Source: Raphanus sativus
Lineage: Eukaryota > Streptophyta > Magnoliopsida > Brassicales > Brassicaceae
DNA: 64,000 bases
Direction of reading: 5' to 3'
Assembly: GCF_000801105.2 (NCBI RefSeq)
Contig: NC_079519.1
Location: 35,253,288 to 35,317,287 of the forward strand
Position 1 is the first letter of the stretch. Each line of letters opens with the position of its first letter. The notes under the pieces were generated by a model. It made no database searches and had not been told where the DNA came from. It saw only the letters and a list, made by a program, of their open reading frames with translations. A program made the translations under genes and the position numbers. Shown piece after piece: positions 1 through 64,000 of this stretch.

Positions 1-1646
1 ATAAAGTGTTTAGCAAAAAAAAAAGAGTATTAATAAACTAAATTGAAACTTGTAAGAGCATTAAGCCTTTTTCAGAAAGAAAAAAACATGTAATGGTACG
101 TACTAGACTCGTATGAGTTTTTTACCAATATAATATCAATATAGTTTTAGTTAAATTTTGCAAAGTAATTGAATTGAAAGTCATAGAAAATGTTTAAGCC
201 AACAAAGTGCAAGCAGTGCCGGGAAGCCATACACGAGAAACAAACGTATGGAGAAAATAATTGTTTCTTATTTCTATAATAATTTTAGGGTCTAGTTTCT
301 TATTAATATATCAATGCATATATTATTGTTGTCGTTAAGTTGAGAAAATGGTGGGGACATATTTATAATATAGCACAACTAAATCTTATATATCCTTTAT
401 TTTATATGAATGAATTGAAAGAAAATAACTAATTTACAATAGTTTCTTTCTAAATTTAGTTATTATTTCTTCAAAAATGAATTTCACGCCTTTTCCACTG
501 CCCCGTATGGCCATACAAGTTATATGACAATATGAGCAAAATATAAAGAAAAATCAAAACTAGAGAATTTAGGATTTCGTTTCAAGTTATTTTTATTAAG
601 TTATTTATTTGTTTGATTTGCTTGTATCAAGTACTAAAGTCTCAAATTTTGATTTATGTTTAAAATTGAGGTTGTTATCGATAATTTTACATAGTATTTA
701 AAGACTCTATTTTTGTATTTCGTATGAAACCCTAAATATTTCAGAACCGGCACTCACTATAAGCAAAAGTGATATGAGTTTTTCAATTTTATTGTAGTGT
801 TTTCTTATACAAATGTGACATGAGTCTTTTTGATTTTATTGTAGAGTTTTGTTTGAGAGATTCATCTCATTCATCTCATGTTTTTAAAGTATTTGATTCT
901 TGAGAAACCCATTGAGAGATTCTCAATAAGGATAAGGATGCTCTAATAGAGTGTAACTCATTCTTACAAAATACTTAATTCATAGCGCTATATTGTTTGT
1001 TGTATGCAAGCAAATGGACATCACATCAATATATTTAAAGAAAGGTTCGCATATTTGTTGTGGCTTGATTAGTTTTCCAAAAATGTACATTGCATACCGT
1101 CAAAATTTCATAGAGTACGTCGCGTAGCTACAAAAGCTATGGAATAAAAACATGCATTAGGAATAATAGTTTTCATACTAAGCATCCGGTTTTCCAATCA
1201 ACAGAAAAGAAAATCAAACTATTTATTTGTTTCGAATAAAAACAACGCTAATTATGGAAAAATAATAATTGTATTCGAATAAACAATAGTAGTATAATTG
1301 GTCATTTAAAAACTCTTAGCGTTCCATTTGTTGTAGAAGAAAAACAGTCAGTGATAGTATTAGTAAGAAGTAAGGTTACAATCATTATCAAATTAAAAAA
1401 ATGTTAAGAATCTTAATATTGGCTTTTTATGTTATAATATTTTATATAAAAAATATTTTAAATACATCTGTTAATGATTGCAAAATCAAGATTAAATTTA
1501 TACTTCACAGTTGATCACAAAAAAATAATGTATTTATGTTTGTCCTAAGTGAGTTATTTGTCGGATCCGAAGCCATCGATTAGCCCTCGGATTATTTATC
1601 CGACCGAAAATTAAAGAGCAGAACCTTATTGACATTAATACAAACA
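1..1646. other. gene-free AT-rich intergenic DNA
   Basis: No coding region, RNA gene or clear repeat boundary was found here. The sequence is AT-rich with short homopolymer runs. Two stretches near 790-850 each read 'gttttattgtagtg'-like, which resembles a transposon terminus, but no partner end was found. Confidence 0.5.
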
Positions 1647-2288
1647 CTAGATTTTGACCCGCGCTTTGGAAGCGCGGAATATTTTACGATGAAAAATTTC
1701 ACTAATAACTTAACAAATATTTTGGTAATTTTTACAGAGTGTGTATTTAAAATATTTTTGCATTTAAATCAGTGTTTTTAAATTCAACCCGATTGTGATT
1801 ATACCGGTTAATCCGGAGATCTGACAATTCAATTTAGGTTTTTAAAATATTCATATTAAAAAAAATCAGTAGAACCCGAAAATAACCGATTGAACTGATG
1901 GATGACCGATATGTAATCTAATTGGATTTAAATTGTAATAGTTTCATAATTTGTAATCTTATAATCCAAATTTTAAAGTTCATTATTTTGCAATTTATAA
2001 AATTATGACATTTCTACAAAATTCTAAAGAGAAAATGATAGATATAAAATAAATAAGATTAATTATTGTATTGTTTGGAAACACTAATAGTAGTATAAAA
2101 ACATATTGTTTGGAAACATTGATAATAGTATAAGTATGTTTTGTTTGGAAACATGAATAGAAGTATAAAGAAAGAAACATTAGTGATTTAATGTAGGTTT
2201 AACTATAAAGTATAAAGGTGTATTTAATTTAAAAACTTACAAAATAAATGTTAGGCCCAACAGAATGTTTCTGTTTTAATAAGATAGA
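1647..2288 (-). mobile_element. non-autonomous Helitron, complete, minus strand
   Basis: Read on the minus strand, the element starts TCTATCTTATTAAAAC (ending at 2288) and ends in CTAG (1650-1647). A GC-rich hairpin of the type CGCGCTTcc.aaAGCGCG lies just upstream of the CTAG, at about 1658-1677. It is flanked by A on the 5' side and T on the 3' side, the hallmark A|T insertion of Helitrons, with no target duplication. It has no coding capacity. Internally it carries repeats of a motif around 'attgtttggaaacatt'. A near-identical copy in the opposite orientation lies at 53924-54569, and the two support each other's boundaries. Confidence 0.88.
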
Positions 2289-4763
2289 TGTGTATATTCG
2301 AAAACACTTGTTACAGTGTCCTTTTTAAAAAATCATACGCAAATTAAAAAATTTATGGTTAGAGATTGGAGCTGGTTGATGGTTAACATAAGGCTACCCA
2401 ACTAATTGTTGATCGATTTTTAATATGATATATAGAAGATAAATACTCTTTTACCATAACATATCCCATAAAAATGTTGAAAGAAAACGTATTGGGCCTT
2501 GATAATGAGAGATCCGTGAATGCAAGATAAAAATATTTAATCAAAACTCTGAGTTTAATGTCAATGGCATTCTGTTGTAAATAATGAGAAGAAATCAGGG
2601 TAATTTCCCATTTGTACTTCACTTTTAATAGGATAGATATGAAAAGATACACACATATCGGTTGACAAAAAAAAAGAAGAGAAAAGATACACACATTTCA
2701 TTTGGTATAGCGCATCCGAAAACATTGGACCGGCCGTTAATTCACTAATGAAAAAAGGTTGATATGCATTATCATGCATCGATAATCTTTTGTTGTAACG
2801 TTTCATCTTATAAGATAGAAAGTGCATGAGAAATCCTTTTTATCTCAATGTCACAACTGAAATGGTTTTCAAAATATAAATTTGTTTAAACTCAGAACGC
2901 TGCTTTATTATGAATCGCGTATGTACAACTTCAAAAAAATTAAAAAAAAAAAGAAGTTTTGTAGTTGTCAGGAAAACAAGGATAGTGTTCCGATTTGGAA
3001 CAGCCAGCAAGCAAATAATGGAAATATTCGGTCATAACTTATCACAAGGAGTGGCAGCAAACACATATAATGGATTCTGCGAATTTGTTCCATAAGTTTC
3101 TGGACAATGTTTCTTTTGTTTTTTTCAGTTGCTTTTCTCTTTGTTTTTAGTTTATTCTATGCTGTTGTTTTCTATCACTTCCACCTTTTTACGTACACAC
3201 ATTTACTATTATTTATTGGACTATACTTGTAATATTTCACCCTTCTGATCAATCTTACACATTGCACTTTTAATTTCCTATTTTATTTATTGTGGCTGCT
3301 TTGTGAAGCCGACAGAATCACTCTTCTGATCTCCACTATCAGAACAATTGTCTTCCTTATTAGAGAGAAGAGGAAAATATAATATAGAAATACGCACCCA
3401 AACTGACTTGGCACTACGTGGTTACTACAACTCCATAAGGCTTCTCTTTCATATTTTCGTAGACAACCGTTCAAATGTGGTATATGTCCAAGATCATACA
3501 AGAAGTCTGAAGAAATCGGTTTACTTAGTCTTAGCCCACTAATATCGCTTTGGTATCTAACTTCAAACTTTAAAAAGCCACCAGATTGTTTCGATATAAT
3601 TGAGAAATATATATTTTGAATTTATTTTTCTCTTTTTACACTGACCATTCGTTTAAAAAAGAATTGTAATTATACATAAAGTTTTGTCACAATGGTCCAG
3701 GAGAAGAGCGGATAGAAAATAAGAAAATAGTGAAGATAGTTGATAAGGCAGCTTTTGTTTGTTTATTGTTTTGTTTCTTTATTATAGTTTCGTTGATTTT
3801 GTCTTGTATCCCAGTATGTTTTTGCTCCCAGAAGAAGAGGCAAATGAATTAGTCTATCTCTTACAGTGAAACAATTTTATTTCTGTTCACAATAAAATAT
3901 TTGCTACTTTCTTAACACTTTACTAAAAAAAAAAATATTGCTACTGATTGCATTCTATCACTTCACTTGTCTTTATGTTAAATTATATATGACACTACCT
4001 ACTTGGAATGCATATCTCCACGTAACAGTTATCCTTTTTCTAATTGCTACACTATTGTTATGGGGACTTCTACATTTTTATTGGTCTAGGTGTTTACGGT
4101 ACCACATGTATTTTAGCACTAGGGTTGAGACATGAATCTGAGCACTATATGAATTGTCAAATTCTATGGAATTTCTAGCATTATCTACCTTAAATTAAAT
4201 TAAATTCATACTTAATTTAATTCGATGGCTTGTGAAAAGAACCGATTTTTATGCAACCAATAAAAGATAACTAAATTCAGAAAACACTACCCTATTTAGC
4301 AAAAAAAAAAAGAAAACACTACCCTTCAAAAAATAAGTCGATATATATTTCGAAACCATTCCGACGTTAGTGAAATGGTTTTCAAACTGGACCAAAAGCA
4401 TTACTGCAAGAGATCATGACCTGCAAAAAAGAACAAAAGCAGAGTGCATCTTATTCGAAATTGTGGAGCTCTAATCGCGACTATATGTGCTAAGTAATGC
4501 CACTTGTAGTTTGCTGATCACCCTAAACTACATTAGAGCAGGCTCATCGTTTTTTTTTGTCTTTTTTTGTGCGAACCATACTTGATTAGAAATTAAAGAA
4601 ACAGAGTACTTCATTCATCCAACAAAGGATGAGTATAACCACAATTCTTTATGACAAAACTATATATATATATATATATCTTTATATTTTACTCAATATA
4701 AATCTTTGTATTTTTCTCTAAAATAAAATATCGTTTTTTTTTCAAAATATACATGAGCAAGCT
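2289..4763. other. gene-free intergenic DNA
   Basis: Only short spurious reading frames occur, and no recognisable gene or transposon end was seen. A short (TA)n tract lies at about 4664-4679. Confidence 0.45.
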
Positions 4764-5042
4764 CAGAACATCTTCAATATATATCTTTATATATTCTTCT
4801 ATAATAAAAAGCTCTACTATAGAAGTTGATTTACTCCAATGTATGCTTCTATAATATAATTTCTCTATTTTAGACATAAATATAGAAGAATTTTACTTTT
4901 TGTTTTTATATTTACAGATGATAATAGTTCTCTATATTTTTTTCTATAAATAGAGAAATTCTATCATAAAGACATATGTTGGAGTAAATACACCTTTATA
5001 ATAGAGTTTGAGATGAAAATAGAGATGAGTTAGAGATGGTTT
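4764..5042. repeat. MITE-like inverted repeat, AT-rich
   Basis: The left end (gaacatcttcaat) and the right end (gagttagagatggttt, read in reverse complement) are imperfect inverted repeats. The interior repeats 'tctctat' and 'ataaatagaga' motifs on both strands. A related segment lies at about 48755-48840 (shared 'agagtaattctatcatagag'-like sequence). The family is not named, and no target duplication was identified with confidence. Confidence 0.4.
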
Positions 5043-5379
5043 CATCGGCTAGTATGTATTTTATATTATCTAATAACTACAGTTAATATCTTCAATATAA
5101 CTAAAACATATAATTAAATCAGAAATGCTAAGCTTATAATAAAATAACAAGTGACCTAAGGTTTCTGGAATTCTAAACAATATCCTAAACAGATACGATC
5201 TCTTCATCTCTCCTCTTTTTCACTTTTTATAATCTTTAAAGAGTTTTTTCTTGGATTTACCTCATAGATTCCCTAACTAATAGGGTTTTAATATTTCATA
5301 TTCAATATCTTTAAAAATATATTTATCAAGTTATATTATATTTTAAAAATAAAATAATAAAAATAAATAAAAGATAATA

Positions 5380-5953
5380 GTAGTTATCAAATCTTTTTTA
5401 ACACCATCACCAAAACACTAAATTTTTGGGTAGACCCTAAAAATTTGAATGAATTCTAAATTGTAAATCATAAATGCTAAAAACTAAATATTAAAAATAC
5501 TGAACCCTTAGTCCTAAACCATAAATCTTTGGATAAATCTAAGTCCTAAACTCTTGGATAAACCCTAAATCTTTGGATAAATAAGCCCTAAACCATAAAC
5601 ACTAATCTTAAAAACACTAAACTCTTAATTCTAAACCTTAAACTTGTATTTTTTTTAATATTTATAATGCCATCAGCAACACACTAAATCCTAAATTTTA
5701 AACACTATTCTCTAAATTTTTGGATAAACCATAAACTTTATGGTTTAGAATTTATCTAAAGGTTTAGGGTTTAACGTTAAGGATTTAGTATTTTTAAAAT
5801 TTAGTGTTTAATGATTATGATTTAGGGTTTAGAATTTATTCAAGGACTTTAGATTTAGTGTTTAGAATTTAGGGTTTAATATTTTGAATTTATGGTTTAG
5901 TATTTTGGTGACTACGTTAAAAATATATTTTTAAAAAATGGCAATTACTACAT
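5380..5953. repeat. inverted-repeat element rich in CCCTAAA-like motifs (copy 1)
   Basis: The left arm begins around 'tagtagttatc' and runs through 'taacaccatcaccaaaacac' into many 'aaaccctaaa' and 'taaacc' motifs. The right arm is its imperfect reverse complement ('tttagggttt' motifs, then 'ttttggtgactacgttaa' and 'caattactac'). No coding capacity. A shorter relative lies at 56580-56885. The telomere-like appearance is a by-product of the repeat composition; this is not an interstitial telomere. Confidence 0.5.
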
Positions 5954-8900
5954 TGGTTGGTGAATTTAGAAGGGATGAACCCATAAAAATCTATAGTTAA
6001 TACTCTTTAAGGTTTTTAAAAAGGAGAGTACGTGTTTGTTTGAACAAAATTGTGCGAGTGTAATAATTATAAACCTAGTTATAATGCTAAGATAGCCAAC
6101 GCTTTATATAACGTATAAAAAATAGCTAAAATGATTGATTTCTTAAGAATTGCTAATTTGCTACGTGTATTATATAGTTGATGGATTCAATAATAAAAAT
6201 GGTTTCACATTGGAAACTTTATTTTTAGATTTTTATGAAAATACGAAAACAAGATTTGTCTGGGCAAACAAAATCACATTTTGTTTGTTGTTGAAAAGTC
6301 TTTATTATTTTTATATAAACGCATTTTTTGATAACTATTTTCCATATCTCTTGTAGCGAAATACAGTGTTTTTCTTGTAGTGAAATACAGTGTGAAAGGG
6401 TCTAGATCAGTCAATGAACAACACATATATTCCTTATATATTTTTTAAAAATGAGAAATATTTTCGAAGTTGTAATCTTGATTACTATGTTAACCTATTA
6501 ACACTATGTCTTTTCTCAGAGCCCATATTTTAATGTCGCTAAGTTATTAAATATATTACAATATTGATGACCACTCATTACTATAATGTTTTCATTTATT
6601 AATTGCTATCATTTACAAAATATTAAACCAGTTTCGTTGTATACTTGCTAGCAAATAATTGGTTTTGTAAATTTCTTTATTAATCACATGTGATTTACAA
6701 GTATTCCTCATTTCTTTTTGACAAGTAATTTAGTAACTCAATATTTTATAGAATTATGTATTAATTAATAAATATATTTTCGGAATTTTGGTTACTGACT
6801 ATATAAGTTAATATTTTATGTATATCATCATTAATGTATACCAATTATTACTCATTTATATTTTATATTAGGGTATTTAATTTATGGTTTCGCCTAACTT
6901 AGTAATTTATAATTTAACAAATGAATAACTTAATATACGCTGAATATTTCAGTTACACATTAAAATATTTTAATATATGATTTTACTTTGGCTAAGGTGT
7001 GAATCTTGGCCTAGTAGTTACATTAATCTATTATATTTTAAATTTATTGTAGCTTACGATAATCTAAAGTGTCAAAGTATTTGAATTCCCTAAAATTAAG
7101 ATTGCAAATAATTTAAATCAAATATGATCGATCAATATAGAATGGTTTATCTCTTATCACCTAACAAAACAATGTTTTTATTAAAAGGCTTGACGTGGTT
7201 GCTGCACTAGAAGAACTCTTTGCAGAAGTTACTTTGAACTACGAATGATTTTTTTTTTTTGATAAAATGAAACTACGGATGATGGTAGACGTAAATTATA
7301 TTTTCGTGTAAATTAAATATGGTTTGATAGAGTTATTCACTGGAAGTATTTTACTATCGATTAAAAATTGGTTTTAAGACTATAGGGTGTTAAAAAGAAA
7401 ATATTTTAGTGTCATATGAAAATTTCAAAACTAGAAAGCCAGTTAGAAAAGAAAAATTTCAGAACTATTATTTGTAACTTTGTGGTCTCATCACACCGAA
7501 AGGTGATGTGAGTCGTTGTAAAGAAATGTCTAGTTAGATATAATATAAATGCATAAGATGAGTTTATGCACGCGGCTATCTCCCAACATTCCTAAGCTTA
7601 TATAAATCTCTTTTTTTTTATATTTACAAAGAAAATAATTTTGTTATTTATCGCCAATGACAGAGAACCAGAGAACGTCAATTCAACAGTTCATGGAACC
7701 ACAATGACTCAGGCCAACTAGGCAACAACTCAACATATCAGTGTTCTGCGGAATTTGATATTGGATATCTTATCAAAGATCCACTGGCTAACGAGTTTGA
7801 CTACTGAAATAGAGCGTGTCCTTGCTACGACACAAAAAAACCCCTTCTTGGAGATGACACCGATTTTGAGACAACAAGAAGGCAACTCTTTCTCACCGTC
7901 ACTCTACAATTTAGGGAGCCGATCAGGCAACAAACCACCAGATTGCCGTTCGTCAACACAATGGATTAGCAATATATATCTGTTTTTCTGCAGATAAATT
8001 ACAACTTCTCTTTTACTGCGTTCTCCTAATGGTATGAATCTTGCGATAGCCGTCCAATGCGTAACTTGTAACCATGTGTGCAGCTATAAAGTCACTAATG
8101 GCTCATTTTCATAAACAATTCGTTTTGTTCATACATATAAGAATAAGTTTAGTATTTTCACTGATATAAGCTTAGGGAAACAAAATTTCAAACATGCTCC
8201 ACAGATCTTATATCGAGAATCATATAAAGTAACTATGAGAGATTTTTAGAATCTAGTCGAATCCAGATTATGATTCCACCAAGTAAACATATAATTAACC
8301 GGTCACAAGCACAACCATTAGAATCTCTATATGGTACAATAACATAATAGTTAATTAATTCTTCTTTTTCGTTTTCTGAGGAAGATGTTGTCTTTTTGTT
8401 AATTAATTAAATGGTGTTGCTATTAACGTGCTATATTATAGCAATAGAGCTCGTCGGCTCGTCCTATGTTCCTATCCCAACTATAATATATAATGATATC
8501 TAGAACTAAACATGTGAAAGCTATGCGACCCATCATGACATTATTTAGAATTATCTATGCGCAAAGGACCTAAAATAACGGACTACGGTCCAATTTATAA
8601 AACAACACCGAAGATTATGTTTTTATTTGCTTTGTTCAAAAAAAAAAACACGGACATTATGTTTTTTTTTCTTTTAACCTCAAAAATCCGACCAAACCAC
8701 TTCTTAGATCTTGAAACGTTCGGAATATATAGATAATTTTGCCACGTAAAGTCTCTAGTGGCCAAACATAACAGAAACTCAAACTCTGAGGCTTTTACCA
8801 GATGAATCTGTCAACCACTTGTTCGAAAATTGGATATACCGTTTCGATTGTCTTGTAGCATAGTTAGGTTTAATAGACATGGGAATTATATAGCATCCAC

Positions 8901-11046
8901 AACAAGGGTTTAAATCTTTCTTGTTTAAGTCTCCACTAATAATATGAAATCAGTTCGTTTGGATCTTTACCTTACACGAAGATATTGACATTGGACTATC
9001 TCTGTGGTTTGCTACAAGATGACACACGATTTTCTATATTTTACATAGAAGCTCCATAATTTAAAAAAAAAAACTGATGCACTAGTTGTAAAAATGTTAT
9101 TTTCTTGTAGCGTAAATTTAACATATATTCAAAAAAAAAAAAGAAGATATTGACATTGTTCTTTCTTTTAATATCATTTAGATCACCTTGCGATCTATAA
9201 ATCTTAAATAACGAAAGAGAAAATATCGTATCAATGGGACCAGAAAGATAGAAAATGAGAGAAGCATGTCTTCTTGTGTTATGTTTTCTGCTCGCCACTT
9301 GAATGTTTTTGCAGACAAGAAGAGAGTGTATTTTGTTCACATCGATTTTGTTGCTCACTACTCAACGAAAATGGCAGTGTTTTTTGCCTGGCAACACGAG
9401 ACAGGCAGCACTTCCCAAACCTTTTACTATAATGCCCCTTGTCCCTTTCCCTAATTGGAACTTCTCTGCCATACTAGATAGAAAAAGGATCTTTCATATT
9501 TCCAAAAGCATTGATACCATTACACAACGAGCGTAGAATCTTGAGTTTTTTTTTTTCGTTTCTTTGAATAATGGATTAATGGTTCATCTATATTCTTATA
9601 AACTTTCGAAGAATTCCAAGAAAAGGTGGGTTTGTATCAAACTACCTTTACTCTAGACGCTAGGATATGTGATTTATTAAAACCGTGATTAATATCAAGG
9701 AATAAATACGTAAAACATGTGAAAACACCATATGTTATTTCTGGATATATATATTTTGTCTGACGGGTAGCTCCTGCATGAGTCGAAATGTCTGTTTCCT
9801 GCTGAAATATATAGAGTTAGATTTCCTCCACTAGAGGATAAGGAATTTACTGTAAGAAAGCTTCCAGATCTGTTTCTATATGCGTTACTTTTGCTATTCA
9901 GGAGTAATTTCCACATATAGAAAGAGTTATTTCGAGCTGAGAAGAGGATATAAAGGGGGTTCTTCCTTAAAACAAGCTTTGATGCCTAAGCCATACATCA
10001 ATAATCGACTAAGTATATTAACTCCAAAATGAGTATGAGTTACATGAGGAGTCCCGTCTGAGGATCGAGACTCTTATCTGTTGCAGGATTACAGTTAGAA
10101 TTCTCTTCTGGCCGCCCATTAGAAATATCATATATGTTTGGAACCACATTATGTTTAAGTCGGGCGATCAGACCGGTTCCGGCGAGTTAATAAGAATTGA
10201 AGACTAATTGGTGTTTGATAATTATATATTAGTTTTTGAATTTTTTCTGTGTATACATATAAATATCATATTTGTAGAGAGGGTACATCAAAACTTGTTA
10301 GCTCATATAAATTGTAGAATTCGAATTCAATCTTAGAACATCTCTAACTTCACTATATTTGCAAATTATAAAGTAAAATTGGAGATATTCTTATACAATT
10401 CTATACGGGGCGAAACTAGACTATTCATTTAATGGGTGCATTTTTACTAAAATATTTAATTAAGCTACATGTGTATATCGAACTTGAATTAATACGGATG
10501 CAAAGTTAGATTTTTGCCATCTAATACAACAAAGATTAGATAATTTTATATAGAAAGATATAAATATCAAGTTTACAAAAAAAAAAGATATAAATATCAA
10601 TATTATTGTGGGTGCACGTACCTCCATAGCTATGAACCTGTCTTCGTCCCTGATTCTATATCGATTCTTTTAGTTTTTCAATGAAGGACAAAATTGTATT
10701 ATCATAGTTATTTTTTGTGGTTTTCCTTGTTTTTACAAACAGTCTCTACTTTTTCAGCAATTTCACTATTTTGATCATTTTATAGCTTAGTTTTATCAAA
10801 CTATTATATATCCAACCAATACAGCTAAAATAAACTCGTCAAACAAAAACATTATTTTACCAAAAATCTGATTAATTAACCGATTACAGGAAATCTGTTT
10901 GGCTTGCCGCACATATAATAGACATCCAGGTGGCCATCTTAGACGACTTTCGAACATGGGGTATTTTTGTGGGTTAGTTTCTGTATGGAAAAGGAAAATC
11001 AATCACTTCCATAGGAGTCACCCTTCTCCTTATTATAGAGGATAAT
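5954..11046. other. gene-free intergenic DNA with decayed fragments
   Basis: No intact gene. Items seen: a possible CACTA-like right end near 6365-6382 ('gtgtttttcttgtagtg', with the preceding 'gaaatacagtgt' directly repeated) without a matching left end; a segment at 7670-7990 with more even base composition but no recognised protein; and, at about 9255-9302, a 15-codon hydrophobic stretch beginning MREACLLVLCFLLAT that looks like a signal peptide but stops at once, with shifted frames continuing to about 9536. None can be assigned a function. Confidence 0.4.
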
Positions 11047-12620
11047 TGTAATGACCCTCTTCCGGGGTGTTTTATTTAAAAAAAAAGAGTCCGCAAAAGA
11101 GATTTCTTTGTAAGGAAGTGAAAATTATTCCAAGTGTTGGAAATTTTGTTTCGTTATGAATGGAATAAGAACTGCATTTTTCCTAAGTATCAAAAGCCAT
11201 TGTACTATTTAAGCATCAATAATGAATAAGGATAAACTGACCATAGAACGATCAAAGTTTAAGGATGTGGTCGAGGACCGCAGAGGCCACTAAGGAAAGT
11301 TCGGACGTTCGGGAATGCAGGTTCCAAGTAAGGCAGATTCGAATATTCGTCCTTGGCGGGATGTCCCGAGGAAGGTCGGGTCTGTGGGAGTTGTTTAAGG
11401 AAGGAATTGTAGAGAATCAATAATGCCTTTATGGGCAAGGTTTGGCCAAGCCAAATAAGGAAACACCATTAAATTTCCGGCTTGGTGAGAAAGTACAAGG
11501 ATTGTATAAAAAGGGACCTCCAGCTCTCATTCTAGACACAACTCAAAAAGCAAGTCTTAGAGAGGGGCCATAGCAAGAACACAGTCTTAGAGAGAGTTTA
11601 GGAGAGGAGGATCTAGCAAGGAGGATCTCAGGACTCTTCGCCGGAAAACGTAACTAAGTTCAGAGTCTTCGATCTTTTAAGATCAATCCATATGAGAATG
11701 TGATTTGTGGCAGTTCAATGAGAATTATTTTGTGTGGCTTGATGCAGTAGAATCGACTTTATACTTAGATATAATTCGTTTATGGAAAGTTCGTTCATCG
11801 TGTTCATAGGAAAAATTATGACTGAATTGTATATGGAAAGTTTGTTCATCGTGTTCATAGGAAAAGTATGATAGCAATGGTTTATGGAAAGTTCGTTCAT
11901 CGTGTTCATAGGAAAAGTATGATAGCAATGGTTTATGGAATGTTCGTTCTTAAGTTCTTTAGGATTGCATGTTTAATTTGATGAATGATAATCGAGTTAT
12001 GTTAGGATGTTTATGTGAGAAATGTACGTTTGATCTTGAGAACCTAGGTAAAGAAATTTTCATGTGTTTAAGGGAAGAATAAACAAATTGAGTTAAGTAA
12101 GAAAACTGGTTAAGGGAATGTTATGGACCTCCGGGTCGCAGGTTTGGCTATGGGCCGTAATGGACTGACGGGTCACAGGTTGGCTACGGCCATAGAAACG
12201 GCTGGGGCCACAGGTACGGCTACGGCTAAGGCCACATGTTGGCTACGAGCGCATGTTTATGGGCCTTCGGATCGAAAGATTAGGAAATGCTAAAGTTAAT
12301 GAGAAATGTTAGAATTAATTAAGTCAAGGAATTTTATAACCGGATGTTAGGATGTTAGTCTTGATTGAGTATTTGATTGTTGGACTGTAGTGGGCGGTAT
12401 TGAGTGTCCTCACTGAGTACTTGTGTATGTTTATGCCTCTTTTTGTGATGCAGGTGATCAGTAGTTGGTTGGACCGGAGCATGGGACGATAAAGACATCA
12501 AGGGAAGTTTTCACAACTACGGATTGTATTTTACGGGCTTGTGGAAGTCAAGCTTTCAGAAATTGTAACAGTGTATCCATTCCTGCCAGGTTGGTGCCTT
12601 AGCATTCATTGCTTTTCAAA
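11047..12620 (+). mobile_element. LTR-like segment, possible solo LTR (right end uncertain)
   Basis: The segment begins TGTAATGACCC, a common start of plant Ty3/gypsy LTRs. It carries a TATA-like box TATAAAAAGG at 11505-11514 followed by a GC-richer, leader-like region with 'cttagagag' repeats, as expected of an LTR promoter. Base composition clearly differs from the flanks. It contains a 51-bp minisatellite (11781-11950) and a GC-rich imperfect repeat (12120-12265, 'ggctacgg', 'ccacaggt'). No gag-pol frame, no second LTR and no convincing target duplication were found. Another kind of repeat, or an old noncoding gene, cannot be excluded. Confidence 0.38.
11781..11950. repeat. 51-bp minisatellite, three units plus a partial one
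   Basis: Units start at 11781, 11832, 11883 and 11934, exactly 51 bp apart, each beginning 'tatggaa' and containing 'gttcatcgtgttcatagg'. Units 2 and 3 are almost identical; the last is truncated. Because 51 is a multiple of three, open frames pass through it on the minus strand, but these are low-complexity artefacts. Confidence 0.85.
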
Positions 12621-14381
12621 CGTACCAAATTATCTATGGATAAGATATCTTTCCATTTTTAGATCTTCAATTCTATTTTTCCGTCAGCAAAATAAATCAT
12701 GTTAGTTATATATTGGATACTAAGACCACCCACAATGGAGGTGTTGAATCTCTTTTAATAAATATACTAGAATCTAATCCGTCTTTAGTTATATATCTTT
12801 TGTTTTACATTTTAAAAAAATTAATTTTTATATTTGTGTTTTTAGTTATATTTAGATTTTTATTTGCATAATATTTTTCTTAAATGATCACTAAGAGATT
12901 TTAATAATTATATTAAAATATTTGGAACACACATATATCAATAGATCATGTTCATGTTTTAATAGTATTGATGTTAAAGTTTTGGAACAAATCTATATGA
13001 CATCGACGGTGTCGTAAACTTTTAACAATTGAAATTTGTTTTATGTAGGCCTATTTCGCCACATGGCATAATTGGATTGACAAAAATTAGTGGACATATT
13101 TTTTAATTTTTTATTTTCACCTAATATTTCAAACTTATTTATTATATAATAGAATTCATTTCTAAAACACAAAAATTATATCAAATTCATAACTTTTGTA
13201 ATCTATACATGGAGACTAATTCAATTCATTTGGATACAGAAAAAATGTTATTTCTTATTATAATCAACTATTTAATTGTTCTAATAATACTAATTTAGTA
13301 TTATTTTATTAAAATAAGATAGGTATATAAATAAAATAAAATTATTAAAATTATGTTATTTTAGATTTTAAATTAGTTGCAATCAAATGATTAATATGTA
13401 ATTATTATACTGTAAAACATAAATATATAAATTAATAATAGTAGAGTAGAGTGTTGAATTTTTTAAAACAAATTAACCAACTGTAAAGGTCAAAAATTAA
13501 AATATATATTGAATAAAAAATATAATGTAAAATGTTAAAAAGAAAAAATGAAGGTATGGAAAATAAAATGAGTGTCGAAACCACTTTACATAGTCTAACA
13601 AAATATTTGGAGGAAACGTGTAACTGGTATATCCATGCATGAATCGCTGCCGATCATTACAATTGATTGGTATTAATTTTTTGTTGATTTTGAAAATTAA
13701 AAAAAGTCGGCGTTTTAACACGGATAGTATCTTAGTTCTAGATTTATATTACAGTTGCATCAAACATGTTTGAGTAGTATTAAATCTTATCTTGTTTGAC
13801 TAACAAAACCTAAGTCAAACCGTAAGTATATAGGGAAGCATTATCTCTCGGAAAGTATATGGAGTTATGGAGTAATCTTAACTCTTAAGTGATTTATCTG
13901 TTTGTCATAATTACATCTAATCCTCAAAAGAAAGGATTAAATAGAACCGACTTATGTTTCTTTATGTTTTGGCGGTATTTAAAAATAATAATAAACTAAT
14001 CAAATTTTTTTTTTATCTCATATCTTTTTTTTTCTTGAAGAAGTTTTTTTTACCTGGTTGAGATTGAATTCAGAGTCGCAAACCCACGGATGAACTTCTT
14101 GTCCAGGGCATTCAAATGAATCATAAAGCATAGACCTATATCTGCATTAGGTGAACAAGACAATGTTACTTAATTTCAGATAACAAGAGGATCGAATTTG
14201 AAATGTGTCATATAGTTCTACTGCCACTTGACCACAAAGCCCGTTCCTTTATCCTATATTTTTCTCTCTATACTTATAGTTTTGCCAAAGTGGGCTTTGA
14301 TTTCGATCTTAGCAAATAGCAAATCAGAACTCAAACATCTTGTAAAAGAAGTTTTTTTTTTGTTTGTTTTCTACTTAAGTG
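12621..14381. other. gene-free AT-rich intergenic DNA
   Basis: Very AT-rich, with no recognisable gene or element boundary. Confidence 0.45.
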
Positions 14382-14540
14382 CTGTTCGTTTGGTTGTCGC
14401 ATGTCCGGCGTCTGCGTCTGCGGCAATGATTTTCGCAGCGAGCTTGTTCGTTTCATTGACGGCGATACGTGCGTCTGCGTCTGCATCAAAACGCCAGCAC
14501 CTACGTCAGACGCCATAAAAACCTGCGATCGCAACGTAAA
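14382..14540. repeat. GC-rich tandem duplication
   Basis: Two imperfect units begin 'tgttcgttt' at about 14383 and 14445, and both contain 'gcgtctgcgtctgc'. The block is rich in CpG and stands out sharply from AT-rich flanks. It may be part of a MITE; similar 'tgttcgtttggttgtcgc' sequences are common in plant hAT-type MITEs, but no second terminus was identified. Confidence 0.45.
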
Positions 14541-15259
14541 TCTTGCATCTATTTAAGCTAATTACAATTTTGGCCCTAACATAATTCAATATTTACAAGA
14601 AAACCTAACTCTAATTGCCGCAGACGCAGCCTCTCTTCTCTCGTCCCCATTAACGCAGCTTCTCATCTCTCGATCTCCAACACCTCTCCAGTTCTCTCTC
14701 GATCTCGGACATCTCAATCTCTCTCTTCGATCTACCCATCTCCGAGCTCATCCCATCTCGAAGCTCTCTTCTTCATGGCATCTCATCTCTTCTACACAAA
14801 ACTTCACATTAGTTTGGGTTCGATTCTGATATTACTTATAACGTTCATATAATTAAGCTCTTCATGTGTGTCTACGGCCTTGTCATGCAGTCGGACGCAT
14901 AAATTTTAAGAAGTTTGAAACATTTCATATTACTTTTTGTGCATATGGTATGACAAGTCGTCTCAACATGTTATCCATTTCTTACTGACCTAATTTAAGC
15001 ACATTTAATTTTGAAATTCTATTTTAACAAATAAATGAAAAGATAAATATTTTTTTAGTAAAATGTATATTAAATTGATAGTTTTAGATATTAGTATATG
15101 GTCGAGAAAAAACAGATCTTTAATCTCTTATATAATATTAAAAATTATTAAATAAATATTTTGGTCCATCTAACATATATTATACATTTTATTAAACTAA
15201 TCATAAAATTAATTTATAGTGCGCAATCAATTTTTCTTAAATAAAAACTATGAAATTAC

Positions 15260-15304
<45 letters not shown>

Positions 15305-15934
15305 ATTAATTATTTAATAATTTTGTATCTTTCATCATTTAACTTAATTTTATATTATTAAAATAAATCAAATAACTAAATTAATAATACAATCAAAAGT
15401 TTAGATTTTCGTATATGTTATATTTTGATTTTTTTAAAACAACTATAAATTGTTAAAACTGTTAAAAGTTTCACATTAAAATTTTATGATCAATGGATTG
15501 AAAATTTTATTATAAAGAGATACACATGATTATAAAAACTTATAAGTAAAAATCTCATTTAATAAATATTCATAATATAAATATATATATATATATATAT
15601 TAAACTATATGCCATAACAAAATATATAAGTATGTTAATTTCAAAATTACATTGAACAAGAATTGAGAACTTAATATTTTAATTTCAAAATTTTAGTGAA
15701 CTTTCAAGAATGATTATAAATTTTATAACTATTAAAAGTTCCACATTGAAAATTTTGTTAACAATAATTTAATTTTTGTTAAAATAAATAAATGTTCACA
15801 AAACCCACATGGTTAGAAAGTCTCACTTAAGAGATATTAGCTAACAAAAGAAAATAGTCATACTAAAATACACTGTATAATGATACTAATATTATTTAAA
15901 TTTAATTATATACCATACAAAATAGATAGAAGTA
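14541..15934. other. gene-free DNA with CT-rich leader-like block and (AT)n tract
   Basis: From 14615 to 14790 there is a CT-rich, 5'-UTR-like block ('ctctctcgatctc', 'catctccgagctc') that resembles the leader of a plant gene, but no coding region follows. A long (AT)n microsatellite occupies about 15262-15301 and a shorter one about 15580-15600. The remainder is AT-rich repeat-like DNA. Confidence 0.4.
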
Positions 15935-16424
15935 CTCCATCCGTTCTTAAAAGATAGTTGTTCTGGAAAGAAAATTGTTTCTAAAAACTGGTTATTTTAT
16001 GTTTTCTATGAAAAATTGCAAACTTTAAAAAAATTAATTGGTTTTACTCTCTCCGTTTCTAAAAGATAGTCTTTCTAGTGTTTTCACACATATTAAGAAA
16101 ACGCATTAAATCACTATAATAAACTTATTATTTTCCAAGATTTTCAATTTTCAACAACTTTTGGCCAATAGTAATCCAATAAAACCAATTAATTTTCTTA
16201 AAATTTGCAATTTTTCATAGAAAACATAAAACAACCATGTTTTAAAAACAATTTTTTTCCAGAATAACTATCTTTTAGGAATAGAGGGAATATAAATTAT
16301 TATTGGCCAAAAGTTGTTGAAAATTGAAAATCACGGAAAACAATAAGTTTATTATAGTGATTTAATGTGTTTTTTTAATATATGTGAAAACACTAGAAAT
16401 ACTATTTTTTAAGAGCGGAGGGAG
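15935..16424. mobile_element. Stowaway-like MITE, interrupted by a second copy
   Basis: The left terminus CTCCATCCGTTCTT follows TA (15933-15934). The right terminus, in reverse complement CTCCCTCCGCTCTT, precedes TA (16425-16426). These match the Stowaway signature CTCCCTCCGT with TA target duplication (Tc1/mariner-derived). It is split by a relative at 16047-16290; removing that insert joins 'aattggttttaTAaattattattggcc' in the two halves. No coding capacity. Confidence 0.8.
16047..16290. mobile_element. Stowaway-like MITE nested inside another
   Basis: It starts CTCTCTCCGTTTC after TA (16045-16046) and ends 'ggaatagagggaa' before TA (16291-16292). Its reverse complement aligns closely with the left half of the host element, so it is the same family inserted in the opposite orientation. 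About 244 bp, non-autonomous. Confidence 0.8.
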
Positions 16425-16559
16425 TAATTGTTTAGATTTACTTAGGATGAAATAATTGTAAATATACAAGAGTGATTACTTTTGACTTATGTGTTTGTGT
16501 ATACGTAATAGTTAATGTGTTACAGAATAAATAATACTACATAAAAATAATTTACGTGT

Positions 16560-17143
16560 GCAATGTTTATTCCGCGCAAAGCTCTGATCATAAACTATTA
16601 GACATTATTATGTATTACAAGCTGGAATGTATATAGGTCTAGGAATATGAGTCTTAACCCGCAGACCCTGCCCCGTTTAACCCGTTGTGAGGCGAATGCG
16701 AATCGAACAATCTGAAAAAATAAATTGCAAGTGTTGTGTGGGTTATGAGTATTTAATGCTGAGCGGAGGTGGATTGGTAGATTTTGAATTAGGAGTATCT
16801 TTCAACCCGCAATTTTTTTAAAAAAAATGTTTTCAAAGTTTTTTTTATAAAAGTCACATTTTTCAAAAGTACAAGAACTTTTAAAAAATAATAATTGAAA
16901 ATTTTTAAAATAGTAAATTTTTATTATAAATATATTATTTTATGATTTTTAGAAAATTTCAATTAAATAATTATTGTTTTAAAGAAAATTTTATCGCCGA
17001 TTACCCGCAAAATTAAGTGAAGCGGAAGAGAATATAAATTTATTTGTTTGCAGGTCGTGTAGTTCGGATTTTTGACAAAAAAAAAAGAACTAAAACCTGC
17101 AGGTTAGCGGATCAAACGCCCCTCGACCTAATCCTAAATGTAT
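16560..17143. repeat. decayed repeats: Helitron-like end and inverted-repeat element
   Basis: At 16569-16590, 'ttccgcgcaaagctctgatcat' looks like a mutated Helitron 3' hairpin. From about 16635 to 17143 there is a pair of weak inverted ends ('aggtctaggaa' on the left; 'cgacctaatcctaaat' on the right) with internal 'aacccgcag' and 'cctgcaggttagcgg', suggesting a degenerate TIR element. Both assignments are tentative. Confidence 0.3.
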
Positions 17144-17512
17144 ATAAGAAGTATAATGTAAAATAAATAGAGAGAATCTTTTTTTTATGTGAAATCAGTC
17201 ATGCTCCCGAAGTGATATATTGTTGGTAATGTTTTCGCTGGATAAATTAATTCATCATCATTAAGTGGTTAAAAACTTACAAGACATTCTAAGATTGAAG
17301 GATTATAGTTTTATTTTTCTAGATTGATTTATATAGTCCATTATCCTATACAATTGTTTCTGTCCCTATTGTCCTTTTCCAGTCGACACACGATTTTTAA
17401 GTCAAAGGAAACAAAAAAATCCCACTAAGATTAGAAAGAAAATGATTTTATGTTAAAAAGAATTCAAAACTGTTGTAGAGCCACACGTCGAGATGACATC
17501 AATCTTTGCAAC

Positions 17513-17520
17513 TATAAATA
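17513..17520 (+). promoter_or_regulatory. TATA box of the MATE gene
   Basis: TATAAATA lies 167 bp upstream of the ATG at 17687, which suggests transcription starts near 17545-17550. An ACACGT core (ABRE/G-box-like) lies at about 17482. Confidence 0.6.
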
Positions 17521-17686
17521 GAGAGTTTTATCCTCCAAAAGGCCCAACCAATACCACATTAAAAATATAGTTCCTCTCTGTTTCGTTTGTCATTTGCATA
17601 AATCATTTTGCCTCCAAAAGCCAAATTCTGGGCTCTGTCTCTTTATCTCTACTTCGCTCAAAACCATTTTACTCGCCTCAATAACC

Positions 17687-19593
17687 ATGTGTAATTTAAC
17701 ACCATCTTCTTCCTCGTCCTTACTATCTTCTAAAGACAAAACCCATTTATCAAAACTCGAAACCTGTGATGCTGACCATCCCCATTATTCCGATTTCACC
17801 GATGACGGTTCCCTAGACATTAATAGATGGCCAACTTTTCTCGAGGTATACTACTCTTATCATTAAAAGATAAAAAGTATATTTTCAATAAAAAAAAAAA
17901 GTATACTACTCTTTTTTTTTGACTAAAATATACTACTCTTTTTTCCCTCAAAACTCCATTCATCGTTTGGATTTTTTTGGTTTTTTCTGGTCAAAGGTTT
18001 TTATCCGACTAGAAAAAAATTAATCATTAACTATGTTGTTAAAAAAATTAAATCATTACCTAAAAATATAAAAGTTTGGTTTGATTAAAAATATCTACAG
18101 ACGTGGACGGTTCTTGTTCTTGACTTGCTTTTTTGTCTTTGATAATTTGGCGGCAGGGCATAGAGGAAGTGAAAGCGATCGGAAGAATCTCTGGGCCGAC
18201 GGCAATGACCGGGCTTCTTATGTACTCAAGAGCAATGATATCCATGTTGTTCCTTGGCTACCTCGGCGAACTGGAGTTAGCTGGGGGATCTCTCTCCATC
18301 GGCTTTGCCAATATCACCGGCTACTCCGTCATCTCCGGCTTGTCCATGGGGATGGAGCCAATCTGCGGCCAAGCTTACGGTGCTAAGCAAATGAAGCTTT
18401 TAGGACTAACCCTTCAAAGAACCGTCCTCCTCCTCCTCTCATGTTCGGTTCCCATCTCCTTCTCTTGGCTCAATATGAGGCGAATCCTCTTGTGGTGCGG
18501 CCAAGACGAAGAGATCTCCGCCGTTGCACAAAATTTCCTTCTATTCGCCATCCCTGACCTCTTCCTCCTCTCTCTGCTTCATCCTCTTCGTGTTTACCTC
18601 CGAACACAAAACATCACATTGCCTGTGACTTACTCCACGGCCGTCTCCGTCCTCCTTCACGTTCCGTTGAACTTTCTTTTTGTGGTGAAGCTCGAGATGG
18701 GAGTCGCGGGAGTCGCTATTGCTATGGTCTTAACCAATCTCAACCTCGTAGTCCTCTTATCTTCTTTTGTGTATTTCACAAGCGTGCATAGTGATACATG
18801 GGTCCCACTTACTATGGACTCTCTTAAAGGTTGGTCGTCTTTGCTCTCGCTTGCAATACCCACTTGTGTATCCGTTTGTCTGGAATGGTGGTGGTACGAG
18901 TTCATGATCATTTTGTGTGGACTTTTGGCTAACCCAAGAGCCACCGTTGCTTCCATGGGAATCTTGATCCAAACAACAGCTCTAGTCTACGTCTTTCCAT
19001 CCTCTCTCAGCCTCGGTGTGTCCACAAGAATCAGCAATGAGCTTGGGGCTAAACGCCCGGCGAAAGCTCGTGTGTCCATGATCATTTCCCTGCTCTGCGC
19101 GACCGCCTTAGGCCTAATGGCAATGGTGTTCACCTTGCTTGTTAGGCACCGATGGGGACGCTTGTTCACCACGGATGTAGAGATTCTTGAGCTGACTTCA
19201 ATTGCATTGCCCATCGTGGGTTTATGTGAACTCGGGAACTGTCCTCAAACGACCGGTTGTGGTGTTTTGAGAGGCTGTGCAAGGCCAACACTGGGTGCCA
19301 ACATAAACTTGGGTTCGTTTTACTTTGTGGGCATGCCGGTGGCTATTCTTTTAGGCTTCATTTTCAAACTAGGGTTTCCAGGTCTGTGGTTCGGCTTGCT
19401 TGCGGCTCAAGCGACATGTGCTTCTCTCATGTTGTTTGCACTCTTGAGAACAGATTGGGCAGTCCAAGCAGAGAGAGCTGAAGAACTGACGTCGAAAACA
19501 CATGGAGAAACTCCTCCTCTCCTCCCAATCTCCAGGGCTAAGAGCCGGTCTGCACCAGATACAGAAGATATGATGAGAACCATGTTGGTTTAG
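17687..19593 (+). CDS. DTX48: MATE efflux transporter, DTX48/ZF14 (BCD1) orthologue
   Basis: Two coding exons, 17687-17845 and 18157-19593, are joined by a GT-AG intron (CTCGAG|GTATAC ... GGCAG|GGCATA) in phase 0. They give a 531-aa protein, close to the 532 aa I recall for Arabidopsis At1g58340. The N-terminal 53 residues are soluble and Ser-rich. Two MatE halves follow: the first contains GPTAMTGLLMYSRAMIS, FLGYLGELELAGGSLSIGFA and GMEPICGQAYGAKQ; the second contains CLEWWWYEFMIILCGLL, GVSTRISNELGA and QTTGCGVLRGCARP. About 12 membrane segments are expected. The C-tail is hydrophilic and ends EDMMRTMLV. MATE proteins are cation-coupled antiporters of organic compounds; the Arabidopsis orthologue is linked to shoot growth and iron redistribution under stress. 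I see no disruption. The paralogue ABS3/ADP1 type is less likely given the near-identity to At1g58340. Confidence 0.95.
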
Positions 19594-22500
19594 AATGATA
19601 TCTATTCAATGTTGACGTACAAAGATTCTTGTCAAACATCATTTTTGGAGTTTATATTACTCCTTAATTTTTACTTATTTTAACATAAGAACCACTTTGT
19701 TTTGTGGGCTTTATTGGTGTTTATGTTATCTATGGTTGTGTGGATGTAATAGTTTCTAGATTGACTTTACCAGTTTGTACTATATTTGTTTCCTTCTGTA
19801 ATAACTCATTTGGATTAGCTTTGTCTTCGTTTTGTAGTAGAAGATGATATTTAATTGCCTTTAATTAGCTTTATCTTCGTACTTTAAGCTAAGAATATAA
19901 GAAGAAAAATTAAACTCCGCTATGTTCAACTTCAAAACTACGCCATTACAATCTTGGGGAAGACATTACTAAGAGCATTTTTTATCCGTAAGAAACTGTG
20001 ATAATTTCTCCAAAGATAAAAATAAAAAATATTTTAATTAGATAATTATGTAAGTTTATACCACTAATTATTTCAAACGAGAAACCGATGAAATTTTTTC
20101 CCTTTTTCTTCCTTTTATTATTTTTATTTAAACTTAGTTAAACTTTTCCTTTTTCTCTTACTTTTTGTTATTTTTATTTAGTTTTAATTATGAAATATCT
20201 TGCAAGAACTTTATTTTTAGTTGGAGAAGCTCTAACATATATTGGTCACAGTAAAAACTGAACAAAATACAATCAGAATAAGAATAACTTCCAATAAAGT
20301 ATAAAGTCTAGAATATTTTCCAAAAAGATTAGTTTTCTGCCAATTGTATTTATTCTTGTATTGTGGAAACTTTGCTGATTTAACAATCAATTCTTTTCTT
20401 AAGGACAGGCAATATGCATCTTTATTTTTAAAACTCTTTTGTTGTTCCATGTTCCATGTTCCATAAAAGGAAATATATTCACAACCAAAAATGGAAAAAA
20501 AATCCCTTTAAACTCTATCATATTCTTTGTCCCAGAGCCATCGAGATTCGATATGCTTAAAATTTCAATTGCGTTCACATTTATTTGATTTTGTTTGCTT
20601 CCTGTAATCAGAGAGAAGCATCTTTTTCCTCCTTGACACAAAACTATCCGCTCTTTTTGTTGGGACCAGAACATGAATTTATACGAACTACACAGGCTCG
20701 CAACAATGTGGCCGAAGAATAAAACACTAATATGACAAGTAACTAAAATAAAACTGAGTGGAATTAATAATGCGGCTACGTGTCGACCCTATGAATTATC
20801 TTTGATGTTTCTTTTCGGCATATACTTCAAAGAAATAAAATGAAGTTAGCCTCAATTGAGTTCCATTGGCTTGCTAAAAGATTCATTGAGTTTCATTGGC
20901 CATCTATGAAAAAAGTTTGTATATCACTGGCTTTTGAATTATGACGAAAGAAAAGACAATTTGTATTATATAATTTGGGTGTCCACCCTTTGTTTTTATT
21001 TACACGTGAATAATTTATTTTGTGTCTTTTTGCTAAACACTATGCTGTCAATCATACTCTCTAATGTTTACATTGGAAACCAATGTTTTGTTGAATGTAA
21101 GTCATATTTTATTGCTGACATACATGGAAAACAACCCCTGAGTCGAACATGTGAGTATTACTTATGCCTGGTGACATTTTTTCTGCTTAATAAGTTCCGA
21201 ATATTTGATCTACGATCCTTTTATCCCGAAACAATTTTTTTTTGATAACCGATGGTAAGACGTAAATCATTCATTTACAGCAAAGTTAAGTATCGGAACA
21301 AGGATTCAGCATTCTCTCGAATGATGAATAATATCCACAAGTGCTAGTGAGCTACGTATGTTGGTTCTATGACGCATGTTTTGTACCTCATTGATCCAAA
21401 AGTGATATATACATGTGTACGCCAATCTAGCATACAATAAAAAATGGAATACATACATCAATCACATGTTTCGAGCGTCTTTGTTTGAATCAAACCTTCA
21501 ACTGTAGCCACATGCAGCATTGCATATATATATATGTAAATATAATACGCAATTTATAAAGACAAGAGAGTTGTAAACAAATTTGCGTTCAAATAAAAAT
21601 TGATTTGAAAGATCCCAAGTCTATAAAAGTAGCGTGTGGTAAAGCTCGAGTTTGGAGGAGAAAGAGAATAAGAGAGAGTGCCGTAAAGCCTATCTTAGGC
21701 GGGCAGGGTCCCCCACGCGGAGACATAGAACGTTTACCTTTATTTCCTGTAAATAATATTACCACTACAATCTATTTTATCATCTATTTGCTTTTTAACA
21801 TCATCCAGTTTATCATCTTCTTGTTCATGAAATATGAATCTTAAATAGTTTTTTTTCTATAAAAGCCCCACTAGTTTTTTTTGGTAAAAAGCCCCACTAG
21901 TTTACGAAATGGTTAATTAGTGTTTCTGCGCCACAAACATGAGGCTTAATTCTTAAAAGATATAAGTTATAAGGTTTAATTCTGCAAATCATGATTTATT
22001 ATAGAAAATATATAAAATTGTTCGTTTATAAGTTTTTCTGTAGTTATTTTTAAATAATATTAATATATTTTATGAAATATAATATTTGTATGTCAAAGAT
22101 CGGTTTACATAAATTTTTCCAAATCAAATTGTTTAGGTGGTCATGTAGAGCAAGGCTTAACTTATACAATCAGAGCAAATTTTGACTATTCTATTTATTG
22201 ATCTGGATCCGAGTGATGTTCATCCATCGGGCTAGTACTTCTTCGCCAGTCTTTGCTTGAAAAGCGGGTTTATTTAGGTTAGTCGACTTAAAATTTTGCT
22301 TGTGCATCATGATCAAATAACTGATGAACAATAAATAAGAAACTTGAAGTTTTAGATAAAAAATATGAAAGCAAAGAGATAAGAAGAAAATGTCGGTGTA
22401 ATTATGTATCAGTTTGTAAAGTATTATGGAAGATATTACATGTGTATTTCATGAAGATGGACAAGGTTGGAGTTCGTATATTGTGATGTCTGTGAACTTA

Positions 22501-23640
22501 TAAACTTTAAAAAGTAGATAATATATTTATTGGAAAGTTTATATTAAAAATAAATGATATTACTTGAAAATTTCAAGGAAAGATGAAAAGAATTATTTCT
22601 TAAGAAAAAAAATGAAAGTTGCTTAATTACCTTTAGAAAACTTGGGAGCAAAGTTCTAATTATGTATACAAACATGCTTCTATGAAAAAATGTATCTTTG
22701 CAGAAATAAGAAAACTAAGAGATTTTTTGTTTGGTGTTTGTGTGATCAAATTTTTGGTTTTGTTGCTTTGCGCTAGGTGTTAATGTAGTTGTTGACGTTG
22801 GAAGATGAAAGTCTAGAATCAGGGAAGTTTAGCTTAGGATTAGGTGATCCTGATAAATCAAAGTTTAGACTTTAGGGTGAGTTTTAATTTAGGATTGATT
22901 ATTCTAAAGCATTCTTGTAATATAAAATATTGATGTAAATGTCTTTTTTGTTCTAGTAAATTCGGAAAAAAAACTTGTGTCTCCTTTATTTTCTACACTC
23001 ACTTACTCTGACCTCACTTACTCTGACCTCACTGTACTTACAGCTAATAGGTTTTCATATTTCAGATTGGGAGTTTTTTTATCAAAAACAAGAACATAGA
23101 ATTGTAAGAACAAAATAAGTTTGTTTCTAATATCCTCATTTACTCTGTTTTATTTGTTATGCATTTACATTCGTTGATTTTGATGTTTTCAGATGTATCG
23201 AATTGTTAAGTTCGAATAATCTTATACTAACAAAAATATCAAACTAAACCAAAACTGAATGAGACCCAATATTTTCTGGCTATCAGCTAATTATCGGTCT
23301 TATTATCAAATCGAACAAAAAAACAAAAAAATGAATTAAAATTTCATATATACTCAGAATTGTTTCTATATATGTAAAAAAGACTAACTGAATACCTGAA
23401 CGCCAAGACTTAGTTGCAACGTTAATTCTTATATTATGTTTGTAAATCGTATATAAAACCCAACGACCTAGACCTAGTTGCAATGTTAATCTCTTATATA
23501 ATTTTGGAAAACCGTCATTTTAAACCCAACGAGCTCAAGATCATATGATTTTTGGGGAATTACTATACTAAAATATCAAATCCATAACTATTTAAATTGG
23601 TATCAGATTTCAGCAAGTTTTAAATTAAACTTGATCCTTA
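19594..23640. other. gene-free intergenic DNA
   Basis: The 3' flank of the MATE gene is followed by AT-rich DNA. A MITE-like segment at about 19973-20232 has ends 'aagagcattttt' and 'ggagaagctct' in inverted orientation. A GC-rich patch at 21600-21740 ('taggcgggcagggtccccc') is not recognised. Direct copies of 'aaaagccccactagttt' flank 21862-21903. No gene was found. Confidence 0.4.
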
Positions 23641-23835
23641 CACTACAATAAAACAAGAGGTTAACGACTGCATTTTTCGTCGTTAAGTTGTCGTTAATCC
23701 TCTATTACGATGACTAAGCGACGATTTTCCTTTTATTGTTATAATCCGCGGACAAATCGTCGTAACATTGTCGTAATATTTACGACAAAATAATTTAGTA
23801 GTTACGACAACAGTATTATTACGACCAATTAACAT
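23641..23835 (+). mobile_element. CACTA-like transposon terminus, single end
   Basis: CACTACAATAAAAC starts at 23641, resembling the CACTACAAGAAAA terminus of plant CACTA elements. It is followed by subterminal short repeats on both strands (cgtcgttaagttgtcgttaa, 'cgtcgtaacattgtcgtaa', 'tacgac'), as is typical of that superfamily. No opposite terminus or transposase was found, so it is probably truncated. Confidence 0.45.
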
Positions 23836-24359
23836 TGTTTCTAATTATTTAGGAAAAATAAATTTTAGTTTTAAATTAAAAATTCATAAAATTAAAATTT
23901 TTAAAAATTATTTGATTTCAAAAATTTAAAATAACAATCTATGTAAAACATTATAGTATCTAAAATACAAACCAAAAATGAAAGCCTAAAGATTAAGGCC
24001 ATCCGGAGCTCGAAACTACAGTGCTCGGCGTGTCCCTCTAACTCCAATAAAATTTAAGTTAAGAACAAACTGTATAGATATGAATAAATAAGTTTTGTAA
24101 TAACTTGTTTAAATAATTACTAATAAAAGTTTATATAATAATATTACTAAACTAATTATTTATCCTAAAATTACGGAGAAGATGACAACTAAACAAATTC
24201 ACTTTTTAAATAATAGTAATAGTATAAATCAAAATTACTAATTACAAAATTCACATTGTCTTTTGTATTATTTTTTGATAATATTTATAGTATAGTACAT
24301 CTTGCATTTATGCATATATGTGCAAGTCTTAAATTTTTTATATTACGACTATATAATAC

Positions 24360-24369
24360 TATTTACATT
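24360..24369. repeat. LINE target-site duplication, left copy
   Basis: TATTTACATT at 24360-24369 is repeated at 34687-34696. It abuts the oligo(T) tract (24368-24376) that represents the poly(A) tail of the minus-strand LINE relic. Confidence 0.6.
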
Positions 24370-24452
24370 TTTTTTTAAACTCATATATATTTCCGAAGGG
24401 ATAAATCCGAAATTACAAGGAAAATAAAACTGGCTTAGCCAAAAAAAAGGCT

Positions 24453-24461
24453 TTCCAACAA
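24453..24461. repeat. 9-bp MULE target-site duplication, left copy
   Basis: TTCCAACAA is repeated exactly at 34402-34410. Nine base pairs is the duplication size made by Mutator transposases. Confidence 0.85.
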
Positions 24462-24500
24462 GGGCTTATTGCAAAAGTGACTCAAAACTTGAATTCAAAC
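24462..24500 (+). repeat. MULE left terminal inverted repeat
   Basis: Starts GGGCTTATTGCAAAA, followed by GTGACTCAAAACTTG (24477-24491) and a further 'tcaaac'. It pairs with the reverse complement of 34363-34401. The 15-bp GTGACTCAAAACTTG core is exact; the outer 15-16 bp are diverged. Confidence 0.75.
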
Positions 24501-24945
24501 AGAAAACTAACCTTTTCTTTTGACTCATTTTTTTTTTGAGTTTTTAACCCCACATCTGCATTTTATCTACGAAAATGCCATTAACCCTTTTTTTTTTTTT
24601 TTTTCGAAAATGGCTTCTTTACTGTCTCAACCTCATTTTCTTCAAGTATTTACAATATTGCCACTGCCATGAATAGTGGGAACAACCTTGTACGAACTGT
24701 TTGGAGCTTTTAATGCCCTTTAATGCACGTAAATCTCTTTACACTCTCTCTGTTTCAATTGTTATGAACTAAAAACAACATTTCTTTCACTTTCTCTCCA
24801 TATTCATCCAAAAAACTGAAGCTTTTGATTCAAAATTGTTTGGAGCCATATTTCTTTCGTTTTGACTTACGGTTGCTTTCGTTTGAGGTTCTGGGTGGTT
24901 GGAGAAGACCCTGTGTGCAAACAAAGTCATCTCACCTAGTTGAAG

Positions 24946-25889
24946 GTACGAATTTGAATTTTTTTCAAAATCTGTTCGCGTAGAAGACTTACAAGTAAGT
25001 CATCTGTATGTAGAAGACTTACTGATGAGTCTTCTGGTCAAACGGACGACTTAAACTAAGTCGTCCAGCTTTGTTTGGTGAAAAAAAACAGTCCAGACGA
25101 CTTATATATAAGTCGTCTACGAGAAACAGGCTAGTTTTGCATTTGACCGAATCGTGTCAGATCTTTGACTATTTCTGGACGACTTATAATTCAGTCGTCT
25201 CTCGGAAAGTTAAAATTTCAATATTTTATTAAACTAGACGACTTACGTGTAAGTCGTCTTAGGTTAGTTTTGTAGTTGAAAAATAAAACTTCATAATTTA
25301 ATTTTTACCAGACGACATAATATAAAGTCGTCCCGTCAGAAGACTTAATTTAAAGTCGTCCGGGGAAAGCAAAGTCGTCCAGAATTTTTCCCAATTAAGT
25401 CGTCCAAACCTTGCTTATCCCGGACGACCTTAAATTAAGTCGTCTAGCTGGACGACTTTTAGTTAAGTCGTCTGGAGAAAGTTAAATTTCAAGTTTTATT
25501 TTTCAATTACAAAACTAACCTGGGACGACTTACGTGTAAGTCGTCTAGTTTGAATAAAATATTGAAATTTTTACTTTCCAGAGACGACTGATTTATAAGT
25601 CGTCCAGAAATAGTCAAAGATCTGACACGATTCGGTCAAATGCAAAACTAGCCCGTTTTTCGTAGACGACTTATATATAAGTCGTCTGAATTTTTTTTTT
25701 TAACAAACAAAGCCGGACGACTTAGAATTAAGTCGTCCCTTTTAATTTTCAATTGCAAAAGTGACCTCTTTAGACGACTTACCTTTAAGTCTTCTGGACG
25801 ACTTAAATCTAAGTCGTCTGCGATAATGTTTGTTGAACTTCTTCATTTTCTCTATGTTTACTAATGTGTTTTATTTTGAATATTTGCAG
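24946..25889 (+). other. presumed 5'-leader intron of the transposase gene, packed with motif copies
   Basis: A donor-like GAAG|GTACGA at 24946 and an acceptor TTTGCAG at 25889, immediately before ATG, suggest a 5'-UTR intron of about 944 bp. It holds about 24 exact copies of AAGTCGTC/GACGACTT, mostly as facing pairs, and the large inverted repeat described separately. The intron is inferred from consensus sites only. Confidence 0.5.
25041..25740. repeat. large inverted repeat in the transposase leader
   Basis: The arm at about 25041-25300 is the imperfect reverse complement of the arm at about 25480-25740. Corresponding landmarks include 'tttgcatttgaccgaatcg' against 'cgattcggtcaaatgcaaa', 'gtcagatctttgactatttc' against 'gaaatagtcaaagatctgac', and 'ggttagttttgtag' against 'attacaaaactaacc'. 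A roughly 180-bp spacer separates them. A transcript would fold into a long hairpin. Confidence 0.85.
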
Positions 25890-28313
25890 ATGATTTTTAA
25901 GTTACATGCAGTGTATGGAGAATGGTTGTTGAGAGATTTCCGTTGGGATTTTGTGGTTGATGATCTCAAAGGAGCAAGATTGTTTTTATTGAATGAAGAT
26001 TCAACACATGCTGAACTTGTTGCAATGGCTCAAGAAGATTATAACCTGGACATGAGATCAGTGACTGTGGAGATTAGCTACTCATTACCAGCAGAAATGA
26101 TGATGACTCCAAGCAGTCCTCCCATTCATGTTACAAGTGATAGACAAGTTCGAAACTTGCTCGAGATACTCAAAACGCATAGAGTATGTCTTTGTGTATC
26201 AAGCCGCAGCAAGGTGGAAACGGTTTCAGAGAAAAGAGAAGAAGCTGGTGATAATGATGAAGCTGGTGAATGGGAAGAAGATGTTGGTGATAATGATGAA
26301 GCTGGTGAATGGGAAGAAGATGTTGGTGATAATGATGAGGCTGATGAATGTTTTGAAGATGTTGGTGATAATGAGTCTGTTGAAGATGAAAATCAAGATG
26401 GGGAGGAGGAAAATGGGGAGGAGGAAAATGGGGAGGAGGATGCTGATAACACTATTGTTGGTGAAACGGATCAGAATGGTGGGGATTACAGTCTTTATGG
26501 AAAGGTTCTAGATGAGGACGAGGAAGATGATGATAATATTTGTTTTGAAGAAATTGAAAAGACATATGCTAAGACAAATGCTATTGAAGGAGGAAAATCG
26601 GATTGTACCAGCATCTATGTCAACCAGAGTTTTGTTAGCAAGGATGCACTGCTTTCAGAGCTGCGGTTGACAGCAGTGAGGGGTAGGTTTTCTTTCAGAA
26701 TATACAAATCAACAAAAACTCTCCTTGTGGCAATATGTCGGGTTAGCGGTTGTGGATGGAAGATCAGAGCGAGTGTGAAACATGGGTCAAACACGTTTTG
26801 GGTAACAAAGTATGTGGAAAAACATTTATGCTCAATTGGAGACCGAATCGCTCAGCGGAGACACTGTACTCCAAAGTATGTTGGTAGTCTTTTCATTGAT
26901 CGTGTTGGGATCATTGATGGGATAACTCCACAGCATATCACTGATGCAATGAAGAACATGTTTGGCATGACGCTTGATTACACCACTTCATACAGAGCAC
27001 TGTTATATGCACAGAAATTGGTGAGAGGATCAGCAGAAGAAGGGTATTCGCGTCTGCCTTCATATCTCGAGCAAATCTCCATTGCAAATCCTGATTCTAT
27101 CACGGCTATAGAACTTGATTCTGAGAAAAGATTTAAGTATCTATTTCTCTCTTTTGGAGCTTCTATCAAAGGTTTTAAGTATCAGAGAAGGGTCATTGTG
27201 GTGGATGGAACTCACCTAAGTGGAAAGTATGGAGGTGTTATGTTAGTTGCAGCCGCACAAGATGGCAATTTTCAGATATTCCCATTGGCTTTTGGGATCG
27301 TGGATGCTGAAGATGAACCTTCTTGGGAATGGTTTTTCACAAAATTGGCTAGTTGTATATCTCATGACAAGCCTCTGGTGATAGTCTCTGACCGGCACGC
27401 GGCCATTAAAAGTGCGTGTGAGAAGGTGTTTCCTTGGGCAACCCGAGGAATATGTTATTATCACCTTCAAGATAACATTGTCAAAAAGTTTAAAGGGAAA
27501 CATCTCATGTACTTGGTGAAAGGGGCTGCTTATGCGCACACGGTTCACGATTTTAACCGGTACATGGCTGAGATACGGAGTGCAAACCCGGAACTTGCAA
27601 CGTATTTGGAGAAGGCCGACGCCAAGCTATGGTCAAGGGTTTATTGTAAGGGGAACAGGTTCAACATAAAAACAAGCAACATCGCTGAATCTATTAATTC
27701 CGCACTGAAGCGAGCAAGAGGATTTCCGATTCCGTTCCTGCTGGAGTTCATAAGGCAGAAGTTAGGAAAATGGTATTGGAAAAGGAGACAAGATGCTTTG
27801 AGTCTCCCAACTGTACATAGCCGGGGTGTTGAATACTTGCTTGCTGTTCGATCAGAGATAGCGGATACGATGACGGTCGAACCAATTGATGGATGGCGTT
27901 TCTTTGTCAAAGGTGGCAAAATGGACTGTGCGGTTGATTTGGAACATGTAAAGTGTGGTTGTGGTGTCTATGGAGTGGAGAAAATACCTTGCTCTCATGC
28001 TATAGCAGCTGGAACACATGCTGGTGTGCATATCGACACACTTGTATGTCCACTTTACTCAAAGAATCATCTGTATGCAGGATACTCAGAGAATATATAT
28101 CCTATCGTGTCACAACATATTGAGGAACGAGAATGCTTTCCTCCAAACGTAAAGCGTGGTCCGGGGAGACAGAAGAAATCAAGATGGCAATCTTGGTTGG
28201 AGCTATCTAGGATGAGGGGACACAAACCCAGGAAGAAACACAGGGCACGGAGATGCTCAAACTGCAAGGAAACTGGCCATACGAAACCACAATGTACACA
28301 ACCAGTTGACTAG
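25890..28313 (+). CDS. MuDR/MURA-type transposase
   Basis: One uninterrupted 807-aa frame. I place the start at 25890 because ATG directly follows a TTTGCAG acceptor; the frame stays open upstream, with another ATG at 25854. Order: an N-terminal region (1-110) seen in plant MULE transposases; an acidic stretch (about 113-227) with tandem GDNDEAGEWEEDV and GEEEN repeats; a MuDR zinc-binding domain (about 246-314) with CRVSGC and a KHLC end; the MULE DDE core with D439 in VVDGTHLSGKYGG, D501 in VIVSDRHAAIKSAC and candidate E600 in NIAESINSALKRARG; a SWIM zinc finger (about 688-706, CGCG...CSHAIAA); and a CCHC knuckle near the C-terminus (CSNCKETGHTKPQC). It would catalyse excision and insertion of this element and relatives. 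All catalytic and zinc residues appear present, so activity is plausible. Confidence 0.92.
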   Translation: MIFKLHAVYGEWLLRDFRWDFVVDDLKGARLFLLNEDSTHAELVAMAQEDYNLDMRSVTVEISYSLPAEMMMTPSSPPIHVTSDRQVRNLLEILKTHRVCLCVSSRSKVETVSEKREEAGDNDEAGEWEEDVGDNDEAGEWEEDVGDNDEADECFEDVGDNESVEDENQDGEEENGEEENGEEDADNTIVGETDQNGGDYSLYGKVLDEDEEDDDNICFEEIEKTYAKTNAIEGGKSDCTSIYVNQSFVSKDALLSELRLTAVRGRFSFRIYKSTKTLLVAICRVSGCGWKIRASVKHGSNTFWVTKYVEKHLCSIGDRIAQRRHCTPKYVGSLFIDRVGIIDGITPQHITDAMKNMFGMTLDYTTSYRALLYAQKLVRGSAEEGYSRLPSYLEQISIANPDSITAIELDSEKRFKYLFLSFGASIKGFKYQRRVIVVDGTHLSGKYGGVMLVAAAQDGNFQIFPLAFGIVDAEDEPSWEWFFTKLASCISHDKPLVIVSDRHAAIKSACEKVFPWATRGICYYHLQDNIVKKFKGKHLMYLVKGAAYAHTVHDFNRYMAEIRSANPELATYLEKADAKLWSRVYCKGNRFNIKTSNIAESINSALKRARGFPIPFLLEFIRQKLGKWYWKRRQDALSLPTVHSRGVEYLLAVRSEIADTMTVEPIDGWRFFVKGGKMDCAVDLEHVKCGCGVYGVEKIPCSHAIAAGTHAGVHIDTLVCPLYSKNHLYAGYSENIYPIVSQHIEERECFPPNVKRGPGRQKKSRWQSWLELSRMRGHKPRKKHRARRCSNCKETGHTKPQCTQPVD

Positions 28314-28884
28314 TTGTCCAGACGACCTAAATATAAGTCGTCCAGTCTTGATTACCCGTCCAGACGACTAATTTCTAAGTCGTCCAGTGTTTCGTCTACC
28401 TTCTACGAAGTCGTCCAGTGTATTAGACTACCTTCTACTATCCCTTCAAGTGTATTTTTTTATTTTTAGACTACCTTATTTTTTTTAGACGACCTTATTT
28501 GTAAGTCGTCCAGCTGGAAAACCTTCCAGACGACTTATTTGTAAGTCGTCCAGCTGGAAAACCTTCCAGACGACTTATTTGTAAGTCGTCCAGCTGGAAA
28601 ACCTTCCAGACGACTTATTTGTAAGTCGTCCAGCTGGAAAACCTTCCAGACGACTTATTTGTAAGTTAGAAAATCTATACAAGTTAGAAAATCAAATAAA
28701 TCATACATGCCCACAAACATACAAATAGATTTGTGTAAACAAATAGTTCAAATATACAAATAGATTTGTGTATACAAATAGTTCAAATATACAAATTGAT
28801 TTGTGTATCTATACAAGTTAAAAAATCTATACAAGTTAAAAAATCTATACAAGTTAAAAAATCTATACAAATTGATTTGTGTAT
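28314..28884. repeat. shared 3' region of the two convergent MULE genes
   Basis: About 11 motif copies occur here. A 40-bp unit is repeated four times at 28501-28660, each with gtaagtcgtccagctgg and ccagacgactta. Then 28680-28870 holds AT-rich short repeats ('caaatagatttgtgta', 'tctatacaagttaaaaaa'). Both 3' UTRs must lie here, so transcripts of the two genes may overlap. Confidence 0.7.
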
Positions 28885-31800
28885 CTAATCATACATGCCT
28901 ACAAACATACCACCATCCTCATTATCTTTCAGATGCTGATCAACAAGCTCCGTCCATATAGCCAAAGCCATAGTATCCCTCATAGTCTTCGCATTGGACC
29001 TAGCAAAGTCTTTAGGGCTAAAGGGGACCCCAAGAGCATGACATTCAATGTACTTTGCAGCGTACACGCCACAATCACCATTGTTGGCCGTGGGTACATC
29101 TTTGAGGAGTCTCTCATAAGTGTATCGCTCCAACCCATGCATCTGGTCTCCGCACTCCACAATCAGATAAGGGACCATCTCGAGAAAAGGCTCCATTATC
29201 TCATCCCATCTTTCTGGTATGGTAGTTGAAGGTATGCTGTCCCAGACGACTATGTGCCTCTTAGGGATCGATATCCAAATAGCCACCCAATGTTTGTTGT
29301 CCAAGTTCAGTGGCGCATAGATATCATCAATGTCCTCCCCCCACTTCTTGTTTGATTGGCAAAATGAAGGCATTGATCCGTCATACAAACTCGCCGCCCC
29401 ACTAGGTAGCATTTTTCCTAAACCATTGTGATCAGACGACGATGTTTTGAAGACCAGATACTGTTCTCTCCAAGACTGGGTAAAGTTGTGATCCAGGAAG
29501 CACATTCGCTCGCTCCGGAAACATTGTGGGTTCTCCTTATACCTCTGCCTCAGCACATTCATCCAAGCATCTATATGCTGCATATAAAATAATACAAGTT
29601 AGAACCTTCCAGACGACTTACAAATAAGTCGTCTGGAAGGTTTCCAGCTGGACGACTTACAAATAAGTCGTCTGGAAGGTTTTCCAGCTCGAAAACCTTC
29701 CAGACGACTTATTTGTAAGTCGTCCAGCTGGAAAACCTTCCAGACGACTTATATATTTACAAATCTATACAAAGACAAGTTACCAGACGACTTATTTGTA
29801 AGTCTTCTGGAAGGTTTTCCAGCTGGACGACTTACAAATAAGTCGTCCAGCTGGAAAACCTTCCAGACGACTTATATATTTACAAATCTATACAAAGACA
29901 AGTTACCAGACGACTTAAAGATAAGCAGAAGACTTACTACGTCTTCCAGCCATGCTTTGGATGTCCGGAGTTTTTGATACCACCAAGTTGGTGATGTACG
30001 TGGTTTGTCCTCTTCCTTAGTGAAATAATCACTGCAAACAAAAAAGCAATCAGTTTTGGTAGACTAAATCAAGCTATTATGGGTAAAGCAATCACTTACG
30101 GATCAGTTTTCAACCAATCAGCGAGCTCCTTCATCTTAGGTCTGTTTAGTGTGGGAAATGGATTATACTTTCCCACTCTAAGGAGTTTCCTTCTCTCTGC
30201 CGTATAAGGAGATATCTGCGTGGGAGCAGGTTTCTTCGTTCGTTCACTCCTTGCACGCACAGAAGCAGTGGGAGCTGTTTGGTCCAATACAACCAGGCTC
30301 GGTTCTGAAGCTGAAGCTGGATCGGTGGAAGCGAAGCTCGGTTGTTGATCGTTGGAAGCGAAGCTCGGTTGGTCAGTGGAAGTGAGAGGAACAATCTCTT
30401 TGGAGGTGACACCATCTGCTTTATCCTCCGGCAAGATCTTATATACCGAGATCGCCTCATCTGCTGTATCCTCCGGCAACAATCTCTGCAATAAAAGAGA
30501 ACAAGTTAACCCTGGACGACTTAAATAAAAGTTGGGAGAGGATTTGGTTCCAGCTGGAGTTCAGACGACTTATTTGTAAGTCTTCTGGAAGGTTTTCCAG
30601 CTGGACGACTTACAAATAAGTCGTCTGGAAGGTTTTCCAGCTGGAAAACCTTCCAGACGACTTATTTGTAAGTCGTCCAGCTGGAAAACCTTCCAGACGA
30701 CTTATATATTTACAAATCTATACAAAGACCAGACGACTTAAAGATTTGATATTAACCTCTTTGGGCAGAGGAGAAGGCTGTTTCTTTTGTGGAGAAGGCT
30801 TTTTCGTTTGAGGAGCAGGCTGTTTCGTCTGAGGAGCAGGCTGTTTAGTTTGAGGAGCAGGCTGTTTCGTTTGAGGAGCAGGCTGTTTAGTTTGAGGAGC
30901 AGGCTGTTTAGTTTGAGGAGCAGGCTGTTTCGCCTTTTGAGGAGTAGGCTTTGCCTTTTGAGGAGCAGGCTGTCTGGTGGGAGGAGTAGGATGATTGGTT
31001 TGAAGTGGAGGCTGATCCTTTTGAGGAGTAGTCTGTTTGTTACTAGCCCCGGTTTCTGGGGCTTGTGGGGTAGGGTGTTTTTTACTAACCCCGGTTTCTG
31101 GGGCTTGAGGGGTAGCCTGATTGGTGACACCAACCTTCTTCTCCACAGCTTCCAATCTATCGGAGATCTTCCTAATCTCCCTGATGCACTTCTTAAACCC
31201 CTCTTTCATCATGTCACCTAAGTCCTTGAACATGTTTTCTAACTCCTCTCTGGTCACCCAACTAGCCTCTTCTCTAGCCTCTTCTGTAGCCTCTTCTGTA
31301 GCCTCTGTAGGAGCCTCTTCTCTAGCCTCTTTAGGAGCCTCTTTAGGAGCCTCTTTACGAGCTTTCTTCCGAGGTCTCTGATTGTCTTCCTCCACCTCCT
31401 CCACAACCATCTCTTTGGCTCTTTTCGATGGAGTCACAAACTTGGGTTTTGTACCAGTGACTTCCCAGCAATCCATGGTCCACTTCCACGGTCTCCGATC
31501 ATACATCACTTTAATGATGTTCTCCGCGGGCACGTCATCAACCTCAGAGTCCCATTTTGGCCACATTTCACTAATGTCCTTCTCAACAAAGTTGATCACG
31601 CGGGTCTGCAGTAAATAGAAGAAGAATCGAGTTAGATATTTGAAACAAAATACTAAATAGACGACTTAATTATAAGTCGTCAACTAAGTCGTCCAGCTGG
31701 ACGACCTTCCAGACGACTTATTATAAGTCGTCTACTAAGTCGTCCAGCTGGACGACCTTCCAGACGACTTATAATAAGTCGTCTACTAAGTCGTCCAGCT

Positions 31801-33139
31801 GGAAGACCTTCCAGACGACTTATAATAAGTCGTCTACTAAGTCGTCCAGCTGGAAGACCTTCCAGACGACTTATAATAAGTCGTCTACTAAGTCGTCCAG
31901 CTGGAAGACCTTCCAGACGACTTATAATAAGTCGTCTACTAAGTCGTCCAGCTGGAAGACCTTCCGGACGACTTAATTAAGTGAAGATGGAAAGGTACCT
32001 GACTCAAGATAGCAGCTTTCATGAATCTGCGGCCTCTGCTGCCGTCGTAAGCCAGAATCGGTGGAGACGGACTGTTTGCTCTGGGTAGACCAATACTAGC
32101 ACCCAATCCCGGAATAGCTTCGTACGCCCAGACCTGAAGAACTTGTATAAAGCCATCCACGGTGTAACAGCCAGTAATATCTTTGTTCCACAAAGAGTCC
32201 ATCAGCACCTTAAACGCGACTCTCCCCCATGGATAATTCTCAAACCTTTCTAAATCCATCACTAGCCTTGCGAGAGTAGCTCGTGTAGCGCTTGAGAACT
32301 TTTTCCCTTCAATGAATCCAGTGAAGATGGAAAGGTACGCGAGTCGCTTGCGATCTTCCCTGGACCAATCCCCGCATCTCTTCAGTGCTGCTATTATCTG
32401 ATCAGTACTTGGCCCAGCTTCCCGATGAACTCCCATCATCTCCCAGAAAGAAACCATCTGTGGGGTAACTTCACATTCTGGTGTCTCAAGGTCCTCGATG
32501 TAGTCGCAGTTTAGACCAGTGATGTTTTCAAACTCTAACAGTGAAAACCTCGCAGGTTCTGGACCAACGAGACACCACATCTCGTACTTCTTCTTAATGT
32601 CCAGCTTTAAACCGAGCAAGTGGTGAACCAGCCTTGAAGCCCAACCAAATCCCTGCTCCTTGAACTTGATGAAAACTCCCAATCTCGACTCCTTGAGCTC
32701 TTCAAATTCAGCATCAGTGAGAGCTTCCCTAAGAGCAGTATGCAACTTCGTGTTATCCGTATGATACGAAATGCTATTGTGGGGTTCTGGCTCTTCCCCT
32801 AATGTGTATAACCTACGGGGGAGTTCTGGAATATCCATCCTTTTTGTCTGCAAAATAATCAAAGACAACAATAGAAGTCAGAACACAAGCTAAATCAATC
32901 ACGCCTTAATTGTTACTCCAGACGACTTAGTAGACGACTTAAATATAAGTCGTCTAGAAAGTCGTCCAACTGGACGACTTAGTTGACGACTTATATTTAA
33001 GTCGTCTGGAAAGTCTTCCAAATGGACGTACTAAGTCGTCCAGGTTGAAGACTTTCCAGACGACTTACTTACAAGTCTTCCAGTAGAAAAATTTCAAGCG
33101 GACCTGATTAGTCGCAGAAGGAGTTCGAGTACTCGTCAT
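28885..33139 (-). CDS. DUF1985 and Ulp1-like (C48) protease protein carried by the MULE
   Basis: Six coding exons on the minus strand, all GT-AG and in phase: 33139-33104, 32847-31999, 31605-30757, 30485-30100, 30031-29938, 29577-28885. They encode 968 aa, starting MTSTRTPSATNQ. Exon 2 encodes a DUF1985 domain. Exon 3 has a basic patch (RPRKKARK), an Ala/Glu-rich repeat, a coiled coil, and about six tandem QPAPQTK units. The last exon has the Ulp1/SENP cysteine-protease core: His834 (NKHWVAIW), Asp851 (VVWDSIP) and Cys907 (NNGDCGVY). Ulp1 enzymes cleave SUMO from proteins; transposon versions have unknown substrates. The Gln normally six residues before the catalytic Cys is Thr here, so activity may be altered. 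DUF1985 proteins of VANDAL elements include anti-silencing factors. It is not the host SUMO protease, which lacks DUF1985. Confidence 0.88.
29578..29937 (-). repeat. ULP intron 5 with motif repeats
   Basis: The 360-bp intron between the last two exons has about 12 exact motif cores arranged in units with 'ccagctgg' and 'aaccttcc' spacers. Its donor, GTAAGTCTTCTG, is itself a variant copy of the motif. Confidence 0.7.
30486..30756 (-). repeat. ULP intron 3 with motif repeats
   Basis: A 271-bp intron with about 8 exact motif cores in the same unit as intron 5. In contrast, intron 4 (30032-30099, 68 bp) is minimal and has none. Confidence 0.7.
31690..31995. repeat. 51-bp tandem array, six units, in ULP intron 2
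   Basis: Units start at 31690, 31741, 31792, 31843, 31894 and 31945. Each contains cgtccagctgga, ccagacgactta and ataagtcgtctactaagt, so each carries three motif cores. It fills most of the intron 31606-31998. Near-identity of the units indicates recent expansion. Confidence 0.88.
32848..33103 (-). repeat. ULP intron 1 with motif repeats
   Basis: A 256-bp intron with about nine motif cores, less regular than the downstream arrays. Confidence 0.65.
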
Positions 33140-33244
33140 TGTGGTTATAGATCTGAAAAAATAAACGTGAAACGGTGAGAATGAGTAAATTGAAAGAGAC
33201 AACGTTTTATGTTCATCTTTTCCACGAGTTTGATGACTTACCGG

Positions 33245-33480
33245 CGTTAGGGTTTACAGAGAAACGGCGCTACGGTTTACAGAGAAGAAGCGGCGGCGCT
33301 AGGGTTTAGAAGAAGCGGCGGCGCTAGGGTTTAGAAGAAACGGCGGTGCTAGCTAGTGTTTAGAGTAAGCGGCGGTGAGAACGTTGGTGAGCACGGTGGC
33401 GAGGGCGACGGTTTGTTCGGAAATAGTGGAAGCGGGGCGCTAGGGTTTAGAGGAATCGGCGGCGCTAGGGTTAGAAGAAG
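33245..33480 (-). promoter_or_regulatory. GCC-box and telo-box minisatellite upstream of the ULP gene
   Basis: An imperfect 25-bp repeat reads, on the gene's strand, AAACCCTA followed by GCGCCGCCG and 'cttcttc'. Clear units lie at about 33247, 33300, 33325, 33437 and 33465. It lies 100-340 bp upstream of the ATG, in the likely promoter or leader. AAACCCTA is the telo-box found in promoters of growth-related plant genes, and GCCGCC is the core bound by ERF factors. Function here is inferred. Confidence 0.5.
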
Positions 33481-33699
33481 CTGCGGCGACAACGGTGAGA
33501 ATGAAGTGAGATAGATAGCCGACGTTGAGAACGATGGTTGTTCGGAAATAGTGGGAATTCGAATCGCCTTTGATATCGCCGGTGAGAGAGAACTGTTAGG
33601 GTTTCTGTTCGCGGAAAATGAAAAAAAAAAAAAAAAATCACCTTATATATTGGGTAAATAATCCGGTTAGCTTTAAAAGTACATTGGTAAACTTTAAGG

Positions 33700-34260
33700 T
33701 TTGGTCCGGTTTAGACGACTTATTCTGGCTGATAATGTACATCAGACGACCTAATATTTAGTCGTCTGGGAACAGAAGACTAAATATTAAGTCGTCCAAT
33801 ACCCTAAAATGAACCCCTAAACTAAAATGACTAAATTAACTTACTAACCACGTTATAAAATCAAATTATACTTCAATAGTGTTTACTATACACAGAAACG
33901 AACACGCCTAGGTAATTTTAAAAATTTTCAAAAACGGTTTTAATGCTTTCCAAAATCTAACCCTAAGAACACATACAATACTACAACATATGTTGATGAA
34001 ACATAAACTAAAGAATATCATGACTCACTACTTTCACTCATCTGGGCTGAAAACAATTGAAATTTGTTATATATTAATTTATATCTCTTAAGACATATGT
34101 TAATTACATAATTCCAATTTTTCACTTATCAAAATATTTTTTACAAAATTTTTAAATTATGTTTAAGAATAACTGTCCAGACGACTTAACTTAAAGTCGT
34201 CTGGACGACTTATTTTCAAGTCGTCTGTTTACAGACGACTTGCGAGGGGTAGAAACGTAA
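33700..34260. repeat. right subterminal region of the MULE
   Basis: Scattered motif copies at 33713-33795 and 34176-34245, otherwise AT-rich noncoding DNA leading to the right end. Confidence 0.6.
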
Positions 34261-34362
34261 AAAAAAATCCGTTTTTTTGTTTGTTCACAAGGAGATAGTT
34301 GTAATTTCAATAGCCTTTTAAGTTACTTTTGCCTTTGACCCAAGTTGGGGTACTCTTTTGGG

Positions 34363-34401
34363 TTTGACTCCAAGTTTTGAGTCACAATTGGTAATTCTCC
34401 C
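34363..34401 (-). repeat. MULE right terminal inverted repeat
   Basis: In reverse complement it starts GGGAGAATTACCAATT and continues into GTGACTCAAAACTTGGAGTC, matching the left end. Confidence 0.75.
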
Positions 34402-34410
34402 TTCCAACAA
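34402..34410. repeat. 9-bp MULE target-site duplication, right copy
   Basis: TTCCAACAA, identical to 24453-24461. Confidence 0.85.
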
Positions 34411-34686
34411 AGGGGACAAAAGGGGCAACAGCCCAAAAAAACCAAAAAAGCCAGCCACAAAAAACCTAAGACAAGAAGAGAGAAAACCAACAACAGAAAA
34501 GAGTCACCCGGTAGAGAAATTTCAGCTCGAGATATGGGTCAAGACGAAATTGTACCACCTGCTTAAGCTCGCTGATGATGGAGGTAGGTTGCCGAAAGGT
34601 GCCAGAATGTAATCGAGCATTTATTTCTTTCCAAATCAGATAGATTGCCGCTTGGTAGATGAGACGATTTTGTGCTTACATTTCTT

Positions 34687-34696
34687 TATTTACATT
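34687..34696. repeat. LINE target-site duplication, right copy
   Basis: TATTTACATT, identical to 24360-24369, at the 5'-truncated end of the LINE relic. Confidence 0.6.
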
Positions 34697-35832
34697 ATAG
34701 TTGTTTCTAATAATATACCAGCTCACACAGATTTTTCATACTATTTTACGATTTTTTGTGCATATTTGCTTTTATTAATCTGAGATATTCTAGACCTACG
34801 AAAAGAGTTTAGATTAACCTATAAAAAAGAAGTGTAACCTGCGGATATTTTTTATCTGAATATTTAAATTTTTGTGGAGTTATTTCAAACTTAGATTTTT
34901 TAGTTTTCCAAAGTTTGCCTACTACTAAACCATCCATATATGGTTTTGCGCATGACTTTTTATATTTAAAAATGACTTTTCATCAAATAAAAAAGTGTGT
35001 TGTAAAACAACACCGAAAAATATAAGAACTGTTTTATACTTTCTCTGTTTTTTAAAAAGACTTCTTTTGAAAACTTTGATGGAAATTAAAAAGTTGTATA
35101 ATAGACTTATATATCTTTATTTAATATATGATTAGTTAAATAAAAAGTATTTTTTTGAAAATTTATTGGTCATTCAAAAAGGTAGAAGAATATTTAATAT
35201 ACAAATTATATTGAAATTATAAAATGATATTTTTAAAACAAAAAAAACATAAAGTAACATTTTTTATGAAATAAAAAGTATAACTACGCTTCATACTTGT
35301 TATTATGTTTTAAGCAAAAAACACTTGTTTTTATGTTTTTAAAAGGGGAAAAAATTATCAGTTACGAAAAAGATATCACCATATAGTTAGATATCTGAAC
35401 AAAAGTAATACAAAAACTATATGATTCAAATGACAACATCCATGAATTATTATGTAACACATGTTTCGATTGATTAATATTGCATTTGAATGCTTTATCT
35501 ATGTATGTTTATTAATCTTTTGCATGTATATTATGGTCTGTTTTTAAGAGTTTGGTTATCAACGGGAATTTGGAACAGCTTTTCATAATAATTAAGTTTA
35601 GAAAAACCTTCCTCAAAATGTATAATATTTTCTTGAATTTGTAAAAACAAGTTCCCGAATATGGGAATGCCTTCATAAATATGCAAATAGACATCTTGAA
35701 TATAAGTTTTGTGTATATTTAAGAAATTTTTGTATAAAATTTTCCTGAATTTAATTTATATGCATATTTAATAAAAAATATTACTAATATATACATCTTT
35801 CAAAAAAAGATGTCAAAAATATATCTATATTC

Positions 35833-35881
<49 letters not shown>

Positions 35882-38800
35882 TTTCAAATTTTTACATTTT
35901 TAAAAAATATGTATAATATCTTTACAAATTTAGACATCAAATTCAGGATTCCAAAATTTTTAAGAAGTTTTTATACATATAATTCAAATTCACTAAAGTA
36001 TTATATTATATTGTGAAGGTATTTCGGAATATACATTTAAGAATGTATTTTTACACACATTTATGAAAAAAATTCTAAATTTTATGAAGATATTATATTA
36101 TTTTATCAATATTTGCTTAAGATAAAAATGATATTATACTTATTCAGGAAAGTTTTAGTAAACTCAAATTTAATAAGATATCATATATTTTCAAGGTCTT
36201 TATAATTTATTTTAGAAAATTATTATAAAATAAATAAAAAGATATTGAAAAAAAAAAATTCTAAAGACTCGTTTCATTAAAGATATATTTTTAAAAAATG
36301 TTTATAGATTATTTTGAACATTGGTGCTAGTTTGAGAACAAAAACTTGTTTTTTTGAACTGAAGCCATTTCACTATTTGAAGAAAGGGATATGGTTAAAT
36401 ATTTGTAAGAAAATTAACTCATTTGCTCTGCCGCCCAGGTGAATCCTTACCAATGGTTTATAACTTTATAATTTTTCTTACTCGCTTTGAGTTGTTCGTT
36501 ATTATTTTATTGGTATTTTATTGAAATACCAAAATAAAAGTATTTTACGGAGCCCAAAAGGGTAATTAAAGAAATCAATTATCACTTATCAAGATAAGAA
36601 AAGAAGGCCACCCCTTTGACACCCGCATTAAATTATATATCATGATAGGATGATAGTGGCAAGTTTGTATTCGTTGTACACAATAACTCAAACTTACCGA
36701 AAAATTATTAAACAAACTACAATATGAACATGAAGAGTAGACAAAGGCACTTCCAAGTTCTGACTTCCTTTGGAACTCCTTTTTAATTATTATTAGATAC
36801 AATATGGTTATTCGAGTAACATCATAGACTATCTTGACGAATACTGACGTCCTTGTAGAATAAAAGAATTATGTATTTTCTTCAATTTTTAAATTATGGC
36901 TTTGATAACTATACGTACTTGTATACTATATCTCTGGCAATTCAAAAACATATATACTTATGTTATGAAAAAATGATTAATGAACCAAATATTTTTCTCA
37001 AAGTAAATGGTCAATTTTCGAAAGAAAAATAAATTATTTAGATTCACGATTGACAAACACAAAAAGTAAAATGCATATTTATTTCCTTTTCTCTGGTCGG
37101 CAAGATTGAGTTGATTTAGGTTTCGCTTTTGAGAAGATGATAAAGAACATGTAAACTAATAAAACCACTATAAAAGGAGCTACTAAACATTTTATTAGTT
37201 TATTAGTTTCGTTTTGAATTGTGCACTACATTCCTTTGTTTATGTTAGTAGCGTGGGTGTACTTAGTTACACAATATTGGACATACGTTAAAACGATAAT
37301 TATTGCATTATGCCATTCTGCATTCAACCAAAAACTTTCTACAGAGGAACAAAGAAACACGTAATAAATTTTCATCTCAGTTTCAGATTATGGACCAAAA
37401 CCTTAACTATACATTTGCCAAATGGATGTGCTTTTGGTAACGTCTTTGATTTTTGTTTTGATAACGTCGTTGATGGTTTGGTCAAAGACACAATTTTGTT
37501 ACATTTTCTAATTAATGGGTATCAAAACATGATCTATTGTCTTGTGTTATCCGAAAATGATCTACTCAAAAAAATACCATGTTAAGTTACAAAAAAAAGA
37601 AAAATACCATGTTAGTCAATATTTTCAATTTATCAACTAGAATGCATATGTAGCTTCTTGAACTGTTTTGGTCAATTCTTTTTCTATTTATGTAAACGTG
37701 ACAAATCAAAACACTCACTCCAGGATAACTATCATTTGACGGCGAGTGTGTTTGAACTTTATATATAATTAGGCAAACATTCTCAAGGATTGATTATGAA
37801 ATTGAAACACATATATAATGATCAATATAAAGTTATTTTGTCCTTGCTCATAAAATTCGGGATTTTTTACTTATTCTTCGATGAGGATTTAAGAGACGTA
37901 GAATTTATGTGTTCTATCATAGCTAACCAACACTTGGAGGAATAGCACAGCAAGTACAAGTATTAGTAGTAGAAAAAAATGCTTTTGTAGCTTTGATAAT
38001 CTTTGTTTCAGATTCACACTTTTTTAACTACGATTCACATAATAGAGAAAAAAAACGTAATATTTTAGTCTCGTGTTTATATGGAAAAAATGTAACTAGA
38101 AAAGATAGAGAAAAAAAAAAACATATTCGCTTTCAAGAATGTCTGACAAATGTTGACTAATCCACTGTACAACAAAGCATACAGTTATAAGCAAGCAAAA
38201 GTCGTCAAAGACCATAGCACTCGTGCAACCTATTTCACATCTATGTATTAGTTTTGGGCTGTCTATTTTTTTGATAAGAAAGTATTATACTTTCAAACAA
38301 CCTATTAAGCAACCATCACATATTCCAAAGACCAAGTAGCTATGTGGTGAACTGGTGATCCATTTTGAATCTTGATTAGGAACATACTTGTTAACAGACG
38401 ATGAATACTAATTTTTTTCTTTTTATCACGTTAACTCTTTTAACGTTAGAAAATGATGAAACGAATATTAGCAGAATTTAGGAAATTTTTTGAATAAGTG
38501 CCAACTTTTTTCATATCATGTATAACGTCATAACGTCATAATATACTACTATGCGTACTTCATAACATCATACATAGAACGGGATCTAATAGGTTCTAGA
38601 CACTAGGATGGCCGATCCAAACGGTTTTCTACATGTGTCGTTCATTTTATAAGCATTGTTTTAGCTTAGATCAAATTGCAGTCTAAGAAGAGGCCATAGC
38701 AAATAGCTGTCTTGCTTACAGGTTGACTAGTCAAACCTGTACGTGCGTATCAAAATGGTGGTCCTATTGCACTTGAGATTTCTGGAAGAGGACACGAATG

Positions 38801-41725
38801 GGTATATTGCGTACCTCAATACGTTTGGCAGAAAATATCATAATGGTTTCTCGATCCTTTGAGATTGGCAACATCTCTCGAGCTTTCCATCTTTCTATTT
38901 TCATTTCAAAAACGTCCAACAACAAGTATGCAATTAAAAATATCCCATTTGACTTGTCAAAAATTACTAAACTTAGATAATTGGTCCCAAAGCAAATATA
39001 TTCAATACAACTTTCGCTCTTGACAATTGGCACGTACGGAGACAAACAATTTATAGCACAAATAATTAATCCTTTGACGCTAACTTTACCTAGACATAGA
39101 AACACATGTGGTGGAAACTATAGTAGTAACGTCGTCACATGCATGTGTGACGCAACCTACAGTCAAATAATTGTATGCATCTCCTTTTTTATCGGGATGG
39201 GCCGAGAAAAATGAGTTAATCATGGATCAAACGCTACAGATCCTAATAATTGATGCACAACAGAACCTTTCATGATGATGATAGACCTAAAACCTACACA
39301 ATGCCCCAATTTTTTAGCATGCAGATAGATCCCTGTCTTAGGTAGACAAACTTTCAAGGAATTATGGTGTACATAACAAGCGAGAAAACCATGAAAGAAT
39401 GAGCTGGGGAATATGTAGATATAGGATTTAGTAGTTTATGTGTATCTTCATATCATACGTCTGAATAAAATCTAAAACACGGGATTTTCCCAAGTTATCT
39501 CAGTTTTGCATAAGGACTTCCGTATATTTTTATATCAATGGGACTGTGAACTATTGATCTTCAGAACGCATTTAAGTATATGATTTGAACCTGTAGGGCA
39601 ATTACTAACGAGTGAAGATAGCTTAATTAGAATAGGCAGTTTAGATAGGTCAAGGTGTTTGATCAAAGCAAAAGATAGGTCAAGGTGCATGAATACATTT
39701 TAAAGAATCACAGTAGAATTTGAACGAATAACGTGTAGATTTTGATGAATCATTCTAACGTAGAAATGACTTTAGGATGTTTACATCATTTTGTTTCTAT
39801 AACCTTAAGCATTTTTTTTAAGAAGAAATAAAAAGAAAACCCTAGTAATTGTATTGACAAAGAAAGCGTTTCAATTTTACATAAGAAAACATTTTTAGTA
39901 GTACAAATGAGTTAAAATTTGATCATAGGATGACAAATCTAATGCACAGACTATGGGATAAGACAAAATTAGGAACACTATCTGTGATTGAACAAAAAGG
40001 TTAGAGCGACTCATTGAAAGGGGGAGAATGATATATATACAATTTATAAATTACAGATAGCCACCGACGAATTCAACAATGGATTTAGTTGTAAAATATT
40101 AGCAGAGTCGAATGATTATTGCTAAATGCTAATGAAGTTTCAACTAAGCAGCTACTGCTGCTAATAAAGTTGCAATTGTCGTTGCAATTTTTTTTAAACT
40201 CTTACTTTATTATTTTTCAGAACAAGGTTTCTTGACTATGGCCATATTCTTATATCATAAGAACATATAATAAATCATAAATAAATGGATTTTTTTGGCT
40301 TCAGTATAACTGACTTTAATAATAATAAGGAATATCTCTAGCTAGCCGATCCATTTCGGTTGCCATTGTTCAGTTTTCACGTTCACGACCGTGGACTGTA
40401 AGTGTATCCACATTTTTTTTTTATTTTTTTTCAACACCATCATTATACGAATTCAACAGTTGAAAACTTTTTTCAACATCTTCATTGTGCAGTGCAGAGT
40501 CTTAGGAGCATGTATTCAAAGTATTTCGCCTCTGTTTCCCTATAGAGGTTCCTAGTAGTAGTCTTCATTCTTGTTGTCCATGGAAACCATATAGCATCTT
40601 CCATTAGTAGCATCTTCGTTGTTCAATTTGTTTTCTCTAGCCACCCTCTGAGAGCATGAGTTTGTATGGAACCATTAACTATAGAGATTTTTACTCTACA
40701 ATATTACAAGGATCACTCTAAGACTTCTCTACATTTAGACCATGTACAATGGTTTCTTTCAACATCCTCTTTTTTTTTTCTTTTTAACATTCCATATCAT
40801 ATCATGTACAATGGTTTCAATAATCATTTTTCTCTTCCACCTAAAATTCAACACCCACTTCACCTTTTTAATTTTATTATTAAAAAAAATTAACACCCTA
40901 CCTTATCATTTTTAATTCATGCTTTTATCTTTTATAATAATAACTACATATTAATAATTTTTTGATTATAATTAACTTAAAAACTGAAATAACATAACTT
41001 TTAATAAGAAAAAATTTGAGCGTTAATATGAGTATTATTGGGATCCATTTAAAAACTGTTTAAGATACTAAAATTGTAAATTAAAGTGAAAAATATTTTT
41101 TTATATATTCAAATGAAACGAGAGTAGTCTATATTTATAGATCATAAGAAATTGTGAATTTTGATATAATTTTTATTTTTAAATTTTTTTTATTATATAA
41201 TAAATAAATCCGAATTATTGAATGAGATAAAAGAACAAAAATTTGTGCCACATTTGTTCCATGTGGCTAGGCTGGGCTGGGCCACATATACAAGTTGAAA
41301 ATTTACTACATCCTTGAAGCTACCTAGATATGTTACAAAATTTGAACAACTTCACTGTTGAGTATTCAAGAGTTGAAACTTCCATTATTGTGGATAGTCT
41401 TACAATACTACATGGACTGTTCTAAGATTTTATGATGTTTACAATTTTACATATAGACCTCAATATCTCAGCCCATCAAACCATTTAAACCCAATATTTA
41501 ACTTTTCTTGTATTGAATCCCTGAGTAAATTTCTCAGAGGATAAGAGATGGTGAGTTCAAGTCATGAGTGCAAAATTGTTTTTAATAAATTATCACATTT
41601 GTAATAAATTTAAACGGTCTCTCTTTGCGGCCTTGTAAAATTCTGCACCGGGCACTGAGCTAATATACAACAGTTTATAGTCCCACCAAAATTTGTACAA
41701 AGTTCAACATCCTGTTCTGGAAAAA
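34697..41725. other. gene-free intergenic DNA
   Basis: No supported gene. Simple repeats include (TCTATA)n and (AT)n at 35822-35877. A 23-bp near-palindrome at 38718-38740 centres on TTGACTAGTCAA. Near 40739 and 40803, 'atgtacaatggttt' is directly repeated, suggesting a MITE remnant. The rest is AT-rich and featureless to the eye. Confidence 0.45.
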
Positions 41726-44700
41726 TCAGCGGAACAGATCTTGAAATGACCACATTATGAATCTTGCAAAGATGTCAGACTCCAAGAACTCTATGTGAGC
41801 AGCACGTCCAATGAACGAGTTCAGGTTACGTCCATGCACAGACATGTCGAAGTTAACATCGCAGCGCATGAAAATCCTTTGCTGATGCGGCGCTTCAGGG
41901 GCTGGTCCACGTAATTGGTCCATACAATTATTCAGCATTTCCAAGAATGCGATTCCCCTTTTTGTACTGTCGAATGAAGCTGGTTGGCACGATTCAATTC
42001 TTGCTGAGTGATATGGAACATAACCATCCTGCATTGTATAACAGTCACATAACAAAAGATGTTTCATTAACTTCACAAGTCTCAAACTTGTTCACACAAT
42101 CAACCTTAAAGAGGAAAGAGCAGTGTTCTAGAAATAGATAGGCAGTAACTAAACCTAGAAAACTAGCAACTAGCCGGATAGGCAATTATTGATTATATTT
42201 TACATTTATATAAACTATTTTAGTTTTTGGATTTAGTTATAAAATTATTTTGATGAATTATAAAGCGAAAGAAATTAGATAAATTTGTGAATTAGTACCA
42301 AGATTATAGCTTAATTTAATAGATTTAGACTATAGATAGATTTATACCAATTTAAAACAATTCAAGACATTTGTTCTTTAGGTCAGCTCCATTGATATCG
42401 AATTCTTTTCGAAAGGTGGAAGGAATAGATTTGTGAACATATACGGATTTTAGGCTCAGTTTATGTCTTTGTTTTATTTTGTTTGGTTTATGTTCTTTGT
42501 TTTTAGTTTCTTATCGACACTATGTATCTCAACTTTCTTCGAGTTAAAAAAAAAACAATTTAAGACAGTTTTAGCCAATTTGAGTCCTATAAATCAGATT
42601 CTTCAAAAAAAAAACTAAGATTTTAAAAAAAATCATTTGACCAAGTTGCCGTCTAGACCGATTTTTAGAACCATGGGGAAGAGTAAGTAGTACCTGGGGT
42701 GAGGACAGGAGAATTATATTTTTGAAATGTTCCAACGTCTTTTGCTGAAAAGGATTCAAAACCAAATATTAGAACAGAACAACAAAAACTGAAGCTGTGA
42801 AGAAAAGTTGAGATGTTTGTCTCTAGAGACCTTGCAGAGTTTGTAAAAGAAAGTCTGCCGGAGATCAGGATCATCAGTGAGTGTGAGCTGATGAATAACC
42901 TGTGTACTCTTCAACTTCTTTAAGAGCCAAAGTCCTGAGTTAAACAAAGAGTTTGTACTGTACAGATAACCCAAGTGAGGACCCGAAAGCGATAGATATG
43001 TATGTAGATACTTCCTGAACGGTTCCATCAAACCATCTGAAACATCAAAAAAAAAAGAAGATGAAACGAAACTAAAAAGATGAATCTACTTCAACATCAA
43101 CGAAGATTTCTAAAGAACATTTACCAGCAATTGCTGTTCTGATGATGACGTTACCAATAGAATGCCCAACAAAACTCAACTTGATGCTTTTCAAATGCCC
43201 TTGTCTCGCATACCTATCCTTCTTCCTCTTGAGAAAAGAAACTACTTCTTGTGCCAGCCTTTGTCCCATTTCCCTGAAATCGCCATGTGTTTTCTCCTCA
43301 TTTGCCTCGGACATGAGAAACTCTGTCTTCGGATCTATCATAAGCCACTGGTTCCGGACAAGCCTCAAGTCCAAGTGATGCCCCTATTATAGCACATATC
43401 AACAAAACTCTATCAACTGAGTGATAAACAGATGCTACTAGATAAGATACTTGCCTGGAAACCATGAACAAAAACAACTATCTTTAGCTCACGAGCACTT
43501 TTCTGGGAGCTAGTAGCTTTTGTTTTCTCCCCTTCATCATTGACCGCATTAAGCAAACCGGAATCGAGCATATCCACATGTCTCAAGTAAGAGTTATCAC
43601 TTAAAGTGCGTCTTGGTGCATTCAAGACACGTTCGATTATAATAATAGGAACTCTCATAGGATCTCCAAGTATTTGCATGTCTTGTATTGACCGATTGTT
43701 AATCTACACCACACAAAAAAAAAAAAAAAAATGCATTGACACATCAAAATCAACAGCTTGTCATGTCAAGAGGGGACAGAGAACACAGAACAAACCCGCA
43801 TTTGCGCGATGCTTCGACGGTGGAGTTCAGCACGGTTAGCTGCAAGTTGTGCAGGCTGCATCACAGCAAAAACTTGGATGAGCCAAGTTCAACAAAATTT
43901 GGTAAATACTAACAAACTCACATCAGTCAACTTCAACACACTAGAGGCTCGTTTGTGTGCACTGTGGTTTATGATATCACTCATTCCACTGTTTATAAAA
44001 TGATGTGGCATTTCAACCTTAGAGTACACCATCCATATCGACCATTCGGCTCTACGATCTTTCCTCCAAACATCACGAAGATATTCAAGTATTTTTGTGT
44101 TATTATCCCTATAAAAAACCAAGAATGTTGATCTTAGCTTAAAGAGAACGATCTTAGATCAATGAAATGTCCAAAAGAAATTACCGGTGAAATCCAAGAA
44201 ACGTGTTCCAGAGATAATGAAGCTGGGTGCCAAGTAAGTGGAATAAACGAGTTAGATGATCCTTGGAGAGCTCATGAAGCCAGTCATCACTTGCTAGATC
44301 AAATGTAGTATGCAACTTCTGTACCAAAGAATGGAGAAATAATAATCAAAAGAAGAAGAAAAACAAATAGTCAGATAAAAAATCAAGTTAGCATCAAAAA
44401 TAAAGAAAAGGACCTCAAAAGGACTGTTTTGTTCCTTGCCTTGTCCTGAACCGGCAACTGCTATAACATTGTTCATATCTGATACAAAGTCAGACATATC
44501 AATTGATTTTCCAATTGCCTCGCTAAGTCTTTTCATCTCCTCCAGTAGAATGTCGCGTGCTCCTAGTAATGCTTTAACGAATGACACCATTTTCTTGTCG
44601 GCAGAAGCAAGCAGACCAAGTGCCTAGTGAATCAACAAAAGTTTGCAACCAAAATCAATAAGAAATTGACAAAACAAAAGACTGAAAAAAATACAAAATC

Positions 44701-45799
44701 ATAAGGACATACTTTCTTGAAAGATTGAGCACTGCTGCCACTGACATTTTTACTGTTACTTACCACTCTGCATCAAAACACGTTGAGACTTGAGATATCA
44801 ACTAACTAGAAATATAAAGTTATAAGCAGCAGATAAATTAAGTTATGTAGAATGCAAATATTTTTATTTTTGACAAACCTCGATAGAGTTGAAGGTCGTC
44901 TATAAGCAGCAGATTTCAACACACTGATGTGGACACTCACATCGATAAGAACCGCATGGAGCGTATCAAAATGCACAGGACAATACGAATGCAACCCTGT
45001 AAGAGCCTTAGGTGGAATACGAAACTCATGAACCGCAGCAGGCAGAGCTTCTAATTGCTTCGTCGATGAATTATCCATAGAAGGAGCATACATGAGCTCA
45101 AATTTCAATATAGCAGCCGATGTAGCCGACCCCTGCGTAAACCAAAGATTCATTTCACAACCTTCATTATAACAAAACATAACTTTTCGAAAATTTGTTA
45201 GGATGGGTAGTGAGAGTAGAGATTGTTTACGTCGTATCTTTGAAGTGGCAAAGTGAATGAGATCATCATACAGAGACGAACGTCCTGCCTTGCGTATTTG
45301 ATTTGGAAAGGCTGTGTGAAGAAACTATTGTCTTTATCATCTATCCTCCACACTCCATTAGAGCCTGATTCGAGAGCTGTAACAAAACCAATCCTCTCTC
45401 TAAATTATACTCAAAATAGACTCACACGAACGCAACAAGAAAGAAACAAACCAACCTTCATACTGAACGACTCTTGAAGGAATACCACGAGTCACGTTAT
45501 CACCGTCCTCCCATCTCATGGTGATTTTTATTTGATACCATCTGATGAAATAAATGATTAGAAATCAATTTCTATTAAAAAAAATATGTTGGAAGTAGAT
45601 AAGAAGCAGGATCCTTTACATACCCTTGTTGGAAAAGATCAAGGTTATGGAACCTGTGGATATAAATGGCAACTTCTTGAACCGTGTCAACCATTAGTAC
45701 TCGCTTAACCCTATGATCTATGCAAGGTTTAGCGTCAAGCCTCTTTGCTTGCCTACTTCTTCTTCTCAATCCAAATAGCCATCCGAGATGGCGTAACAT
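41726..45799 (-). CDS. ZW18: putative serine esterase with FAM135/DUF676 architecture (ZW18 orthologue)
   Basis: Fourteen coding exons (minus): 45799-45624, 45541-45456, 45376-45231, 45132-44879, 44767-44713, 44623-44414, 44318-44185, 44108-43922, 43855-43796, 43703-43455, 43383-43125, 43036-42831, 42744-42694, 42028-41726. Together 2376 nt, 791 aa, all phases closing. The N-terminal half resembles the DUF3657 region of FAM135 proteins (FQQGWYQIKITMRWED). The C-terminal half is a DUF676-type alpha/beta-hydrolase: the oxyanion strand IVVFVHGFQ (about 512-519) and the nucleophile elbow FVGHSIGN with Ser594. The substrate is unknown; family members are presumed lipases or esterases. Intron 10 has a GC donor (TTCCAG|GCAAGT). 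Position between DTX48 and AAP1 matches At1g58350. No disruption seen. Confidence 0.93.
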
Positions 45800-45918
45800 A
45801 TGTGGAAATAGAAACGCACATCACTTTCTAAAAATCTTGGAATGTGTGTGTTTCTCAAAGACCATCCAAGGACTTTGAATCAGCTCTTTCAAATCTTTGA
45901 GCTACAGAGGAACAAGGA

Positions 45919-46235
45919 CCTGCAACAAAAGGATCATTCAGAATCTCAGTTCAGTTAATTCAAAATAAATGTGATCGTCTCATATGAAAGCAAAACAGAT
46001 TATGCAAACAAGGTAACAGCTTTAAGAAAAGAAGTCATCAAAATAACCAATGGGAGATAATACCAAATCGGTGCAAAACATTATATAAATATTAAGAAAA
46101 ATATAGCAGAGGAGATAAAACCCAGAAAACAAAAACTAATAAAGACAGAAACTTGATCGAGACCCATCATTTGTCAGAGCTTATATTATAGCATCTAATA
46201 GCAATCACATTCAATCACAGAGCAGGAACAGAACC
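45919..46235 (-). other. 5'-UTR intron of ZW18
   Basis: On the gene's strand a donor, TTACAG|GTTCTG (intron from 46234), and an acceptor, GTTGCAG (intron end 45920), define a likely 315-bp leader intron ahead of the ATG at 45799. Inferred from consensus sites only. Confidence 0.5.
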
Positions 46236-47337
46236 TGTAAGCCTTCTCAGAAAAAAGATCTGACGATTCCCAGAACACGATTGGTTAGGTATCTTTCATT
46301 GTGTATTTAGCTTCTGGGGAAGAAATGGAGAAAAGGATCTGAGGAAACTATAGACGGTAGTACAGGAACAGCATTTTGTTCGAGCAATTTGAGGATTTTA
46401 ATTATTTCTTTTCAGAAAAAGAAAAAGAAATAAGCAGTGGTCGGATCTTTTTAATTAAAGTTGTCGGGTAAGAAGGATGAATGTTCATACGAGAGACCAT
46501 CATCGCGATCCACGCCGTGTCGTTCTTTTCGATTCGGACAGTGAAGATTCTGACCCGGTATGTTTCGGGTAACTTGACTATTTTTACGTATGGGCTTTGG
46601 TTATATCAATGGGCCGCCATATATTATGGGATCTGGCACGCTAAGTTTCGGATACCTTCACCTGTTAGGCTTCGTGGCCGACAAAACTTATGGCCGAACC
46701 ATATGGTCGAATTCTGACACCGTCGGTTTATAAAAAGAAACCTCACTCTTTAATATAGTCTAGATGTACTCTACAACGAAAGAGCAATACTCAAGATCTG
46801 GGTGTTGGTTCTTGTTCCGGTTCAGATTAGTCTCTCCGATTTTTGGATATTTTGATAGTTGAAACATATAGGTTTTACTCGAGTTGTTTTGTTATTTTTG
46901 CGGTCGGTTTTGGTATGGTGTCAACCATATTTGCGTTGCGTTAGTTAAATTTGTTTATGGTTCGGTTTTTATTCAACTATCCTAAACCCTAAACCCTAAA
47001 ATCTCAATTATAAACCCTAAATCTTCAACTCCAAACCCTAAACTATATATCCTAAACCCTAAAACATCAAATCTAAACTCTAAATCATAAACCTTCAATT
47101 CTAAACCCTTCATTAAAAGTTGTGGTAAATGGTTAGTGTAAACATGAAAAACGGTACCATGATAATGGTATTTTTGGCAATTTCTCATTATAAAATACAA
47201 GTTTTGACTTGAACTTATGCATAAAAATAAATTTTTAAAAATAAAATAAATCTCACAAAACATACACAAATCAAGCATAAATTTGTAATTAAATGATTAT
47301 TATTTTATGTTCTTTATTAAATTAAACATCAAACAAA

Positions 47338-47372
47338 ACTCGTTGCAACGCAACGGGTTCATATGTAGTTAT
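47338..47372 (+). mobile_element. decayed Helitron 3' terminus
   Basis: A short hairpin (CGTTGC aac GCAACG) is followed by 'ggttcatatGTAGTT', where intact relatives have CTAGT. The 5' end was not located. Confidence 0.4.
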
Positions 47373-50300
47373 GGATACAACTCAGTTATTGTATCTAAAT
47401 TATTCAAAATATCCACAATACTAAAATTACCAGAAATTAATTAATATATCTAGGTTTCTAATTATAATTTAAGATACTTAAATTATTACAAATATTAATA
47501 TAACTACTATTATTTTAATATATACCTACATTTTGGATAATCATTTGATTATTATGCCAGATCGAGTTTAATACCAAACTTTTAGGTATAGCAGTTTGGG
47601 GCTGTGTAGTTATATCAATTTCCGTTTGAAATTTTGGCCTTTTGGGTCTGGATATTTTCTGGACACTTAATCAAAGAAAATAGCAAGGGCGTTTGCTTTT
47701 GTTATTTAAATATTATAGTTTTGCTTAAAATGTTTCTTTGAACATTTTAGTTTATAGAACTAACAAATTATGTGATCTAACTACAGCTGAACATGTGATT
47801 TATTTTTCCTTTCAACGACTAAACAAAACATAAGATATCGTAGGATTAGGTTTTTACAAGACTTTACACCCAAGAAAACTAACAAATTCATTCATGTTTT
47901 TTGTTTGTTTGCCTATCTGTACAAAAATCAAAATATCGATAAAACAAAAAATGCATAATGTTTCAAGTTTTATATACTTAACAAGATGCCACTGGAAGAT
48001 GTCGATAACATTCTAAAAAAATGAAGAAAATAAAGCGTTAAGTTTTAAAATTGGTATATCGGCTTTGCCAAGTCGATAAACCTTCGTTTGATACTGGCAT
48101 TTTTTTACGGCATCTTCAAAGCCAAAAATTAGATGTACCCATGTCCAAACTAAAAAGAAAAAGAAATTCGGCTTTATCCTAAAAGTATCTTTGAAATCAG
48201 TATGTAATAGTATATAATTAAATTGTACATATATGGACCATTGTAGATTCCTTCGCAATTGTAGGCTAACGCATAAACCCATTGAAGAACAAAGTTGTTA
48301 GAAAGAGACGCATATTTTTGTAAAGCTAAATGGAGAAGATCGTTAGCATCACGAGTGGCATCTTCATTTATTTCTTCAGTTTTGTTTACCAATACAAAGT
48401 CTTAATGTTCTTTCCATACGCAGAATCTAACATTACATTAGGATGATTCCCTTTTTTAATTTTTTAATTTTATAGATAAGAACGTTTATTAAATTTTTTA
48501 AAAAACGTTTATTTAATAAGAATGTGCATGTATTGTGCCCACAAGAGTATATTTGTTTTTTCTTCTCTATGCTCAGGAGATTAACTATCTGGAGAAATAT
48601 TTGCTTTTGCATTTATAGGATGTAGATAGCGTGCCATTATGGTACACCAAAACCTTTAATTATAACTTCAAAAACTGAAACATTAAGTTACAAAAATGTA
48701 ATAGTCTGTTTCATATAGCCCACAGCCACATGTATACAGTTTTTGTTATTATACTATTTCCAATGATTTACTCTATATTTCTCTATAAGATAGAGTAATT
48801 CTATCATAGAGCTAGAGTTTGATCCAATAGTATTTTATTTTCGTTCTACCGTCGAGTATGACTCTAGGATTTTCTGTTTCAGATGTAAACATTAATGCTC
48901 ATTGAGCTTTTTATAATATAAATTGTGTTACAAAAAATAAAAAAATAGACAAATTACTCTATATTTAAAGTAAACCTATTTTTTACTATATTACAAAGTA
49001 AAAATAAAGTATCATTAGAATGTTTTTACTCTAAACTATTTTTAAAAATTAGTTATAAAATGTCCTCATTACAATAATACTTAATATGCTGGTATGAATT
49101 TCGTACATTTTATCGATGTCAATACACCCTGAACATCATGATTACAATTGAACCATGAATATTTGAAATCTTGGATAGAAAGACTTTGTATCATTTTTGT
49201 AAACTGTTAAATTATATACATATGTGTGTGTGTGTGTTCCTCTTTGCTCAGCAGGTGGTGTGAGCTCTAGTGGTCTTTTGCTCGGCTAGTCTCTTCAGAT
49301 GGATGACTGGATGTAATAGTGGTGGGTTATTGATGCGGTGGTGGACTTTCCAGTGAGCATTTGCCACTCATAAAACCTCCTTTTTCATCTTTGGGTGAGC
49401 CATGTGAAGAGGTTTAGGTTGTTCGTTGCTGTGGAATGTAATATGTTATTTATCGCAAACATTTCATTTGTTTAAAACATAGACAATAATAATAACTCTT
49501 AAAGTAAAATAACGTGTTTTTTTTGTGATACTCCGAGAACAAAAAGCAAGATAATCAAACATATCAAAAGTAGTATTTTATTGAACCGAATGAATAGAGT
49601 TTAACTAGCCTTAAAATAAGTTTGTGACACGTAAACGATTATCAGGAGATCCTCAATATGGTCTGAATTGAAGGGAGAGAGTTTAACTTGTCTTTCTTAA
49701 GGAATTACTCCTTCTATCATTAGGACCACAGGAGTAAGAGCATCATTATTGGTGAGCTAAAATAAAAGTCCTTAGCTTCTTTTTTTTTTTTGTCATGAAA
49801 AGCATAAAAGCAATCCTTATATAAGGGCTTTTCTCCTATTTTCTCCTCGATCCTCTTTTCTTTTCCCTTAAAGCCTGGCTTAAGGCCCTCCCAATATTGA
49901 TGGTCTAATATCTTGGAATCTTGATCTTTAGACAAAAATCTATACTTAACCACCACCCACCTTCCAAAAAAATCTTTGCTCTTTGATTGTTGTCTGATTG
50001 TTATATAATCTTTGGAAGAGAAATATTTTCTCATCTCTGTGATAACCACCTTGACAATTTTATATGTAAAGATCATCGACGCACCAACTTATAGAAAAAA
50101 AAAAACTGTTTTATCATTGATATAATCGATGTTGATACTGATAAATGATATGTACGCAGATTTGAAATTCAACATAAATATTTATAACTTTTGTTAATAG
50201 TTTTATTTTAGATCTAAATTTTAGAAAGAAAATTCAGTAAATTTACACTATGAAATATATATATATATTTGAAAACACTATGAAATATCAAAAACTGAAA

Positions 50301-50772
50301 TAAACACTTTTACATTTTTAGATTGAATTAAATATATTTTTTATTTTCTTAACTACTTTGAATTTATTTACGAATCATTTTATATAAACCAACTTTATAT
50401 TAAAATAAATATAATAAACATTCAATCAATCAGTATCGAAGACTAACATGAACTAAAGTTTTGTTTTTCTCAAGTCAAAGTACTAAAGTATTATTTGAGT
50501 CGTGTTTGAACTACTCCGGTCGATAAGGTCTGACTGATTATTTAGAAATCTGGTGACATGACTGAAATGGGAATCCGAGAACTACTTTGGTGATATTTGT
50601 AAACCAATTTGTCATGTTTATTTCATAATTTATGAATTTTTTTTACTTTTGTTCCTAACTTCCAGAAAGTCGGCACTAAAGTTTCATAAAAAAAATAACG
50701 TCCTTTTACAACATGAATACCGTCCATTTTGCTAAGAATATTCTATAAAAATTGAATTTTCTGCATTTATGG

Positions 50773-50961
50773 TCAGGCCTGGTTCAAAGTTTTACTGGAC
50801 CCTGAACAAAGTTTTCTTTTTACTTGAAAAAGATAGATAGTAATTTGTAAAAAAAGGACTGATTTTTTTTCAAAAAACTTTAGATTCTTAACTAATTTTT
50901 TTAAAAAAAATCTAGACCATGTGCAAATGCACCTTGGGCACACCCCATAAACCGAGCCTGA
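50773..50961. mobile_element. small TIR element (MITE-like), 189 bp
   Basis: The left end TCAGGCCTGGTT and the reverse complement of the right end, TCAGGCTCGGTT, match at 10 of 12 positions. TGG flanks both sides (50770-50772 and 50962-50964), a possible 3-bp target duplication. Superfamily not assigned. Confidence 0.45.
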
Positions 50962-52875
50962 TGGTAGTTTTTTTTTTCTGAAAAAGGGCTTACTCTGATG
51001 GTAGTGTTTTCTTTTTTTTTTTTTTTGATAAAAGATATAAGTGTTTTGTAAATACCATTTATAACTATATATTTCATCAGTTAGAAATTTTAATTTTAAT
51101 GGGTTTCGACTTTCGACTATGAGAACATGATTTTCTTTGGAAAAACTGACATGCGTAATTCAAAGTTCTTTTTTCCTTGCTCAAAAGCATTGTAGCTTGA
51201 TAATTTGGATTTTTTTTAATGGGGAAAACTTTATGCCAAACTCTTTCACGTGTCTTTGAATTTGATAAACTATATCGTATTGTAAATAATATGGACCTTT
51301 CACGTATATTATAAGAGCTGCTGAAATAGACATTGCACTAAAGAAAAGTAGGAATAAAATTCGTTTGGTCAATTACTTTACCATGTATTGCAATGCCAAC
51401 ACTACTTTATATGTTGCATTAGTGATATCGCCAAATCTCTTTCTGGTAAATATATTCTGACGTGAGATTGATATCCCACACCTAAATTTATCTTCTTGAA
51501 TTGTGTCTTCGATTCAGAAGATAATTAATTGTTTTATCATCTTATATCTCCAAAATGAACACAACCACTTTTCAAAAAGATCACCACCACTTGAAGTTAG
51601 TCAAGAGTTATTACCGTTGACAAATACATAGTGTATATGTATATATATATTATCTGTTCTTTTGGTATTAATGCTAAAAATCATAAATCTTAATTATAGT
51701 TTCAATATCTCATTTAATACCAAATTTTAGCAAAAAATACATTCATAATTTAATAATCAGAGAAACTCTTGTAGCTTTGATGATCTATGTAGACTTAAGA
51801 TACCTACAACTAAAAATGACAAATACAGATAACTAGAGATCAATCAACTTCAAAGACTTAAGTTGTCTTATGAAGAATTTCATGAGCTTAAACATTATCA
51901 AATGACTAGCTGGAAAGGACATCTCAATCCGATAACTAAGTATGACAAACATTCTATCAGCCATTAATATGTTTTTTCCCTGTTACCATCGTTTAAGCCG
52001 TCCAAGTTATACCAGTTTTTTTTCAACTGATTTATGACATTTTTTTTGTTTTATTACGTTGAATGGTTTATATGGCCAGAGTAGTTTCTGACTTTCTGTA
52101 TACAAGAAAATATTTCAAGAGTAGTTGTTGCACGAACAACAAGAAGCTGAACAGAGCCTATATCCAGTTGTCCACTTTGTCCTCACGATTACATGCAACG
52201 GCTACTTGTTGGCTTTTCTCACACAAAAAAAGAAGTATATACTGTATAATTTTCGGCTCCCAAATGTCATACACGATTGTTGATGGATAAGATTTGCGTC
52301 ATTGTGTGCACTGGTGTATGTATTAATGAAGATCGTGCCCGTCAAGAGGGAGCGATGTTGGAACTCCCTTTTTAACAGAAATATAATTTTCTTTTTTTAC
52401 TTTTCCATTGGTTATTTTGGTCAGACTAGTGGTCGTCATCGCAGGATTAATAGTTCGTTAGAAAACTTGCAACGAGCACTATATTCTACTATATTCAAAC
52501 ATAATAGATTTAAATTGAATGAAAAGAAGCAATGAAGTATGCAAGTTGAAATGATCAAAAGACAAAAAAAAACATGTCATTTCTCTTGGTCTTTTTTTTT
52601 TTTGTAGCACATCGGGTAGAACAACCAAACTTGAGTTGTATAAATATGTTCACCCACATAATATTGGTTAAAGGTTTCAAAGAGAGAGCGAGAGAGGGAG
52701 TTCCAAATAAAATTAAAGGCCCAATAAAATCTTTTCTAGACTAAATTAATTTTTTATTTATTTTGTAAGTAACTAATAAATCACATCTAAAATTTAAATT
52801 CTTTTTTATGTTTTATAACTAAGGTAATGACTATATACTTATTATCTTATATTTTTTATTTATATAATTGAATTA

Positions 52876-53071
52876 CAGTGAAACCTTTATAAATTAATAA
52901 TGTTGAGACTACACCAAAACTATAAGTTTTATTAATTTATAGAGATTATTAATTTATCGATATAATAATTGAACAAAAAACTTAATTTAGGACTGTAAAG
53001 TTATATTATTTTATAGAGGTTTTTAGTATATATTAATTTATAGAATATTAATTTAAAGAGGTTATATTGTG
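52876..53071. mobile_element. MITE with CAGTGAAACCT terminus
   Basis: Starts CAGTGAAACCTTTATAAATT. The right side carries the reverse-complement type 'aatttaaagaggttatattgtg', and the interior repeats 'attaatttatag' on both strands. This matches a MITE type, probably hAT-related, that I recall as frequent in Brassicaceae. The right boundary and target duplication are uncertain. Confidence 0.5.
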
Positions 53072-53923
53072 TGTTATAATTAAAGTTATGCTAGGTCATA
53101 ATTACGAAAGAGTCATGTCATATATTTTGTTAGTCATATCATTATTATTTTTTTAAATAATTGTAGTGATGACAAATGTACAAATCACTTGGTAAATAAT
53201 ATATAGGGAATGAAACTGCATTTTAATCGTATATGCTGTGAGTAGTTGATTTTCATTGATTGATCATTACTTTACATATTCTTTGAGTAAAATATTTGAT
53301 GATGCAATAATTAATTAAACTACTACTTTAATGATAGTAAATTTGAATGTATGTGCTGTGAACAAATGCGAATCAACTTAGTAAACAAAAAAACAAAAAA
53401 ACAAAATGTATTGAGACAAATACTCATTTATAATTTCTTATTATTATGTGAATGAATAATTTTACCAACTTTAGACCGTATTTATAACAGCCTCAAAATC
53501 CAATTTCCTTTTCTATAGGAATATTTTTTTGTCATAAAAAAGTACATATTTTATCTAAATTTTTTTTTCCTTAAACGAAAGGTGGACTTTTATTGGTTCA
53601 CAAAGATTTAAGACTGTCCAAAAAATGTGTTTAACAAATTGAAAATGCTATCACTAATTTTAATTTTTAAAAGACATCTACAAATATTAAAATTAATAAC
53701 ACCATAGGATTTTCTAAAAATTTTTTTTGAAGGATTTTCTAAATTCACAAATGATAATTTGCCATTTTAACATAAAGAATTATAAATACTTGATTCAATA
53801 GAATCCCTAAAACTAAAACTATAATGTATAAACCCTTGTATTATTACATCGACTCCAAATTGGCTATACTTTTAGTCTTTTACAGTTAGTTCTCTCCAAC
53901 AGTCAACATTAATAATAGACACA

Positions 53924-54569
53924 TCTATCTTATTAAAACAGAAACATTTTGTTGGACCTAACATTTATTTTGTAAGTTTTTAAATTAAATACACTTTTAT
54001 ACTTTATAGTTAAACATACATTAAATCACTAATCTTTCTTTCTTTATATTACTATCCATGTTTCCAAACAATATACTTATTTCTTTATACTACTATCAAT
54101 GTTTCCAAACAATATATTTTATACTACTATCAATGTTTCTAAACAATACAATAAGTAATCTTAGTTATTTTATATCTATCATTTTCTCTTTAAAATTTTG
54201 TAGAAACGTCATAATTTCATAAATTGCCAAATAATGAACTTTAAAATTTGGATTATAAGATTACAAATTATGAAACTATTACAATTTAAATCCAATTAGA
54301 TTACATATGGGTCATCCATCAGTTCAATCGGTTAGTCTCGGGTTTTAGTGATTTTTTAATATGAATATTTTAAAAACATAAATTGAATTGTCAGATCTCC
54401 GGATTAACCGGTGTTGTCACAATCGGGTTGAATTTAAAAACACTGATTTAAATGCAAAAATATTTTAAATACACACTCTTTAAAAATTACCAAAATATTT
54501 GTTAAGTTATTAGTAAAATTTTTCATCGTAAAATATCCCGCGCTTCAAAAAGCGCGGGTCAAAATCTAG
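53924..54569 (+). mobile_element. non-autonomous Helitron, complete, plus strand
   Basis: Starts TCTATCTTATTAAAAC and ends CTAG. A perfect 9-bp-stem hairpin (CCCGCGCTT caaa AAGCGCGGG, 54537-54558) lies 11 bp from the end. Flanked by A (53923) and T (54570). No coding capacity. Sister copy, inverted, at 1647-2288. Confidence 0.9.
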
Positions 54570-56579
54570 TGTTTTGTTATAGTAATATCACTGTTTCGTT
54601 GAAAACAAATCTCAACTGAAGGATATTTCAACTACGAGGGATTTTAGTGACATCACATGTATAATTTTTCTGGACCGTTGGTTTTGCCAATAAGTTTTTT
54701 TTTTCTTTTTTTAAAAAATGGTGTCAACCCAAATATCATAATTAGTACTTTTTGTTAATTAAAATTGAATATCTTGCACAGACGTTACTTGCTTTACAAT
54801 TATGGGTTCACTGGTTAACTGAAGATTCACCTCCACCTCAAGTTTTGATTTTTTAGGCAAATAACCCCAGATTCTGAGGCGTTACTGAAAGGAGCTGCCT
54901 CCCTATGCCATTTGTTGAAAAATTCAATAAATGCCATTATGGTTTGTTTAAGTTTTAAGTAGGTCTTGAATCTTTCCAGAAATTATGAATTAAAAGAAAT
55001 CCCTTGTTATTTTGCGAGTACAGCTAATACGCAACAGAATACAAAGAAGTCAACCTTTCACATATATGAAGTCTTTTGTTGATCATTATAAAAATAAGAC
55101 TAGGCACTTTTTGAACGATTTCAAAGACATGTTCATTCGTTGAAAGAGTTCATTGAAGAACTGGAACAACTTGTCTTTTCAAAGGTGTTAGAGGTGTTTG
55201 CAAATTGCAAATGAGAAGCCTCTTTGGAGTTGGGAGTATATTTCACTTTTTGAACTTAGTTCGCTTACTTATAATTGTCTTATTTATCCAAAAATTAGCA
55301 TAATGTTGTCTCTATATATAAATAAATATCTTCAGTTATGGGGAATCTAGAAATATTTTTACATTATATGCACAACTTTATTATGTGTATAACTTTATAA
55401 ATTATAGTAAATCCATTTATAAAATTAGTTAATACATTATGTTTTGAAAATACTATACGTGCGCTCTTTGGAAAAAAAATTATCGGTGCATATGCAACTT
55501 TGTCTCTTTATTAGCTCACCACTCTTCAGTCCGACATATTTACATAAATTATTTTGTTTAAAAGGTTGTTTGATAGGTATCTGAAATGGCAAAGTGTTAT
55601 TTATTAGTCAAAGTGTCAAACAACTAGTTATCTGACCTGATGTGGAATCAAATTTATACTCAAAAAATCATGTATATACTAATTGCCTAAAGCATGTTTA
55701 TTGTAGAATTCTTATCTAAAAGATGATTCTTAATTTTTTTTAGTTAAAGTTAAAAAAACAGTTTTTATATTACGTTAAAAACTCTACCTTAAGAATCTTG
55801 CAATAAACATAGCCTTATTTAATCGACAGTTCTTAGTTTTTTAGTTAAAATTAAAAGGCGATTCTTATATTACGTTAAAAACTCCACCCTAAGAACCCTG
55901 CAATAAACTTAGTCTTATGAATCGGTAAAAAAATTTATTATAATAAAGATAAGCGTAACTTCAGCCCCACAATTTTAAGATAGTAATAAAGTTTGAAGTA
56001 ATTTTTATTAAATTATAACTTAAATCTTCTTTAAACATAAATTAAAAATTAATTATTATTAAAATTGTTATTAAATATATTTGTTTAAATATTTTTTATT
56101 TAGAAGATTTTAGTTTAAGATTTAAAGAGGTTTTTTTTACCGATTAAGAGATTTTAGTTTAAGATTTTGGTAGTTCATCTAAAATCACAATAAATTTTAC
56201 GGTTCATGTAAAATCATTTAAAAAATCATTAAAACTTAAAACATTTCAAATTATAAATGGAGTACATCCATTAATTCTCTTTTTATTCTGTTCACATTTT
56301 GAAATAAATGAGTCAATATCTTTTTCCAGAGAATCACCTGAAAATAATTGAAAACCTACAAGCAAAAAGACGATGGTTCTATAAAGTGAATTTGTATTAT
56401 TTGACCTGATTGAGGTCGAGGAACCTGTTCCAATTACCAGTTTACCAAGATAGCAGAATTGATTACTTCACCAATTAATAGTGTTGTTTCATATTTAATA
56501 TATTTTATAAAGGAAAATAATATAATAAGAGTTTATCAAATTATATAATGTTTTTAAATAAAATTAATAAAAAATCCTA
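54570..56579. other. gene-free intergenic DNA
   Basis: AT-rich, no gene. A MITE-like unit at about 55694-55810 has inverted ends ('gtttattgtagaattctta' and 'aagaatcttgcaataaac'). It is followed by a second partial copy of its right half ending near 55907. Confidence 0.4.
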
Positions 56580-56885
56580 ATAGTTGCAAAAAACACTGTT
56601 TTAAATTTTTTTAACACCATCAATAAAACATTAAACCATAAATCATAATTCATTGGATAAACCAAAGATACTAAACACTAAATCTTAAAAACACTAAATC
56701 CTCAATTCTAAATTTTAAACATTTATATAAATCTTAAACACTAGGATTTATGGTTTACCCAAAAATTTATAGTTTATCCAAAAGTTTATAGTTTAATGTT
56801 TAAAATTTATGGTTTAAGAATTAGAGTTTTATTGTTTTACTCACAGTGTTAAAAATACTAAAAGATTCCTTTTTAGCAACTACTG
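56580..56885. repeat. inverted-repeat element rich in CCCTAAA-like motifs (copy 2)
   Basis: The left end 'tagttgcaaaaaacactg' and the right end 'ctttttagcaactact' are inverted relatives. The inner sequence 'ttaacaccatca...aaaacattaaacc' matches the left arm of the element at 5380-5953. Noncoding. Confidence 0.45.
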
Positions 56886-57426
56886 CTGTGTTTCATTTAT
56901 TTTATAAACATAATATAAATTAATAAATTTTATTATTTTATTTTTATAAAATATATTATGAAATAAAAAAATACTATTGGTTGGTAGATTCACCTCCTAT
57001 AAAAAAAAACTCTTTTATAAGGCAACTTTGTTTAGTTAAAAAAACAACCTTGTAGTAAAATAACCATTTTAACTTTTAACTTTGATTCACTAAATTCAAA
57101 CCTTTTCATTTATTTATTTATTTTGGTTAAATAATCTAAACTAATTTTGAAAACTAAACGAAAATTATAATTCTTATGTACATCAACAGTGCTCATGGCT
57201 TCATGATATGCGTTATTTAAATACAAACTGTTCATCAATAAGTAATATTTCCAAATTTTTGAAACAAAAAAAATCTAATTTCTCAATTTTTAGAATAAAA
57301 GAAAAAATTGGAACATCTTAGGAAGGAAATTAAAATAGGTAAAAATAGCCATTTTGGTTAAAATTATATTCAAAATAATATTCTAGATATAAAATTATGG
57401 AAGGTTTTGTTAGGGTCTAGTTTAAT

Positions 57427-57645
57427 ATTATACATCCGGTGGGCTAAGAAAGATCCAACTGATTAGTCTTCTGGGAATTTGACCACTGGCGCCAGTCAGA
57501 CCCGATTGCTCGTAAAAGAAATTAGTTATCTTTATCGTCTGGACACATGGATAGATAAACTTTAGTTGACGTGGAGTTGAATCCAGATCCCTTAGGGACA
57601 CTTGAGATGCCATGCGCCATCCGACCACGTCCATGTGGTTATCTT
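57427..57645 (-). mobile_element. SINE-like tRNA-derived unit
   Basis: On the minus strand, an A-box-like TGGTCGGATGG is followed about 40 bp later by a B-box-like GGATTCAACTCC, the layout of an RNA polymerase III promoter in tRNA-derived SINEs. The 3' end is not defined. It does not fold as a functional tRNA as far as I can judge. Confidence 0.4.
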
Positions 57646-58317
57646 CGAAATTTTGGGAATGTGCTTTATGAATTTCAAGGGGTAAAAGAATTTGATTAAA
57701 CAATATATAAACTAGTTACAACTTCTTTAAAATGTATATCTGAAGCTTTTGAAAAAGAACATGATGATAAATATTTTGTATTGGTTACTACTCTCAAAGT
57801 TTCTTTCCCTGGCAGTAAATATTATATTGTTATTAGTAAGAATTCATAAGCATTTGTTTCTTCCATAACTAGACAGGAGTAAGAATTTATAGATATTTGA
57901 ACACTGATAAGCAGTGTTTTTAAATCCGGCCCGAACCACGGTCAGACCGGGTTCAACCGCAAACCGGACTGGGTTAATGCCAAAGTGGTAAGTTAAAAGT
58001 CTAGTCGAGAGCAAAAGATACAATTATCATACTGAAAAAAATCTTGCAATTTTTTTTGTATAAATTCGCTTTATTTATATTTTACAAAACAATCGAATAA
58101 TCATTATAGAATCTGAACATTAAAATCCTCCTCTATAGGTGGGCTCATGTCTAGTCTGGAGCAATCACACATCCCAAGCCGCATTAAAAAGAAAACATTT
58201 AAATCATTTATAAGAAAATAAAAGTTGAAATTCAACACGTATTTACGTATACGTCTCGTCGGCATATATGCTACACTACACTATATATTATATGTACATA
58301 CATATACAGGTATGTCT
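57646..58317. other. intergenic DNA and promoter region of AAP1
   Basis: Includes a dispersed-repeat fragment at about 57912-57975 ('gtttttaaatccggcccgaa', 'agaccgggttcaaccg'). The part adjoining AAP1 is its promoter. Confidence 0.4.
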
Positions 58318-58326
58318 ATATATAAG
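58318..58326 (+). promoter_or_regulatory. TATA box of AAP1
   Basis: TATATATAAG-like sequence about 120 bp upstream of the ATG at 58443. TTGAC cores (W-box type) lie at about 58347 and 58381. Confidence 0.5.
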
Positions 58327-58442
58327 ATTATGCAAACACATATCTATTGACTACAATTAGACTTCTTCATTTACTCTCTCTTTGACTTACACATTCACTT
58401 ATCTTCTTCTCTCTGTCCACCTCTTTGCTATCTTCTCTCACT

Positions 58443-61400
58443 ATGAAGAGTTTCAACACCGATCAACACGGTCACTCTGCGGCGGAATCCGGCGACGTCT
58501 ACGCCATGTCCGATCCCACAAAGAACGTTGATGACGATGGCCGAGAGAAGAGAACGGGGACGTGGCTTACGGCGAGTGCGCATATTATCACCGCGGTGAT
58601 AGGCTCCGGAGTGTTGTCGTTGGCATGGGCGATAGCTCAGCTTGGTTGGATAGCAGGGACTTTGATTTTGATCATTTTCTCGTTCATCACGTACTTCACT
58701 TCTACGATGCTCGCTGATTGCTACCGTGCGCCGGATCCCCTCACCGGAAAACGAAACTACACTTACATGGACGTTGTTCGATCTTACCTCGGTATGGTTT
58801 CTTCTTTGTTTTTTTTTTTTTTCATTTTCTTGTAAAGGAGATTAAAATTTTACACTTTTAAGCCCTTTGTCAAAAAAAAAAAATTTAGACACTTTTTACA
58901 CCGAATTTTTCTGAAACAGGGTTCTTTACCAGAAATTCAATCTTGTGAAAAGTAACTTTTACTAAAGAAATAATTTAAAATAAGATTCTGTTTATTAGAT
59001 ACCGACTTTTCTGGTATTTAGTTAGGCTGTTGCTTGTCGGAAAAATTATTGTAATCAGAACAGGAAAAAGGGATTAGTACTAAAAATTGATAGATATTAA
59101 GAAACAGTAATTTTATCGGTCAATTTAAAATAAAATAAAAGCTGGTGTTGTTATGAGTTTATCATGGAACAATGACCGTAATTTACAAAACAGTTAATAT
59201 TATGACCTATAAGATCAATCATAAGAAATCATCCTTACTATCTTATGAAACAATCGGAAAGCTTATGCATCCGATGAGTTATGGATAGGATTAGGAATGT
59301 AGATAAAGTAATGGATTGTTAGATTTTCTAACGTTTCCAGCCAATTTGATTTTAGAGAAAGAAAATCTATGGGTTATATAAATTACTGACCCTTATAAAC
59401 CGATTATGTTCTTTTAAATATTTTAATCGTTTCTAAAACATATGTGAACCAACCGGTCTTAGTTTAGTGGTTAAGAGACTTCAACTGAAGCTTCTACCTT
59501 GGTTCAATTCTCTTTGGCCACCTTAGCCGTGCCACCTTTGAATACAAGACTTTTTTGGTTTAGTAAACTTTTGGATCTCACATATCGAAAAAGTATGTAT
59601 GTCCTTGTTGACTGAATGTAACTGTGGTAACCGTCCTTTTAATTTTATAATTATAAATCATGGTTATTGGAAAAATAAATTTGGCTTGGTTACTGTTTTT
59701 AAAGGATTATATATTAAACAATTTAAAAGTGTGTTGTCTAGTTCAATAACAATGATTTTTTTCAAATCTAATCTATTAATTTAGGGATTATCTACTATTT
59801 AAAGTTCTCATTTAATTTTGGACTTTTTCATAGTTGGTGCTAGAATATATCATGCTTTCTATACAATGCAACCTACCAACTTAAATTAAACCAAATCTTA
59901 ACCAACATAGATTAGTTAAACCTAACCAGTAACACTTTTATAATTTTTTGGTTAATATTTTAATATAATTAGATCATATAAAACTGAACCACTCTTAAAT
60001 AACGACGTTCCATATCATTCCAAACATAAGAGAAAAAATATCTGATTTATTTACAACGTAAGCATACAAAGACCGTCTATGCTTATGCTCATTGATCTTC
60101 CAAAAACCAAATAATTGTGGCATAGACCAACATAGGCTCATGTTCGTATCACTAACTTTACTTCCATATATTTACTTTTCACCTACATCATATCACAACA
60201 TACACAGTTATGCAAGAACATAATTTTTTTTTGTTCAAACAACCAAATAATGGTGGCATATGGTCAGTAGATTTTTTAAATATGTTTTTTATATATTACA
60301 TTTTACGAGACTATGTGTATAAGTTTTTTTTTTGAAAAAGAACATAACTATGTGTATAAGTTAAAAGGTAAAAAGTGTGACAAGGCAAATTATTATACTA
60401 AAAATGAAAGAAGATTAAATACAAACTAATAACAAGTACAAAACAAATTATAACACTTTAAATTCTATATATATTTAATAAAATATTATATATGTCTTAT
60501 ATATGTCTAATATGTATATATATATATATATAAATGTTACACAAAATATATATAATATTATATACACATATTATATATATCATATATTATTAATTGAAAT
60601 TTGACAAATCAATTTCCGCCTTTTAGGGCGGGTCCTAATCTAGTTATTTTTAAAGTAAAACACAATGTAAAAGTGTGGTAACCGTCCTTTTATTTTTCTA
60701 ATGATAAACAATGTGTTGATGAAATAATTAATTTGGCATGGTCATTATTTTCACAAGGATTATATAGTTAAAATAAATTTAAATTATGTTTTCTGGTTCA
60801 ATAAATATTTTTTTTTACTTCAAATCATTTTAAGTAAAACATTGAATTGAAAGCAAAAGTATGGTACCCGTCCTTTAATTTCCAGTTATAAAATATGGCT
60901 GTTGAAATAATTAATTTGGCTGAAACTTTTCTTAATCAAGCCATCAATAATATCGACAATAGATTACTAAAATAGGAGTATTAAATAAAGTTTTTGTACT
61001 GTTTATAGTGATCCAAAACTGTGTAACCCGAGGAAAATATAAATTAAAGAATAGTTTGACATATGTGGCAAATGGTTTTGGTAGTATTAGCATTATTGTC
61101 GGTATTAGATGTTGGTGGAGTATTATATATGTAGTTGCGTGAAGTGTTTTATGAAACAGAAGATTAATTAATAGCTTAAAAACAAATGTAATAAATAATC
61201 ATAAACTGAAATGATACATTGGAATTATTGAAAATTGACAGGTGGTAGGAAGGTGCAGCTTTGTGGAGTGGCACAGTATGGGAATCTGATAGGAATCACT
61301 GTTGGGTACACCATCACTGCTTCTATTAGTTTGGTGTAAGTCAACTATGTGTGAATATGTTATTTTACTTTTTAACCGTTACCAAATGTACAGTTTTGTT

Positions 61401-63193
61401 TTTTTTATCATATTGATGTGATTAGTATGGTTTCTTGCGCAGAGCGGTCGGTAAAGCGAACTGTTACCACAATAAAGGTCACCATGCAGATTGTACAATA
61501 TCGAACTATCCGTATATGGCGGCCTTCGGGATTATTCAGATCCTTCTTAGCCAGATCCCCAACTTTCACAAGCTCTCTTTTCTTTCCCTTATGGCTGCGG
61601 TTATGTCCTTCGCTTACGCAAGTATTGGGATTGGCCTAGCCATCGCGACGGTCGCAGGTACATATACAAATCTATCAAGGATTTAATTAGTTTTTACAAA
61701 AAAAAAAGGTTTTAATTAGTTGCAAAACGACACCTACTACCAATTATTGGTCATCAAGTAGTAGTTTTCAATGTATCTATATCAATAATTGTAACAAGAT
61801 AGATAAAACAACAAAGTAATGGTTGATATGTTACGATATGAAAAGGTGGGAAAGTGGGTAAGACGAATATGACTGGAACGGTGGTAGGAGTTGATGTAAC
61901 TGCGGCTCAGAAGATATGGAGATCGTTTCAAGCGGTTGGGGACATAGCGTTTGCTTATGCTTACGCCACGGTCCTCATCGAGATTCAGGCAAGTTGTCAC
62001 CAATCAGTTTTACTATTGAGTCTTGTTAGCTTTGAATATGAACCTCTTGATAGAATTGTGGTTTGAGATTATTGACAATGACAATCAATTCTCTGTGGAC
62101 CACTTTTTATGTGCATTACTACAAAAGAGTCAAAAAGAAGAGAATCTGTCTTTTAGCTTAAAGGCATAACATGTGCTTATTAGTGACAAGATGTCACATT
62201 CAAAGACAGCAAACAACGATATTCATTGTTATCAATGGACTTTAGCATAATGAGTTGACAATATAGTTCTGAATTTTTTTGTCACTTAATGATATTAGTT
62301 TCAACCTTTTTAGTGTACTGTATTTAGTACAGTAGAGTGTATATGTCGACTAGAAGGTGACGGCTTAATAAGATTTACGTTAAACACAAGAGACAAAAGT
62401 GGATTTGCATGCACTAACTGGTGAGAGTTTGATACTTTTTGCAGGACACATTGAGATCTAGCCCAGCAGAGAACAAAGCTATGAAAAGAGCAAGCTTTGT
62501 TGGAGTATCAACCACCACTTTCTTCTACATCTTATGTGGTTGTCTCGGCTATGCTGCATTTGGAAACAAAGCCCCTGGAGATTTCCTCACTGATTTCGGA
62601 TTCTACGAGCCATTTTGGCTTATTGACTTTGCAAACGCTTGCATTGCTTTCCATCTCATTGGTGCCTATCAGGTAAAACCAAATCCAAAAGAAGAAAAAC
62701 ATTGTTTTGTTTTTGCACTTTCTCTCAGACGTTAGTTAATAAAAAATAAACATACTTCTTGCAGGTGTTCGCCCAGCCCATATTCCAGTTTGTTGAGAAG
62801 AAATGCAATAGAAACTGGCCTGACAACAAGTTCATCACATCTGAATATTCAGTAAACATACCATTCCTTGGAAAATTCAACATCAACTTCTTCAGATTGG
62901 TGTGGAGGACAGCTTATGTGGTTATAACAACTTTGGTAGCTATGATATTCCCTTTCTTCAACGCGATCTTGGGTCTTATTGGAGCAGCTTCCTTCTGGCC
63001 TTTAACGGTTTATTTCCCTGTGGAGATGCACATAGCACAAACTAAGGTTAAGAAGTACTCCCCTAGATGGATTGGGCTGAAAATGTTGTGCTGGGTTTGC
63101 TTGATCGTCTCCCTTTTAGCTGCAGCTGGTTCCATCGCAGGACTCATAAGTAGTGTCAAGACATACAAGCCTTTCCGAACTATCCATGAGTGA
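58443..63193 (+). CDS. AAP1: amino acid permease AAP1 orthologue
   Basis: Six coding exons: 58443-58791, 61242-61335, 61443-61657, 61846-61988, 62445-62672, 62765-63193. They total 1458 nt and 485 aa, the length of Arabidopsis AAP1. The start MKSFNTDQHGHS matches the family N-terminus. An upstream in-frame extension lacks ATG support. The core begins KRTGTWLTASAHIITAVIGS and continues through GVLSLAWAIAQLGWIAG; later landmarks are FQAVGDIAFAYAYATVLIEI, CGCLGYAAFG and the C-terminal SVKTYKPFRTIHE. About 10-11 membrane spans. AAP1 is a plasma-membrane proton-coupled importer of neutral and acidic amino acids, acting in roots and embryo loading. Intron 4 has a GC donor (ATTCAG|GCAAGT). Intron 1 (58792-61241, 2450 bp) holds transposon insertions. 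The closest alternative is AAP8; the protein matches AAP1 better from memory. Confidence 0.95.
59448..59600 (+). mobile_element. SINE-like tRNA-derived unit in AAP1 intron 1
   Basis: A-box-like TTAGTTTAGTGG (59459-59470) and B-box-like GGTTCAATTCT (59501-59511) are spaced as in tRNA genes. The surrounding sequence does not form a full tRNA. The right boundary is uncertain. Confidence 0.45.
59624..60935 (+). repeat. threefold repeat in AAP1 intron 1
   Basis: Three diverged copies begin at 59624, 60674 and 60859 with 'gtggtaaccgtccttttaat' or a close variant, followed by 'aataatttggc' and 'ggttcaataa'. Copies 2 and 3 are 185 bp apart. Copies 1 and 2 are separated by the Helitron at 59772-60643. 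Confidence 0.7.
59772..60643 (+). mobile_element. Helitron in AAP1 intron 1, 872 bp
   Basis: The 3' end is clear: CCGCC ttttag GGCGG hairpin, then CTAG at 60640-60643, followed by T. The 5' end TCTATTAATTTAGGG at 59772, preceded by A, is inferred because deleting the insert rejoins 'caaatctaa' to 'ttatttttaaagtaaaac', which aligns with the uninterrupted neighbouring copy of the intron repeat. Noncoding. Confidence 0.7.
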
Positions 63194-64000
63194 ATTTGAG
63201 ATCCATGAGAGTAAGAAAATGTAATAGTTTGGTCTTTTCTTTGTAACTGTTTGGTGTCTAAAATCCAAATGAAAATATTGTATTGCTTAAAAAGCTACAT
63301 GAGTGTCTATGTATCCATAACTTTCAATTTAATACATATGACCCAATAACAGCTTTTGCAAATCTTTTTCAAAAAAAGAAAAAACAAACAGCTTTTGCAA
63401 ATAATACATAAACCATAAGGGCATAACACAAATGTATGATTTATGAAGATGGACAATGAATCTCTACTACTTGCGGAATCCATTTGTTTCTTCTTCTTCT
63501 TTTTTTTTTTTTTCTTAAGCACTCTCATCCTTGACTCTCTGGAACGGAAGCTTTTGGATCAAAATTGGTCGTGTGATCGAACGATCTCGATGCGCACTTG
63601 GTCAATCGAACAATGTCTAAAAAAACATGATTCATCCATCCATAGACTCAAATCTCAATGAAAATGTACTAAGGTTCTTATGTCCATGAACACCTAAACC
63701 TTTTCTCCGTACATGTATGACTACCAAGTTTTATGTGCAAACACAAACACTGCTATTTCCAAGTCATGTATATGATAATTTTCCTAGTGCTTCCTCAACT
63801 GCCGAGTTGCATAAGCAATCATGCGCTCTTCAAGCATCAAGACGCACCGAAATTCCATATAAAACGGATTAGTGAATATCACTTTAAAAAACTCCAGGCT
63901 GGGGTTTATAACTAAAAACCAATTTTGTGTCAAAGGAACCTAATAAAATGTGATTGACATGTAATTTTCTCTAAAAAATCAATGGATGGGTGTATATTGA
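63194..64000. other. 3' flank of AAP1 and intergenic DNA
   Basis: The AAP1 3' UTR probably ends near 63280, where an 'aatgaaaatattgtattgctt' stretch occurs. A T-rich run at 63488-63515 follows. No further gene is visible before the window ends. Confidence 0.45.

Follow-up and report, generated by a model that had tools for sequence, protein, structure and literature searches.

A fixed-gap inverted dyad in the non-coding DNA of a Ulp1-carrying VANDAL-type MULE of radish and its possible role in anti-silencing

We identified in Raphanus sativus an element that is best explained as a recently amplified, multi-copy, Ulp1-carrying VANDAL-type MULE of radish and that carries 90 exact copies of a short core word (AAGTCGTC or GACGACTT). 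These cores lie at positions 24462-34401 of the window (the whole 64,000-nt stretch of DNA that was analysed), against 3 in the other 54,060 bases; the initial annotation had arrived at about 90 by hand count. Many of the cores face one another to form a 22-bp dyad, and this dyad is specific to the family of the element in its own genome, where sampled. On the basis of homology, architecture and within-genome specificity, the best reading is one of VANC-type anti-silencing: on balance, the DUF1985-Ulp1 protein of the element probably reads TAAGTCGTCY dyads and thereby un-silences its own family.

The element and its genes

The element is bordered by an exact target-site duplication and presents the following features:

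24453..24461, left target-site duplication of 9 bp, TTCCAACAA, exact match to 34402-34410
24462..34401, complete MULE of 9,940 bp, with ends GGG...CCC and an exact 9-bp duplication outside both ends
24947..25889, + strand, transposase leader intron region, 24 cores (boundaries inferred from sequence only)
25890..28313, + strand, MULE transposase (MURA/VANA type) of 807 aa in a single open frame, with Pfam MULE, Transposase_mut, DBD_Tnp_Mut and SWIM
28314..28884, intergenic region, 11 cores, with a 40-bp tandem repeat at 28487-28666
28885..29577, - strand, ULP exon 6, Ulp1/Peptidase_C48 part (Pfam PF02902, residues 734-950)
29578..29937, - strand, ULP intron 5, 12 cores
29938..30031, - strand, ULP exon 5
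30032..30099, - strand, ULP intron 4 of 68 bp, no core
30100..30485, - strand, ULP exon 4
30486..30756, - strand, ULP intron 3, 8 cores
30757..31605, - strand, ULP exon 3, repetitive (PAPQTKQ) region, with a 21-bp repeat at 30768-31038
31606..31998, - strand, ULP intron 2, 19 cores, with a 51-bp tandem array at 31659-31982 and a fold z of -23
31999..32847, - strand, ULP exon 2, DUF1985 (Pfam PF09331, residues 93-229 of the spliced protein)
32848..33103, - strand, ULP intron 1, 9 cores
33104..33139, - strand, ULP exon 1, with the start codon
33140..34401, right terminal region, 7 cores
34402..34410, right target-site duplication of 9 bp, TTCCAACAA

VANDAL-type (non-TIR) MULEs combine a MULE transposase with a 9-bp target-site duplication and have no long terminal inverted repeats. 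The element presents the Pfam matches, the exact TTCCAACAA duplication and just a 15-bp word (GTGACTCAAAACTTG) common to both ends, which within the window is found only there. Its transposase is 99% identical over 100% to Raphanus LOC130512453, and a Raphanus sativus transposase record (P0121) is 99% identical over its whole length. A 39-bp tandem repeat lies within the transposase coding region (26237-26374), where six residues are missing in P0121, and genomic copies of the transposase present open frames of 828 or 822 residues. No third gene was apparent in or near the element among 12 open frames that reach 90 aa or more, where each belongs to or overlaps one of the two genes; a third gene rich in introns could escape this listing. 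To the left of the element, the sole frame of at least 130 aa encodes a 486-aa MATE transporter (18133-19593; Pfam MatE, E 4e-70), and a 51-bp tandem repeat of 3.4 copies, without the core, is found at 11778-11949.

The second gene (ULP) has six exons on the - strand, opposite the transposase. The splice model was built from the letters of the DNA alone; its joined exons read through to one terminal stop and the inspected joins are GT-AG. The spliced product of 968 aa contains DUF1985 (PF09331, E 1.2e-26, 93.8 bits for a cut-off of 35.1), whose presence in an element-encoded protein characterizes the VANC family, and an Ulp1 protease domain (PF02902, E 3.5e-34), which in the DUF1985 gene of a MULE characterizes KIU/KI-MULE elements. 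H834, D851 and C907, the presumed catalytic residues of the Ulp1 part, are present in the expected words. An AlphaFold2 model of exon 2 with 46 homologues reached a pLDDT of 57.8 and its best Foldseek match in the PDB had an E of 1.3; with this low-confidence model and no fold match, no DNA-binding fold of DUF1985 was recognized, a point against the anti-silencing reading. A match to the Plant mobile domain (E 4e-4, below the cut-off) pointed to MAIN/MAIL1, a lead that was dropped, as the passages available give no letters for the MAIN/MAIL1 motif.

Maximum-score matches were obtained for at least 75 of the 137 scored genomic matches to the DUF1985 exon and for at least 35 of the 56 scored matches to the transposase, the window copy included in both; these are lower bounds because scoring covered the best candidates only, and unplaced contigs may in some cases duplicate copies that are already placed in the assembly. 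Two copies (L009 and L010) align with the element from base 1 to 9940 and another (L008) from base 26 to 9940, and for the 30 fetched family loci the longest piece that aligns with the window is on average 99.67% identical to it. This identity and the many maximum-score matches indicate that the family moved recently. One diverged copy (L073; 92% nucleotide identity and, in exon 2, 90% protein identity) presents 24 exact cores in 3.0 kb.

Placement and geometry of the core

All 90 cores fall in the 4,609 non-coding bp of the element, where they occupy seven of nine compartments, and none in the 5,331 coding bp. By exact count, cores are absent from the left terminal 485 bp, from the transposase coding sequence and from all six ULP exons. 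The initial annotation was thus right to see no core in coding exons or in the 68-bp intron 4 and to find four of the five ULP introns occupied, and its hand count holds as well; it did not mention the empty left terminal 485 bp. Shuffling the element 200 times while preserving dinucleotides gave a mean of 0.4 cores and a maximum of 3. The absence of cores from exons is, however, expected of any repeat spreading in unconstrained DNA, which counts against the anti-silencing reading.

In 88 of the 90 cases the core is followed by a T or a C as the ninth base. Allowing up to one mismatch yields 115 cores in the element, and the 25 additional variants are AAGTCTTC (10), AGGTCGTC (6), AAGTCATC (3), TAGTCGTC (3), CAGTCGTC (2) and ATGTCGTC (1). 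A check for CpG loss among these 25 found no AAGTTGTC and the 3 AAGTCATC, and the observed/expected CpG ratio is 1.21 in the non-coding DNA of the element versus 0.55 in its coding DNA. These values could reflect youth or low methylation.

When each core is allowed one mismatch, the element contains 41 facing pairs within 20 bp. Their start offsets are 14 (34 pairs), 13 (6 pairs, of which a single 51-bp array contributes five) and 15 (one pair). The dyad is 22 bp long, GACGACTTA-N4-TAAGTCGTC, with a variable centre. The initial annotation had described facing pairs separated by 0 to 6 bases; the pairs are real, but their gap is nearly fixed. The rest of the window contains 21 cores at the same tolerance and no facing pair. 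When exact cores were used as anchors, 66 of the 90 had a GACGAC partner (up to one mismatch) at an offset of 13 or 14; a single core had its partner elsewhere in the range of 6 to 24.

Eleven units of the leader intron, a set that omits three units in the second arm of a 230-bp inverted repeat and one offset-13 unit, show a mean information that falls from 1.62 bits over the two 8-bp arms to 0.54 over the 6-bp centre and 0.24 over the flanks; the arm value is inflated because units were picked by near-match arms and a 14-bp offset, and the exact-core offset count is free of this selection. The leader-intron dyads keep a constant spacing with unlike flanks and centres. Helical phasing of the 15 leader-intron dyads gave a p of 0.002 at 10.2 bp and no signal at 10.0, 10.4, 10.5, 10.6 or 11.0, a value that is uncorrected and includes non-independent inverted-repeat partners. 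The 230-bp inverted repeat (25075-25304 / 25478-25707) is 86% complementary, and in the predicted fold most of the leader intron (24950-25889) is taken up by a single extended, imperfect hairpin (-532 kcal/mol, z -37.7). A transcript of this hairpin could trigger silencing in trans.

Distribution in radish and its relatives

The dyad was counted across the genome and in related copies. The 433-Mb assembly contains 6,017 places that match GACGACTTA-N0-8-TAAGTCGTC and none that match a reversed control pattern. The 50 listed places, which cover the first 9.7 Mb of C1, form five clusters, all of them shortened copies of the element. Three have internal deletions (L008, L009 and L010, of about 7.3, 7.0 and 3.1 kb), one is a 670-bp fragment of the left end (L011) and one a 2.5-kb fragment of the right end (L012); identity in their main aligned pieces is 97.6-100%. 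Each of the 30 fetched family loci contains 20-51 cores in 3.0-3.8 kb. In contrast, 30 distant DUF1985 loci (the best 30 of 150 scored by Pfam, about 27-31% identical, 2.3-3.4 kb each, and several of them near-identical to one another) contain 4 cores in total. These counts bear out the earlier suggestion of a self-specific motif where sampled, and a family-specific short word repeated in non-coding DNA is what characterizes VANC target arrays. On viral contigs, we found three single dyads, probably by chance, and no transposase relative.

Within 1.5 kb of the domain, these 30 distant loci present no comparable saturating word except telomere-like repeats at one locus (L054). A tandem-repeat search at 14 of them found no similar array; the repeats observed were a 40-bp repeat at L055 (3.1 copies) and short repeats at L065 and L068. 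At these loci DUF1985 is therefore not always accompanied by such arrays, which counts against the anti-silencing reading. So does intron 1 of the diverged copy L073, where cores are altered along with neighbouring bases and no special conservation of the word is visible by eye.

Using a Eutrema protein, we found a nearer DUF1985 clade and sampled two of its loci (L074 and L075), each 54% identical to the element in DUF1985 and 74% identical to one another in DNA. Neither contains AAGTCGTC; instead, GAAGTCTAC occurs 7 times in L074 and 6 times in L075, against none in the element. This word lies all one way in L074 and four against two in L075. In both loci it is carried by tandem repeats located just upstream of the DUF1985 exon (a perfect 20-bp repeat of 6.7 copies at L074:571-704, and a 33-bp repeat of 2.5 copies in L075). 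When reading of the L074 gene is continued into the following exon, it reaches a stop before any Ulp1 part, and this gene apparently lacks Ulp1. Written as AGTCTACA, the word of this clade has AAGTC-N2-C in common with that of the element. A different word in the nearer clade is as co-diversification predicts, which these two loci of one clade, a small sample, support.

For Brassica, the comparison was made through proteins, using gene models that extend into non-coding DNA. With its 14-bp offset, the dyad translates to DDLx[LIV]SR, a pattern found in 8 of 223 homologous proteins at 9 places, versus 0.04 in shuffled proteins. A relaxed pattern, D[DN][LF]x[LIV]SR, set after seeing one of the proteins (P0001), is found in 10 of 223 at 12 places, versus 0.1 in shuffled proteins, and when its letters are rearranged in 120 ways, no pattern that is not equivalent occurs in more than 3 proteins. 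The second reading frame of the dyad is present in 1 of 223. The ten carriers of the relaxed pattern comprise one protein of Raphanus, five of B. rapa, three of B. cretica and one of B. oleracea. Judged by its neighbours, the translated dyad lies at these places:

P0126 and P0135, at the start of the transposase model
P0189, P0198 and P0214, near the transposase C-terminal end
P0012, P0027 and P0096, before DUF1985
P0001, between the equivalents of exons 3 and 4 of the element
P0090, just before the last ULP exon

The DUF1985 of P0012 and P0027 is 71% and 65% identical to that of the element, so that the word has persisted over that distance. In P0001 one arm would read GACAACTT, a VANC6-like variant, and codon choice leaves other readings. 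This Raphanus protein (LOC130508558) has an apparent translated motif array at residues ~385-420 (LSRPG...PDNFYLSRPG), which suggests that its gene model probably runs into an intron.

Known VANC systems and explanations of the dyad

Hosaka 2017 (PMC5735166) reports DUF1985 as a domain of VANC proteins, in line with the link made in the initial annotation, and reports that VANC21 binds YAGTATTAY and VANC6 targets AGTTGTCC/AGTTGTAC, both in non-coding tandem repeats. The same study describes VANC21 motifs in one orientation and VANC21 arrays that occupy introns as well as intergenic and terminal non-coding DNA, with repeat units gained and lost between copies. The degenerate frame AGTNKTMY, i.e., AGT-N-(G/T)-T-(A/C)-(C/T), is common to TAAGTCGTCY and the VANC6 and VANC21 motifs as given there; the published motifs suffice to derive it, but because the comparison was drawn after seeing the motif of the element, it supports a relationship without deciding it. 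The word of the nearer clade does not fit this frame. The claim that the motif differs from those described is thus correct letter for letter and does not extend to this shared frame.

VANDAL6 of Arabidopsis resembles the element in encoding a protein of the VANC family (with DUF1985) in a MULE and in repeating a short word in its non-coding DNA, and the VANC6 motif AGTTGTCC differs from AGTCGTCC by one base. Unlike a VANDAL6 array, however, the element contains AGTTGTCC once and AGTTGTAC not at all, and it has inverted dyads and an Ulp1 domain. VANDAL21 (Hiun), also of Arabidopsis, shares this placement of arrays and the gain and loss of their units between copies, but YAGTATTAY is absent from the element and VANDAL21 has a third gene, VANB. 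In addition, the pairs of the element are inverted at 13-14 bp where VANC21 motifs share one orientation, which counts against the anti-silencing reading; same orientation is a reported feature of VANC21 targets, not one shown there to define all VANC targets. By the description in a 2026 review (PMC13317346), KIU/KI-MULE elements (Hoen 2006; Sasaki 2022) are, like this element, non-TIR MULEs with a transposase and an Ulp1-bearing VANC-type gene, and they recognise motifs of their own kind (the review citing Sasaki 2022); they have three genes there, whereas two were found in the element. In the literature covered, to which most subscription papers did not belong, we found, among the best-matching papers, neither an account of this dyad as the motif of a transposon nor one of such a system in radish. 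Arabidopsis is reportedly home to at least ten such systems, with gain and loss of DUF1985, DUF287 and Ulp1. What is new here is the inverted fixed-gap dyad, the radish host and a nearby clade with another word; VANC-type anti-silencing itself is known, KIU being judged by the description in the review.

In the mechanism that we favour, the DUF1985-Ulp1 protein, a VANC relative, would bind TAAGTCGTCY as two half-sites of the 22-bp dyad across a 4-bp (sometimes 3-bp) gap, and two half-sites per dyad would point to probable binding as a dimer or as paired subunits. Dense dyads in the seven compartments would let the protein coat its own family, deletion derivatives included, and the coated family would be stripped of silencing with the rest of the genome spared. 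By analogy with published VANC work, such binding is most likely and would be accompanied by loss of methylation. The Ulp1 part, a SUMO protease, might conceivably be used at the bound chromatin.

Alternatively, the arrays may be sources of hairpin RNA, i.e., transcribed inverted repeats diced to small RNAs that silence the family, as host defence or self-limitation, with no element protein reading the word. The leader intron and intron 2 fold largely as long hairpins (z -37.7 and -23). The core is contained in cabbage bol-miR9410 and bol-miR9411, which gave northern blot signals (PMC3840582), and, in broccoli, in 11 novel miRNAs numbered up to Bro-m0184 and in the 22-nt miR400-3p with 10,669 reads (PMC4920421). 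We compared with the element 16 small RNAs, of which 14 contain the exact core and 2 a near variant. The number of mismatches was zero for 3, one for 3, three or four for 7 and six or more (6-7) for 3; 7 comparison small RNAs from the same tables also have 6-7 mismatches. The exact matches of 21-22 nt, at 31708-31729 and 32997-33020, are those of broccoli miR400-3p, Bro-m0076 and Bro-m0170, which are probably transposon-derived. These matches make it probable that the arrays, or related arrays in Brassica, are transcribed and processed by dicing and thus feed silencing too; the published lists, being filtered for miRNA-like features, are silent on 24-nt siRNAs. On the other hand, the three worst-matching small RNAs do not fit the element, hairpins need neither a fixed 8-bp word, nor a 14-bp offset with a free centre, nor one word in seven compartments, and the word of the nearer clade is tandem and mostly in one orientation (all in L074, 4 against 2 in L075). 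We therefore regard hairpin production without a protein reader as unlikely. It can nevertheless be true together with anti-silencing, since RdDM and VANC21 share targets in the same non-coding DNA of Arabidopsis (PMC10398659). A joint reading, which we put forward only tentatively, is that a dimeric DUF1985-Ulp1 protein would sit on the fixed-gap 22-bp palindrome and bring its SUMO protease to its own chromatin, that the nearer clade would use GAAGTCTAC mostly in one orientation, and that the 21-22-nt products of dyad hairpins, published as Brassica microRNAs, would make one array serve both silencing and anti-silencing.

The remaining explanations appear weaker. Neutral spread of a minisatellite, in which slippage and inverted duplication multiply the word in non-coding DNA and nothing reads it, would account for the 40-, 51- and 52-bp tandem arrays, for the counted units of the 51-bp array (5, 5 and 6 in the window, L008 and L009) and for the decay of motif bases in L073, but the leader-intron dyads keep their spacing despite unlike flanks and centres, and the dyad persists in P0012 and P0027 at 65-71% DUF1985 identity; this explanation is improbable. 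Binding sites of the transposase, like the subterminal repeats of other DNA transposons, would be consistent with the 7 cores of the right terminal region. The initial annotation had proposed either this protein or the DUF1985/Ulp1 protein as reader; Pfam confirms a DUF1985 and Ulp1 gene in a MULE, and the transposase option is weak, given the lack of cores in the left 485 bp and the presence of a different word, GTGACTCAAAACTTG, at both ends. Most cores are internal, and we consider such binding sites very unlikely. Finally, a host transcription or splicing factor might read the word. GTAAGT is the consensus of splice donors, some units contain it, and the inferred donor of intron 5 lies within a variant of the motif; against this stand the scarcity of cores elsewhere in the window (3) and in the other DUF1985 loci (4) and the fact that all 50 listed genomic dyads belong to the family of the element, and we give a host factor hardly any credence.

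If the anti-silencing reading is true, VANC-type anti-silencing, worked out in Arabidopsis, would extend to a crop with a young multi-copy family. Related pairs of protein and word in one genome would then offer ready material to find the DNA-reading part of DUF1985 proteins, and the inverted arrangement would allow direct tests of dimeric binding and of what the Ulp1 domain does. The matches to small RNAs also suggest that transposon arrays are the source of some miRNAs published for Brassica, among them bol-miR9410, bol-miR9411 and broccoli miR400-3p.
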